From Buxus sempervirens (lineage: Eukaryota > Streptophyta > Magnoliopsida > Buxales > Buxaceae): a stretch of 64,000 bases of DNA. Below the pieces are notes generated by a model. That model made no database searches. It worked only from the letters and a program-made list of their open reading frames with translations, and was not told the origin of the DNA. Where the stretch lies: assembly GCA_947561395.2 (NCBI GenBank), contig OX387185.1, positions 23,875,866 to 23,939,865 of the forward strand, in the 5' to 3' direction. Positions 1 to 64,000 of the stretch are shown here, piece by piece. Numbering within the stretch: the stretch's first letter is position 1; each line of letters begins with the position of its first letter. The translations under genes and the position numbers were made by a program.

Positions 1-62
1 GTTACAAGAAGGAAGCTTCTACTTTTTTGGGCATAGGGAAGAAGGACTTGGGGGATTCTGAC
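1..62 (+). pseudogene. E1 antisense gene (DUF7745-like), exon 1 fragment left of E3
   Basis: The 20 complete codons from position 3 read YKKEASTFLGIGKKDLGDSD. They match the homologous E2 gene on the - strand near 57300. The gene starts left of the window. E3 is inserted after the GAC codon, and the frame resumes at 9583. It runs opposite to E1 gag-pol, as an additional antisense ORF between pol and the 3' LTR. Confidence 0.85.
58..62. repeat. E3 target-site duplication, left copy
   Basis: CTGAC directly precedes the left LTR terminus TGTAACGCC. The same five bases follow the right LTR at 9578-9582. Removing E3 and one copy rejoins the reading frame of the E1 antisense gene. Confidence 0.95.
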
Positions 63-2421
63 TGTAACGCCCCGAACCCGGGTCAGTCCAAACCGGCACC
101 CAACCCGAACCCGGTTCGCTACTGTAACAACCCGAATTTAGTTCAACAACCAAATCCGAGGTGTTACTGGCCCATATCAATTTCAACGTCAATAATATAC
201 CAGACCAAAGAAATCAAAATCCAATCCATATATTAAAACTATCAGAGTTGCGGAAACAAGTATGTGCGGAAGTGTAGATTAAAATCATCAAACAAGCATG
301 AAGCTTGACCATAAATCAATATTATCAAGTCTGGTAGAATGAACTGGTTACTAACTCTCTCTTGCCTCTCTCATACATCAAATCCAATTAATGATAATAA
401 ACCAATTAAAATGCTAAGTCTATAACATCAATCCACCTCAGAAAAGATCTGGATAATAATAATCCTCCAGCGAATACTCGGCTATCTCTCCCTGGAAGTC
501 TAAAAGATCCCCCTCTCGCGTATCAGCTGAAAAAAATGGAATAGAAGTAGGGTGAGATACGAATATCTCAGTAGGTAACACATGCATGATTAAACAGTTA
601 ATATACGGAAAGTAACAGTTCATGCACGATAAAGCAACATCGATAAATCAGGCTCGCATAATCATTTATACTATTCATGAACACAAAACAGTTTGATAAA
701 CAGTTCTAGAAATGATTTTCAACAAGTTTTAATATAAGATCTCAATAGACAAATCAATAGCATAATCCATGCATTGCCAGGATGTACTAAGCAGTCACAT
801 CCAATCAATATCCCAATCACATGCATCCCGCACGTGCACAATAGTAATCATATCAAGTGTTATGTTTTCAGTGTCATTGTAGGACTCACAAAGTTAGATA
901 AACCTTTTGAGATGATTCTCAACCAATTGCTATACCACCGTGCGACTTAGGAGCGATGCTACTAATGATACTCAAGCCCCATGCAGCGCAGCTTAGACAA
1001 GAGCCGTAGTCACCGACTTATTGCACACGTACCCATCAAAGTTGGTATGTACCACCAGCATGCAGCACCAGAATCAATACATGGAGGTGGTTGCTTATCC
1101 ACATGTACAGGGAATCACCAGCGGCTCACCGGGGTGTCCCTCCAGACATAGGACCTTCCCAGACAAACTAACTTGCAAAGGAAGCGCGTCGCATATAGGA
1201 GTAACTCAACCCAAATGACATATCCCTCAGCTATCTAGCTACGACTATGGATCCATAACCAGCTATGCCCACTAGACTCCAAAATTCCCTAAAGTATCAT
1301 ATTTCTATAAGGGTTGGTGCCTAGCGGCATATAATGGTTATATCTGTACATTCACTTCATTATTCAGTCATGCGGATTATGAACTCTCTTTATAATGTCT
1401 TATGATTTATAATGCCATTTAAAAGTGTTTAGATAGTCAAATGGTAGTTAGGTTTTTCCAAAATCACATTTCTCGTTTACCTTCAAAACTTGGCAACTAA
1501 TGTCCTAAATATCTCCCTAATTTGTTTTTCTGTAAAACAGGGATTTAGGTAGTTTATTTTGGTCTTAAAACACCTTAATTAATCATTAAAATTGTCTAAA
1601 AATAGTTTAGAATTGAATTAGGTTCGAAATTATGAAAAATTGGAAATTCTGCTGAGAGCGCCTGGGATCGCTCAGGATCGCTCCGGGCGGTCATCAGTCG
1701 GCGGTAGTGCAAATTCGAGCGCCCACGGTCCGTCGTCCCGCGGTCCACGGCGTCCTCGAGTATTTAACCAGCGCCTAAGATCGCCGATGAGCGCCTCGCA
1801 CAGTCGAGGTCGGCGGTCTCACCAAATCGAACAGAAGCAGTTCTAAATCACGATTTTTCACGTCTAAACTCATTCTAATGTATTTATAACATGCTTAACT
1901 AACTAAATACAACTTTACATATCATAGAAACATGCTTTTGCGATTAAACAGAGATAAATCCGAATTTTAAACCCAAACGGTGTCACCTACCTCTCTACGT
2001 TGATTCCTCCTTCTCTATTATGCACAATAACGAACTCTTGCACTGAAGAATCCTCTGGACGATGAACGCACGCCCAGCCCTTCCTTCTTCTTCTCCTTCT
2101 TCTTCCCTTGGTCGCTTGAACAACTTGTCGCTTGCGGCTCTTCAATACGAGCGACAATACACGTATATGAATTAGGTTATTAAACTAATACTTATACTCA
2201 CTTATCCCATGTGTCTCACCTATACCAAATTCCATACACATGCCCAATCAGAATACATACTTTGATATCTCATGATCGGACGGTCAGATCTGCGTCTACT
2301 TCTGGATCTCCGCTAAGTTGATCACCCCCTACAATAATAAAATGGTTCTATCAATTTATAACTCTGGGTAATATTATTTACTAATTTAATTTATTATTTA
2401 AGGGAAATTCGGGGTTTTACA
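63..2421 (-). repeat. E3 3' LTR (left copy)
   Basis: It is 2,359 bp and ends in TG...CA on both strands. On the element strand it opens TGTAAAACCCCG and closes CCGGGTTCGGGGCGTTACA. It holds a CpG-rich module at about 1655-1830 and a block at about 935-1270 that is strongly conserved in the LTRs of E4 and E5. The short open frame at 1021-1218 lies in that block and is not considered coding. Confidence 0.95.
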
Positions 2422-2433
2422 TCCTCCCCTCCT
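2422..2433 (-). other. E3 polypurine tract
   Basis: AGGAGGGGAGGA on the - strand lies directly upstream of the 3' LTR, where plus-strand synthesis is primed. The gag-pol stop codon TAA overlaps its upstream edge. Confidence 0.9.
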
Positions 2434-5400
2434 TAAAGAAAATTTCGTCCTCGAAATTTACCTTGCGGTTCTGGAAATAAGTTGGGATACTTCCTCTGCA
2501 TTTCTGATTCCAATTCCCAAGTAGCTTCCTCAGTCGTGTGATTTTGCCAAAGTACTTTCACCAGTGGTATCACTTTAGTACGAAGAACCTGTTCCTTCCG
2601 GTCCAAAATCTCAACTGGATGCTCCTCGTAAGTCAAGTCCCCTCGCACTACTATCGGCTCATGCTGAATGATATGAGTAGGGTCATGCACGTACTTCCTC
2701 AACATCGAAACATGGAATACGTCATGAACTCCTTCCAGTTGTGTAGGTAAAGCCAATCTGTATGCTAATGGTCCCACTGTACCCTTAATCTCAAACGGAC
2801 CTATATATCTTGGAGCCAATTTGCCTTTCTTTCCAAATCTCTTGATTCCACGAGATGGTGATATCTTCAGAAACACCCAATCACCAACTTCAAAATGCAA
2901 ATCTCTTCTTCTGGTATCTGCATAACTCTTCTGACGACTCTGGGCTGTAAGCATGTTTCGCCTAATCTGATTCACCTTCTCAATGCTATCTTGTACAATC
3001 TGGGGCCCAATGAGTTGTCTTTCACCAACTTCTACCCAGCACACTGGGGATCTACACGGTCTGCCATAAAGTGCCTCGAATGGTGCCATCTGAATACTCG
3101 CCTGATAGCTGTTATTATAGGCAAACTCCACCAATGGTAGGTGCTGATTCCAACTGCCTCCCCAATCCATAACACAGCATCTCAACATGTCTTCCAAAGT
3201 CTGAATGGTACGCTCAGACTGACCATCTGTCTGAGGATGATAACTAGTGCTGAAATTAAGCTTAGTCCCCAAAGCTGCCTGAAATGCAAGCCAAAAACGT
3301 GCTGTGAATCGTGCATCTCTGTCAGACACTATAGAAACTGGCACTCCATGAAGTCTCACTATCTCCTTGACATATAACTCAGCTAAAGACTTCAACGGCT
3401 GCGAAGTGCTCATAGGCAGGAAATGTGCGGACTTAGTCAGTCTATCCACTACAACCCAAATAGCATCTTCCTTCTTTACTGTCAGTGGTAATCCAGATAC
3501 AAAATCAATAGTTACATGCTCCCACTTCCATTCTGGAATAGGAAGTGACTGAAGTAAACCAGGTGGTTTCCGATGCTCGGCCTTCACTTGCTGGCATATC
3601 AAACACTTTGCCACATACTCTGCAATCTCTCTCTTCATTCCTGACCACCAATAGATTTCCTTTAAGTTCTTATACATTTTCGTACTTCCTGGGTGAACTG
3701 CATACTTCGATCTATGACCCTCTGTCAATATTTTCTCCTTAATTTCTTCATTAGCTGGAACGCAAATACGACCTCTATATCTCAATAGCCCATCTCTATC
3801 TGCAAAATCTACAGCTCCCTCAGATCCTCTACTCATCATCTCCCTAGTCTGGATCAACTGTGGGTCAATCAACTGTTTCTCCCGAATCAACTGAACCAAA
3901 TCTGGTTCAATCTGAACACGAGCAACTCGAATTACTCCATCCTGTGGCATGCTAAACTCTCCCTGCCAATCTCTGACTGAATCAATTAATCTACACTGGC
4001 TCATCATGGAAACTGCTAAAGTAGCTATTTGACCTTCAACTGAACTTTTTCTACTCAAAGCATCCGCCACTACATTTGCCTTACCAAGGTGGTATTGCAA
4101 AGTAAACTTGAAGTCCTTTAGCAAATCCGTCCACCTTCGCTGCCTCATATTCAAGTCTTTCTATGAAAACAGATATCTCAAGCTCTTATGATCAGAAAAG
4201 ATCTCAAACTCTACTCCATAAAGGTAATGCCTCCATAGCTTCAATGCAAAGACTATGGCTGCAAGCTCCAAATCGTGGGTAGGGTAGTTCTTCTCATGCG
4301 GCCTCAACAATCTCGAAGCATACGCTATAACTCTACCTTGCTGCATCAGTACACACCCCAAGCCTATCCTAGAAGCATCACAATACACTGCAAATGCCTC
4401 ATCCATGGATGGCACAATCAAAACTGGTGCAGTAGTCAATCTCTGCTTCAGTTCCTGGAAACTCTGCTCACATTTCTCATCCCATTGGAATTTCACTGCC
4501 TTCTTGGTTAGATTAGACAAGGGTGCAGCTATACGTGAAAATCCAGCGATGAATCTCCTGTAGTAACCTGCCATACCAAGGAAACTCCTGACCTCTGTCA
4601 CTGTAGTAAGCCTCGGCCATTCTGCCACTGCCTTTACCTTCTCAGGGTCCACAGATATACCCTCTCCTGAGATAATATGACCTAAGAAGGAAATTTGCCT
4701 TAGCCAAAACTGACATTTACTAAATTTCCCATACAACCCGTGGTCTCTCAAAGTGCACAATACTAACTTCAAATGCCCTTCATGTGCTTCTCGGGTCTTA
4801 GAATATACTAGGATGTCATCAATGAACACCACTACAAAACTGTCCAAGTATGCATGAAAAATTCTGTTCATGAGGTCCATGAAAACAGCTGGGGCATTGG
4901 TCAACCCAAAAGGCATAACCAAGAACTCATAATGCCCATAGCGTGTACGAAAAGCTGTCTTCTCTATGTCCTCCTCTGCTACTCTCACCTGATGATATCC
5001 TGACCTCAAGTCTATCTTTGAGAACCATGATGCTCCTCCTAACTGGTCAAATAGGTCATCAATCCTAGGCAACGGATACTTGTTCTTCACTGTAACTTCA
5101 TTCAGTTGCCTATAATCAATACACATCCTCATGCTTCCATCCTTCTTCTGGACAAATAGAACTGGAGCGCCCCACGGAGACATACTGGGTCTAATGAAAC
5201 CTTTTTCCTGGAGCTCATCCAACTGTTTCTTAAGTTCCTCCTGTTCTGGTTTCGCAAGCCTATAGGGTGGTTTCGAAACTAGAGCCGTACCAGGCATCAA
5301 CTGTATCCTGAACTCTACTCCTCGAGCAGGTGGTAATCCAGGTAAATCCTCTGGAAACACATCCGCAAACTCCTGTACAACAGGTACATCGGAGATGACA

Positions 5401-7094
5401 AGGGTGTCACTCCTAAGCTCCTCTGCTATCACAGATGCTACCAGACCAATCCGAGACTTCAACCCCTCACATTTGAAACAATGAGTGGCTTGATCTGGTC
5501 CTCTAACTATCACTGTACCCGCATAACAATCCAACGTCACATGGTGTCTACATAGCCAATCCATCCCCAATATCACATCAAAACCTCCAATGTCTAAAGC
5601 AATCAAGTCACCAGACAACTCCAATCTACCCAATCTAATCATACAGTCTCTATACATATGCTCCACTCGAGTAGACTCTCCCAAAGGTGTGTGCACAGAC
5701 AAAACAGTATCCAATTCAGTGGGTGACAAATCAATCTGTTGTGCACAAGCAGGCGATATAAAAGAATGGGAAGCACCAGAATCAAACAAAACACATGCTG
5801 ATCTACCACAGATGAAGAGAATACCTCCAATCAACTCAGGTGCCTCGGGATCACCCTCAATATCCTCCACACGATCGAGCTCACGCTCCTCATGTGCATC
5901 CACTGCATATACCCTCGCTGGCTGCTGCTGAGCAGGTACTGTCTGCCTCTGGCCTCCTCTCTGAATTGGTCCTCGGCCCTGGGGCTTCTGCCCAACCGGT
6001 GCTCTCTGAGCTGGTTGCTGGAACTGTGGCCTCTGCGGAAAAGCAGGCGCGGTCTCTGGCGATGGTAATGCCGGTCGTGGCACAGCTAACGGCTGATAAC
6101 TAGTAGGAAACCGACAATCCGTGATCCTGTGACCCGGCCTACCACATCGGTAGCAGGTGCCTGGCACTGCAACACACGGTCCAGGTACATGGTATCTGCC
6201 GCAACTGACACATGCCTTCGGAACTGCTCTATACTGTCCTCCTGCAGGCTCTGCCCTAGTCCAGTCTCTGGATCTCTTGTTCCCACTAAGGAAACCTCTC
6301 TGATCTGCCGGCCTCATAGACGGCCTAGCTCTGCTCTGGCTCGCTCTAGCCTCCAAGTCACTCTCAGCTCTAGTGGCTCTACGTATCACGTCATTCAGTT
6401 CGGTGCACAAGAGTACTGTCAGCATACTCCTAATCTCAGGCTTCAGACCCCGCTCAAAATGTGAAGTCAGCCTCCTCTCATCCTGTGTCATATGAGGTGC
6501 AAATCGGGACAAGGCTGCAAATCTAGCCTCGTACTGAGCCATTGTCTGGCCTCCCTGAGTAATCTCCATAAATTCCCGCTCCTTCTTGAGCCGAACTTCC
6601 TCAGAAAAATACTGGTCATAGAAGACCTCTCGGAATCTGTCCCAAGTCATGTACGTAGCCTGTGGATCCTGCCTCTTCCTGGCTGTCCACCAGTGCACTG
6701 CCTCTCCCTCAAACAAGAATGCTGCCAAACGCACTCTCCGGTCCATAGGGCATCCCATAGCCTCAAAAATCCACTTGACTCGCATCAGCCATCTCTCAGC
6801 CTCCATAGGATCTGGTCGTCCACTGAAGATAGGTGGATCCAATTTCCTGAATTGCTCAAGATCCTTGGCCGTATGTATGGCCTGCTCATGTATAGGCTCC
6901 TCTCCGTGACCATTGCCACCATTCCCGCCATTGCCATGCTGGCTCAATCTCTCCTCTCTCTCCTTGGCAAGAAGCTCTGCCAATGTGCCAACAACAGTCC
7001 ATATATCACCCCCGGGAGGTGGTGGAGGTAATGGAACATCCTGCGGCTCCTCCTCAATAGGATCAACTCTAGCACGTCTTCCCCTACCAGCCAT
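2433..7094 (-). pseudogene. E3 gag-pol polyprotein with chromodomain, one in-frame stop
   Basis: This is the gag-pol polyprotein of a chromovirus. The ATG at 7092-7094 directly follows a TTTTGCAG acceptor-like sequence, and E5 starts at the same place. Approximate residues: gag about 80-215, zinc knuckle [14 protein letters not shown] near 315, protease DSGA near 431, RT catalytic FIDD near 755, RNase H YCDAS near 905, integrase HHCC 1135-1165, integrase acidic residues near 1197, 1256 and 1290, and chromodomain about 1485-1535. The frame is open throughout except a TAG at 4161-4163, between RNase H and integrase, where E5 has CAG. That cuts off integrase and chromodomain. It ends in a TAA overlapping the polypurine tract. 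Confidence 0.93.
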
Positions 7095-7202
7095 CTGCAA
7101 AATACAATTTCACTTGTTAGAATCCAATAATTCTAGGGGTTCTATCTAGCGTACTCACAATCCCATTCCCCTAAAGCTGGCTAGTCTAAGGTTAGGACCA
7201 TT

Positions 7203-7214
7203 GCTCTGATACCA
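7203..7214 (-). other. E3 primer-binding site (initiator-Met tRNA type)
   Basis: On the - strand it reads TGGTATCAGAGC, complementary to the 3' end of plant initiator methionine tRNA. It lies four bases inside the 5' LTR, the usual place for priming minus-strand DNA synthesis. Confidence 0.93.
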
Positions 7215-7218
7215 TCTC

Positions 7219-9577
7219 TGTAACGCCCCGAACCCGGGTCAGTCCAAACCGGCACCCAACCCGAACCCGGTTCGCTACTGTAACAACCCGAATTTAGTTC
7301 AACAACCAAATCCGAGGTGTTACTGGCCCATATCAATTTCAACGTCAATAACATACCAGACCAAAGAAATCAAAATCCAATCCATATATTAAAACTATCA
7401 GAGTTGCGGAAACAAGTATGTGCGAAAGTGTAGATTAAAATCATCAAACAAGCATGAAGCTTGACCATAAATCAATATTATCAAGTCTGGTAGAATGAAC
7501 TGGTTACTAACTCTCTCTTGCCTCTCTCATACATCAAATCCAATTAATGATAATAAACCAATTAAAATGCTAAGTCTATAACATCAATCCACCTCAGAAA
7601 AGATCTGGATAATAATAATCCTCCAGCGAATACTCGGCTATCTCTCCCTGGAAGTCTAAAAGATCCCCCTCTCGCGTATCAGCTGAAAAAAATGGAATAG
7701 AAGTAGGGTGAGATACGAATATCTCAGTAGGTAACACATGCATGATTAAACAGTTAATATACGGAAAGTAACAGTTCATGCACGATAAAGCAACATCGAT
7801 AAATCAGGCTCGCATAATCATTTATACTATTCATGAACACAAAACAGTTTGATAAACAGTTCTAGAAATGATTTTCAACAAGTTTTAATATAAGATCTCA
7901 ATAGACAAATCAATAGCATAATCCATGCATTGCCAGGATGTACTAAGCAGTCACATCCAATCAATATCCCAATCACATGCATCCCGCACGTGCACAATAG
8001 TAATCATATCAAGTGTTATGTTTTCAGTGTCATTGTAGGACTCACAAAGTTAGATAAACCTTTTGAGATGATTCTCAACCAATTGCTATACCACCGTGCG
8101 ACTTAGGAGCGATGCTACTAATGATACTCAAGCCCCATGCAGCGCAGCTTAGACAAGAGCCGTAGTCACCGACTTATTGCACACGTACCCATCAAAGTTG
8201 GTATGTACCACCAGCATGCAGCACCAGAATCAATACATGGAGGTGGTTGCTTATCCACATGTACAGGGAATCACCAGCGGCTCACCGGGGTATCCCTCCA
8301 GACATAGGACCTTCCCAGACAAACTAACTTGCAAAGGAAGCGCGTCGCATATAGGAGTAACTCAACCCAAATGACATATCCCTCAGCTATCTAGCTACGA
8401 CTATGGATCCATAACCAGCTATGCCCACTAGACTCCAAAATTCCCTAAAGTATCATATTTCTATAAGGGTTGGTGCCTAGCGGCATATAATGGTTATATC
8501 TGTACATTCACTTCATTATTCAGTCATGCGGATTATGAACTCTCTTTATAATGTCTTATGATTTATAATGCCATTTAAAAGTGTTTAGATAGTCAAATGG
8601 TAGTTAGGCTTTTCCAAAATCACATTTCTCGTTTACCTTCAAAACTTGGCAACTAATGTCCTAAATATCTCCCTAATTTGTTTTTCTGTAAAACAGGGAT
8701 TTAGGTAGTTTATTTTGGTCTTAAAACACCTTAATTAATCATTAAAATTGTCTAAAAATAGTTTAGAATTGAATTAGGTTCGAAATTATGAAAAATTGGA
8801 AATTCTGCTGAGAGCGCCTGGGATCGCTCAGGATCGCTCCGGGCGGTCATCAGTCGGCGGTAGTGCAAATTCGAGCGCCCACGGTCCGTCGTCCCGCGGT
8901 CCACGGCGTCCTCGAGTATTTAACCAGCGCCTAAGATCGCCGATGAGCGCCTCGCACAGTCGAGGTCGGCGGTCTCACCAAATCGAACAGAAGCAGTTCT
9001 AAATCACGATTTTTCACGTCTAAACTCATTCTAATGTATTTATAACATGCTTAGCTAACTAAATACAACTTTACATATCATAGAAACATGCTTTTGCGAT
9101 TAAACAGAGATAAATCCGAATTTTAAACCCAAACGGTGTCACCTACCTCTCTACGCTGATTCCTCCTTCTCTATTATGCACAATAACGAACTCTTGCACT
9201 GAAGAATCCTCTGGACGATGAACGCACGCCCAGCCCTTCCTTCTTCTTCTCCTTCTTCTTCCCTTGGTCGCTTGAACAACTCGTCGCTTGCGGCTCTTCA
9301 ATACGAGCGACAATACACGTATATGAATTAGGTTATTAAACTAATACTTATACTCACTTATCCCATGTGTCTCACCTATACCAAATTCCATACACATGCC
9401 CAATCAGAATACATACCTTGATATCTCATGATCGGACGGTCAGATCTGCGTCTACTTTTGGATCTCTGCTAAGTTGATCACCCCCTACAATAATAAAATG
9501 GTTCTATCAATTTATAACTCTAGGTAATATTATTTACTAATTTAATTTATTATTTAAGGGAAATTCGGGGTTTTACA
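7219..9577 (-). repeat. E3 5' LTR (right copy)
   Basis: It is 2,359 bp, the same length as the left copy, with at least 11 transition differences and no indel seen. It drives transcription toward lower coordinates. A GAG|GTAGGT sequence near 9147, conserved in E5, could be a splice donor. No convincing TATA box was located. The shared LTR core lies at about 8090-8430. Confidence 0.95.
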
Positions 9578-9582
9578 CTGAC
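9578..9582. repeat. E3 target-site duplication, right copy
   Basis: CTGAC follows the right LTR terminus ...GGGGTTTTACA and matches 58-62 exactly. Confidence 0.95.
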
Positions 9583-10862
9583 ACCCTTTTGACCCTATCT
9601 AAGGCCTTTTTGACTGAGAAGCTTTTGAGGGGAGAAGATAAGGAGGCCCGATTCAATGCGTTGACCCTGATAGTGGTCAACCAGTTGCTTTTCCCACGGG
9701 AGGATGACGAAGTGGACTTGGCCTTGATTTCCGTGATATGCCAGGTTAGGGAGCGGGAGAGGTTGGCCCCTATGATTTTAGCTGGGATATATCAGGCCTT
9801 AACCGACTGCTACAATAGGAAGTCGAAACGCTTCCTAGCATGTGCCCAGATCCTGCAGGTAAAAAAGTTTTTTTTTTCTTTTTTTTTCTTGCTTTTTTGC
9901 TTTCTTTTTGCCTTTTTTGCTTCCTTTTTTTTTTATTTTTTTATTTTTATACAATGTGTTGACACATCTCTATTCCTTTGCAGCTTTTGCTCCTTGATCA
10001 TTTGAGCCAGATTGAAGAGATCAATCGACACTTCTTCCCGAGTCTGAAAGTCCCTCTCTTGATGAGCAACAGGGGGTGCCCTGATATTCCAGGGGGCAAA
10101 CAGGGCTGGTTCACTTTCTTGGGCTCACTTCAGGAGGACCAGGTGAGATGGCCTGGCACTTATCAGCCCAATGCAGCGACAGTGATTAGCTTCCGTGATC
10201 GCAACTTTCTGATCCTAGCGGGCCTGAAGCATGCAGTGCTTTATCTTCCTCTGCGGGTCCTTCGTCAGTTCCGTGCGACCCAGGGGATTATCATCCCAAG
10301 TGCATATGAGGATCGTCTTGGGCCCCTTTCTATGAAGCTGAATGCCTGGTTGATGAAGGAGTGGTCCTACGTCCGCTTTATGCATGGTCCAGTCTTCTCA
10401 GAAGCCCATGTGAAGGATTATCTCTTCTGGATCAAGGAACAGATACAGACTCAGGCCCCAGTACCCGAAGATCCTCCTGTAGTCTTGGCTCCCACCTATG
10501 AGGACATTCTAGAGTCTGAGCGGGCTTCTCATAAGCGGCTTCAGCATATATGGGTACGGGAGGCCCAGGAGCTCAGGATACAGGGCGCTTATCTGGAGAG
10601 GCAGCTTGAGGAGCAGGTCTCACACTGTATTGCCGTGGAAGAGAAGCTGGAGGAGCAGAGGCAGGCCCGTTGCTTCGAGGTCCGTATGATCCGGCAGAAG
10701 TACCAGGATACTTTGGCCAGCCTTAGGAGTATGCGGATCAAGCAGGCCCTTTCAGATGAGGTCATTTCCTTCTTGAGTGATCCCGCTGCAGAGGGGGCTT
10801 CAGGAGTCATTGCAGCTCAGGCAGCTCGGATTCGGGAGCTTGAGGAGCGGCTAGGAGATTAG
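9583..10862 (+). pseudogene. E1 antisense gene (DUF7745-like), remainder with one intron, split by E3
   Basis: Exon 9583-9858 ends TGCAG|GTAAAA. A T-rich intron follows and ends TTTGCAG at 9983. Exon 9984-10862 continues in phase to a TAG. No stop occurs apart from the E3 insertion. The protein resembles the plant DUF7745 family, which commonly sits in Tat-type elements; its function is unknown. The N-terminal part is globular. The C-terminal third, from about 10490 to 10850, is rich in E, Q, R and A with heptad-like spacing (ESERASHKRLQ, LERQLEEQ, RIRELEERLGD), so a coiled coil is likely. The E2 copy confirms exon structure and frame. The family name is from recognition and was not searched. 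Confidence 0.78.
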
Positions 10863-11807
10863 CTTTATTTCCTGCACATTTTTCATACCTTTGTACAAAA
10901 TTGAACTCCAATAGTGGAAATACAAAGGATTTAATTCAAAATAAAGTTTTTATATTATTGGCCTCAGAATGCTCAGATGCTTGTAAAAACAAAGGTTTTA
11001 TGAAAAGTATTTGATTTCTCATCACTGGCCAAAGTATAATTTTTCCTTTTTATATTCTTTTTTGTATATTTTTTTTTTTTGAAATTTGGTCCATGCACTT
11101 AATCACCTATAATTAAAGGAATTAGAACCAGGTAAAATAATGAAAAGGGTAGTCCACAAAATACTGAGGGATCAGAACCGTCCATCTTAGGACCTTTAGA
11201 GTCATTCCCAACTGCCAAAACTGCCCCATTCTGCTCATGCCAACTTTGCTTGAAGCTCGGATCCCCATGATCAACTCAACCTCTGATTTTCTTTCATTTT
11301 TCTTATTTTTTTTTCTTTTTGCCTTTTCGCCAATATTGCCCCTAGCGCCAGTTACGGTTTTCACTAGGGCCGGCTTCTGAATTCCGTCATCACCCATCTT
11401 ACTCTGATATTTAAATGAACAAGCTAAGAACACCGAGGGCTTAAAAATAGGACGAAATAAAGGCTAGGCTCAGTTTATGAAAGAAAGGGTATTAAAGGCC
11501 CAAAAATTTTCAAGTGTGGAAATAGGTCAACCGGACTTACAGTCATGATGAATTTAACCCTTTTCCCCCAAATTGCATTTTTTGCATTTTTTCACACTTG
11601 GCTTTCATTTGCCATTTCCATTGCTTTTCCTCTCTTTTTCTTTTTCTTTCCTCACTTTTGCCCCAATTGATTTTGCCCCGATTTGACTGTAAATCCGGTT
11701 TAGGTTGATCAAAGAAACGAACCGGCTCAACTTGGCTAGACTAGGGATTAAAATTTTTGAAGGAAATAAAGAAGAATGGCCTCGGATCATTTCCTAGAAA
11801 TATTCAT
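10863..11807. other. Spacer between convergent antisense gene and pol of E1, no gene seen
   Basis: About 945 bp separate the stop of the antisense gene (+) from the stop of pol (-). The sequence is AT-rich with T-runs and no supported ORF. Parts match the equivalent E2 spacer at 36226-37167, for example the stretch around 11440-11560. Both transcripts must end here, so it probably holds two 3' UTRs; no clear terminator was identified. Confidence 0.6.
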
Positions 11808-14800
11808 TCAAGGAAAATACCTTTTTACCGCATCAGAGTTAATGGGCTCAGGAAAATCTGACCCATCCATTTCTGCTAAGATGAGTGCTCCCCCTGATAG
11901 GACTTTCTTGACAACATATGGGCCTTCCCAATTGGGCTTGAACTTACCACGAGGATCTTCCAAAAATGGTAGAATTTTCTTTAGCACCAGGTTTCCTTCT
12001 TGGAAAGTTCTGGGCCTCACTTTCTTATTGTAAGCCCGGGCTATTCTTTTCTGGTACAATTGTCCATGGCAAAGCGCTTTCAACCGCTTTTCTTCTATCA
12101 GGTTAAGTTGATCATGTCTCGACTGGACCCATTCGGCTTCTTCTAGTTCTGCTTCTATGAGCACTCGGAGTGATGGGATCTCCACTTCCACGGGCAAGAC
12201 TGCTTCCATCCCATAGACTAGGGAGTACGGGGTTGCCCCAGTTGAAGTCCGGATCGAGGTTCTATAAGCATGTAGAGCAAGTGGTAGCATTTCATGCCAA
12301 TCTTTGTAACTCACTACCATCTTCTGAATGATTTTCTTTATATTCTTGTTTGCTGCTTCCACTGCCCCATTCATCTTTGGCCTATACGGAGCTGACTTAT
12401 GATGGGTGATCTGAAACTGCTCACACATTTTCTTCATGTCCTTGTTTTTAATATTTGAAGCATTGTCTGATACTATGGCATTTGGCAGTCCATAGCGACA
12501 AATGATATTGTGCTTCAAAAATTTAATAACATGGTTGCTTGTGATATTTGCATATGATGCTGCTTCCACCCATTTAGTGAAGTAATCAATCGCCACCAGG
12601 ATGAATCTGTGCCCGTTCGATGCCTTAGGAGAGATCATGCCGATGACATCTATGCCCCACATAGAGAAGGGCCAGGGTGATGTCATGTTGTGCAGCTCAC
12701 CTGGGGGTGCATGCTTGTTATCTGCATATATCTGACATTGGTGGCACCTCCTGACATGTATACAGCAATCATGTTCTATGGTTGTCCAGTAGTATCCCAG
12801 CCTCAGGATCTTCTTAGCCAGCATGTGCCCACTCATATGGGGCCCACAGACTCCTCCATGTACAGTCTCAATCAATCTTTCTGATTCAGCCTTGGCAACA
12901 CATCTTAGCAGAATATCGTTATGCGACCTCTTGTACACATGTCCACCACTTAGCAAAAATTGACAAGTCAATCTCTGTATTGTCCTCTTCTCAGTAGCAG
13001 TGGCATTTTTTGGCAAACTCCGATTATTCAAGAAGTTCTTGATATCTTGAAACCATGGTGCTTCTTCTTCTGGTGCTCCCTCTAGAACGAGACAGTAAGC
13101 CGGTTCATCTCTAACCTCAATTTCCAGCGGTCTGATGTCTACTCCTTCTGGTATGCTGACCATTGAAGCCAAGGTGGCTAGAGCGTCTGCAAACTGATTC
13201 TTGGCCCTTGGCATATAGTTGAAGGAAATTCGAGTGAAATTTGTACTTATTTCTTCCAAATACTGGTGATAGGGGATCAATTTGTGATCCTTGGTTTTCC
13301 ACTCACCAGTTGTTTGGAAGATGATAAGACTCGAATCCCCGTATACGTCAAGTTCCTCTACTCCATGATCCATGGCTGCTTGCAATCCAATTATGCATGC
13401 CTCATATTCTGCTATGTTATTGGTGCACTGGAATCTCAGCTTTACTGCAATCGGGATGTGTGAACCATCTGGTTTAACCAAGACTGCCCCTATTCCGTTC
13501 CCATTCATGTTGGCCGCCCCATCGAAGAACATCTGCCAAGAACTCTCACTGTCCTCCTCTTCAGTGTACAGAATTGCCTCATCTGGGAAGTTGGTCTTCA
13601 AGGGTTGATATTCTGGCTGAGGATGTGCAGCCAGGTGATCAGCTATGGCTTGACCCTTGATCGCCTTCTGGGTGATGTATGTGAGGTCAAACTCGGACAG
13701 TAGCAGTTGCCACTTTGCCGTCCTGCCAGTCAGTGCCGGTTTCTCAAATAAATATTTCAGGGGGTCCATCCGGGATATCAATAGTGTGGAGTGACTAAGG
13801 AAGTAATGCCTTAGCCTCTGAGTGGCCCACACCAGAGCACAGCAAGTCTTTTCCAATGGTGAGTATTTGGCTTCATATTCTGTGAATTTTTTACTCAGAT
13901 AGTAAATTGCCCTTTCTTTTCTACCAGTCTCATCATGCTGCCCCAAGACACATCCCATCGACGTTTCCAACACTGACAAGTACAGGATCAGTGGTCTTCC
14001 TGGAGTTGGTGGCACTAGTACCGGCGGGTTCAGCAAATACCTCTTTATTGTGTCAAATGCCTGCTGGCAGTCCTCATTCCAGACCGTCGGGTTATCCTTT
14101 CTTAGAAGTTTGAAAATTGGTTCACAGATAGCAGTGAGCTGTGCTATGAACCGGCTTATGTATTGAATCCTTCCAAGAAAGCCCCTGACCTCCTTCTCGG
14201 TTCTGGGGGCTGGCATTTCAATTATGGCCTTGGCTTTAGCCGGGTCAATTTCAATTCCTCTTCGGCTCACTATAAACCCAAGCAACTTTCCTGATGTAGC
14301 CCCAAAGACACATTTAGCGGGGTTAAGCCGTAGACTGTACTTCCTGAGCCGATCAAACACTTTCTTCAGATTAATCAAGTGGTCCTCCTCTTTGCATGAT
14401 TTGGCAATCATATCGTCCACGTAGACCTCCATCTCCTTATGGATCATGTCATGAAATAGTGCAGTCATGGCCCGCTGGTATGTTGCCCCGGCGTTCTTAA
14501 GCCCAAACGGCATGACTGTATAGTGGAATGTGCCCCAAGGTGTGATAAATGCTGTTTTTTCTTGATCCTCCTTAGCCATCTTGATCTGATTATATCCTGA
14601 GAAACCATCCATGAAGGAAAACAGGCTATGTACCGCAGTATTATCGACCAGAATGTCGATGTGTGGAAGCGGAAAATCGTCCTTTGGGCTTGCCCTGTTT
14701 AAGTCTCTATAATCCACGCACATTCGGACCTTCCCGTCCTTCTTTGGTATCGGCACTATGTTTGCGAGCCACTCAGGGTACGTAGAGACTGCCAAAAATC

Positions 14801-15394
14801 CGGCTTGAAATTGTTTGACCACTTCGTCCTTGACCTTCAAGGTCCATTCAGGCTTCAATCTTCTCAGCTTCTGCTTAATCGGCTTAACCCCTGGTAAAAT
14901 TGGCAATTTATGCACCACCATGTCAGTGTCCAACCCCGGCATGTCCCGATATGACCAAGCAAACACATCTTTGTAGTCTGCCAAGAATTGTGACATTTTA
15001 TTTTTCTGCACATCAGACAAGCATGACCCGATTTTTACAATTTTTGGGTCATCTTTGGTCCCAAGATTTATGGATATGGTCTCCTCAATATTAGGTTGGA
15101 CCCCCTTTTCATGATGTTCTAATTGGTATTCAATTTCTTTTGGAACGTCTTCTTCTTCGACCTCGGTCTCTTCTTCGACCCCCATGAGATCAAAGTCGAG
15201 CTCAAGGTCGAAGTCATATTCAACCTGGTCCAATTCGGTATGATTATATGGTTCATAAGTGGTTTGGACCTTTTTGAAAAAATTAAATTTTCTAGAAAAA
15301 ATAGAAAAATCTTTTTGGGTTTTTTGTGGGCCTTCTAAACATAATTCCCCTGAAGACGAAGGCCCATTAGAACCTTCAGGGAAATGGCATTCCA
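11808..15394 (-). CDS. E1 pol: RT, RNase H, second RNase H, integrase (Tat type)
   Basis: It is open for 1,195 codons. Approximate residues from 15395: RT 165-390 with YVDD near 321-326; first RNase H about 460-580; second, archaeal-type RNase H about 620-750 with FDGA, AEYEA, YGDSS and ADALA supplying D, E, D, D; integrase zinc finger near 845-890; integrase core with GIDVIG, VSDNAS and GAVEAANKN; C-terminal GPYVV-type module ending YFP. The dual RNase H defines the Tat/Ogre lineage. No clear start ATG exists; the frame overlaps the end of gag-pro and would be reached from it by a shift at the A-run at 15404-15412. All catalytic motifs look intact. A polymerase supplied from this copy could act in trans; that is inference. 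Confidence 0.9.
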
Positions 15395-17896
15395 CTATTG
15401 GACTTTTTTTTTGGAAGCCGCGTCAGTTTGCCGAACTAACGCTGCTTCAAAGGTAAGGGGAGTTTCCTCCCAATTGTTCAGTACAAAATTTTGGGGAGCA
15501 GGGGAAATAGGGAAAGCCTGCTCTTCAAACCCAGCATCCGATGCCATCATCACCGGGTGGGTACTGCCCTTTTCTGCTGCAGGGCCCAGTTCAGAAATGA
15601 CCTTGTCTGGAACCTTTACTGCGGCCCAGTCAATAAATGGCAGTTCCATGTCTGCCCCTGTCTTTTCGCCCTCAGTCATGGCGAAGAAGGCTCCAACATC
15701 TTCAGAATAGTCTGACTGCTGCTCGGGCTGTGGTCCAGGCCCATCCACTGCTTCCAGTATTGGAGATGGGTTATAGGGTTGTAGGGCCGAAACAAAAGGC
15801 TTTTGAAATGGGTTGACATTGTAGTAGGGAGGTTTTGATTGGTCCATAGGAGGAGAAATTTGGATTATATAAGCGGGTTTTGGGAAGTTCACCCTCAGAT
15901 GCGGGAGTTTTCCTCTGCTTCTGCTCTCCCCTTCTTCATGTTTCATTCTCCTCCAACCTCTGGGCTTGAAGCCCAACCCTACCTTTGGGACTAGTTTCTT
16001 AGCCATGATTGGCTCCACCATCCCCTGCAGATTGATCCCCAGGCCTTTCCCTGGGTGAAAGTGGTATTTCTCCATCACTTTCTTGACCATCCTTTCTGCA
16101 GTGGTCCCCTTTTCCTTCTTTTTCTCACACCCCCCAGGTATGTAATTTACCGCCTCAAATTGAAATGAGTGGAATGCAATCTTGTCAACAGTCAAGTCCA
16201 CATTGATTAATGGTACATCAGGTGACACAATGGGCGGCACCAAGTTTTCGGCTAGGACTGTTATCACCCTTTGCCCTCTTACATATTTCACCCTTTGGTG
16301 GAGCGTGGATGGTATTGCCCTAGCCGAATGTATCCACGGCCTTCCTAGGAGCAGATTGAATGCTGCGAGTATATCCATCACCTCAAATGTGATGTTGAAG
16401 ATATTCGACCCAATTGTGACCGGCAGTTCAATCTCCCCTAGGGAGTGGGTCTTGGAGCTATCAAAAGCCCTTACTATCCGCCCATTTCTTTTGATCCTTG
16501 ACTGGTCCAGACCCAGCTTGGTAAAAGTGATTAACGGGCAAACGTTTAACGCCGACCCGTTGTCAATTAAAACCCGTGCAATCATGCAGCCCTTACAAAG
16601 CATAGTGATGTGCAAAGGGTCCACATGATAACACCCACCTGGGCTGATCTCACCCTCTGAGAAACTTATCACATTATGTGACAAGATTTGACCAACCATT
16701 TTACCAAGCTGGTCTGGATCAATTGTTTGGGATACGTGTGCACTCTGTAGCACCCTTAACAATGCATCCCTGTGGTTTTCAGAATTCAGCAAAAGGCCCA
16801 GTATTGAAATCTGGGCCGGGACCTTGTTCAGCTGATCCATAAGATTAAATTCACTCCTTTTTATTATTTTTATGAGGTCGGCTGCCTCATTTTCTGCACC
16901 CTGGGGGGTGTCTTCTCCTATTTTATTTTTTCCCTTCTGTTTTATTTTTTCTTCATTTTCTTTTTTTTCTTTCTCTACTTCTGTCTCTTTTTCTTTCTCT
17001 TCACCCCCTGCACATCTCCCTGACCTCGTCATGAGGTTCACCTCCTCCTGGTTCGGGTTCCTGACCATTGGAACCGTAGCCGTGATTCCCTCGCTGTAGT
17101 TCCATGGTACAGCGGCCTCTGAATAGGCTAATTTAGGGATGTCAACCACTAGTGGCTGGAGTTTGGACCGGGATGTATGGGCCGGTTTAGGGATAGTATG
17201 GGCTGGCTGCACATTTACAACCAAGGGTTGAAGTTTGGAATTTGTGGGGACAGAAGAAGTGATGGAAGCAGTGGTGGGGTCAAGATTGATGACCAGGGGA
17301 GCCTTAGACGGCTTGGATGGAGAATAAGTGGGTGGACTGCAATTGAAGACCAATGCGGGCCTTGCAGTATTCATCTGGGTCATAAGAGATGAGACCCGGT
17401 TCAAAGAGGAACTTATGTCCTCAGCAGCTGTATTATTTTTTTGGGAGACCATGTTGATCTCCTCCTCTTCCTCCTTTGGGAAAAATCGGACCTGGACCGT
17501 GGTCCCCACGGGAGCTATGAGCTGTGATGGGTCGAAGGCCCTTCTCGTGGTGGATATGGCTGTGATGGAGTTGGATGGGCCTGCCCCATTGTGGTAAGGC
17601 AGAGGGTTCTGCCCAATATCATTCCCGGACGGGGCCGGTGCAGCAGTGTTGAACACTAAGGCCTTCTGGTCCAACAGGTCCTGGACCGCATGCTTCAATA
17701 CCCAGCAGGTATCGGTAGAATGCCCCGGTGTACCCATGTGGAAATCACAGGTGACCGATGTGTCAAAATTTCTCCCCTTCGGGGCATTTGGGTTAGGCTC
17801 CTTCAGCGTCAAGTATTCCCCTTTCAGCAGGGTTGGCAGTAGTTGGGACAGAGATATCGGGAGAGGAGTGAAGACTCGGTTCTTCCTTGCTGCGAA
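15395..17896 (-). pseudogene. E1 gag C-terminus, protease and G-patch region
   Basis: It is open from just after a TAG at 17897-17899 to a TAG at 15395-15397, so it lacks its own natural start. Near its beginning a CDFHMGTPGHSTDTC zinc finger has the C-H-H-C spacing of Tat gag. A protease motif LIDNGSALN lies at about 16545-16570. Downstream, at about 16020-16075, KYHFHPGKGLGINLQGM resembles a G-patch. The end, with LPFIDWAAV and LNNWEETPLTFEAA, is the usual Tat linker to pol. Next to the stop is a run of nine A on the coding strand. Confidence 0.82.
15404..15412 (-). promoter_or_regulatory. A-run at the gag-pro/pol frame boundary of E1
   Basis: Nine T on the + strand give AAAAAAAAA in the coding sense, two codons before the gag-pro stop. 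Pol is open in the -1 frame relative to gag-pro. The homologous E2 run has ten A and is also out of frame. This could be a programmed or slippage site, or simple homopolymer decay. Confidence 0.45.
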
Positions 17897-19099
17897 CTAG
17901 GCATCCCGCTCCTCCTTAGAAAAAGTCCTCCTTGTGTTAGCTGGCACAGAGGGAGAGAAGTTGACATTCAGCGGGGTCTGGTACGACTGCTGGGCCTGCT
18001 GGGCCTGTTGGGGTGCCGAGATGTTGACGTGCAGTGGCTTCTTGGCCGGAGGAGCCTGGACTAGGTTCACCTCCCCTTCTTTTCGGGCCCCTGTCTTTTT
18101 GAATCCAGTTCCCTTCTTTTGGGACATGGAGGCCGAGGGATCAGACTGCCCAGTCAAAGTAGAGTAGTCTATCAGCCGTCCTGACCTGACCCCTTCTTCA
18201 ATCCGGTCCGCCACCTATACCAGGGCTGCAAAGTTGGTGGTGATCTGACCCACCAGATGGTTGTAAAAGGGCTGCCCCAGTGTGCCCATAAATGTGGAGA
18301 TCATCTCCGGCTCTTGCATAGGTGGCTTGACCTGGGAGGCGGCCTCTCTCCACCTATTGGCATATTGCCGTACTGGCTCATCTTTGCCCTTGGTCATCCT
18401 CATCATGTCGTACCGGTCCGGCACGATCTCCGAGTTGAACTTGTACTGGTCCAAGAAGGCGTCGGCTAGGTCCTTCCACCTCCTGATCCTTCCATGGTCC
18501 ACTGTAGCGAACCACCGAAGGGCTGACCCGGTCAGACTCCTCTGGAAGAGCTGGATCAGTATGCCAATCGTCCCGGCCAAATTGGCATAGGGCCCCGCAG
18601 TATAGTTTCAGATGGCTTAATGGGCAGCCCGTGCCATCAAACTTGTCGAAGTCTGGGCACCTGAACTTAGCCGGTAGACAGACGTCCGGGTACATGCACA
18701 GGTCCTCGAAGGTGGTGCCTGCATGGCTGCCTCCCCCCTTCACTTCCTTCAGCTCTGCCTGGATCCTCTCTATCCTCAGCAGCATTTTTTTTCCATCTCA
18801 TCCCTAGCCTTTTCTTTTTCCAGCTCTTTCTCAGACTCGACTGTATTTTCCCTGATCAGAATGGGTTCAGGGACTGGTTCAGAAATGGGCTCAGGCATGG
18901 GCTGAGCCGGAGGCGGAATATAGGCCTGAGGTGGCGGTGCCGGATGAGAAGTCAACGCCTGATTTTGGGCTTGGGCCTGCTGGGCCTGAGCCGCCAGTAA
19001 GTCGCCCAGCATTTTGGCCAGACCGGCCACTTGCTCCTGCAGCTGAGTAAAGTCCTGAGCGGGGACAGTAGCTTGGGCTTGGTTCTCTTCAGTGTTCAT
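17897..19099 (-). pseudogene. E1 gag, N-terminal part, broken
   Basis: The likely start ATG is at 19097-19099, after VTRSKARA; the E2 gag starts at the equivalent point. The N-terminus has a short coiled coil (LQEQVAGLAKMLGDLL), then a proline-rich stretch and a charged E/K segment. The retrotransposon gag core follows, with LTGSALRWFATVDHG, RWKDLADAFLDQYKF and RYDMMRMTK. Breaks: a one-base loss in the A-run near 18785, a frameshift near 18600, a TAG at about 18215 where E2 has CAG, and a TAG at 17897 where a glutamine is expected. Capsid from this copy would not be made whole. Confidence 0.85.
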
Positions 19100-19309
19100 G
19101 GCTCTTGCTTTGGATCTGGTCACGGGAGCAATGACTGCAAATAAGTGCACCTGGGTCGAAAGTAAATGTACCTGAGGAAAAATGAATAGAACATGTTAGC
19201 TTCCATTTAAATTGAAACACACCTCTATAAATGTAGACAAATAGGTCAGGGGAACACCAATCCAGATTTTTCTCTTTTTTTTTTTGTTTTTTTTTTGTTG
19301 TTTTGATTT

Positions 19310-20625
19310 TGTGTTGGAATATTCTAGGGCTTCCAAGGGTCCCAAATTTAAAAATTTTTTTTTGATTTGATTGATAAAAATAACCAACCAAGGTTTTCAT
19401 GGAATATTCTAGGGCTTCCAAGGGTCCCAATTTTTTTTTGATTTGATTGATAAAAATAACCAACCAAGGTTTTCATGGAATATTCTAGGGCTTCTAAGGG
19501 TCCCAATTTTTTTTGATTTGATTGATAAAAATAACCAACCAAGGTTTTCATGGAATATTCTAGGGCTTCCAAGGGTCCCAATTTTTTTTTTTTTGATTTG
19601 ATTGATAAAAATAACCAACCAAGGTTTTCATGGAATATTCTAGGGCTTCCAAGGGTCCCAATTTTTTTTTGATTTGATTGATAAAAATAACCAACCAAGG
19701 TTTTCATGGAATATTCTAAGGCTTCCAAGGGTCCCAATTTTTTTTTGATTTGATTGATAAAAATAACCAACCAAGGTTTTCATGGAATATTCTAGGGCTT
19801 CCAAGGGTCCCAATTTTTTTTGATTTGATTGATAAAAATAACCAACCAAAGGTGCCTTGAAATATTCTAGGGCTTCCAAGTATCCCACAAATGTTTTGAT
19901 TTGATTGATAAAAATAACCAACCAAAGGTGTCTTGGAATATTCTAGGGCTTCCAAGTATCCCACAAATGTTTTGATTTGATTGATAAAAATAACCAACCA
20001 AAGGTGTCTTGGAATATTCTAGGGCTTCCAAGTATCCCACAAATGTTTTGATTTGATTGATAAAAATAACCAACCAAAGGTGTCTTGGAATATTCTAGGG
20101 CTTCCAAGTATCCCACAAATGTTTTGATTTGATTGATAAAAATAACCAACCAAAGGTTTTCATTTTTTTTTATTTGATTTGATTGATAAAAATAACCAAC
20201 CAAGGTTTTCATGGAATATTCTAGGGCTTCCAAGTGTCCCACTTTTTTTTGATTTGATTGATAAAAATAACCAACCAAGGTTTTCATTTTTTTTTGATGT
20301 GATTGATAAAAATAACCAACCAAAGGTTTTCATGGAATATTCTAGGGCTTCCAAGTGTCCCACTTTTTTTGATTTGATTGATAAAAATAACCAACCAAGG
20401 TTTTCATTTTTTTTTTGATTTGATTGATAACCAACCAAAGGTTTTCATTTTTTTTATTTGATTTGATTGATAAAAATAACCAACCAAGGTTTTCATGGAA
20501 TATTCTAGGGCTTCCAAGTGTCCCACTTTTTTTGATTTGATTGATAAAAATAACCAACCAAGGTTTTCATTTTTTTTTTTGATTTGATTGATAAAAATAA
20601 CCAACCAAAGGGTTTTTTTTTTCTT
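19310..20625 (-). repeat. E1 leader tandem array, unit about 76 bp, hairpin-bearing
   Basis: About 18 copies of a unit contain GATTTGATTGATAAAAATA on the + strand, and about 14 of them carry a complete hairpin segment. On the element strand the segment reads TTGGAA-GCCCTAGAATA-TTCCAA, with arm variants CTTGGAA/TTCCAAG and TGGAA/TTCCA. A poly-A stretch of varying length closes each unit. The array lies between PBS and gag, in the inferred leader intron. Open frames through it are repeat artefacts. Confidence 0.93.
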
Positions 20626-20946
20626 CTTCAAATTTGCTGAATTTTCTCAGTTTTCAAGTTCCAGAGTTTGATTGACACATGTTTGAGTTGAGTTGGTGTC
20701 AAAAATATGACACCTTGGTTTCCTCTTTGATTTTCAGACTTAGGTTAAACCCTGAAAGAATATTTTATTTTATTCATTTTTTTGTTTTTTTTCCTTTTGT
20801 ATTTTTTCTCTTTTTTTTTTTTTGATTTTGTATTTTTGGGAACATTTCTTATGTTCTTTTCGGGGTGCCTAAGGATTATCCACAGTGTTTTAGGCATTTT
20901 ATTTTGAAAATTTGGGCTGAAAAGCCAATTTGTGCATTTTTTGAAT

Positions 20947-21060
20947 GTATCCGGTACACTATTCCGGATAAGAATATGCCTTATTGTATCCGGTCAACCT
21001 AACCGGATATCCGCATATGTCTTTGTATCCGGAAATATGTACCAGATACGATTAGAGCTG
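20947..21060 (-). repeat. E1 palindrome cluster in the leader, 39-bp period
   Basis: GTATCCGG begins at 20947, 20986 and 21025, exactly 39 bp apart. Each unit is an inverted repeat of the form TATCCGGT - 7 nt - ACCGGATA, the third imperfect. Confidence 0.9.
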
Positions 21061-21359
21061 TTATTAACCGGCCTGAGTTGCCGGTTATTGCCGAAATGGC
21101 CCTTTTTTGACTCATTTTTTCACCAGATTAGTTTTTTTTCATTCCCAATTGATATTCACCTTAATTTGACCTTCAAAACTTGCCCCAAATTGGGCTTGGA
21201 CATTATATTTGCAAAATCCCCAAATTCATGAAAAGAACATGGTTTTACCTTGCCACCTTGTATTACCTTCACATTATACCTTGGCCTGTAAAACATGCAA
21301 ACGGCCTTCCCACATTTACACCCAATTTCCCCAAACGCAATTGTGTGCTTTTAGCCGAA

Positions 21360-21680
21360 AATGTGTTTCTCCACCTTCAAGCGTATGGTTTTTGGGTTTT
21401 GGCTTAATTGGCAACTTAGAACTCAAGTCTAGTGATGCCCGGAATCGAATCACAGATCCCATTGTCATCACATCATTGACTCAAATTCTAAGGTAAATGT
21501 TTTCACTTTCGCTTTCCGAAGTCACGACCTCGGTGCGCCAAGCTACACACATTCATGGTTCAACTTCCTAATAGGTAAAGGGTAGGCTGTGCAAATTGTT
21601 TCAAGTGCTCAAGTGCAATTTTAAATTGTGGTAACATTCACAACGTCCCAGACCCTTGCCACTCTTTTTCGTAGCCATGC
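21360..21680 (-). other. E1 copy of a conserved Tat leader block
   Basis: On the element strand it matches E2 26911-27245 over about 330 bp, including GGCAAGGGT, GGGACGTTGTGAATGT, GTGTGTAGCTTGGCGCA and GGAAAGCGAAAGTGAAAACA. It lies 0.9 to 1.2 kb inside the PBS. A packaging or dimerisation role is possible but not shown. Confidence 0.7.
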
Positions 21681-22556
21681 ATTCAATTTCAAGCCAAGGT
21701 ACTAATGACAAAGATAATGAAGCTAAATACAAGCAAGCAAGCACCAAAGTAACCAAATATGCACAAAAAATATTACATGCCCAAAAAGTGGTATACAAAA
21801 CATGTTATTGGTACAAACAACAACTAAACCATGGAAGCATGCTTGACCCAAAAGCATTCCCTAAAATTCCAGATTTTCATGCCTTTTTCATGCTCAAAGT
21901 GTACCATTTACCCCAAATTGAAGCCTAAAATTTTATCACTTACTTGGCATGATACAAGAAAGGTTTTGATGATTTAAACATTCTTGAAAACCCCCAAATA
22001 TGCACTGAAATTTCCAGAATTTTCATGCCCAAAAGTGCATCCCTTATACCCCAAATTAATGCCTAAAAGTTTAGCAACTACTTGACATTATACAAAAGTG
22101 TTTTAATGAGGGAAAACATGCTTGAAAACCATCCTAATGGCTACTATATTTACAGATTTTTGCTCATTATTTTCCCGCTCAAATCATGTCATCATACCCC
22201 CAAAATCCCAAGCATGGCATAAAGCAAACATTGAGCACAAATCATATTTTATTTATGGGAAACATGCTTGAATAACCAAGACAAACACAAAATTTCCAGA
22301 TTTCCAATATTGTATATTTTTTCATGGTATTCTAACCCCAAAACCAATGTTAACACATAATATAGCAAAAGTCATATAACAATGTGGGTTTTTCCCTTAA
22401 ACCAAATCAAGCAACATAACCATGCCCTTATCCATGAAAAATTTTAAGCATCCCATTCAGATTTAAGATACAACAATATTCACAAAAAGCAAAATAGCAA
22501 GCATTCAAAAGTGAAGAAAAAGCATGAAGATACACAAATAGGCTTAAATCCACAAG

Positions 22557-22574
22557 TCCCCAGCAGAGTCGCCA
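22557..22574 (-). other. E1 primer-binding site
   Basis: On the - strand it reads TGGCGACTCTGCTGGGGA, two bases inside the LTR end TCTCACA. It is identical to the E2 PBS. This PBS type is characteristic of Tat/Ogre elements and usually assigned to tRNA-Arg; the tRNA was not checked here. Confidence 0.85.
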
Positions 22575-24343
22575 GTTGTGAGACATGGGAAAAAATCACC
22601 GGAGTGATCGTCCCTCCGTCAACACACGGGCTCAACGCAAAAGTGGGAGAGTCGCCACCATTCATGATTTTGGGGTGAGAATGGACACCAAAGATTCAAA
22701 AGTAGGCAAAAATAGCCAAAAGACAAATTCTAGGATAAAAATAATCCTACTTGAAAATCAAATCCAGAGATGGGTAAGGGGATTAGATTATGAACGGGGG
22801 AAGGTGTTAGGCACCCCCATTCATCCACACGAAGTGGTTGCCAAGTGTATGTTCATGCAAAAAAATAAAGTAAGAAATCTTGCTAAAAATCATAGAAAAC
22901 CTTGAAAAAGGATTAATGTATGATATTTTCACATGAAGATCTAAATGGATTTTAGATCCTCTCTTATGTCAATATCATTTTTGGAATATCTCAAAAGATG
23001 GAAATCAAAGCACAAATGGCTCAAAACCAAGTTAAATCAAATTCGGAAAATTTGGTAAAAAGTATACCATTTGCCTTGAAATCATTCAAATCCAATTCTA
23101 AATTGACCCAAAACAAATCCATTTGAAAGATTAGGGTAAACAAGAGTCTCATGCAAAATTTCACTTCATTCCGATGAAAAATCTAGGAGTTATGCTCCTT
23201 TGAAGTTGCTGCTGGGGATTTTTAAAAGTGGTAAGTGGGCAACTTTGGAAAATTGTCTAGAAAAATCCACTACATAGAAATCCGTGAAACTTGGTGTGAT
23301 TGAAGTCTGTATGGCCATCTTTCCAGAGAAACTAGCCTCATACAAAAATCCCTTCGGACGTGCCTTGGGTGGTCTCCCGAACAGGCCCCGAAGATCACAG
23401 ATTTACCCAGAAAAATGCAAATGAGCAGTTCTGAGTAAATCGGCTACCAATAATTCAAATGGAATTCAAAAATTATGAAACCAACTGGATTTGAAAATAG
23501 ACTCATAAAGGAGTACTCAGAAACAAAAATCACTCGAATCGGACTTAAAACGAACACATGGCGGTCTGTCGAAGTGACAAGTTCTGTACTTGGACCTGAA
23601 CTGTCCACTCAACTTCGACAGAGAGGTGTCAAAAATCGGCTAGATAGAAAATCATGAAATTTGGTGGACATAAACTAGACAGCCTCACCTTTCCCATGGT
23701 TCTGGAATCGTCCCAAAATTCATCCGGATGATGAAGTTACGGACGTCCGAAGTAGGGGTACAGGTGCTGTCAAGCTAAGCCACTTTTGAGTAAAACCAAG
23801 TCCGAAAATTGATAAAAATGAAATTCGTGCAAGATGAACACAAATACTTTAAAATCATCCGAAAGGCATTTCAGAATTGATTGAGGTCATTTATTTGAGA
23901 TTTATCACAATAAATGCAATAAACCCCAAATATGAGCCTACCCCGCCAAAATAGTGATATGTATGTGCAAGAGTGTAAAACCAAGCAAGATCAATACAAC
24001 ATGCATATATTCAACAAAATAGGTTCTAGCATAGCCTAGGGTTCCGTTCCATTATCGTTTCCCTCTGTTCTCTTTAAGATAATCAAGGGTACTTTGAATA
24101 TGGAACGGTTTACAATGAATCAAAAAGGCCTTACGCTACATGGGTTCTAGCACTAGGGTCAATCCCCAGTCTCGTTTCTCCTAGATCCGCCTTCACGTTT
24201 TACGGCTAGGGGAGTCTTGAGATACTTTGAGCCGGGGAAGGATTTCCACACATACAAACAAGGCTTTACACTACAGAAAGGTAGAAGAAGAGATCTAGAT
24301 CTAGGAATGTAAAGACAGAAAATAAAAAGAAAAGTTGAGGCTT

Positions 24344-24346
24344 ACC
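24344..24346 (-). promoter_or_regulatory. E1 LTR splice donor candidate
   Basis: On the - strand ACTCAG|GTAAGC lies about 110 bp downstream of the TATA box. The E2 LTR has CAG|GTAAGT at the equivalent place in both copies. The partner acceptor would be TTTTTCCTCAG near 19172, just upstream of gag. Confidence 0.6.
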
Positions 24347-24452
24347 TGAGTGCTGGAGGCGATTCCACAGCGGTTTTCTTCTTCTCTTGGAGTTCTTCTT
24401 TGCGAGAATTCAAAACAAGAGTTGTGTGCCCTTTGCTCAAGGAGGAGGCTCC

Positions 24453-24460
24453 TATTTATA
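24453..24460 (-). promoter_or_regulatory. E1 LTR TATA box
   Basis: On the - strand CCTATAAATAGG lies about 390 bp inside the LTR start and 157 bp downstream of the palindrome cluster. E2 has the same TATAAATA at the corresponding place. Confidence 0.72.
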
Positions 24461-24616
24461 GGCAAGGGCTAAGGTCATTGGTAGACACAAATTAATGTCT
24501 AGAACCCCTCCAACCTAAACCCTAAGGTTATTTCCGCGATTTCCCCTCATTTAATGAGGGACATGATGGTAAAAGTGAAAAACTCTCGGAAAACCCTAAT
24601 TTTGAGCAAACTTAAG

Positions 24617-24772
24617 GTATCCGGTATATCAGACCGGATAACAAAGGGCCTTAAGGTATCCGGTACATGGTACCGGATACGCTAATGCTCACATGTATCC
24701 GGTATGAGTATCCGGATACGGGAAAGAGTACTTGTATTCGAATTGAGTATCCGGATACAGGTAAAAGTCTAT
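24617..24772 (-). repeat. E1 palindrome cluster in the LTR, 39-bp period
   Basis: Units begin at 24617, 24656, 24695 and 24734, each exactly 39 bp apart. The form is GTATCCGGT - 7 nt - ACCGGATAC; the fourth left arm is degenerate (GTATTCGA). The cluster lies in U3, upstream of the TATA box. Confidence 0.92.
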
Positions 24773-25089
24773 TTTCTTCAAATTCTGTGCTGGCTTTCCA
24801 GGAGATAATGATTTTTGATGATTGTTTGTGCAATTTGGGGTGTCTACACGGGCAGGGCGCAACCGTAATATATATACGGGCACAGGGGTCTTTGTGCGAA
24901 TTTTACCTTTTTGATTTTTGAGCCTTATCTGCACCCAAATATCTCTCTTGGATAAGTGAATTCTCTTTTTTATCTGTTCGAATTATCTCATTTATCCTTG
25001 TGGATAAAGGATTGGCATGATCTTGTGTTTAACTCAAACTGAAACTCTATCTTGCCAAACCTTGGACCAACCATACCCCTGGGTTTGCC

Positions 25090-25097
25090 TATAAATA
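25090..25097 (+). promoter_or_regulatory. E2 5' LTR TATA box
   Basis: GCCTATAAATAGAGGGC is conserved at 63367-63374 in the 3' LTR. A start about 30 bp downstream would give a short first exon ending at 25203. Confidence 0.72.
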
Positions 25098-25200
25098 GAG
25101 GGCCTTTCCCCAAGCAAAGGGCCACGAAATTTTGAGTCCAAGGAATTCTAAGAAGCTCCAAGAGAAGAGAAAGAACTCCTGCTGCTCTGCCTGCTCAATC

Positions 25201-25206
25201 CAGGTA
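25201..25206 (+). promoter_or_regulatory. E2 5' LTR splice donor candidate
   Basis: CTCAATCCAG|GTAAGTCC is a near-consensus donor, identical in the 3' LTR (CAG|GTAAGT at 63470/63471). With the acceptor at 29285-29286 it defines a leader intron of about 4.1 kb. Confidence 0.6.
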
Positions 25207-25317
25207 AGTCCCCTATCCCTTTTTATTTTCTGTCTTCAATTCTAGAAGTAATAGGATCATCTTTATTGCTGTAGAATAAGGCCATATCTGTTTTTGTATT
25301 CCTAAACTTGTCTCTAA

Positions 25318-25560
25318 GTACCTCAAGAGTCTCTCTAGCCGTAAAACGTGAAGAGAGAACTAGGGGAAAGGGGAACAGGTGGATCCCTAGAATAGAACCC
25401 CATATCTGTTTTTCTCTTTTTTCATAGAATAAGGCCTGTGATTGTGTTTGTGTAACCAAATCTATCTCTAAGTACCTCAAGAGTCTCTCTAACCGTAAAA
25501 CGTGAAGAGAGAACTAGGGGAAAAAAGACCAGGTGGATCCGTAGGGTAGACCCCCATGTG
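25318..25560 (+). repeat. Tandem duplication inside the E2 LTR
   Basis: The segment CCTCAAGAGTCTCTCTA...CCGTAAAACGTGAAGAGAG...TAGGGGAAA occurs from 25321 and again from 25475, a 154-bp offset. The 3' LTR has the same duplication at 63588 and 63747. Confidence 0.85.
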
Positions 25561-26492
25561 CTCTAATCTGTGAGATGTGGCTGTTTTAAATATCCTGATC
25601 ATGTTTTAATGCTTTTTATGATATATCTGAATGAATAACATGAATCTATGATGTTTATAGCATGAGATCCCCACTTTTTTTATAAAATTTGGATTTTTGC
25701 CACTTTTGCACCTACAGCACTGTTTTCGTGATTTTTGTGGTATTAGGCTAAGATCCTGGATTTATCATGATCAATATGGTAGATCTGGATCCAGAAGCCT
25801 GAAAATAAATTCTACGGTTTCATGAAATTGTTTTTCATTATTGAGAGAAAACCCTACGGTCTCAATTCTCCCCTTTTGGTGTTTTTCATCAACATGGGTA
25901 TTTTTGGTTTTGATTTTCAGATTTAATGTGAAATTTGGGCTTTACCTATGACCTGGATTATTCAAGTTCAATTTTGAAATATTTTTATAAAAATCATATT
26001 TTTCTAGATTTCTAGAATTTTGACTTGAAGCCAGATTTTTGGATTTTTCACTTTAAATTGATTTTATTTGATTTTATCTCAATTTTATTTTAATCATGAA
26101 ACCCTAGGAATGGTATGATCATATTTGAAAGTTCTGGATCAATCAGACTATTCGTATGAAAAAACCATACAATTTCATCTTTTTTTGTGATTTTTCCTGA
26201 TTTTTATAGCAAGCTTTTTCCTTTAATTTAACATGAACAAATACCTGGCAACCACCTTGTGTGGATGAATAGGGGTGCCTAACACCTTCCCCTGTTCATA
26301 ACCTAATCCCCTTTCCCATCTCTGGTTGTTTTTTTAGGAGGGTTATTTTTACCCTAAAATTGCCTTTTGTGCTTATTTAATATTTTGGTGTCCATTCACA
26401 CCTAAATTGAATGGTGGCGACTCTTTGTTTTATATAATCCCGTGTGATGATAGAGGAAATCATAATTTTGATTTTTTCCCATGTCTCACAAC

Positions 26493-26510
26493 TGGCGACT
26501 CTGCTGGGGA
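26493..26510 (+). other. E2 primer-binding site
   Basis: TGGCGACTCTGCTGGGGA lies two bases after the LTR end TCTCACA. It is identical to the E1 PBS and of Tat/Ogre type. Confidence 0.85.
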
Positions 26511-26910
26511 CTTGTGGATTTGAGCCTTTTGGTGTTTTAGTTCATGTTTTTGATATTTTTTGATTTGCTTGCTATTTTGTGTTCTTAAGCATGTTGAGTA
26601 TGTTTTAAATCTGAATTATTGCTTAATAATTCATGGGGGTAGAAACATGCTTAATTTTGATTTATAGGATTGTTTCTACAAACATGCAGAGAGGAGGTTC
26701 GTTTTGATGAACTATGCTTAGTTCTTGCTATATTTTTATGATAGCATGTTTTAATTTTCAGCATGATCTCCATGATGATTTTGGGTGTATAACATGATCA
26801 TATGTTTACATGATAGATGATTTTTTTATGAGCATGTTTTGGGTGCTATAGGATTGCTTTATTTACTTGTTTATTTTAAATATGCTTTCCTATTATGCCT
26901 TGGTTTGTTT

Positions 26911-27245
26911 ATGCATGGCTGCGAAAAGAGTGGCAAGGGTTTGGGACGTTGTGAATGTAACCTATTTTTACAATGCACTGTGCACCTTTTACTTTTACAC
27001 AGCCTACCCTTAACCTATAGGAAGTTGAACCCGAATGTGTGTAGCTTGGCGCAACGAGGTCGATACTTCGGAAAGCGAAAGTGAAAACATTCACCTTAGA
27101 ACTTTGAGCTAATGATGTGATGATAACGTGGATCTGGGATTCTAGTCATCACTAGGCTTGAGTGCTAAGTTGCCATTAAGCCAAAACCCAAAACCCCTAC
27201 GCTTGATGGTGGAGTTACACGTTTTTGGCTAAAGTACACAATTAA
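26911..27245 (+). other. E2 copy of the conserved Tat leader block
   Basis: It matches E1 21360-21680 on the element strand. Conserved stretches include GCATGGCT, GGCAAGGGT, GTGTGTAGCTTGGCGCAACG and GGAAAGCGAAAGTGAAAACA. It is the only long well-conserved noncoding stretch seen between the two leaders. Confidence 0.72.
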
Positions 27246-27726
27246 GTGGGAATATGGGTTTGTATGATTGTGGGAAGGCCGTGTGCATGGCATACAAACC
27301 AGGGCATAATGCGGATGCCATATTGAAGGTAAACAAAGTAACAAGGTAACCCTATTGCTTTGCATTATTATCATGTAATAGGGGTGTCATGGTGCCCATT
27401 GGTTGGGGACAAAATTGGTCCCAAATATGTTTGTTCTTAAGCATGGTGTAGCCCATAGGAAGAGTCTCTAACTCTGTTTAGGATCAATCCTACCCTATGT
27501 ACACACAAGAGGCAACAAAAGGGTACCGAATTCTTGAGTATGGTGTCAATTTGGAGGGTACATGTACCTTCCTAAACATGTGTTTTAGCAAAAAGGCCAA
27601 GGTCCACTTTGGGACAGTTTAGAAGCCTGACACTGGGTGAACCGTACGTTTGGATGAACAATTAAAGTGATCAAATCATGTAAAAACTGGAAAAATATAA
27701 CAGGGTTCCGTAAAACCGCATTTAGT

Positions 27727-27853
27727 ACACGGGCTGGGCTTGCCCGTATTAGTTATACGGGCTAGGCTCGCCCGTGTTTTCCATACGGTCACGGCTTGCT
27801 CGTAATCTGAATACGGGCAGGGCTGGACCGTACTGTGTATACGGTTTTCTCGG
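27727..27853 (+). repeat. E2 palindrome cluster in the leader, 28-bp period
   Basis: ACGG cores start at 27729, 27757, 27785, 27813 and 27841, exactly 28 bp apart. Most units are inverted repeats ACGGGC - 7 nt - GCCCGT, some imperfect; the last is a partial unit. Confidence 0.93.
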
Positions 27854-28006
27854 AATATTCAACTTTAATCAGTTTTTCCCACTAAAATCTTCCTTTAACC
27901 TTTAAATAATGATAAAGGGAAACAAGTTTGAATAAAATGCTTCAAAAAAAAAAAAAAAAAACAACAACAAAAACAAAATAATTGAAAAAAAAGATGTGAG
28001 AGAAAG

Positions 28007-29105
28007 GTTCCTTGGGCTTCTAAAGCCTTTGAATTTCAGACTTTTTCAAAACTCTTGGGCCTCTGAAAGCCTTTGAATTTCAGACTTTTTCAAAACTCCT
28101 AGGCCTCTGAAAGCCTTTGAATTTCAGATTTTTCAAAAATCCTTGGGCCTCTGAAAGCCTTTGAATTTCAGACTTTTTCTCAAAAACTCCCTGGGCCTCT
28201 GAAAGCCTCTGAATTTCAGACTTTTTCTCAAAAAAAAAAAAATCCTTGGGCCTCTGAAAGCCTTTGAATTTCAGACTTTTTCTCAAAAAATCCTTGGGCC
28301 TCTGAAAGCCTTTGAATTTCATATCTTTTTCTTTGGGCCGTCTAAAAGCCTCTGAATTTTAGACAAATCTTTTTTCTTTGGGCCGTCTAAAAGCCTCTGA
28401 ATTTTAGACAATCACCTTTTGGGCCGTCTATAAGCCTCTGAATTATAGACACATATCCTTTTTGGGCCGTTTAAAAGCCTCTGAATTTTAGACAATCATT
28501 TCTTTGGGCCATCTAAAATCCTCTGAATTTTAGACAATCATTTCTTTGGGCCGTCTAAAAGCCTCTGAATTTTAGACAATCATTTCTTTGGGCCGTCTAT
28601 AAGCCTTTGAATTATAGACACATATCTTTTGGGCCGTCTAAAAGCCTCTGAATTTTAGACAATCATTTCTTTGGGCCGTCTAAAAGCCTCTGAATTTTAG
28701 ATAATCATTTCTTTGGGCCGTCTATAAGCCTCTGAATTATAGACACATATCCTTTGAGCCGTCTATAAGCCTCTGAATTATAGACACATATCTTTTGGGC
28801 CGTCTAAAAGCCTCTGAATTTTAGACAATCATTTCTTTGGACCGTCTATAAGCCTCTGAATTATAGACACATATTCTTTGGGCCTCTGAAAGCCTTTGAA
28901 TTTCAGACTTTTTTCAAAGATATCCTTTGGGCCTCTGAAAGCCTTTGAATTTCAGACCTTTTGCAAAAATATCCCTGGGCCTCTGAAACACTTTGAATTT
29001 TAGACCTTTTCCAAAAATATCCCTAGGCCTCTGAAAGCCTTTGAATTTCAGACATTTTCCAAAAATACCCCTGGGCCGCTGAAAGCCTTTGAATTTCAGA
29101 TCCTT
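28007..29105 (+). repeat. E2 leader tandem array of about 25 hairpin units
   Basis: Units of about 41 to 50 bp begin GGGCC and contain a stem, a 9-nt loop (GCCTTTGAA or GCCTCTGAA) and the complementary arm. Three stem classes occur: TCTGAAA/TTTCAGA (outer units), GTCTAAAA/TTTTAGAC, and GTCTATAA/TTATAGAC (interior, for example 28426-28450). Both arms change together. The array lies between PBS and gag, inside the inferred leader intron. Confidence 0.95.
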
Positions 29106-29114
29106 TTCTCTTTT

Positions 29115-29149
29115 TGTGGGACCTGTTGGAAACCCTAGAATATTCTAAC
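29115..29149 (+). repeat. Single-copy relative of the E1 76-bp array unit in E2
   Basis: GTGGGACCTGTTGGAA followed by ACCCTAGAATATTCTAAC matches the hairpin part of the E1 unit. It occupies the position next to gag, where the E1 array also ends. Confidence 0.75.
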
Positions 29150-29280
29150 AATTCAATTCAAAAAAAAAAGAAGCAAATAAAGAAAGAAACAAATCCAAAC
29201 TCGTGTTCACCCAGCTTGCACATAGGCATACATAGGCATGCGAATGAGATTAAATTGGCACTGATATTTTCTCTTTATTT

Positions 29281-29287
29281 TTCCAGG
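29281..29287 (+). promoter_or_regulatory. Splice acceptor candidate upstream of E2 gag
   Basis: TTTATTTTTCCAG|GTACC has a good pyrimidine tract and lies 54 bp before the gag ATG. E1 has TTTTTCCTCAG|GTAC at the same place. Confidence 0.55.
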
Positions 29288-29340
29288 TACCAAGTACATT
29301 TGCAACCATAGCTCCTGTAACCAGATCAAGAGCTTGCGCC

Positions 29341-30226
29341 ATGAATCCCATTGAGACTGAAGCTGATGCTCCTCACCCAGATATTGTCCTGCTTCAGGAG
29401 CAAGTGGCAGGACTAGCCCGAATGCTAGAAAACATACTGTCAGTACAGGCCCAGAATCAAGCATCCACTTCCAACCCTGCACCTCCACCACAAATCAATA
29501 TTCCACCCCCAGTACAACCAATTCCTGAACCCATCCATGAAACCACTTATGAACCTATGTTGACCAAGGATGAAACAGTTGAATCAGAAAAGGCTAAGGA
29601 AAAGGAAAAAATGAGGGAAGAAATGGAAAAGAAGTTCATGCACAGGCTGGAGATGATCCGGATGAAATGAGGGAGGTGAAAGGGATACGTAACTTTGGGG
29701 GCACCAATTTTGAAGATCTGTGCCTATACCCCGATGTATGTCTACCGGCCAAGTTTAAATGCCCAGATTTTGATAAATATGATGGCACTGCTAAATCCGG
29801 GATGACGGCATACTAATTCAACTCTTCCAGAGGAGTTTAACTGGAGCTGCTTTGAAGTGGTTTACCACTTTGGATCATGGGAAAATAAGAAGGTGGAAGG
29901 ATTTAGCAGATTCCTTTTTGGCACAATACAGGTTCAACTCTGAGATTATACCAGATAGGTATGACATGATGAGGATGACAAAGAGAAATGATGAGACCAT
30001 AAGGCAATATGCTAAAAGGTGGAGGGAGTTGGCTGCACAAGTTAAGCCACCCGTGGGAGAACCAGAAATGATTTCAACCTTCATCAGCACACTGGGGCAA
30101 CCCTTTTACAGTCACTTGGTGGGTCAAACTACCACCAACTTTGCTTCCCTAGTGCAAGTGGCAGACAGAATTGAAGATGGGATCAAGTCTAGGAAAATAG
30201 CTGATTACTCTGCAGTGTTGAACTAG
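29341..30226 (+). pseudogene. E2 gag, N-terminal part, broken
   Basis: The ATG at 29341 starts MNPIETEADAPH, then the coiled coil LQEQVAGLARMLENIL and a proline-rich segment, as in E1. A frameshift near 29665 and a deletion near 29790, after the YDGT motif, separate this from the gag core. The core at 29852-30226 has LKWFTTLDHG, RWKDLADSFLAQYRF and RYDMMRMTK. A TAG at 30224-30226 (VLN*EAST) replaces an expected glutamine codon. Confidence 0.83.
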
Positions 30227-30830
30227 GAAGCTTCCACCACTTTCTCTACACAAAAAAAGGAGAATGGTAATGGAAGAATAAAGAATGAAGAAAGGAGAGA
30301 AGTAGAAGTGAATATGGTACAACTTCCTAGGGAACCCTTTCAAATCAATGTCCATCCACCTCCTATCAAGCCAACCCATCAAGTTCCTTTGCTGCCTATC
30401 CAAATTAATGTCCCTTCTGCACAACCTATGAAGGAGGAAACAGAAGTAAGGAAGAGAAGAGAATTTTCTAAACTGCCTATGAGACCATCTGAGCTTTTGC
30501 CTACTTTACTTCAGAAGGGTTATGTGGCTTTGAAGTTGCCAAATCCTCATGCAAGCAAAGGGAAGAATTATGATTCATCTGCAATCTGTGAGTATCATAT
30601 GAGCACTCCAGGGCATACCACTGATCGTTGCTTGGCCCTAAAGCATGCAATTCAGGATTTACTGGATAATAACTCCTTATCATTCAATTCAGTCACTCCC
30701 ATCCCACCTACCGATAACAATGGGGCAGGCAGCTCAAATGCAATAGGGGCAATTTTCTCTGGAGAAAGAAGATTTGACCCTTCTCAGCTTATCGCTCCTA
30801 TTGGTCCAACAGTCAGGGTTTATCTTGAAA
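30227..30830 (+). pseudogene. E2 gag C-terminus with zinc finger
   Basis: The frame continues after the TAG. CEYHMSTPGHTTDRC is the Tat gag zinc finger, followed by ALKHAIQDLLDNN and the FDPSQLIAPIG motif also present in E1 (about 17510-17545). Homology to E1 ends abruptly near 30830. Confidence 0.8.
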
Positions 30831-32165
30831 GAAATACTCCTGGTTATGAGCAGGAAGGTTTGCCTCACTCAGCAGGAGAAAGAAATTATCAGAAAAAGAG
30901 AGAAAAGTCAGCTTTTGTCTTTGAGAACAGGGGCAGTTTTCGAACTCCCACGTTCTTTGAAAAGAAACCCCTATAAAAAGAATGCACATTTCTTGAGGAT
31001 CTTAAGGAGCCTTGTTCTCAGGAAGTGATTTTAATAAAGGCTCTTCAAAAAAAAAAAAAGATTTTTCCCTTTAACATTTTTCTAGAATAAAAAAGTTTTC
31101 AACAAGGTCCTGTTTTACTTATGAATCATATCTTCTATTGAGTTTTATTCAGTTGAATATGACTTCGACATTGGGCTTAATTTTGAGACCAAAATCGAAG
31201 AAAAAGACATTTTATGTGAAAATTACAATCTTTTTAAGTGTCATCAGAAGAAGTTTGGGGGTGAAGTTTTGTAAATTGGAAAAGCCTTATTTTGTTTTAG
31301 ATATTTTCAAAAGTTTAGTGTATAACTGAATTTCACTTTCATTTCTTTTTAAGGTTTCATTTCAAAACCCTCCTCTCTTTAAATGCTTTTTGAATGCAAT
31401 TTTTCATATTGTTCCTATTATTGAGTTAAATGCTTTTTGAATGCAATTTTCTTTTATATTGTTCCTATTATTGAGTGCTCCACAGCTCGAATAATTAATT
31501 TCTAGGAAATTCACCTGTAAAATGATCATTTGACTCCTGGAAGAAAATTGGGTCTTTTGATGGGTCCGATCAAATTAGAACTTAATGGAGGATTTCCAAT
31601 ATTGTGGTTCTTACTTTAAGTGCTCTACACTGTTAATTGATGGTTTTTTGAAGAATAGCATATGAAAATGACCATTTTGCCCCTGAAAATGAAAATGACC
31701 ATTTTGCCCCTGAATAGCATATCAAAGACAAAAAAGAAAAAAGAAAAAAACCTCATGGGCTTTCTGTTGAGCCCACCCAAAAGAAAAAGAACTAAAAAAT
31801 AAAAACAGACAATAGTCCATTGTTTTGACCTCATGTTAATAACCTAGACTTTTGTATTGTTGTCGCGGGGCCTAAACAGGCCTAATTTTAGGAAAAGCCC
31901 GCATACAAATTAGTTGAGTCAACTCGCCCAAATTTCAACTCATGGGAACCCGCTATCTAGCGGGGTAACTCAAGGTGTCCACGGACTTCCCTGGGTTACA
32001 ATCGAACCACTTATCCAAAGTCTCTGGGTAAAGCATGCACTGCACATCAATTTAAGTCAAAAATTCTGTGACTGTTCACACCCTTAACAATGAACAGTGG
32101 CGACTCCCCAAAACGACAAAAAAACGCCACGGAAAGCCGGGCACCGGCATTCGTGCGCCCCCACG
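30831..32165 (+). other. Mosaic segment replacing E2 protease
   Basis: The roughly 1.8 kb that encodes protease and G-patch in E1 is absent. The replacement includes a degraded second copy of the pro/pol junction (about 30950-31200; compare 32440-32670), a 46-bp direct duplication (31381-31476), and about 31850-32165, which resembles the end of another Tat LTR with a TGGCGACTCCCC PBS-like site near 32098. The source elements are not identified. Confidence 0.6.
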
Positions 32166-32478
32166 TGCGCACACCATGACTGAAGGCAATCAAGAAGAAG
32201 GAGCAGAGGAGCTACCCTTCATTGACTGGGCTGCAGTAGAAGTTCCATTTGGGACAAGCCCTACAACAGAAGCAAGCGATGAAACTCACCCAGTACTGGT
32301 GATTTCGGATGCGGACCCTGAGCTTGGGGAGCAGGCTTGTGTTATTACCCCTGCCCCAGATTCTTTTATTCTAAACAATTGGGAGGAAACTCTCCTTACT
32401 TTTGAAGTCGCGTTTGTTTGGCAAATAGACATGGCTTTCGAAAAAAAAAACTCCATTAGTGGAATGCCCTTTTCCTGA
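32166..32478 (+). pseudogene. E2 gag-pro C-terminal linker
   Basis: From the ATG at 32176 the frame reads MTEGNQEEGAEELPFIDWA and continues to ILNNWEETLLTFEVAF, matching the end of E1 gag-pro. It ends at a TGA after the ten-A run at 32441-32450. The upstream open frame from 32068 covers non-homologous sequence. Confidence 0.75.
32441..32450 (+). promoter_or_regulatory. A-run at the gag-pro/pol boundary of E2
   Basis: Ten A stand where E1 has nine. The downstream pol frame (VECPFPEG, equivalent to VECHFPEG in E1) is shifted relative to gag-pro. Confidence 0.45.
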
Positions 32479-34484
32479 AGGTTTTAATGAGCCTTCGTCT
32501 TCAGGAAAAGACTTTTTAGAAGGCTCTCAAAAAACAACAAAAGATTTTTCAATTTTTTCTAGAAAAATTAAATTTTTTCAAAAAGGTCCAAACCACTTAT
32601 GAACCATAAAAGCAAACGGAATTGGATCGGGTTGAGTATGACTTCGACCTCGAGCTCGACTTTGACCTAATGGGGGTTGAGGAAGAGACCGAGGACGAAG
32701 AAGACGACCATCCAAAAGAAATCACATATGTAAGGACGTGTGCCTCAGGACATTTGGAGTTGCCACTGCCTGAGAGGTGCAGGCAGACACAAAGGGTTTG
32801 CCTAACCGGGTCTAACTTTTCTGGTTTGTGGCTTATTAGAGATTTGGTTAAGTTCTTGGTTACGTCCGGGGAAGTCCGAAGACACCTTGGCCTGCCCCGT
32901 CGGTTCGACTGGTCCCTCAGGTCTCCCTGGTTTTGAGTCAACTATCTCGGAGCGTCATGAAAGGGGGTCCAACCCAATATTGAAGAGACCATATCAATAA
33001 ATCTAGAGACCGAAGATGACCCAAAAATAGTGAAGATTGGGGTATGCCTATCTGAGGTACAGTGTGATGAAATGATACGATTCTTGACTGATTATGAAGA
33101 TGTATTTGCATGGTCGTATCAGGATATGCCGGGGTTAGACACTGATATGGTTGTGCACAAGCTACCAATTCTGCCAGTTAAACAGAAATTGAGAAGGTTG
33201 AAACCTGAGTGGACATTAAAGGTCAAAGATGAAGTGGTTAAACAATTCCAAGCAGGATTTTTTGCAGTCTCCACGTACCCCGAATGGCTTGCAAATATAG
33301 TGCCAGTGCCAAAGAAGGATGGAAAGGTCCGAATGTGGGTAGACTACAGAGATTTGAACAAAGCAAGCCCAAAGGATGATTTTCCACTTCCACACATCGA
33401 CATCTTGGTGGACAACACTACTGTACATAGCCTCTTTTCATTCATGGACGGTTTCTCTGGGTACAATCAGATTAAGATGGCTAAGGAGGATCAAGAGAAA
33501 ACGGCTTTCATTACACCTTGGGGTACCTTCCACTACACTGTCATGCCATTTGGGCTTAAGAACGTTGGGGCAACCTACCAACGGGCCATAACAGCCTTAT
33601 TCCATGATATGATCCATAAGGAGATGGAGGTCTATGTGAATGATATGATAGCCAAATCATGTGAAGAAGAATACCACTTGATCAATTTGAAGAAGGTGTT
33701 TGACCGACTCAGGAAATACAGTCTAAGGCTTAACCCTGCAAAATGTGTCTTTGGGGCTACATCAAGAAAATTGTTGGGATTTATTGTAAGTAGAAGGGGA
33801 ATTGAGATCGACCCAGCTAAAGCCAAAGCAATAATTAAAATGCCCTCACCTAGAGCAGAGAAGGAAGTTCGTGGTTTTCTTGGAAGGATTCAGTATATAA
33901 GCCGGTTCATAGCACAACTCACTGCTATCTGTGAACCAATTTTCAAGCTTTTGAGAAAGAATAACCTGATGGTCTGGAATGACGATTGCCAAGAAGCCTT
34001 CGATACAATAAAAGAATATTTATTGAACCCACCTGTGCTAGTGCCATCAACTCCAAGAAGACCACTGATTCTACACTTGTCAGTTTTGGAGACGTCGATG
34101 GGGTGTGTCTTGGGACAGCATGATGACACAGGCAGAAAGGAAAGGGCGATTTACTATCTAAGTAAAAAGTTCACGAAATATGAAGCAAAGTATTCCCCTT
34201 TGGAAAAGACCTGTTGTGCCTTAGTGTGGACAACTCAGAGACTGAGGCACTATTTCCTTAGTCACTCCACATTATTGATATCTCGAATGGACCCATTGAA
34301 GTATTTATTTGAGAAACCAGCATTAACCGGTAGAACGTCAAAGTGGCAGCTGTTACTCTCTGAATTTGACCTCACATATATCACTCAGAAGGCAATTAAG
34401 GGTCAAGCCATCGCTGATCATTTAGCTGCACATCCTCTACCAGAATACCAACCCTTGAAGAAAAATTTCCCTAATGAGGCAATT
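32451..34484 (+). pseudogene. E2 pol, first part (RT and first RNase H), damaged
   Basis: Pol resumes at PFPEGFNEPSSSG and continues past the acidic DYDFDLELDFDLM-like stretch. About 210 bp of unrelated sequence interrupts at about 32721-32933. A one-base deletion follows near 32960. From 33030 the frame is open and encodes RT and RNase H closely similar to E1. The catalytic YVDD is YVND at about 33636-33650, so a catalytic aspartate is lost. A deletion and TGA at 34485 end this part. Confidence 0.88.
32721..32933 (+). other. Insertion of ~210 bp in E2 pol, origin unknown
   Basis: It begins at about ACATATGTAAGGACG after PKEI and ends before GAGTCAACTATC. No terminal repeats or TSD were recognised. 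Confidence 0.55.
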
Positions 34485-36225
34485 TGAAAGCTCGTAGCAA
34501 ATGTTTTTCGATGGGGCCGCTAACATGAATGGAAATGGAATAGGGGCAGTTTTGATCAAGCCAGATAGGTCACATATCCCAATCGCAGTGAAGTTGAGGT
34601 TCCAGTGCACAAATAATATTGCGGAGTATGAAGCATGCATAATTGGGTTACAAGCAGCCTTAGACCATGAAGTGGAGGAACTTAACGTATATGGAGATTC
34701 GAGTTTTATCATCTTCCAAACAACTGGTGAATGGAAAACCAAGGATCACAAACTGATCCCCTATCACCAGTATTTGGAAGACATAAGCACCAAATTCACT
34801 CGAATTTCCTTCAATTATATGCCAAGGGCCAAGAACCAATTCGCAGATGTGCTAGCCACATTGGCTTCAATGGTCAATATGCCAGAAGGTGTTGATATTA
34901 GACCACTGGAAATTGAATTCAGAGATGAACCTGCTTATTGCCTTGTTCTAAAAGAAACACCAGAAGAAGAAGTACCATGGTTTCAAGACATTAAGAACTT
35001 CCTAAATGATCGGAGTTTGCCAGAAAATGTCACTTCTACAGAGAAAAGAACAATACAGAGGTTCGCAGGTCAGTTCTTACTAAGTGGTGGACAATTGTAT
35101 AAGAGATCACACAACGATATCCTACTCAGATGTGTTGCCAAGACCGAGTCAAAAAGATTAGTTGAAACTGTACATGGAGGAGTTTGTGGACCCCATATGA
35201 ACAGGTACATGCTTGCCAAGAAGATTCTGCGATTGGGATATTACTGGTCGACGATGGAGCACGATTGCTATATACATGTCAAAAGGTGTCATTTATGCCA
35301 AGTGTATGCTGATAACAAGAATGCACCCCCAAGTGAATTGCACAACATGACATCTCCATGGCCCTTCTCCATGTGGGGTATAGACGTCATTGGAATGATC
35401 TCTCCAAAGGCATCAAATGGACACAGGTTCATCCTTGTAGCAATCGATTATTTCACTAAGTGGGTAGAAGCAGCCTCATATGCAAATATCACAAGTAGCC
35501 ATGTTATTAAGTTTTTGAAGCACAATATCATTTGTCGCTATGGTTTGCCAAGTGCCATAGTATCAGACAATGCTTCAAACATTAAGAACAAGGATATGAG
35601 GAAGATGTGTGAGCAGTTTCAGATTACCCATCACAAGTCAGCTACGTACAGACCTAAGATGAATGGGGCAGTGGAAGCAGCGAATAAGAATATAAAGAAG
35701 ATCATTCAAAAGATGGTAGTGAGTTTCAAAGATTGGCATGAAATGCTGCCACTTGCTCTACACGCCTATAGAACCTCGATCCGGACTTCTACTGGGGCAA
35801 CCTCGTATTCCTTAGTATATGGGATGGAAGTAGTTTTACCAGTGGAAGTGGAAATCCTTTCACTAAGAGTGCTAATGGAAGTTGAATTAGAAGAAACTGA
35901 ATGGATACCGTCAAGACATGATCAACTCAATTTGATAGAGGAAAAGCGTTTGAAATCGCTTTGTCATGGCCAATTGTATCAGAAGAGAATGGCCAGGGCT
36001 TACAATAAGAAGGTGAAACCCAGAACTTTCCAAGAAGGAAATTTAGTATTGAAGAAAATTTTACCCTTTTTGGAAGACCCTCGTGAAAAATTCAAACCAA
36101 ATTGGGAAGGGCCTTATGTTGTCAAAAAGGTCCTGTCAGGGGGTGCTCTCATCTTAACAGAAATGGATGGGAAAGATTTTCCTGAGCCAATTAACTCTGA
36201 TGCAGTAAAGAGATATTTTCCTTGA
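34485..36225 (+). pseudogene. E2 pol, second part (second RNase H and integrase)
   Basis: A TGG-to-TAG change lies at about 34495 before MFFDGAANMNG. The frame 34501-36225 is then open for 574 codons. It holds the archaeal-type RNase H (FDGA, AEYEA, YGDSS, ADVLA), the integrase zinc finger HGGVCGPHM...CHLCQ, the integrase core (GIDVIG, VSDNAS, GAVEAANKN) and the C-terminal module ending RYFP. It matches E1 pol closely. The integrase looks intact but has no start of its own. Confidence 0.88.
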
Positions 36226-37167
36226 ATGAATATTACTAGGAAATGATCTGAGGCCATATTTCTATATTTCCCAAAATTTTCATCCCTAGTCAAGCCAATT
36301 CGAGCTTGTTCGTTTTTTTTGATAAACCTAAACTGGACTTACAGTCTTATACTGGGGCAGAACAAACTGGGGCAAGGCCAATAGGGGCAAAGCCAATAGG
36401 GGCAAAAAGAGAAAAAAAAGAAAGAGAAGAAAAATAGTGGCAAATGAAAGCCAAATACAAAAAAAAGGAAATGGGATTAAATTCATCATGACTATAAGTC
36501 CAGTTGACCCACACTTAGAAAATTTTGAGCCTTTAATACCTTTTCTTTCATAAACCGAGCTTAGCCTTTGTTTCATCCTATTCTTAAGCCCTCGGTGATT
36601 TTAGTATATTCATTCAACTTTCAGAGTAGGATTGGTGATGACGGAATGCAGAAGCCAGCCCTAATGAAAACCGTAATTGGCACTAGGGGCAATAGGGGCA
36701 AAAGAAAAAATAGAAAAAAAAAGAAAGAAAAAAAAGAGAGAAGAAGAATCAAAGGTTGAGTTGATCATGTGGTCCAAGTTTGAAGTCAGCATGAGCACTA
36801 GAAATTGAGCAGATTAGCAGGGTCAATCATGGAGGAAAAGCCATTTGGGGATGATTCTAAAGGTCACAGAATAGACAGATTTGGTCTCTCCCTATTGCTT
36901 GGACTACCCTTTTCATTATTCAACCTGATTTTAATTCCTTTAATTATATGTGATTAAGTGTTTTGGATAAAAAAAAAACTATAATTTGGCCAGTGATGAG
37001 AAATCAAATACTTTTCATAAAACTTTTGTTTTTACAAGTATCTGAGAATTCTGAGGCCAATAATATAAAACCTATTTTTGAATTAAATCCTTTGTATTTC
37101 CACTATTGGAGTTTGCTTTTGTATAAAGGTATGAAAAAGGAAAAGAAAAAAAAGAGAAAAAAAGAAT
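36226..37167. other. Spacer between pol and antisense gene 1 of E2
   Basis: AT- and A-rich sequence, partly matching E1 10863-11807. It contains short GGGGCAA/CAATAGGGGC repeats around 36355-36400 and 36680-36700. No gene was found. Confidence 0.6.
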
Positions 37168-37324
37168 CTAATCCCTATCCCCTAACTACTCCTCAAGCTT
37201 CCTAATCTGAGCCGCCTAAGTCGCAATGATTCTAGAAGCTCTCTCTGCATCTGGATCGCTAAAAAAGGAGATAACCTCATCTGAAAGAGATTGCTTAATC
37301 TTCAATACCCTAATGTCAGCCAGG
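37168..37324 (-). pseudogene. E2 antisense gene 1 (DUF7745-like), 3' end left of E4
   Basis: On the - strand it matches the last about 50 codons of the E1 gene (IKQSLSDEVISFFSDPDAERAS...IRKLEE). It has two extra TAGs, at positions corresponding to Q and R in E1. The gene continues at 56207 beyond E4. Confidence 0.82.
37320..37324. repeat. E4 target-site duplication, left copy
   Basis: CCAGG precedes the 5' LTR and matches 56202-56206. Confidence 0.95.
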
Positions 37325-40300
37325 TGTAAAACCCCGATTTTTCACCTAATAAATAAATAAATAATAAATAAAAGAAAATATGAGTTAAGTCCTAGTTAAA
37401 ATAAAAAGTGAAGATTTAGAGGATAATTAATTCAAATAAGTTCTAAGTTGAAGATAAAGAAAGAATTTTAATGAAATTAGCCTAAAAGAATAAAAAGGGT
37501 ATTTTGGTAATTTTCAGAAAAGGGTAATTAGTAAATAGATCATCAAATAATAATTAGAATTAGAAAATAGAAGAAAACAAATTATTTTGACAAGTTAGAA
37601 ATTAAAAGAAATTAATAAAAGCCTAAAAGTGGGAAAAAGGGTAATTAGGAGATTTCACGTCTTAATTTGGAGAAAATAAGGTTTTAAGTGATAGAAATGT
37701 TTAATTTAATATTTTGCACGAAATTAGGTTATTTTCATGAGTTTAGATAATAAGAAACTTAATTAGTATTATTTAAGTTGAAAATAGAAGGTGGAAAAAA
37801 AAAGTAGGAATTAAATTAGAAGGATTAGACATTAACTAGACCATGGTTGGGTTAGCCCAAATTAAGTTAGCCAATTAGGGTTTGTTTAGGATTTCTAAAG
37901 CTTAGTATAAATAGGAGGCTAAGGTTAGAAGAGAGGGGATTTTCGTGGGTTTCTTATGGAGAGAAAAGAGGGAGAGAAAGGAAGGAGGTCTCTAATGGAG
38001 GTGTCTGACCAGCCACCATCAAGATGCGATCGGGGAAAATCCGTACGGTGGATCGCCTTCAAATTTGGAGGTTTTGTTCGTGACTGATAAAACTACATTA
38101 TGAACGGTGGAGATTTGAATTGGAAGAGTCTAGCTTGGTGCGGTTGGGAGCAACATTCTGGTCCAGAATTAGAAGGTGTAATGGAAGAAGGATTTAGCGT
38201 ATAAGGCAAGTAGTAACCCTTGGAAAACGTGAGGAATTGCATGATTTGGTTTTCTGTGATTTCATATGGTTGAATGGATTAGTCGAAACAGTATTTACAT
38301 GAAATCAAATTGTTTATATTTTAGGGTTTTGTGTTCTTGAAGAATTTGCTAAAGTAAGGAAGAAACTTGGTTTGATTATGAAATAAATTATAGGATGGTA
38401 TTTAATTAATAAGAATTGATCTAGAAGGCTTTAGGAATGTTTTAGAATGTTATTAGATCAATTTAGACCAAGAAAACATAAAGCAAAAGCATAAGAATCC
38501 GAAATTGTAAAATCTGGAAAATTCTATTAAAAATTGCACGAGCGCCCAGGATCGCCTAGGATCGCTCAGCCCTGTAGAGGTAGGCGCTCTATGCAGAATT
38601 TGTAGATTTTGGGGATTTTGTAATTCGAATAAATTCCCAATAATTCTTATGATTAGTTAAGCATGTTAGCATCTTTATAAGGACCTAATTAAGCTATAAA
38701 AATTATAAAATTAATTGGGAAAGATTAAGCAATAAATAGAAGGTTATAATGAAAGGATTGTTTATAAAAGAGTCAAAGGGTATGGATATTGCTAGAAATA
38801 ATACTACTGAAATTTATAGCTTACAAACATCTTTTAAACTTCATTCTAGGTCTGTAGAACATGCTGGAAAAATAAAATACAGAAAATTCAAATTGAAACT
38901 AGCTTAGGTGCTAAGGCAGGAAATTGGATTCTAATAAAGGGATTAAGAAGGAAAAGTTCAAGCATGATTTGATTTACTTTTATTTGGGCTTTAAATATGA
39001 ATATTGGCTACTGGATGTGCATAAACTTTAAGTTGCATCGAACTTATGATTCATGGGTTTATTTTGAATATAATTAAAGAATTGCATCTGTTATCATGCA
39101 AAAGGCTCTGTTTGGATTATTGAGGATTGAAACATGGTTTTCACTTGGAATTGAATACTTTGGTATGGATTGGTATGTGGTATGATATTGTTCTCTTTAA
39201 TTTTACGGTTGGGTGATACGGCTTCTGTGGTAGAGTTGATACTATCTTTTACGGCAGAGATGGGTAATCCTCTGTGTAGAGATGTGTAATCCTTTACGGG
39301 TAAAAGTGCGTATGCCTCCTACATTAGCGTGTCCTCCCGTATGTGGTTTTATCGTGGTTTGTGTCAGTGGGCTTAGCTGTATATGGATCCATAGTTTTGG
39401 CTGGTTAGCTAAGTGGTATTTAGTTTGGGTTGATTTACTCCTATATTGCGAGCGCGCTTCCCTTTGCAAGTTAGTTTGCTCTGGGAGGGTCCTATGTCTG
39501 GAGGGACACCCCGGTGAGCCGCTGGTGATTCCCTGTACATGTGGATAAGCGACCACACTCCATGTATTGATTCTGGTGCTGCATGCTGGTGGTACGTCCA
39601 ACTCTGCGGGGTTCGTGCGCAATAAGTCGGTGACTACGGCTCTTGCCTAAGCTGCGCTGCATGGGGCTTGAGTATCATCAAGTAGCACTGCCCCTAAGCC
39701 GCACGGTGGAACAGCATTTAGTAGAGTGTCATCTCAAATACTTATCATCTTTGTGAGTCCTGCAATGGCACGTGTTTTATCGCTTTGTCGGTTTTACCTC
39801 GTTAACATCAAGCTACTGGTATTTATACATGATCGTCTGTTTTATCGCTTTATTTGGAATTGCCATGAATAACTTGGATTTCTCGTCTTATCGTTGATTA
39901 ATCGAATACCTCATGACTATTTGCTTATATTGGACTGTTTCAAATTGCATGCACCTGCTACTTGCTGAGATGTAAATCTCACTCCGTTTTCCCCTATATT
40001 TTTCAGGTTGCTTGGAGAGATCGCGAAGTTGGGGTTTTAATTTGATGGGTAGAATTATAATTGGTATTAATGTCACATGTTGATTAGATAAACTTAATTG
40101 TGAATTGAATTGAATATATTGATTAAAGAATTGTTTATTTTATTTGGCCACCATAACTCTGATGTAATTGATTTATAAATTTTAAAATTATTGTGAATCT
40201 TGGTATGTATCTGACCCCAGCTTCGTGGTAACATCTCGAGTTTGATTGTTGAATCGGACTTGGGTTGTTACAGTAGCGAACCGGGTTCGGGTTGGGTGCT

Positions 40301-40332
40301 GGTTTGCACTGACCCGGGTTCGGGGCGTTACA
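37325..40332 (+). repeat. E4 5' LTR
   Basis: It is 3,008 bp and TG...CA bounded. U3 is AT-rich and unlike E3/E5. A TATAAATA lies at 37906-37913, a short CpG-rich module at about 38536-38590, and a block at about 39340-39720 that is strongly similar to the E3/E5 LTRs. The open frames at 39242-39622 are in that block and not credible genes. Confidence 0.95.
37906..37913 (+). promoter_or_regulatory. E4 LTR TATA box candidate
   Basis: CTTAGTATAAATAGGAGGC resembles the TATA context of the Tat LTRs. It lies about 580 bp inside the LTR. Confidence 0.55.
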
Positions 40333-40336
40333 GAGA

Positions 40337-40348
40337 TGGTATCAGAGC
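40337..40348 (+). other. E4 primer-binding site (initiator-Met tRNA type)
   Basis: TGGTATCAGAGC lies four bases after the LTR. It is the same site and spacing as in E3 and E5. Confidence 0.93.
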
Positions 40349-40815
40349 ACAAGATCTAAACCTAGGAACTAAATTCTTAGGTGGGTAGTGGGATTGAGTG
40401 CACGTTAGATAAAAGCATGTTTATTTAGGATGAGAGACTTTAATTTTATTTGCATGTTGTGAATGCTATTGTGTGATGATATTGCTATGCTATTGATGTT
40501 ATTATTAGTATTGGATGGTATATTATTAACCAAAATAAATTAAAATTTTGCAATATTAACCTGTGCTTATAAATAGATAAATTTCCACATAAGAAAAATA
40601 AATGGAAATGGAAATGGATAAAATTTAACAAAAATGATCTGATATATATGACTGTAAGATGAAACAAGTACAAGTTTGATGTAGCTGTATCCTCAATAGG
40701 ATAAAAGACCTAAGAACTAAATACAACCAAAGGAACCCAAAAAGTGTATACACATTTGTCCCAAAAGTGAAAAAGAAAGAAATAGAAAAATACAAGTCTC
40801 TAAAGCAAGAAAAGT
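40349..40815 (+). other. E4 internal 5' region, noncoding
   Basis: The first about 60 bp (TTAGGTGGGTAGTGGGATTG...) resemble the Tekay leader at 43195-43240. The rest is AT-rich without a gene. E5 is inserted at its end. Confidence 0.65.
40811..40815. repeat. E5 target-site duplication, left copy
   Basis: AAAGT directly precedes TGTAAAACCCCG and matches 50290-50294. Confidence 0.95.
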
Positions 40816-43152
40816 TGTAAAACCCCGAATTTTACTTAAATAATAAATTAGATTAGTAAATAATATTACTGAGGGTTATGATCGATGGGAATATTTTATT
40901 CTTGTAGGGGGTGATCAGTTTAGTGAAGATCCAGAATTAGACGCAGATCTGACCGTCCGATCTTGAGATATCAAGGTACGTATTTTAATTGGGCGAGGTG
41001 TATGGGAGAGTTTGCATGGGAGATGCATGGGATCAGGGAGTATATATATGCATTAAAATAACCTAATCGTATTCTCGCTCGTATTATTCAGCCGCAAACG
41101 ACGAGAGTTGAAACGACCGAGAAGAGAAGAAAGAGAAGGAAGGGGGAAGACCAAGGGGACTTGCTCAGAGCCTTGCCTTGCAACTGAGGAGAGGTTTGGG
41201 GGTTTGCTGTTCAGAAGAGAAGAGGAGAAACGCGTATACGAGGTAGGTGACACCGTTTTGGTTTTGAAATTGGATTTTTCCTTGGTTAATCGCAAATGCA
41301 TGTTTCTATGATATGTAATGTTGTATTTAGTTAGCTAAGCATGTTAGAAATACACTAGAATGAGTTTAGACGAGAAAAATCGTGATTTAGAACTATTTCG
41401 GCTCGATTTCGCACGACCGCCGACCTCGACTGTGCTCGGCGCTCGTCGGCGATCCTCGGCGCTGGTTGAATAAAATTAGGGCGCCGTAGACCGCGAGAAG
41501 ACGGACCGCGGGCGCTCGAAAATACACGACCGCTGACCTGGGACCGCCAGGGCGATCCTAGGCGCTCTCAACAGAATTTCCAATTTTTCCTAATTTCGAA
41601 CCTAATTCAATTCTAAACTATTTTTAGACAATTTTAATGATTAATTAAGGTGCTTTAAGACCAAAATAAACTACCTAAACCCCTGTTTTACAGAAAAACA
41701 AATTAGGGAGATATGTAGGACAATAGTTGCCAAGTTTTGAAGGTAAATGAGAAACGTGATTTTGGAAAAGCCTAACTATCATTTGACTATCTAAATACCT
41801 CTAAATGACATTATAAATCAGAATACTTTCTAAAGAGAATACTGAATTCAGATGAATAAATATTGAAGTAAATGTACAGATATAACCATTATATGCCGCT
41901 AGGCACCAACCCTTATAGAATATGACACTTTAGGGAAGTTTTGGAGTCTAGTGGGCATAGCTGGTTGTGGATCCATAGTCGTAGCTAGATAGCTGAGGGA
42001 TATGTCATTTGAGTTGAGTTACTCCTATATGCGACGCGCTTCCTTTGCAAGTTAGTTTGTCTGGGAAGGTCCTATGTCTGGAGGGACACCCCGGTGAGCC
42101 GCTGGTGATTCCCTGTACATGTGGATAAGCAACCACCTCCATGTATTGATTCTGGTGCTGCATGCTGGTGGTACATGCCAACTTTGATGGGTACGTGTGC
42201 AATAAGTCGGTGACTACGGCTCTTGTCTAAGCTGCGCTGCATGGGGCTTGAGTATCATTAGTAGCATCGCTCCTAAGACGCACGGTGGTATAGCAATTGG
42301 TTGAGAAACATCTCAAAAGGTTTATCTAACTTTGTGAGTCCTACAATGACCCTGAAATCATAAAACTTGTTATTATTGTGGTACGTGCGGGAGGCATGTG
42401 TTTGGGATATTGGTTGGATGTGACTGTTTAGTACATCCTGGCAATGCATGAATTATGTTACTGATTTGACTAAGGTATTTTCATATTAAACTTGCTGGAA
42501 TTCATCTCTAGAACTGTTTAGTATATTGTTTTGTATTTACGAATGATACGAATGATTATACGAGCCTGATTAATCGATGTGACTTATTCGTGCATGAACT
42601 GCTACTTTCCGTATATTAACTGTTTAATCATGCATGTGTTACCTACTGGGATATTCGTATCTCACCCTACTGTTATTCCATTTTTTTCAGCTGATACGCG
42701 AGAGGGGGATCTCTTAGACTTCCAGGGAGAGATAGCTGAGTATTCTCCAGAGGATTACTATTATCCCGATCTTATCTGAGGTGGATTGATGTTATAGACT
42801 TAGCATTTTAATTGGTTCATTATCATTAATTGGATTTGATGTATGAGAGAGACAAGAGAGAGTTAGTAACCAATTCATACTACCAGACTTTGATACTATT
42901 GATTGATGGTCAAGCTTCATGCTTGTTTGATGATTTTAATCTACACTTCCGCACATACTTGTTTCCGCAACTCTGATGGATTATATATGGATTGGATTTA
43001 CTTTCTTTGGTCTGGTATGTTATTGATGTTGTGATTGATATGGGCCAGTAACACCTCGGATTTGGTTGTTGAACTAAATTCGGGTTGTTACAGTAGCGAA
43101 CCGGGTTCGGGTCAGGTGCCGGTTTGGACTGATCCGGGTTTGGGGCGTTACA
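40816..43152 (+). repeat. E5 5' LTR
   Basis: It is 2,337 bp. It contains a TATATATA stretch near 41041, a donor-like GAG|GTAGGT at 41242/41243, a CpG-rich module at about 41410-41570 and the conserved LTR core at about 41940-42300. The small ORFs 41053-41311, 42005-42202 and 42579-42779 recur in the other LTR but lack coding support. Confidence 0.95.
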
Positions 43153-43156
43153 GAGA

Positions 43157-43168
43157 TGGTATCAGAGC
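43157..43168 (+). other. E5 primer-binding site (initiator-Met tRNA type)
   Basis: TGGTATCAGAGC lies four bases after the LTR, as in E3 and E4. Confidence 0.93.
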
Positions 43169-43278
43169 AATGGTCCTAACCTTAGAATTAGCCAAACTTT
43201 AGGGGAATGGGATTGTGAGTACGCTAGATAGAACCCCTAGAATTATTGGATTCTAACAAGTGGAATTGAATTTTGCAG

Positions 43279-46200
43279 ATGGCTGGCAGGGGACGACGTG
43301 CTAGAGTTGATCCTATTGAGGAGGAGCCGCAGGATGTTCCATTACCTCCACCACCTCCAGGGGGTGATATATGGACTGTTGTTAGCAGCCTGGCAGAGCT
43401 TCTTGCCAAGGAGAGAGAGGAGAGGCTGAGCCAGCAGGGAAATGGCGGAAATGGTGGCAATGGTCAGGGAGAGGAGCCTGTACACGAGAGGGCCATACAT
43501 ACGGCCAAGGATCTCGAGCAGTTCAGGAAGTTGGATCCACCTATCTTTAGTGGACGACCAGATCCTATGGAGGCTGAGAGATGGCTGATGCGAGTCGAGT
43601 GGATTTTTGAGGCCATGGGATGCCCGATGGACAGGAGAGTGCGATTGGCAGCATTCTTGTTTGAGGGAGAGGCAGTGCATTGGTGGACAGCCAGGAAGAG
43701 GCAGGATCCACAGGCTACGTACATGACTTGGGATAGATTCAGAGAGGTCTTCTATGACCAGTACTTTTCTGAGGAAGTCCGGCTCAAGAAGGAGCGGGAA
43801 TTTATGGAGATTACACAGGGAGGCCAGACAGTGGCTCAGTACGAGGCTAGATTTGCAGCCTTGTCTTGATTTGCACCTCACATGACACAGGATGAGCGGA
43901 GGCTGACTTCACATTTTGAGCGGCGTCTGAAGCCTGAGATTAGGAGTATGCTGACCGTACTCCTGTGCACCGAATTGAAGGACGTGGTACGTAGAGCCAC
44001 TAGAGCTGAGAGTGACTTGGAGGCTAGAGCGAGTCAGAGCAGAGCTAGGCCGCCTACGAGGCCGGCAGATCAGAGAGGTTTCCTTAGTGGGAACAAGAGA
44101 CCCAGAGACTGGTCTAGGGCAGAGCCTGCGGGAGGACAGTATAGAGCAGCTCCGAGGGCATGTGGCAGTTGTGGCAGATACCATGTACCTGGACCGTGTG
44201 TTGCAGCGCCAGGCACCTGCTACCGATGCGGTAGGCCGGGTCACAGGATCACGGATTGTCGGTTTCCTACTAGTTATCAGCCGTTAGCAGTGCCACGACC
44301 GGCATTACCATCGCCAGAGACCGCGCCTGCTTTTCCACAGAGGCCACAGTTTCAGCAGCCAGCTCAGAGAGCACCGGTTGGACAGAAGCCCCAGGGCAGA
44401 GGATCAGTTCAGAGAGGAGGCCAGAGGCAGACAGTACCTGCTCAGCAGCAGCCAGCGAGGGTATATGCAGTGGATGCACATGAGGAGCGTGAGCCCGATC
44501 GTGTGGAGGATATTGAGGGTGATCCCGAGACACCTGAGTTGATTGGAGGTATTCTCTTCATCTGTGGTAGATCAGCATGTGTTCTGTTTGATTCTGGTGC
44601 TTCCCATTCTTTTATATCGCCTGCTTGTGCACAACGGATTGGTTTGTCACCCACTGAATTGGATGCTGTTTTGTCTGTGCACACACCTTTGGGAGAGTCT
44701 ACTCGAGTGGAGCATATGTATAGAGACTGTATGATTAGATTGGGTAGATTAGAGTTGTCTGGTGATTTGATTGCCTTAGACATTGGAGGTTTTGATGTGA
44801 TATTGGGGATGGATTGGCTATGTAGACACCATGTGACATTGGACTGTTATGCGAGTACAGTGATAGTTAGAGGGCCAGATCAGACCACTCATTGTTTCAA
44901 ATGTGAGGGGTTGAAGTCTCGGATTGGTCTGGTAGCATCTGTGATAGCAGAGGAGCTTAGGAGTGACACCCTTGTCATCTCCGATGTGCCTGTTGTACAG
45001 GAGTTTGTGGATGTGTTTCCAGAGGATTTACCTGGATTACCACCTGCTAGAGGAGTAGAGTTCAGGATACAGTTGATGCCTGGTACGGCTCCAGTTTCGA
45101 AACCACCCTATAGGCTTGCGAAACCAGAACAGGAGGAACTTAAGAAACAGTTAGATGAGCTCCAGGAAAAAGGTTTCATCAGACCGAGTATGTCTCCGTG
45201 GGGCGCTCCAGTTCTATTTGTCCAGAAGAAGGATGGTAGCATGAGGATGTGTATCGATTATAGGCAACTGAATCAGGTAACAGTGAAGAACAAGTATCCG
45301 TTGCCTAGGATTGATGACCTGTTTGACCAGTTAGGAGGAGCATCTTGGTTCTCCAAGATAGACTTGAGGTCAGGATATCATCAGGTGAGAGTAGCAGAGG
45401 AGGACATAGAGAAGACAGCTTTTCGTACACGCTATGGGCATTATGAGTTCTTGGTTATGCCTTTTGGGTTGACCAATGCCCCAGCTGTTTTCATGGACCT
45501 CATGAACAGAATTTTTCATGCATACTTGGACAGTTTCGTAGTGGTGTTCATTGATGACATCCTAGTATATTCTAAGACCCGAGAAGCACATGTAGGGCAT
45601 TTGAAGGCAGTATTGCACACTTTGAGAGACCACGGGTTGTATGGGAAATTTAGCAAATGCCAGTTTTGGCTAAGGCAAATTTCTTTCTTAGGTCATGTTA
45701 TCTCAGGAGAGGGTATATCTGTGGACCCTGAGAAGGTTAAGGCAGTGGCAGAATGGCCTAGGCTTACTACAGTGATAGAGGTCAGGAGTTTCCTTGGTAT
45801 GGCACGTTACTATAGGAGATTCATTGCAGGATTTTCGTGTATAGCTGCACCGTTATCTAATCTAACCAAGAAAGCAGTGAAGTTTCAATGGGATGAAAAA
45901 TGTGAGCAGAGTTTTCAGGAATTGAAGCAGAGATTGACTACTGCACCAGTGTTGATTGTGCCATCCATGGATGAGGCATTTGCAGTATATTGTGATGCTT
46001 CTAGGATAGGCTTGGGATGTGTATTGATGCAGCAGGGCAGAGTTATAGCGTATGCTTCGAGATTGTTGAGGCCACATGAGAAGAACTACCCTACCCACGA
46101 TTTGGAGCTTGCAGCCATAGTCTTTGCATTGAAGCTATGGAGGCATTACCTTTATGGAGTAGAGTTTGAGATCTTTTCTGATCATAAGAGCTTGAGATAT

Positions 46201-47976
46201 CTGTTTTCACAGAAAGACCTGAATATGAGGCAGCGAAGGTGGATGGATCTGCTAAAGGATTTCAAGTTTACTTTGCAATACCACCCTGGTAAGGCAAATG
46301 TAGTGGCAGATGCTTTGAGTAGAAAAAGTTCAGTTGAAGGTCAAATAGCTACTTTAGCATCTTTCATGATGAGCCAGTGTAGATTGATTGATTCAGTCAG
46401 AGATTGGCAGGGAGAGTTTAGCATGCCACAGGATGGAGTAATTCGAGTTGCTCGTGTTCAGATTGAACCAGATTTGGTTCAGTTGATTCGGGAGAAACAA
46501 CTGATTGACCCACAGTTGATTCAGACTAAGGGATTGATGAGTAGAGGATCTGAGGCAGCTGTAGACTTTTCAGATAGAGATGGGCTATTGAGATATAGAA
46601 GTCGTATTTGTGTTCCAGCTGATGAGGAGATTAAGGAGAAGATATTATCAGAGGGTCATAGATCGAAGTATGCAGTTCACCCAGGAAGTACGAAAATGTA
46701 CAAGAACTTGAAAGAAATCTATTGGTGGTCAGGAATGAAGAGAGAGATTGCAGAGTATGTGGCAAAGTGTTTGATATGCCAGCAAGTAAAAGCTGAACAT
46801 CGGAAACCACCTGGTTTACTTCAGTCGCTTCCTATTCCAGAGTGGAAGTGGGAGCATGTAACTATGGATTTTGTATCTGGACTACCACTGACAGCAAGGA
46901 AGGAAGATGCTATTTGGGTTGTCGTGGATAGACTGACTAAGTCTGCGCATTTCTTGCCTATGAGCACTACACAGCCATTGAAGTCTTTAGCTGAGTTATA
47001 TGTCAGGGAGATAGTGAGACTTCATGGAGTGCCGGTTTCTATAGTGTCTGATAGAGATGCACGATTCACAACACGCTTTTGGCTTGCATTTCAGGCAGCT
47101 TTGGGGACTAAGCTTAATTTCAGCACTAGTTATCATCCTCAGACAGATGGACAGTCCGAGCGTACCATTCAGACTTTGGAAGACATGTTGAGATGCTGTG
47201 TTATGGATTGGGGAGGCAGTTGGAATCAGCACCTACCATTGGTGGAGTTTGCCTATAATAACAGCTATCAAGCGAGTATTCAGATGGCACCATTCGAGGC
47301 ACTTTATGGAAGACCGTGTAGATCCCCAGTGTGCTGGGTGGAAGTTGGTGAAAGACAACTCATTGGGCCCCAGATTGTACAAGATAGCATTGAGAAGGTG
47401 AATCAGATTAGGCGAAACATGCTTACAGCCCAGAGTCGTCAAAAGAGTTATGCAGATACCAGAAGAAGAGACTTGCATTTTGAAGTTGGAGATTGGGTAT
47501 TTCTGAAGATATCACCATCTCGTGGAATCAAGAGGTTTGGAAAGAAAGGCAAATTGGCTCCAAGATATATAGGTCCGTTTGAGATTAAGGGTACAGTGGG
47601 ACCATTAGCATACAGATTGGCTTTACCTACACAATTGGAAGGAGTTCATGACGTATTCCATGTTTCTATGTTGAGGAAGTACGTGCACGACCCTACTCAT
47701 ATCATTCAGCATGAACCGATAGTAGTGCGAGGGGACTTGACTTACGAGGAGCATCCAGTTGAGATTTTGGACAGGAAGGAACAAGTTCTCCGTACTAAAG
47801 TAATACCACTTGTGAAAGTACTTTGGCAAAACCACACGACTGAGGAAGCTACATGGGAATTGGAATCGGAAATGCAGAGAAAATATCCCAACTTATTTGC
47901 AGAACCACAAGGTAAATTTCGAGGACGAAATTTTTCTTTTAGGAGGGGAGGATGTAAAACCCCGAATTTTACTTAA
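43279..47976 (+). pseudogene. E5 gag-pol polyprotein with chromodomain, one in-frame stop
   Basis: The ATG at 43279 directly follows the acceptor-like TTTTGCAG. The single break is a TGA at 43867-43869 in gag (ALS*FAPHM), where E3 has CGA. After it the frame is open to 47976: zinc knuckle [14 protein letters not shown], protease DSGA, RT FIDD, RNase H YCDAS, integrase HHCC and DDE motifs, and chromodomain ([11 protein letters not shown]...TWELESEM). The E3 stop between RNase H and integrase is absent here. The C-terminus runs through the polypurine tract into the LTR ([16 protein letters not shown]), unlike E3, which stops at RNFL. Confidence 0.93.
47941..47952 (+). other. E5 polypurine tract
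   Basis: AGGAGGGGAGGA lies directly before the 3' LTR, identical to that of E3. Confidence 0.9.
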
Positions 47977-50289
47977 ATAATAAATTAGATTAGTAAATAA
48001 TATTACTGAGGGTTATGATCGATGGGAATATTTTATTCTTGTAGGGGGTGATCAGTTTAGTGAAGATCCAGAATTAGACGCAGATCTGACCGTCCGATCT
48101 TGAGATATCGAGGTACGTATTTTAATTGGGCGAGGTGTATGGGAGAGTTTGCATGGGAGATGCATGGGATCAGGGAGTATATATATGCATTAAAATAACC
48201 TAATCGTATTCTCGCTCGTATTATTCAGCCGCAAACGACGAGAGTTGAAACGACCGAGAAGAGAAGAAAGAGAAGGAAGGGGGAAGACCAAGGGGACTTG
48301 CTCAGAGCCTTGCCTTGCAACTGAGGAGAGGTTTGGGGGTTTGCTGTTCAGAAGAGAAGAGGAGAAACGCGTATACGAGGTAGGTGACACCGTTTTGATT
48401 TTGAAATTGGATTTTTCCTTGGTTAATCGCAAATGCATGTTTCTATGATATGTAATGTTGTATTTAGTTAGCTAAGCATGTTAGAAATACACTAGAATGA
48501 GTTTAGACGAGAAAAATCGTGATTTAGAACTATTTCGGCTCGATTTCGCACGACCGCCGACCTCGACTGTGCTCGGCGCTCGTCGGCGATCCTCGGCGCT
48601 GGTTGAATAAAATTAGGGCGCCGTAGACCGCGAGAAGACGGACCGCGGGCGCTCGAAAATACACGACCGCTGACCTGGGACCGCCAGGGCGATCCTAGGC
48701 GCTCTCAACAGAATTTCCAATTTTTCCTAATTTCGAACCTAATTCAATTCTAAACTATTTTTAGACAATTTTAATGATTAATTAAGGTGCTTTAAGACCA
48801 AAATAAACTACCTAAACCCCTGTTTTACAGAAAAACAAATTAGGGAGATATTTAGGACAATAGTTGCCAAGTTTTGAAGGTAAATGAGAAACGTGATTTT
48901 GGAAAAGCCTAACTATCATTTGACTATCTAAATACCTCTAAATGACATTATAAATCAGAATACTTTCTAAAGAGAATACTGAATTCAGATGAATAAATAT
49001 TGAAGTAAATGTACAGATATAACCATTATATGCCGCTAGGCACCAACCCTTATAGAATATGACACTTTAGGGAAGTTTTGGAGTCTAGTGGGCATAGCTG
49101 GTTGTGGATCCATAGTCGTAGCTAGATAGCTGAGGGATATGTCATTTGAGTTGAGTTACTCCTATATGCGACGCGCTTCCTTTGCAAGTTAGTTTGTCTG
49201 GGAAGGTCCTATGTCTGGAGGGACACCCCGGTGAGCCGCTGGTGATTCCCTGTACATGTGGATAAGCAACCACCTCCATGTATTGATTCTGGTGCTGCAT
49301 GCTGGTGGTACATGCCAACTTTGATGGGTACGTGTGCAATAAGTCGGTGACTACGGCTCTTGTCTAAGCTGCGCTGCATGGGGCTTGAGTATCATTAGTA
49401 GCATCGCTCCTAAGACGCACGGTGGTATAGCAATTGGTTGAGAAACATCTCAAAAGGTTTATCTAACTTTGTGAGTCCTACAATGACCCTGAAATCATAA
49501 AACTTGTTATTATTGTGGTACGTGCGGGAGGCATGTGTTTGGGATATTGGTTGGATGTGACTGTTTAGTACATCCTGGCAATGCATGAATTATGTTACTG
49601 ATTTGACTAAGGTATTTTCATATTAAACTTGCTGGAATTCATCTCTAGAACTGTTTAGTATATTGTTTTGTATTTACGAATGATACGAATGATTATACGA
49701 GCCTGATTAATCGATGTGACTTATTCGTGCATGAACTGCTACTTTCCGTATATTAACTGTTTAATCATGCATGTGTTACCTACTGGGATATTCGTATCTC
49801 ACCCTACTGTTATTCCATTTTTTTCAGCTGATACGCGAGAGGGGGATCTCTTAGACTTCCAGGGAGAGATAGCTGAGTATTCTCCAGAGGATTACTATTA
49901 TCCCGATCTTATCTGAGGTGGATTGATGTTATAGACTTAGCATTTTAATTGGTTCATTATCATTAATTGGATTTGATGTATGAGAGAGACAAGAGAGAGT
50001 TAGTAACCAATTCATACTACCAGACTTTGATACTATTGATTGATGGTCAAGCTTCATGCTTGTTTGATGATTTTAATCTACACTTCCGCACATACTTGTT
50101 TCCGCAACTCTGATGGATTATATATGGATTGGATTTACTTTCTTTGGTCTGGTATGTTATTGATGTTGTGATTGATATGGGCCAGTAACACCTCGGATTT
50201 GGTTGTTGAACTAAATTCGGGTTGTTACAGTAGCGAACCGGGTTCGGGTCAGGTGCCGGTTTGGACTGATCTGGGTTCGGGGCGTTACA
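47953..50289 (+). repeat. E5 3' LTR
   Basis: It is 2,337 bp. Differences from the 5' LTR were seen near 48110, 48393, 48852 and two near 50272-50280. Its first 24 bases also encode the last residues of the gag-pol frame. Confidence 0.95.
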
Positions 50290-50294
50290 AAAGT
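50290..50294. repeat. E5 target-site duplication, right copy
   Basis: AAAGT directly follows the 3' LTR terminus GCGTTACA. Confidence 0.95.
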
Positions 50295-50298
50295 AAAA

Positions 50299-51669
50299 TC
50301 AACTAGATGGTCCAGCACCATCTCCTCCATGTCCAGCGTCCTCCCCTGTGTCAGTGTCTCCATCTCTAGACCCCGTAGCATCATCATCATCACCATCTCC
50401 TCCCTGGTCTCCAGCCCTAGTAGCATCATCCGCAGCAGCAACATCACCCTCAGACTCCTCAGAACCCCAAATCTCAGGGCAAGTAGAAGGTCCAGTCCGC
50501 ATGTATGATCGCATGATCCGGAACATCCGGCACTGGGAATCATATAGGGTCTCTATCCGGAGCTGTATCTCCTCCTGAGTACTCGCAAGGGCAGCCATCT
50601 GCTCCATCACCATAGAGATGTGGGAAGATATCATAGTCATCCGCCTATGTACGACCTCCACATCATGTACTAGGCTGTGAAGGGTATCTGCAACATGATC
50701 GGAAGAATGAGGAGCCTCAGCTGAAGAAGGAGGGGCATCAGCTGTAGTAGAAGGTGGATGAGAAGCGGAAGGAATATCAACTGAAGGGGGAGCAGTAGAA
50801 GAAGAAGGGGGAGCATCAGTAGAGGTAGGAGCAGCAGTAGAGGAGGAAGGAGCGGTACCACTATCAGCAGGCCTCCTGGAACGAGTGATACTCGTGGTGG
50901 CTCTGCGGATAGGCTGGCTCAGCATCAAGGGTCGGAAACGTGGATATCGAGCCGAGGAGGCTGATATGAGTATAGCGATCAAACATCCGTAGGGGAGAGC
51001 AACAGATCTCTTAGGGTCATCGTGGATCCCAAGAATAGTGGAGATGATCACAGAGGGCAAGTCTATAGAATCACCCTTCAGGAGGGCATAAAGAAAGAGG
51101 GAACGGGAACTAGGAAGAGAGGAAAGGTGAGAAACAGGCCAGAGGTTCGTAAACACGATCCTCAGGATAACACTGGTAGTGACTGGGAAGCTGGCAGTGC
51201 AGAGAGGTCCCACTCCATCATACTCTGTCGTTTTCCCTGTTAGGGAAGTGGCAACAGTCGAGAAGTCAGGGGTAGTCTCACCGGAATAGGGATAGGCAGG
51301 GTGCTCTACCCTGGGAATCTGAAGGCTGGTGGAAATGAAGTCAGGAGAGACAATAAACCTAGTGCCTCTGATGTAGGAATAGAATGAAGACCGGTCATGA
51401 GCAATCTCATGGATATTGCTGTAGAACTCCATAACCAACTCATAGCATGTGGGTGCAAAACCACTAAAGAGGGGTAGCCACCCTCTACCCTCAATAAGAC
51501 TCAGAACCGTAGGAGCAAAGTCCTCAAAAACAACATTCCTTTCTAATAAGATCGTCCTAAGATGGAAGCGATCATCATACTTTTCCTTCTCAGTGTCAGA
51601 ATAAAATCTGACATCTCTCTGGTCAACCCTAGCTCTTTTAGAAGGATTCCCTACTGAAGTTCTAGCCAT
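50299..51669 (-). CDS. E4 antisense ORF, putative plant transposon protein domain
   Basis: An intact 456-codon ORF runs opposite to E4 transcription. The ATG at 51667-51669 directly follows an acceptor-like CAAATCTAG. The N-terminus has a basic SKRARV motif. Residues about 30-240 (RTILLERNVVFEDF, VMEFYSNIHE, SYIRGTRFIVSPDFIS) fit the putative plant transposon protein family (PF20167-like); the match is by recognition. A Ser/Thr/Pro/Ala-rich linker, a coiled-coil stretch (about 330-385) and an acidic D/G/E tail follow. The TGA at 50299 lies five bases from the E5 right TSD, so E5 spared it. Function unknown; DNA binding or nuclear regulation are possibilities only. It is the one fully open antisense gene in the window. 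Confidence 0.85.
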   Translation of the reverse strand: MARTSVGNPSKRARVDQRDVRFYSDTEKEKYDDRFHLRTILLERNVVFEDFAPTVLSLIEGRGWLPLFSGFAPTCYELVMEFYSNIHEIAHDRSSFYSYIRGTRFIVSPDFISTSLQIPRVEHPAYPYSGETTPDFSTVATSLTGKTTEYDGVGPLCTASFPVTTSVILRIVFTNLWPVSHLSSLPSSRSLFLYALLKGDSIDLPSVIISTILGIHDDPKRSVALPYGCLIAILISASSARYPRFRPLMLSQPIRRATTSITRSRRPADSGTAPSSSTAAPTSTDAPPSSSTAPPSVDIPSASHPPSTTADAPPSSAEAPHSSDHVADTLHSLVHDVEVVHRRMTMISSHISMVMEQMAALASTQEEIQLRIETLYDSQCRMFRIMRSYMRTGPSTCPEIWGSEESEGDVAAADDATRAGDQGGDGDDDDATGSRDGDTDTGEDAGHGGDGAGPSS

Positions 51670-52185
51670 CTAGATTTGAAATAAATAGGAATTGGAATAG
51701 AGATAAAGAAAAATAAAAATAAGAACATGAACAAACACAAATTGGGTTAGAACAATTGCATAAATAATTTGACAAAAAATTAGGGAAAATCGAACCAGGT
51801 TAAATGTGTGCAAAATGGACTAGGAAAATGCTAAAACAGACACTAAATCAAAAACAGACGAAAGAAATCAAAAAAAAAAAAAGCAAGTCTGCAGAAATTT
51901 GGCCGAGCGCCTAAGACCGTCGGAGACCGCCGTCGGCAACCAGGTCGGCGCTCATGTTTGCCGTAAGAAACGAATTGGGGTTTTTGCACAAAACGAACAA
52001 GCAACACAAATCTTTGACTAAAACTAGTTCGAATCAATAAAATAAGACATCTAGAAGTTAAAGAAACTAATTTGAAACAAATGCCCCAAAAATGGAGTTT
52101 CAATCGAAATTTTTTTTGAAAAACCCTAGCCCTAGCCGTGCGAACGTGTGTGGAAAATTTTGGGAAAGGAGGGCTTGGCATTTAC
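51670..52185 (-). other. Leader intron of the E4 antisense gene (predicted)
   Basis: Donor ACTAACAG|GTAAAT at 52186/52185, acceptor TTCAAATCTAG|ATG at 51670. It contains a CpG-rich module at about 51903-51955 (GAGCGCCTAAGACCGTCGG and similar), related to the module in E3/E4/E5 LTRs. Confidence 0.55.
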
Positions 52186-53154
52186 CTGTTAGTGTCGTTT
52201 GGAGTCGAGGAGCAGTGGGTTGAGGTCGAAGAGGTCGATCGCCAAGAGGAACAGTGCTTGGCGAAGTCGAGCGTTGGTTGAGACTTCGGTCTGTCGCGCG
52301 AGAGAGAGAGAGAGGGTGAGCGTTAGTTTAAAAATTTCTTTCCTTATGAGCCTAGCGCTAAGGAGCGCGTGGCTTAGGGTTTTAAACCCAAGTCAGTCCT
52401 CTTTAGCCATCCTCAGCCCTCTGATTGCGGCACTGAGTGCCCAGTTGCTTGAGTAAACAATAAAATAAAATTTTAATAAAATAATCGAGATAATGGTAAT
52501 TGAATAATAACTAGAGTAAATTATAATATCCAACAATTATAAGGATACAACAAATATGAATGCAACAAAATAATATTTTGAATTATTAGGGAACACCGAA
52601 AAATTTAAAAACCTTGTCTGGAATAATAATCAGAGTAGGAATTCAAATCAACATTTATAACACTTATACTGCCTCACAGAAACCTGAATTGAAATTATTG
52701 GCATATAAGATATTATCTATGATCGTATAATTGTACCTGAGGATGTATGCCTACTTAAACTATTATGGCTGAATATTGTTTGTTGCCTAATGAGCCAGTT
52801 GCACTAGGACATGCCAAGGTGTGGTGAAGCAGTGTACAATGTGGAATTGCACCTGGGTGTGAAACCTTATGCAATATGGGATATGTATTAGTACAAATAG
52901 GTGTGTATAAATATGTATTGTGGATGCAGTATTTTGATACCAGTTAGACTAGAAGAAACCTGTGATTTTCTTCTCAAGCTTGCATATAAGCGGACGCGTT
53001 TATATGTACAGATTGATGATAGGAGATTGGTAGTGTTCTTCTACAGTATTTTGAAGTTAAATTATGTTTTGAGAAATGGAATTGAAATGAGGAAATTTTG
53101 AATTGTTTGCACTGTTAGAATTGTGTTTTGAAATATAGAATGAAGATGATTGTT
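52186..53154 (-). other. Promoter and first exon region of the E4 antisense gene, then AT-rich spacer
   Basis: On the - strand a CCCTCTCTCTCTCTCTCTCG tract at about 52294-52315 resembles a plant 5' UTR, so a start near 52.3-52.4 kb is plausible. From 52450 to 53154 the sequence is AT-rich with no supported gene. The 66-codon ORF at 52901-53101 is probably chance. Confidence 0.45.
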
Positions 53155-53193
53155 TTAAATTTCGAGGACGAAATTTTTGTTAGGTGGGTAGGA
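53155..53193 (+). other. E4 3' terminal remnant of Tekay pol and polypurine tract
   Basis: AAATTTCGAGGACGAAATTT then TTAGGTGGGTAGGA lies directly before the LTR. In E5 the same stretch encodes the last residues KFRGRNF followed by the polypurine tract. Confidence 0.8.
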
Positions 53194-56100
53194 TGTAAAA
53201 CCCCGATTTTTCACCTAATAAATAAATAAATAATAAATAAAAGAAAATATGAGTTAAGTCCTAGTTAAAATAAAAAGTGAAGATTTAGAGGATAATTAAT
53301 TCAAATAAGTTCTAAGTTGAAGATAAAGAAAGAATTTTAATGAAATTAGCCTAAAAGAATAAAAAGGGTATTTTGGTAATTTTCAGAAAAGGGTAATTAG
53401 TAAATAGATCATCAAATAATAATTAGAATTAGAAAATAGAAGAAAACAAATTATTTTGACAAGTTAGAAATTAAAAGAAATTAATAAAAGCCTAAAAGTG
53501 GGAAAAAGGGTAATTAGGAGATTTCACGTCTTAATTTGGAGAAAATAAGGTTTTAAGTGATAGAAATGTTTAATTTAATATTTTGCACGAAATTAGGTTA
53601 TTTTCATGAGTTTAGATAATAAGAAACTTAATTAGTATTATTTAAGTTGAAAATAGAAGGTGGAAAAAAAAAGTAGGAATTAAATTAGAAGGATTAGACA
53701 TTAACTAGACCATGGTTGGGTTAGCCCAAATTAAGTTAGCCAATTAGGGTTTGTTTAGGATTTCTAAAGCTTAGTATAAATAGGAGGCTAAGGTTAGAAG
53801 AGAGGGGATTTTCGTGGGTTTCTTATGGAGAGAAAAGAGGGAGAGAAAGGAAGGAGGTCTCTAATGGAGGTGTCTGACCAGCCACCATCAAGATGCGATC
53901 GGGGAAAATCCGTACGGTGGATCGCCTTCAAATTTGGAGGTTTTGTTCGTGACTGATAAAACTACATTATGAACGGTGGAGATTTGAATTGGAAGAGTCT
54001 AGCTTGGTGCGGTTGGGAGCAACATTCTGGTCCAGAATTAGAAGGTGTAATGGAAGAAGGATTTAGCGTATAAGGCAAGTAGTAACCCTTGGAAAACGTG
54101 AGGAATTGCATGATTTGGTTTTCTGTGATTTCATATGGTTGAATGGATTAGTCGAAACAGTATTTACATGAAATCAAATTGTTTATATTTTAGGGTTTTG
54201 TGTTCTTGAAGAATTTGCTAAAGTAAGGAAGAAACTTGGTTTGATTATGAAATAAATTATAGGATGGTATTTAATTAATAAGAATTGATCTAGAAGGCTT
54301 TAGGAATGTTTTAGAATGTTATTAGATCAATTTAGACCAAGAAAACATAAAGCAAAAGCATAAGAATCCGAAATTGTAAAATCTGGAAAATTCTATTAAA
54401 AATTGCACGAGCGCCCAGGATCGCCTAGGATCGCTCAGCCCTGTAGAGGTAGGCGCTCTATGCAGAATTTGTAGATTTTGGGGATTTTGTAATTCGAATA
54501 AATTCCCAATAATTCTTATGATTAGTTAAGCATGTTAGCATCTTTATAAGGACCTAATTAAGCTATAAAAATTATAAAATTAATTGGGAAAGATTAAGCA
54601 ATAAATAGAAGGTTATAATGAAAGGATTGTTTATAAAAGAGTCAAAGGGTATGGATATTGCTAGAAATAATACTACTGAAATTTATAGCTTACAAACATC
54701 TTTTAAACTTCATTCTAGGTCTGTAGAACATGCTGGAAAAATAAAATACAGAAAATTCAAATTGAAACTAGCTTAGGTGCTAAGGCAGGAAATTGGATTC
54801 TAATAAAGGGATTAAGAAGGAAAAGTTCAAGCATGATTTGATTTACTTTTATTTGGGCTTTAAATATGAATATTGGCTACTGGATGTGCATAAACTTTAA
54901 GTTGCATCGAACTTATGATTCATGGGTTTATTTTGAATATAATTAAAGAATTGCATCTGTTATCATGCAAAAGGCTCTGTTTGGATTATTGAGGATTGAA
55001 ACATGGTTTTCACTTGGAATTGAATACTTTGGTATGGATTGGTATGTGGTATGATATTGTTCTCTTTAATTTTACGGTTGGGTGATACGGCTTCTGTGGT
55101 AGAGTTGATACTATCTTTTACGGCAGAGATGGGTAATCCTCTGTGTAGAGATGTGTAATCCTTTACGGGTAAAAGTGCGTATGCCTCCTACATTAGCGTG
55201 TCCTCCCGTATGTGGTTTTATCGTGGTTTGTGTCAGTGGGCTTAGCTGTATATGGATCCATAGTTTTGGCTGGTTAGCTAAGTGGTATTTAGTTTGGGTT
55301 GATTTACTCCTATATTGCGAGCGCGCTTCCCTTTGCAAGTTAGTTTGCTCTGGGAGGGTCCTATGTCTGGAGGGACACCCCGGTGAGCCGCTGGTGATTC
55401 CCTGTACATGTGGATAAGCGACCACACTCCATGTATTGATTCTGGTGCTGCATGCTGGTGGTACGTCCAACTCTGCGGGGTTCGTGCGCAATAAGTCGGT
55501 GACTACGGCTCTTGCCTAAGCTGCGCTGCATGGGGCTTGAGTATCATCAAGTAGCACTGCCCCTAAGCCGCACGGTGGAACAGCATTTAGTAGAGTGTCA
55601 TCTCAAATACTTATCATCTTTGTGAGTCCTGCAATGGCACGTGTTTTATCGCTTTGTCGGTTTTACCTCGTTAACATCAAGCTACTGGTATTTATACATG
55701 ATCGTCTGTTTTATCGCTTTATTTGGAATTGCCATGAATAACTTGGATTTCTCGTCTTATCGTTGATTAATCGAATACCTCATGACTATTTGCTTATATT
55801 GGACTGTTTCAAATTGCATGCACCTGCTACTTGCTGAGATGTAAATCTCACTCCGTTTTCCCCTATATTTTTCAGGTTGCTTGGAGAGATCGCGAAGTTG
55901 GGGTTTTAATTTGATGGGTAGAATTATAATTGGTATTAATGTCACATGTTGATTAGATAAACTTAATTGTGAATTGAATTGAATATATTGATTAAAGAAT
56001 TGTTTATTTTATTTGGCCACCATAACTCTGATGTAATTGATTTATAAATTTTAAAATTATTGTGAATCTTGGTATGTATCTGACCCCAGCTTCGTGGTAA

Positions 56101-56201
56101 CATCTCGAGTTTGATTGTTGAATCGGACTTGGGTTGTTACAGTAGCGAACCGGGTTCGGGTTGGGTGCTGGTTTGCACTGACCCGGGTTCGGGGCGTTAC
56201 A
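53194..56201 (+). repeat. E4 3' LTR
   Basis: It has the same length as the 5' LTR, and no difference was found in the stretches compared base by base (including the first 600 bp) or in the open frames they share. Confidence 0.95.
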
Positions 56202-56206
56202 CCAGG
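56202..56206. repeat. E4 target-site duplication, right copy
   Basis: CCAGG follows the 3' LTR end GGGGCGTTACA. Confidence 0.95.
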
Positions 56207-57723
56207 GAATCCTGATATTTCTTCCGCATCGCTCAGACTTCAAAGCGACGAGCCTGTCTTTGTTCCTTAAGTTTCTTCTCCATGGCAATGCGGCAAGACC
56301 TCTGCTCTTCAAGTTGCCTCTCCAGATCAATGCCTTTTGTCCTGAGCTCTTGTGCTTCTCGTACCCATATTTGTTGAAGCCGCTTGTGGGTTGCCCTTTC
56401 AGACTCTAGGATGTCCTCATAAGTAGGGGAAGAACTGCAAGAGGATCCTCTGGTACTGGGGCATGACTTTGCACATGATCTTTGATCCAGAAATGATAGT
56501 CCTTCACATGGGACTCAGAAAAGACTAGACCCCGCAGAAAATGAACATAGGACCACTCATTCATTAACCGAGCATTTAGCCCCATGGTGGCTTGTGTAAG
56601 TGGCCCTACGAAGCTCTCATAGCCAGTTGGTATCGTGATCCCCTGGGTCGCTCCAAACTACTGAAGAACCCTCAAAGGAAGATAAAGAACAGCAGATTTC
56701 AAGCCTGCTAAGACTAGGAAGTTCCTATCTCTGAAGCTAATTACTGTATCTGGGTTGGGCTGATAAGTGCCAGTCTATCTCACCTGATCATCCTGAAGAG
56801 TACCCAAGAAAGTGAACCAGCCCTGCTTGCCGCCTTGGATATTAGGACACCCCCTATTGCTCATCAAAACAGGAACTTTCAATCTTGGAAAGAAGCGGCG
56901 AGTTATCTCTTCAACCTGACTCAGGTGGTCAAGCAACCAAAGCTGTAGAAAGGGGAGTATTTCAATTTATTTCAAAAGAAAAAAAAGGAAAAAAATATAT
57001 ACATATATATATTTCTCTTTTTACCTGTAGGATAGGGGCACATGCAAGGAAGCTTTTCTTCTTTCTGAAATAACAGTCAGTCAGGGCTTGGTATATCTCT
57101 GCCAAGATCATAGGGGCCAATCTCTCACGTTTCCTAACCTGGTAGACAACTGAGATGAGAGCCAAGTCAACCTGGTCATCACCCAGTGGAAAGAGTAACT
57201 GGTTGACCACTATCAGAGTCAAAGCATTAAACCGGGCATCCTTGTCCTCACCCCTTAGAAGTTTTTCAGTCAGAAAGGTCTTGGACAAGGTCAACAGTGT
57301 ATCAGAATTTCCTAAGTCCTTCTTCCCTATACCCAAGAAGGTGGATGCCTTCTTTTTGTAGCTAGGCTTTAGGGGCGGATTCACAACTTTTTCAGAAAAC
57401 CTTAGGTCAATGATGGTTTCAATTTCTTCAATGGTAGGAGTCATCTCTTTGTCATCAAAACAGAAGAGATTCAATTCAGAAACCCAGTGCCCAATTACAG
57501 CCTCAATGATTTCCCACTTAAAGGGAATTTTAGGGATGTGTAGGATGTGGCCTAAGTGGATAGAATCCCAGCGAATTTCCTCATCAAGGGTCATAGAGTT
57601 AACCCACCTATCATAGAAGGAATCCACAACATTGTACCTGGTGAGATTAGGAGGTTTTGATCTAACAGGTTGTCTTGCAGGAGGAGATTCATCGGCAGAA
57701 GAGAATGGGGCGAGGGAAGCCAT
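56202..57723 (-). pseudogene. E2 antisense gene 1 (DUF7745-like), 5' part
   Basis: Exon 1, 57723-57025, starts ATG (MASLAPFSSADESPP) and encodes a 233-residue open segment. It ends CTACAG|GTAAAA. A short intron follows with its acceptor at 56943-56945. Exon 2, 56942-56207, matches E1 but has TAG/TGA stops (after QVR, VLQ and FEV) and a frameshift near 56430. E4 then splits it. The N-terminal sequence DSFYDRWVNS...WDSIHLGHILHIPKIPF...IEAVIGHW is what I associate with DUF7745; function is unknown. The C-terminus is a predicted coiled coil. A TATA box at 57814-57821 and palindromes at 57859-57975 lie upstream. Present state: pseudogene. Confidence 0.82.
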
Positions 57724-58193
57724 GGAAGCACCAAAGAAGCCAAGGAAAGCAAAAACAGAGAGCTCAGGGAGTTTTCAAACTATTAAAAACATCACAATGA
57801 CGTTCCCCATGAGTTTATATAGAAAATTCGAAAAAGCAATAAAATCCACATTTATAATACGAGCGCGGCGTGCCCGTATAGAAAGTGCGGACACCATGTG
57901 TCCGTAAAAATTTTACGGGCAGAGTGTGCCCGCATTAACATTACGGGCACAGCTTGCTCGTAATATAAATACGATTTTGTTGGAAAAAATGCAAAAAATG
58001 GGAACTTTCAATTTTAATGCTTCCCCAAGTTTCACCTATCCCTGCTTAAACATGTATCATACAATGGAAGCAAGAAATAAAGAAGAAAAGAGCATAAATG
58101 AATAAAAATGAATCAAATTTCTTTTATATATATATGGAAGTGTACATTAGTTTGTCAAAATACAAATACATGTGATATCCTAATCTAATCTGT
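57724..58193 (-). promoter_or_regulatory. Promoter region of E2 antisense gene 1
   Basis: On the - strand CTATATAAAC (TATA at 57814-57821) lies about 90 bp upstream of the ATG at 57723. The 28-bp palindrome cluster ends 38 bp further upstream. Beyond it, to 58193, is AT-rich sequence with a TATATATATA run near 58126 that also serves as downstream flank of antisense gene 2. Confidence 0.6.
57859..57975 (-). repeat. E2 palindrome cluster upstream of antisense gene 1, 28-bp period
   Basis: Cores start at 57859, 57887, 57915, 57943 and 57971, exactly 28 bp apart. Units include GCGGAC - 7 nt - GTCCGT and ACGGGC - 7 nt - GCCCGC. Confidence 0.94.
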
Positions 58194-61043
58194 CTATCTA
58201 GGTCCACCCCTGCAGCCACGACCACGTCCTCTGCCTCGACCACTGCCTGAAGGCTGCCGGCGCTCGAAGACATGCTCCACAAGGCGACGAGCTGTACTAC
58301 GGGTCATCGTGCTCAAAATAGACTTAATATCATACCACATATATAAAGGCACAAGGCCAGCAGTGGGATGATCAGGTGGAACGTACCCCGAGGTATCTAC
58401 ATATTCCCCAACTCGGTATCAGAATCCGTAGGGACTGGCTCAGTCACAGGCTCGGCAGCAGGCTCAGGCACCTCCTCTGTCACAGTAGGCTTTATGGCAG
58501 GATCAACAGGAACAGACACCCCAGGAGCATCAGTATCAGGTCCAGGCTCTACAGGCTCAGCAGCGGCCTCCTCTATCACCATAGCCTCATCAGTAGGCTC
58601 CACCACAGCAGCATCCCCGGCCGACTCCATATCTATCTCAGCAGGCGCATCAGGAGTGGTCTCTGGTACTGGAGCAAACTCTCGCACGTCCTCAGTAGTA
58701 AGGACAGCAGTAGGTGCAACCTCGGCCTCAATCTCGGGCTCTGCTGTAGGCACCTTTACCGATCTAGGAGAGGTCACAAACTCTACTCGTGCCACGGAGA
58801 AAACCTCGCCACGAAGATGCATAGGTAGTGATGAAGCAGGTGAAGAAGCGCCGACTGTGTCATCCTGAAATTAAGAAAAGAAATTTTAGTCAAAACAGGA
58901 TAAACAGATATAAGAACAAGAATGGAAAGAAGTAAAGAATTAACCTGGGTATGAGATGGACCCACTTGGTCCAGTGCACTAGAAGGACCCGCCTGGCCTC
59001 GTGCCCTGGCAAGCTGTCCCCGAAGGTCTGCAATGGTAATAAAGAGGGCGTCCCACTCGGCAAAAGCAGCATCCCGCTGGCGCTCTATATGAGCGTACTG
59101 AGATCGGATCTCTACCAACTGAGCCTCCTGAAACAGAAGAGAAGGTGTCAGAAAATACCAAGTCAAATAGAATATAAGAATGGAAGATCAAAAAGGGGAA
59201 GACATACCGTGGTATCATAGGCCCTGATCACTACCCCTCTAATCTCCGTGACTCCGCCACGAACAGGCATAGGTGGCATGAGACACCCAACAGAAGCCTA
59301 CCTGAACCAGGCATCATAGTCACCCTCCTCTAGCAATGTCTCTGCCTTTGTCCAATCTAGGAACTGGGCAGGATCAACAAGAAAAGGAGGAAAAGAAGGA
59401 GTAGTATCTAGAGGGATAACAGGAATCCTAGGCTCTCCAATGTGCTGATAAAAGAAGCGCTCACCGCAGTACCAAATGCTGCCCATCTGACCAATGAAGA
59501 ACTGGTAGCGCTGACGTCTCTGGTCAGGGGCAAACGCATCATCTCTAGCCGCATGCAGGGCCAGCACCTCATGAATGTCCTCCATCCGGGAGACGAACAG
59601 CTGAGAAACAAAAAAGGGATATTAGACATGATTCAGGAAAGGGAAAAAAGGAAGAATTAAAAAAGCTTACCTCAGACCGATACAGCCTGTCCAGATGAGC
59701 CCGGGCAGACCTAGGACGACTCTTTTCAGAGTCGTGCTCCACATGGCACCATCTACGAGCCATAGGATATGTCTCCTCTGAAATCGTAGAAGTAGGGCGA
59801 AAATAGGGAATATAAACCCTAGTAAAAAACTGCAAAAGAAGAAAAAGGGTCAGAAGAATAAAGAAGAGAGAAGAAGAGAAATAGGTGTTTCACCTGCAAA
59901 AAGGGCCAGAAGAATTTGCACCCAACTCCAGCTCCTTGAGAGGTAGAGAGGCCGCTAACCGATCGGCGCAGACCAGCCAGAATGGTGCAAAAAATAAGCG
60001 GGCCCCAGGCATACCTCCTCGTTTGCTGCAAATCTCCCAATAAACTCAAGAAATGAGGACTGACAGAAGTCGTGTCCTCTGGGAAGAAGCAAGAGCCCAT
60101 CATATATAGGAAAAGGAAGTGGAAGGCAAAAGGGAAAACTGCATGACCGGCGACAAGCTGGCCAAGCTGCTTCGTCCGGAAGGTCTCTCTCAACCAAGTC
60201 AGAGACAACCTAGGTCTCCCTCTATCCCAGGCCTCCGGAGGCAATACCACATATTCGAGATAGGAAGCAATCTCTGCAGCATCTAGCATCACCATCTCGG
60301 GAATAATATCTCCAAACATCCTAATCCTGTGATGAGTGTGAAGTCTGACGGCCGGATCCCGATCTCAATATCTGGAAAGTGGAAGCTCAACATCTCTGGA
60401 AAGAACCTCTCGAGCATCGCTGCAATAAGGGCTCAATCCAATTGCACATCAGGGATGGTGATGAAGAGGCCAAAACCAAACAAGCCCAACTTTCGGCAAA
60501 AGGTTGAACTGCAGTCTCCGAGAAATTTGATGAAGCTGGCCCAGCTCCCTCGGTAATGGGACAGGGGATATACTAAAGGGATATCCGCCCTGATACAAGC
60601 TGAGGGATGAGTCCTCAAGCCATGTAGTAGGTCGGTATCCCTAATCTGTGATGCAACTGCCTTAGGGACCTCAACCCTAGTCCTAGCCTCATCCCTGCCA
60701 CGGCCTCCTTTGCGGCCCTCATCTAGGCCTTTGTCTCTGCCTCCACCTCGGCGCCCGCTACGGCCCCTATCTCTGCCCGAAGCCTCAACTGCCGGCTAAG
60801 GAAATAATTGAAAGGAAGAAAAGGATCAGAGTGTTGAATTTCAAAAAGAAATTTGAATTCAAAAGGGTTAGAGTATACCTCTGGGGTCGCCTCACGCGAA
60901 TCCCCAGAAGTAAGATCGGGGATATCAGAATTAGAGTCCCTCGCTGCTCCCAACAAAGACGCCACATCAGTGGGATCCCTCCGAACCCTAGAGGAAGAGG
61001 GCTCATCAGCAGGATCCCTAGAAGCTGATCGAATGCGGGCCAT
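58194..61043 (-). pseudogene. E2 antisense gene 2, plant mobile domain-like, multi-exon, decayed
   Basis: The ATG at 61043 directly follows an acceptor-like CCGTAG. Predicted exons (- strand): 61043-60879, 60795-59894, 59829-59671, 59600-59302, a short exon about 59242-59209, 59127-58945, and 58864-58194, nearly all with consensus splice sites. The second exon carries a plant mobile domain (PMD)-like core: LIAAMLERFFPEMLSFHFPD, EIGIRPSDFTLITGL, LTWLRETF, RRYAWGPLIFCTILAGL. Later exons encode a coiled coil (QYAHIERQRDAAFAEWDALF), an acidic P/E/A/V-rich stretch and an RG-rich end. Breaks: a TGA after VQLD where Trp is expected, a frameshift near 60320, and one near 58410. PMD proteins occur in transposons and host silencing genes (MAIL1/MAIN); the role here is unknown. 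Confidence 0.7.
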
Positions 61044-62492
61044 CTACGGTTCAAATCAGGGAGATTTTTAATTATTCTTGTTAAAATTTCTATTGCTGGA
61101 TTTTCATTTTAACTAAGTTTAATTGATTTGTAGGAAAAAGAAAAATGCAGAATGGAAGAAAATGCTTCAGAAGTTCCCGACCAAATCAGGAGACAACTGA
61201 AGGAGTTTATTTTCTGTCTTGAGATATTTCATTTATCTTTGCTTTAACCAAGATTGAAATTCAAGCCTACTTGTGTTGGGATTGTAGTAACAGAACTACT
61301 CATCAAGTCTAGGCTTATTTAATTGCAAATTCAGAAATCTATCATGGTTGTCAATTGGATTGAGGATCGGCTTGGTTTGGAGTCAAAATCATTGGCCTAG
61401 CAACCCCTCAAGTGCAGATCCAAGCAGGTCAAAATCAATTTTCTAAGTTGCATAGGTGGGCAATAAGACAATCAAAGGCTTGCTAGTGTTGAATCCAATC
61501 ATCAAGCATCCCATGATCAAAGCAAAGTTTCAAGAAGACCTAAAGCAACAGTTCGGAAGTAGCAAATGTCTAAGTCTGCTATAACTGTGGAAGCATGCAT
61601 TGGTAGGAAAAAATCAGAATCATGAAAAATGCATTGGCAAGAAAATCATAATTATGAACACATGGATAGAGCATCAAAATTTGCATCAATTGGAACATGA
61701 TTGCTCCAAATCAACATTTCATAGCAAGATACAAAGCAACTTCAAAATTGGGAGATTCATCCAGCAAATTTGTCCATTCAGAGACAGAGAAGTGAACTGC
61801 TCAATGATTGACCAGGCAGAAAAATCACATGGAAAAAGGCAAAACAAACAGGCAGGGCAGAGTTCATGCATATGTTCAGACAAGTAAGGGCAGAAATAGA
61901 AATAAGAAGAATACAGGTAATAGGCATTAGCAAATAAACAAATGCTGAAGGTTTGGGATTCTCAATGCAGGCAGAACAGGTTAACAAATTGCAGCATGGT
62001 TCGGATCATTAATTAAGGATGAAAACAAGAGTTGGAACACAATACAAGCAGAACATTAGATAATTGCAATTTAGATTCGGCAGCTCAGAAAAATTACAAA
62101 GCAAAGTGGAATTTCGGCATACCTGTCTCGGCTGAAATAAATTGTTGCAAAGAGAAAAAATTTTCTGAGCTTGTTTCAAGTGCAAGAGGTCTACTCACTT
62201 GAAGAAGAAATCAGTTGGTGAATGGCTTGAGAGGCAACGAATAGCACAGTCGTAACAGCAAGGTGCAACTGAAATAAAGTTGTTGATAGAAGAACAAGTT
62301 CACTGGAGAAGGCGTGAATCGTCGACTGAAATGAAGTCGCCGGAGAGAATGGAGACGCCGGCGAAGTTGTGTGTCGTCGGAGATTGAAGTCGTGCACTGT
62401 CGGAGTTGAAGACCGGAGAAGAAGGTGTAGGCGCAGAGGAATTAGGTTGGAAATGCGAGCAGAAATGGAAGAGCGGTCGCAGTCGTGAATAA
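61044..62492 (-). other. Leader intron and first exon of E2 antisense gene 2 (predicted)
   Basis: A donor-like TTCAA|GTGAGT at 62199/62198 and the acceptor at 61044 define an intron of about 1.15 kb with no gene. The stretch 62199-62492 is GC-richer, with CCG/CGG-rich segments that look like a 5' UTR exon. The open frame at 62191-62562 may be this UTR. Confidence 0.4.
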
Positions 62493-62610
62493 GTAAAGAC
62501 CTAAAACCCGCATAAGATACACGGGCAGCAGACGCCCGCAAAGGTAATACAGTCAATAGCACCCGTATTCAAATTGCGGGCATGACCTGCTCGCAATATA
62601 AATACGGGCA
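62493..62610 (-). repeat. E2 palindrome cluster upstream of antisense gene 2, ~28-bp period
   Basis: Cores at 62521, 62549, 62576 and 62604 give spacings of 28, 27 and 28 bp. A degenerate unit may precede them. Confidence 0.88.
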
Positions 62611-62957
62611 AATCAGAGAATTGTTTTTTTTCATGATTTTCTCCACATTTTTCAGGAGATTAATGTTTATATTAGTTGTAAGTTGCAAGGATTGCCACCT
62701 TACCCACTTTTGTTTAAAAATTTTGTCTCAAATCTCACTTCATAGCCACGAGTGCTCAGTGAGACTAGAGAAGAGGATCTGCCCCTTAAGGTTAGGGACT
62801 TTTTAGCAAATCCTCCACACAAATTATTTTTCCAAAATCATCCTTTTTAATCCTTGAAAAATGCAATTAGTTGGACAAAATCTCAAAAAGTGTAATTGGT
62901 GAGTCTTTTTGCTCTCTGCTCGTAATTGGTTCCAATTACCAGCAAAGAGGGGACATT
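62611..62957 (+). other. E2 region before the 3' LTR with polypurine tract
   Basis: No gene was found. AGCAAAGAGGGGACATT at 62941-62957 directly precedes the LTR and includes the likely polypurine tract. Confidence 0.7.
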
Positions 62958-63062
62958 TGTAGACACCCCAAATTACACTACAAAATGAGAAAATAATTGA
63001 AAATATTAATTGGGATTTAAAACAGGTAAAAAATGCATAAAATCTAATCATTTAAGCAATGA

Positions 63063-63175
63063 CCGTATTGTACCTGCGAGCTAGTCGCACCCGAATTTTA
63101 TATACGGACATGCCGCGCCCGTATTAAGAATACGGGCACCATTTGCCCGCAATGCATATATGGGCACAGGAGATT
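63063..63175 (+). repeat. E2 palindrome cluster in the 3' LTR, 28-bp period
   Basis: Cores at 63104, 63132 and 63160 are exactly 28 bp apart, with a further irregular unit upstream. The cluster lies in U3, about 190 bp upstream of the TATA box. The 5' LTR retains the homologues of the last two (24848 and 24876). Confidence 0.9.
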
Positions 63176-63366
63176 TGTGCTAATTTGATCTTTGCTCGAT
63201 TTCTGAGCCTTATCTACATTCAAATATATCTCTTGGTGAGCGAATTTATTTATTTATTCGTTCAAATTATCTTTGTTGGCCATGGATGGGCATTATCCCT
63301 ATTTTTCAATCCAATCTGGTGGATCATGGTATATCCCTTTGGACCAGCCTTACCCTTGGGTTTGCC

Positions 63367-63374
63367 TATAAATA
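63367..63374 (+). promoter_or_regulatory. E2 3' LTR TATA box
   Basis: TTTGCCTATAAATAGAGGGC is the same as at 25090-25097 in the 5' LTR. Confidence 0.7.
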
Positions 63375-64000
63375 GAGGGCAGATCATCAAGCAAATGGCC
63401 ACGAAAATTTGAAGTCTAAGGAACTCTAAGTAAAGAGAGGAATCCCTGCTACTCTACTTGCTCAATCCAGGTAAGTCCATTTTCCCTTTTATTTTATGTC
63501 TTCAATTCTAAAAATAATAGGATCTTCTCCATTGCTGTAGAATAAGGCCTGGTTCTTATTTTGTATTCCTAAACCTGCCTCCCAGTACCTCAAGAATCCT
63601 CTCTAGCCGTAAAAGGTGAAGAGAAAGCTAGGGGAAAGGAGAATAGGTGGATCCCTAGAATAGAACCCCATATCTGTTTTTCTCCTTTTTTTTTTTTTGA
63701 ATAAGGCCTTTTATTGTGTTTGTATCACCAAACCAATCTCCAAGTACCTCAAGAATCCTCTCTAGCCGTAAAACGTGAAGAGAGAGCTAGGGGAAAAGAG
63801 AATAGGTGGATCCGTAGGGTAGACCCCCATGTGCTCTAATCTGTGAGATATGGCTGCTTTGACTATCCTGTTCATGTTTTAATGGTTTTATTTTGAATTT
63901 GAATGAATCCATGATGTTATAGCATGAGATCCCCACTTTTCTCCTAAAATTGATATTTTCACCACTTTTGCACCTACAGCACTGTTTTCGTGATTTTTGT

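Follow-up and report, generated by a model that had tools for sequence, protein, structure and literature searches.

Covarying hairpin array upstream of gag in a plant LTR retrotransposon reflects two or three compensated events

The window, that is, the whole 64,000-nucleotide stretch analysed here, is plant-type DNA with nested LTR retrotransposons. One of these elements, E2, contains upstream of its gag a hairpin array of 25 tandem units, 39-55 bp each (28010-29116); a relative of E2, called E1, lies on the minus strand, and the pol regions of the two are 82% identical. The units of the E2 array fall into three stem classes whose arms change together, and the original prediction, made from the letters of the sequence, had taken this agreement as support for a selected RNA or cruciform structure. 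This covariation holds up and would seldom arise under a null in which the unit tree is preserved, but a selected structure does not follow from it. The class-specific spacers mark the classes as clonal, which leaves few independent events; the evidence amounts to two or three compensated events, not 25. A working RNA structure is possible, not proven. The preferred reading, to which we would give an even chance of being right, is that the array is a leader minisatellite that was amplified from quasi-palindromic founders and tolerated by virtue of a leader intron, with hairpins that have no required function.

The predicted arrangement of about 25 units, each a stem, a 9-nt loop, and a stem, is borne out by the 25 units found, as is their division into three classes: 12 units are class 1 (TCTGAAA/TTTCAGA), 8 are class 2 (GTCTAAAA/TTTTAGAC), and 5 are class 3 (GTCTATAA/TTATAGAC), the left-arm words being TCTGAAA, TCTAAAA, and TCTATAA. 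Every TATAA arm faces TTATAGAC, as had been claimed (5/5; loops from 28434, 28603, 28728, 28769, and 28852). By eye, the 7-bp core is fully Watson-Crick in 20 of the 25 units, departs from this by one G-U only in two, and is broken in three; an eighth pair in the 13 class 2/3 units is G-C in 11, G-U in one, and A.C in one. The three units that had been named as carrying a wobble are real (loops 28989, 28686, and 28477), but four units with true mismatches had gone unlisted; their loops are at 28025 (a deletion, with arms unmatched), 28308 (C.T), 28519 (A.C, at pair 8), and 29085 (G.A). A pattern consisting of the loop and part of the right arm, with two mismatches allowed, has 25 matches in the window, where 2.0 are expected. 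Spacer type tracks stem class in 25/25 units, and the spacers, together with the tandem periods found by TRF (Table 1), identify classes 1-3 as clonal lineages copied in blocks. The loop, GCCTCTGAA, contains the word of the left arm once more, and it kept TCTGAA, except at one T/C site, while both arms changed between classes. This loop copy provides an internal control: it did not follow the arms, so the coupling is between the arms. The loop and the 5' flank are near-constant over the classes. A self-complementary GGCC precedes the stem in 22/25 units (counted by eye), and could favor RNA-RNA contacts of two leader copies.

Table 1. Positions of the array blocks and of the features discussed with them
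Feature	Position	Strand	Details
Predicted E1 leader intron	19172..21248	-	alternative donor 21267
E1 leader array	19330..20620	-	14 core copies homologous to E2 unit 26
Predicted E2 leader intron	27346..29286	+	contains whole array; alternative donor 27328
E2 leader dyad cluster	27722..27850	+	ATACGGGC / GCCCGTAT; within predicted intron; z -7.5
Class 1 block, units 1-7	28010..28332	+	units 1 and 7 broken; sense fold z -0.4
Class 2/3 block, units 8-20	28333..28877	+	tandem periods 42/83/125 (TRF); sense fold z -2.3
Class 1 block, units 21-25	28878..29116	+	unit 23 G-U form TCTGAAA/TTTTAGA, unit 25 broken; sense fold z -0.3
Diverged unit 26	29117..29150	+	in register; TGGGACC; stem TGTTGGAA/TTCTAACA, one G-U; 11-nt loop
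First E2 reading frame past leader	29341..29670	+	gag start by E1 homology
E2 pol	33030..36225	+	RT, RNase H, second RNase H (RVT_3), integrase; split over two frames

Covariation was scored on a gap-free alignment of 32 columns and 25 rows, 17 of them distinct. In this alignment 89.7% of cells pair, compared with 82.5% after shuffling, and the covariation score is 0.244 versus 0.112 in shuffles, with none of 500 shuffles as high and slid partners giving at most 0.059. Two pairs, in 11 cells, are changed on both sides, and it is these two that covary, in line with the predicted compensatory changes in two stem columns (G-C versus A-T, and A-T versus T-A). The counts themselves are ordinary: 261/500 shuffles reach two both-side-changed pairs, and 358/500 reach the number of further pair types. 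Because the units are related, a tree-keeping null was used, in which the parsimony changes of each column are placed randomly on the branches of the unit tree (3000 replicates). (This null was built here to mimic a tree-based test and is not R-scape; the spacer was gapped by hand.) With a tree built from all columns, p is 0.022 for summed covariation, 0.010 for pairing, and 0.0017 for covariation over well-paired pairs; with a tree built from flank, loop, and spacer, and thus from no stem columns, the respective values are 0.017, 0.0037, and 0.0003. Taken singly, the two covarying pairs have p values of 0.003-0.03.

On the all-column tree, G-C becomes A-T on the branch that leads to both class 2 and class 3, and A-T becomes T-A on the one that leads to class 3; on the stem-free tree the second change comes earlier and is later reversed, giving three events. 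With so few events, chance has to be weighed, in which case the arms of a quasi-palindromic unit would simply have happened upon two matching changes. The rough probability that both changes are compensatory, 0.002-0.004, is uncorrected for the choice of the array by eye from 64 kb, yet the p values under the tree null and the lack of anything comparable in the slid pairings make chance an improbable explanation. The arms do match among units of shared duplication, a situation that the original prediction had itself named as telling against its interpretation, and fold-back copying and selection are indistinguishable on the data here.

The predicted fold energy of the array is weak. With 60 dinucleotide shuffles for each of the three blocks, the antisense z scores are -1.9, -0.7, and 0.1 (sense values in Table 1). 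Single hairpins of classes 1, 2, and 3 are predicted at -5.8, -7.0, and -7.6 kcal/mol, and their antisense counterparts at -5.3, -6.8, and -7.2 kcal/mol, so similar that strand gives no clue. Mean local stem probability in the whole array is 0.22 for class 1 and 0.66 for class 2/3; at a span limit of 60 the values are 0.53 and 0.97. The frequency of change is similar at stem and loop sites (8 changes over 14 stem sites vs 6 over 9 loop sites on the all-column tree, and 10 over 14 vs 5 over 9 on the stem-free tree). Recent single-arm changes comprise three G-U pairs, three mismatches, and one deletion, the unpaired outcome being about as frequent as G-U. The whole window has no Rfam match at the gathering threshold.

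The related array in E1, at the position corresponding to that of the E2 array, bears on the same question. Its 14 core copies, 13 from a pattern match and the 14th read from the sequence, have 7-bp stems in 4/14 (one with a wobble), a 6-bp stem in 1/14, 5-bp stems in 8/14, and a broken stem in 1/14. Fold z scores of -0.2 and -0.8 give no fold signal. The E1 array was considered as independent support for the hairpins and rejected, since the stem is down to 5-6 bp in 9/14 copies and broken in one more; with E1 mostly lacking the long stem, such a stem is not a conserved requirement. The two arrays are connected by the diverged unit 26, which shows clear homology to the E1 unit (0/2000 shuffles reached the score in either comparison). 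Outside the array, a matrix of the E2 units with the stems masked places E1 units at ranks 1, 3-8, and 10-12 (10/14 copies) and unrelated sites at ranks 2 and 9, and comparisons of the class consensus with E1 or unit 26 give p values of 0.0015-0.048 over six comparisons. These results are suggestive of homology of the E2 array units to unit 26 and E1, and the unit of the array probably goes back a long way as a repeat of the leader.

Selection might nevertheless have acted on a multi-hairpin RNA of the unspliced leader, bound through its constant loop and flank and serving packaging or dimerisation, with stems that drift with compensation. Such an RNA is consistent with the tree-null p values (0.0003-0.02), with a loop copy that is unchanged while the arms changed together, with class 2/3 stems that are predicted to form locally, and with the position of the array within a predicted intron and hence in unspliced RNA only; it is at odds with the weak fold energy, the mere two or three events, single-unit changes without a bias toward G-U, a stem that is mostly missing from the E1 array, and class 1 units that fold poorly in the whole array (0.22). 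We regard it as possible though rather unlikely.

Near the array are GC-rich dyad clusters, whose fold signal is stronger than that of the hairpin array. In addition to the E2 leader cluster (Table 1), clusters in the E1 leader (20940-21095, z -8.1) and the E1 U3 (24600-24760, z -7.1) fold far under their shuffles; further E2 clusters are at 63063-63149, 57845-57985, and 62510-62610. The layout is common to E1 and E2 and the words differ: ATACGGGC occurs 8 times in the window, always in non-coding E2 or its LTRs, and TATCCGG 15 times, 14 of them in the E1 U3 and leader, whereas the six-base cores ATACGG (27) and ATCCGG (33) are more widely spread in the window. To judge from these words, it is as if the U3 and leader sites had switched together. 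The clusters are possibly binding sites for an element-specific factor, by analogy with VANC motifs. Their arms are constant and their loops vary, which is the reverse of the hairpin array. This last point matters for the suggestion that the array units are themselves dyad-symmetric DNA sites for a dimeric protein, their half-sites matching since one protein would read both. The perfect inverted repeats in tandem and the element-specific dyads close by in U3 and leader accord with such sites, but in the array the arms change and the loop and flank are constant, the opposite of what is expected for binding half-sites, and we find this very improbable. A DNA cruciform, the other option in the structure first proposed, was set aside as implausible; stems of 7-8 bp would be too short for it.

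By its domain order and plant mobile domain, E2, the host of the array, is classed as an Ogre/Tat-type Ty3/gypsy element. RVT_3 sits between RT_RNaseH and H2C2/rve in E1, and the order in E2 is identical across two frames; the second (archaeal-type) RNase H between RNase H and integrase, an Ogre feature, is therefore present. PMC6317226 describes the order RT-RNase H-second RNase H-integrase for Ogre and Retand elements, and a plant mobile domain extra ORF in 57% of Ogre elements. The latter feature is found in E2 in an antisense frame at 56962-57723 (-), where PF10536 scores 38.5 bits against a cut-off of 34.9; in the E1 counterpart frame (9589-10005) PF10536 scores 21.4, under the cut-off, and DUF7745 passed. 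The antisense ORF characteristic of Retand, PF04195 (Transposase_28), has no match among the 15 reading frames scanned. A Retand-like identity was dropped for an Ogre-type one in view of the plant mobile domain frame and the description of Ogre in PMC6317226.

Downstream of pol, E2 is split by an element whose LTRs lie at 37322-40332 and 53190-56201 (99.97% identical), and this element is in turn broken by another at 40816-50289. A frame between the LTRs of the element inserted in E2 (50299-51669, -) matches PF20167 (putative plant transposon protein). In E1, an 805-aa frame upstream of pol (15395-17812, -) has a G-patch domain (PF01585, E 8e-7); G-patch is a protease feature in some retroviruses. 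The E1 5' LTR seems, from shared words, to start at 24848 (TGTAGACACC, - strand), within the U3 of the E2 5' LTR and its dyad cluster, and the E2 3' LTR begins at 62958 with the same terminal word. Position 27389, followed by TGGTGCCC, was considered, from the sequence and tRNA features, as a candidate for the LTR end with the primer binding site. A clear counterpart of this candidate end is lacking in E1 and the E2 3' LTR extends beyond the window, so that the array may strictly be leader or U5.

The leaders of E1 and E2 hold probable introns, as judged from splice signals common to both elements. The E1-E2 alignment is good up to CAAG|GTAA (27345 / 21249) and resumes before gag, where each element carries CTGAT/CTAAC resembling a branch point, then a pyrimidine tract and CAG|GTA (29286 / 19172). 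An acceptor pattern (CTRAY, at least 11/14 pyrimidines, CAGG), of standard type but composed after the sites had been seen, has 4 matches on both strands of the window, 2 of them at the homologous E1/E2 sites. The donor-like [AC]AGGTAA has 30 matches, which makes a donor by itself poor evidence; the order of two donors is conserved. Splicing of 27346-29286 would leave the array out of gag mRNA and keep it in genomic RNA. According to PMC6317226, Ogre elements splice between gag-pro and pol, and a review has introns as generally absent from plant LTR elements, with Ogre and EVADE as exceptions; the literature searched on splicing, as far as its text was available, describes no leader intron in plant LTR elements. 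Carried further, the leader could be a facultative intron that parts gag mRNA from genomic RNA, the array a multivalent packaging/dimerisation signal that is recognised by its loop and flank and whose stems drift within the limits set by compensation, and the U3/leader dyads sites that switch in concert between sister elements; this fuller scheme we consider doubtful.

Amplification of a leader minisatellite, the preferred reading, would have begun with a founder unit having the left arm GCCTCTGAAA, this word once more in the loop, and its inverted repeat on the right. Slippage or abnormal strand transfer, during either reverse transcription or replication, would have enlarged the array, and twice a founder whose arms had newly come to match, through a fold-back template switch or a pair of substitutions, would have been copied into many units. 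Both-side stem changes do lie on internal branches and are followed by single-arm decay. Template switching would suit the A-T to T-A flip, and G-C to A-T could have passed via the G-U form still present in unit 23. The array may have been tolerated with spliced RNA making gag and unspliced genomic RNA keeping the array; such a removable position would explain why gag translation is not blocked. The hairpins, above all those of class 2/3, could form and would have no required function. According to PMC7004042, the non-coding regions of Tat/Ogre elements commonly contain tandem arrays, and Tat arrays are thought to arise by abnormal strand transfer between co-packaged copies. Template switching can, according to PMC8794818, alter both stem arms at once; that paper also holds isolated compensatory changes to be uninformative about mechanism, and those of the array are no more informative. 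The marks of template switching looked for in the array, loop inversion and a longer matched tract, are absent. Against amplification only, the founding changes of class 2/3 and the added G of the eighth pair keep or improve pairing, as selection would give, and the constancy of loop and 5' flank and the class 2/3 local stem probability of 0.97 point the same way.

If the leader is a facultative intron with a hairpin array, it would be a concrete candidate for the way in which a plant Ty3/gypsy transcript is divided between translation and packaging. Even if the ordinary reading is right, the array documents cleanly how the two arms of a stem come to be altered jointly, and it is a caution that 25 matched copies may represent just two or three events. 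Searches of viral contigs, genome contigs, and plasmids gave no other copy. The exact class 1/2 hairpin pattern has no match in viral contigs; a looser pattern matches 10 bacterial contigs once each among genome contigs, which is taken as chance. A scan of viral contigs with E1 pol gave no confirmed relative, and plasmids gave 8 distant RT/RNase H matches only, none covering >80% of the query. Among the papers listed on leader arrays, judged by titles and the starts of abstracts, none describes a leader tandem array.

Known systems resemble E1 and E2 in some features and differ in others. Facultative splicing in BARE (PMC3735527) and Ogre (PMC6317226) parts translated RNA from full-length RNA, as the predicted E2 leader intron would, and BARE is described as the first retrotransposon shown to have distinct RNA pools (PMC3735527); however, the BARE intron is in gag and the Ogre intron between gag-pro and pol, whereas those predicted for E2 and E1 are in the leader. 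The VANC-bound arrays of VANDAL elements (PMC5735166, PMC10398659) have element-specific motifs in several co-evolving non-coding regions, comparable to ATACGGGC in E2 and TATCCGG in E1, but VANDALs are DNA transposons with direct-repeat motifs and VANC, and E1 and E2 are retrotransposons with dyads, their motifs known from sequence alone. Hairpins of RNAs altered by template switching (PMC8794818) resemble the E2 array in that both arms of a perfect stem are altered, possibly in one event; the diagnostic footprint is absent in E2, and PMC8794818 regards changes of a single pair as uninformative. The hypervariable arrays of Tat, Ogre, and Retand elements (PMC7004042, PMC11963269) are, like the E2 array, short family-specific repeats in non-coding DNA of the Tat lineage, and are attributed, as here, to strand transfer in replication. 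Those arrays lie between pol and the 3' LTR; the E2 array, upstream of gag, does not have this 3' UTR placement and lies between the 5' LTR and gag, and its units, unlike theirs, are hairpins in three covarying classes.
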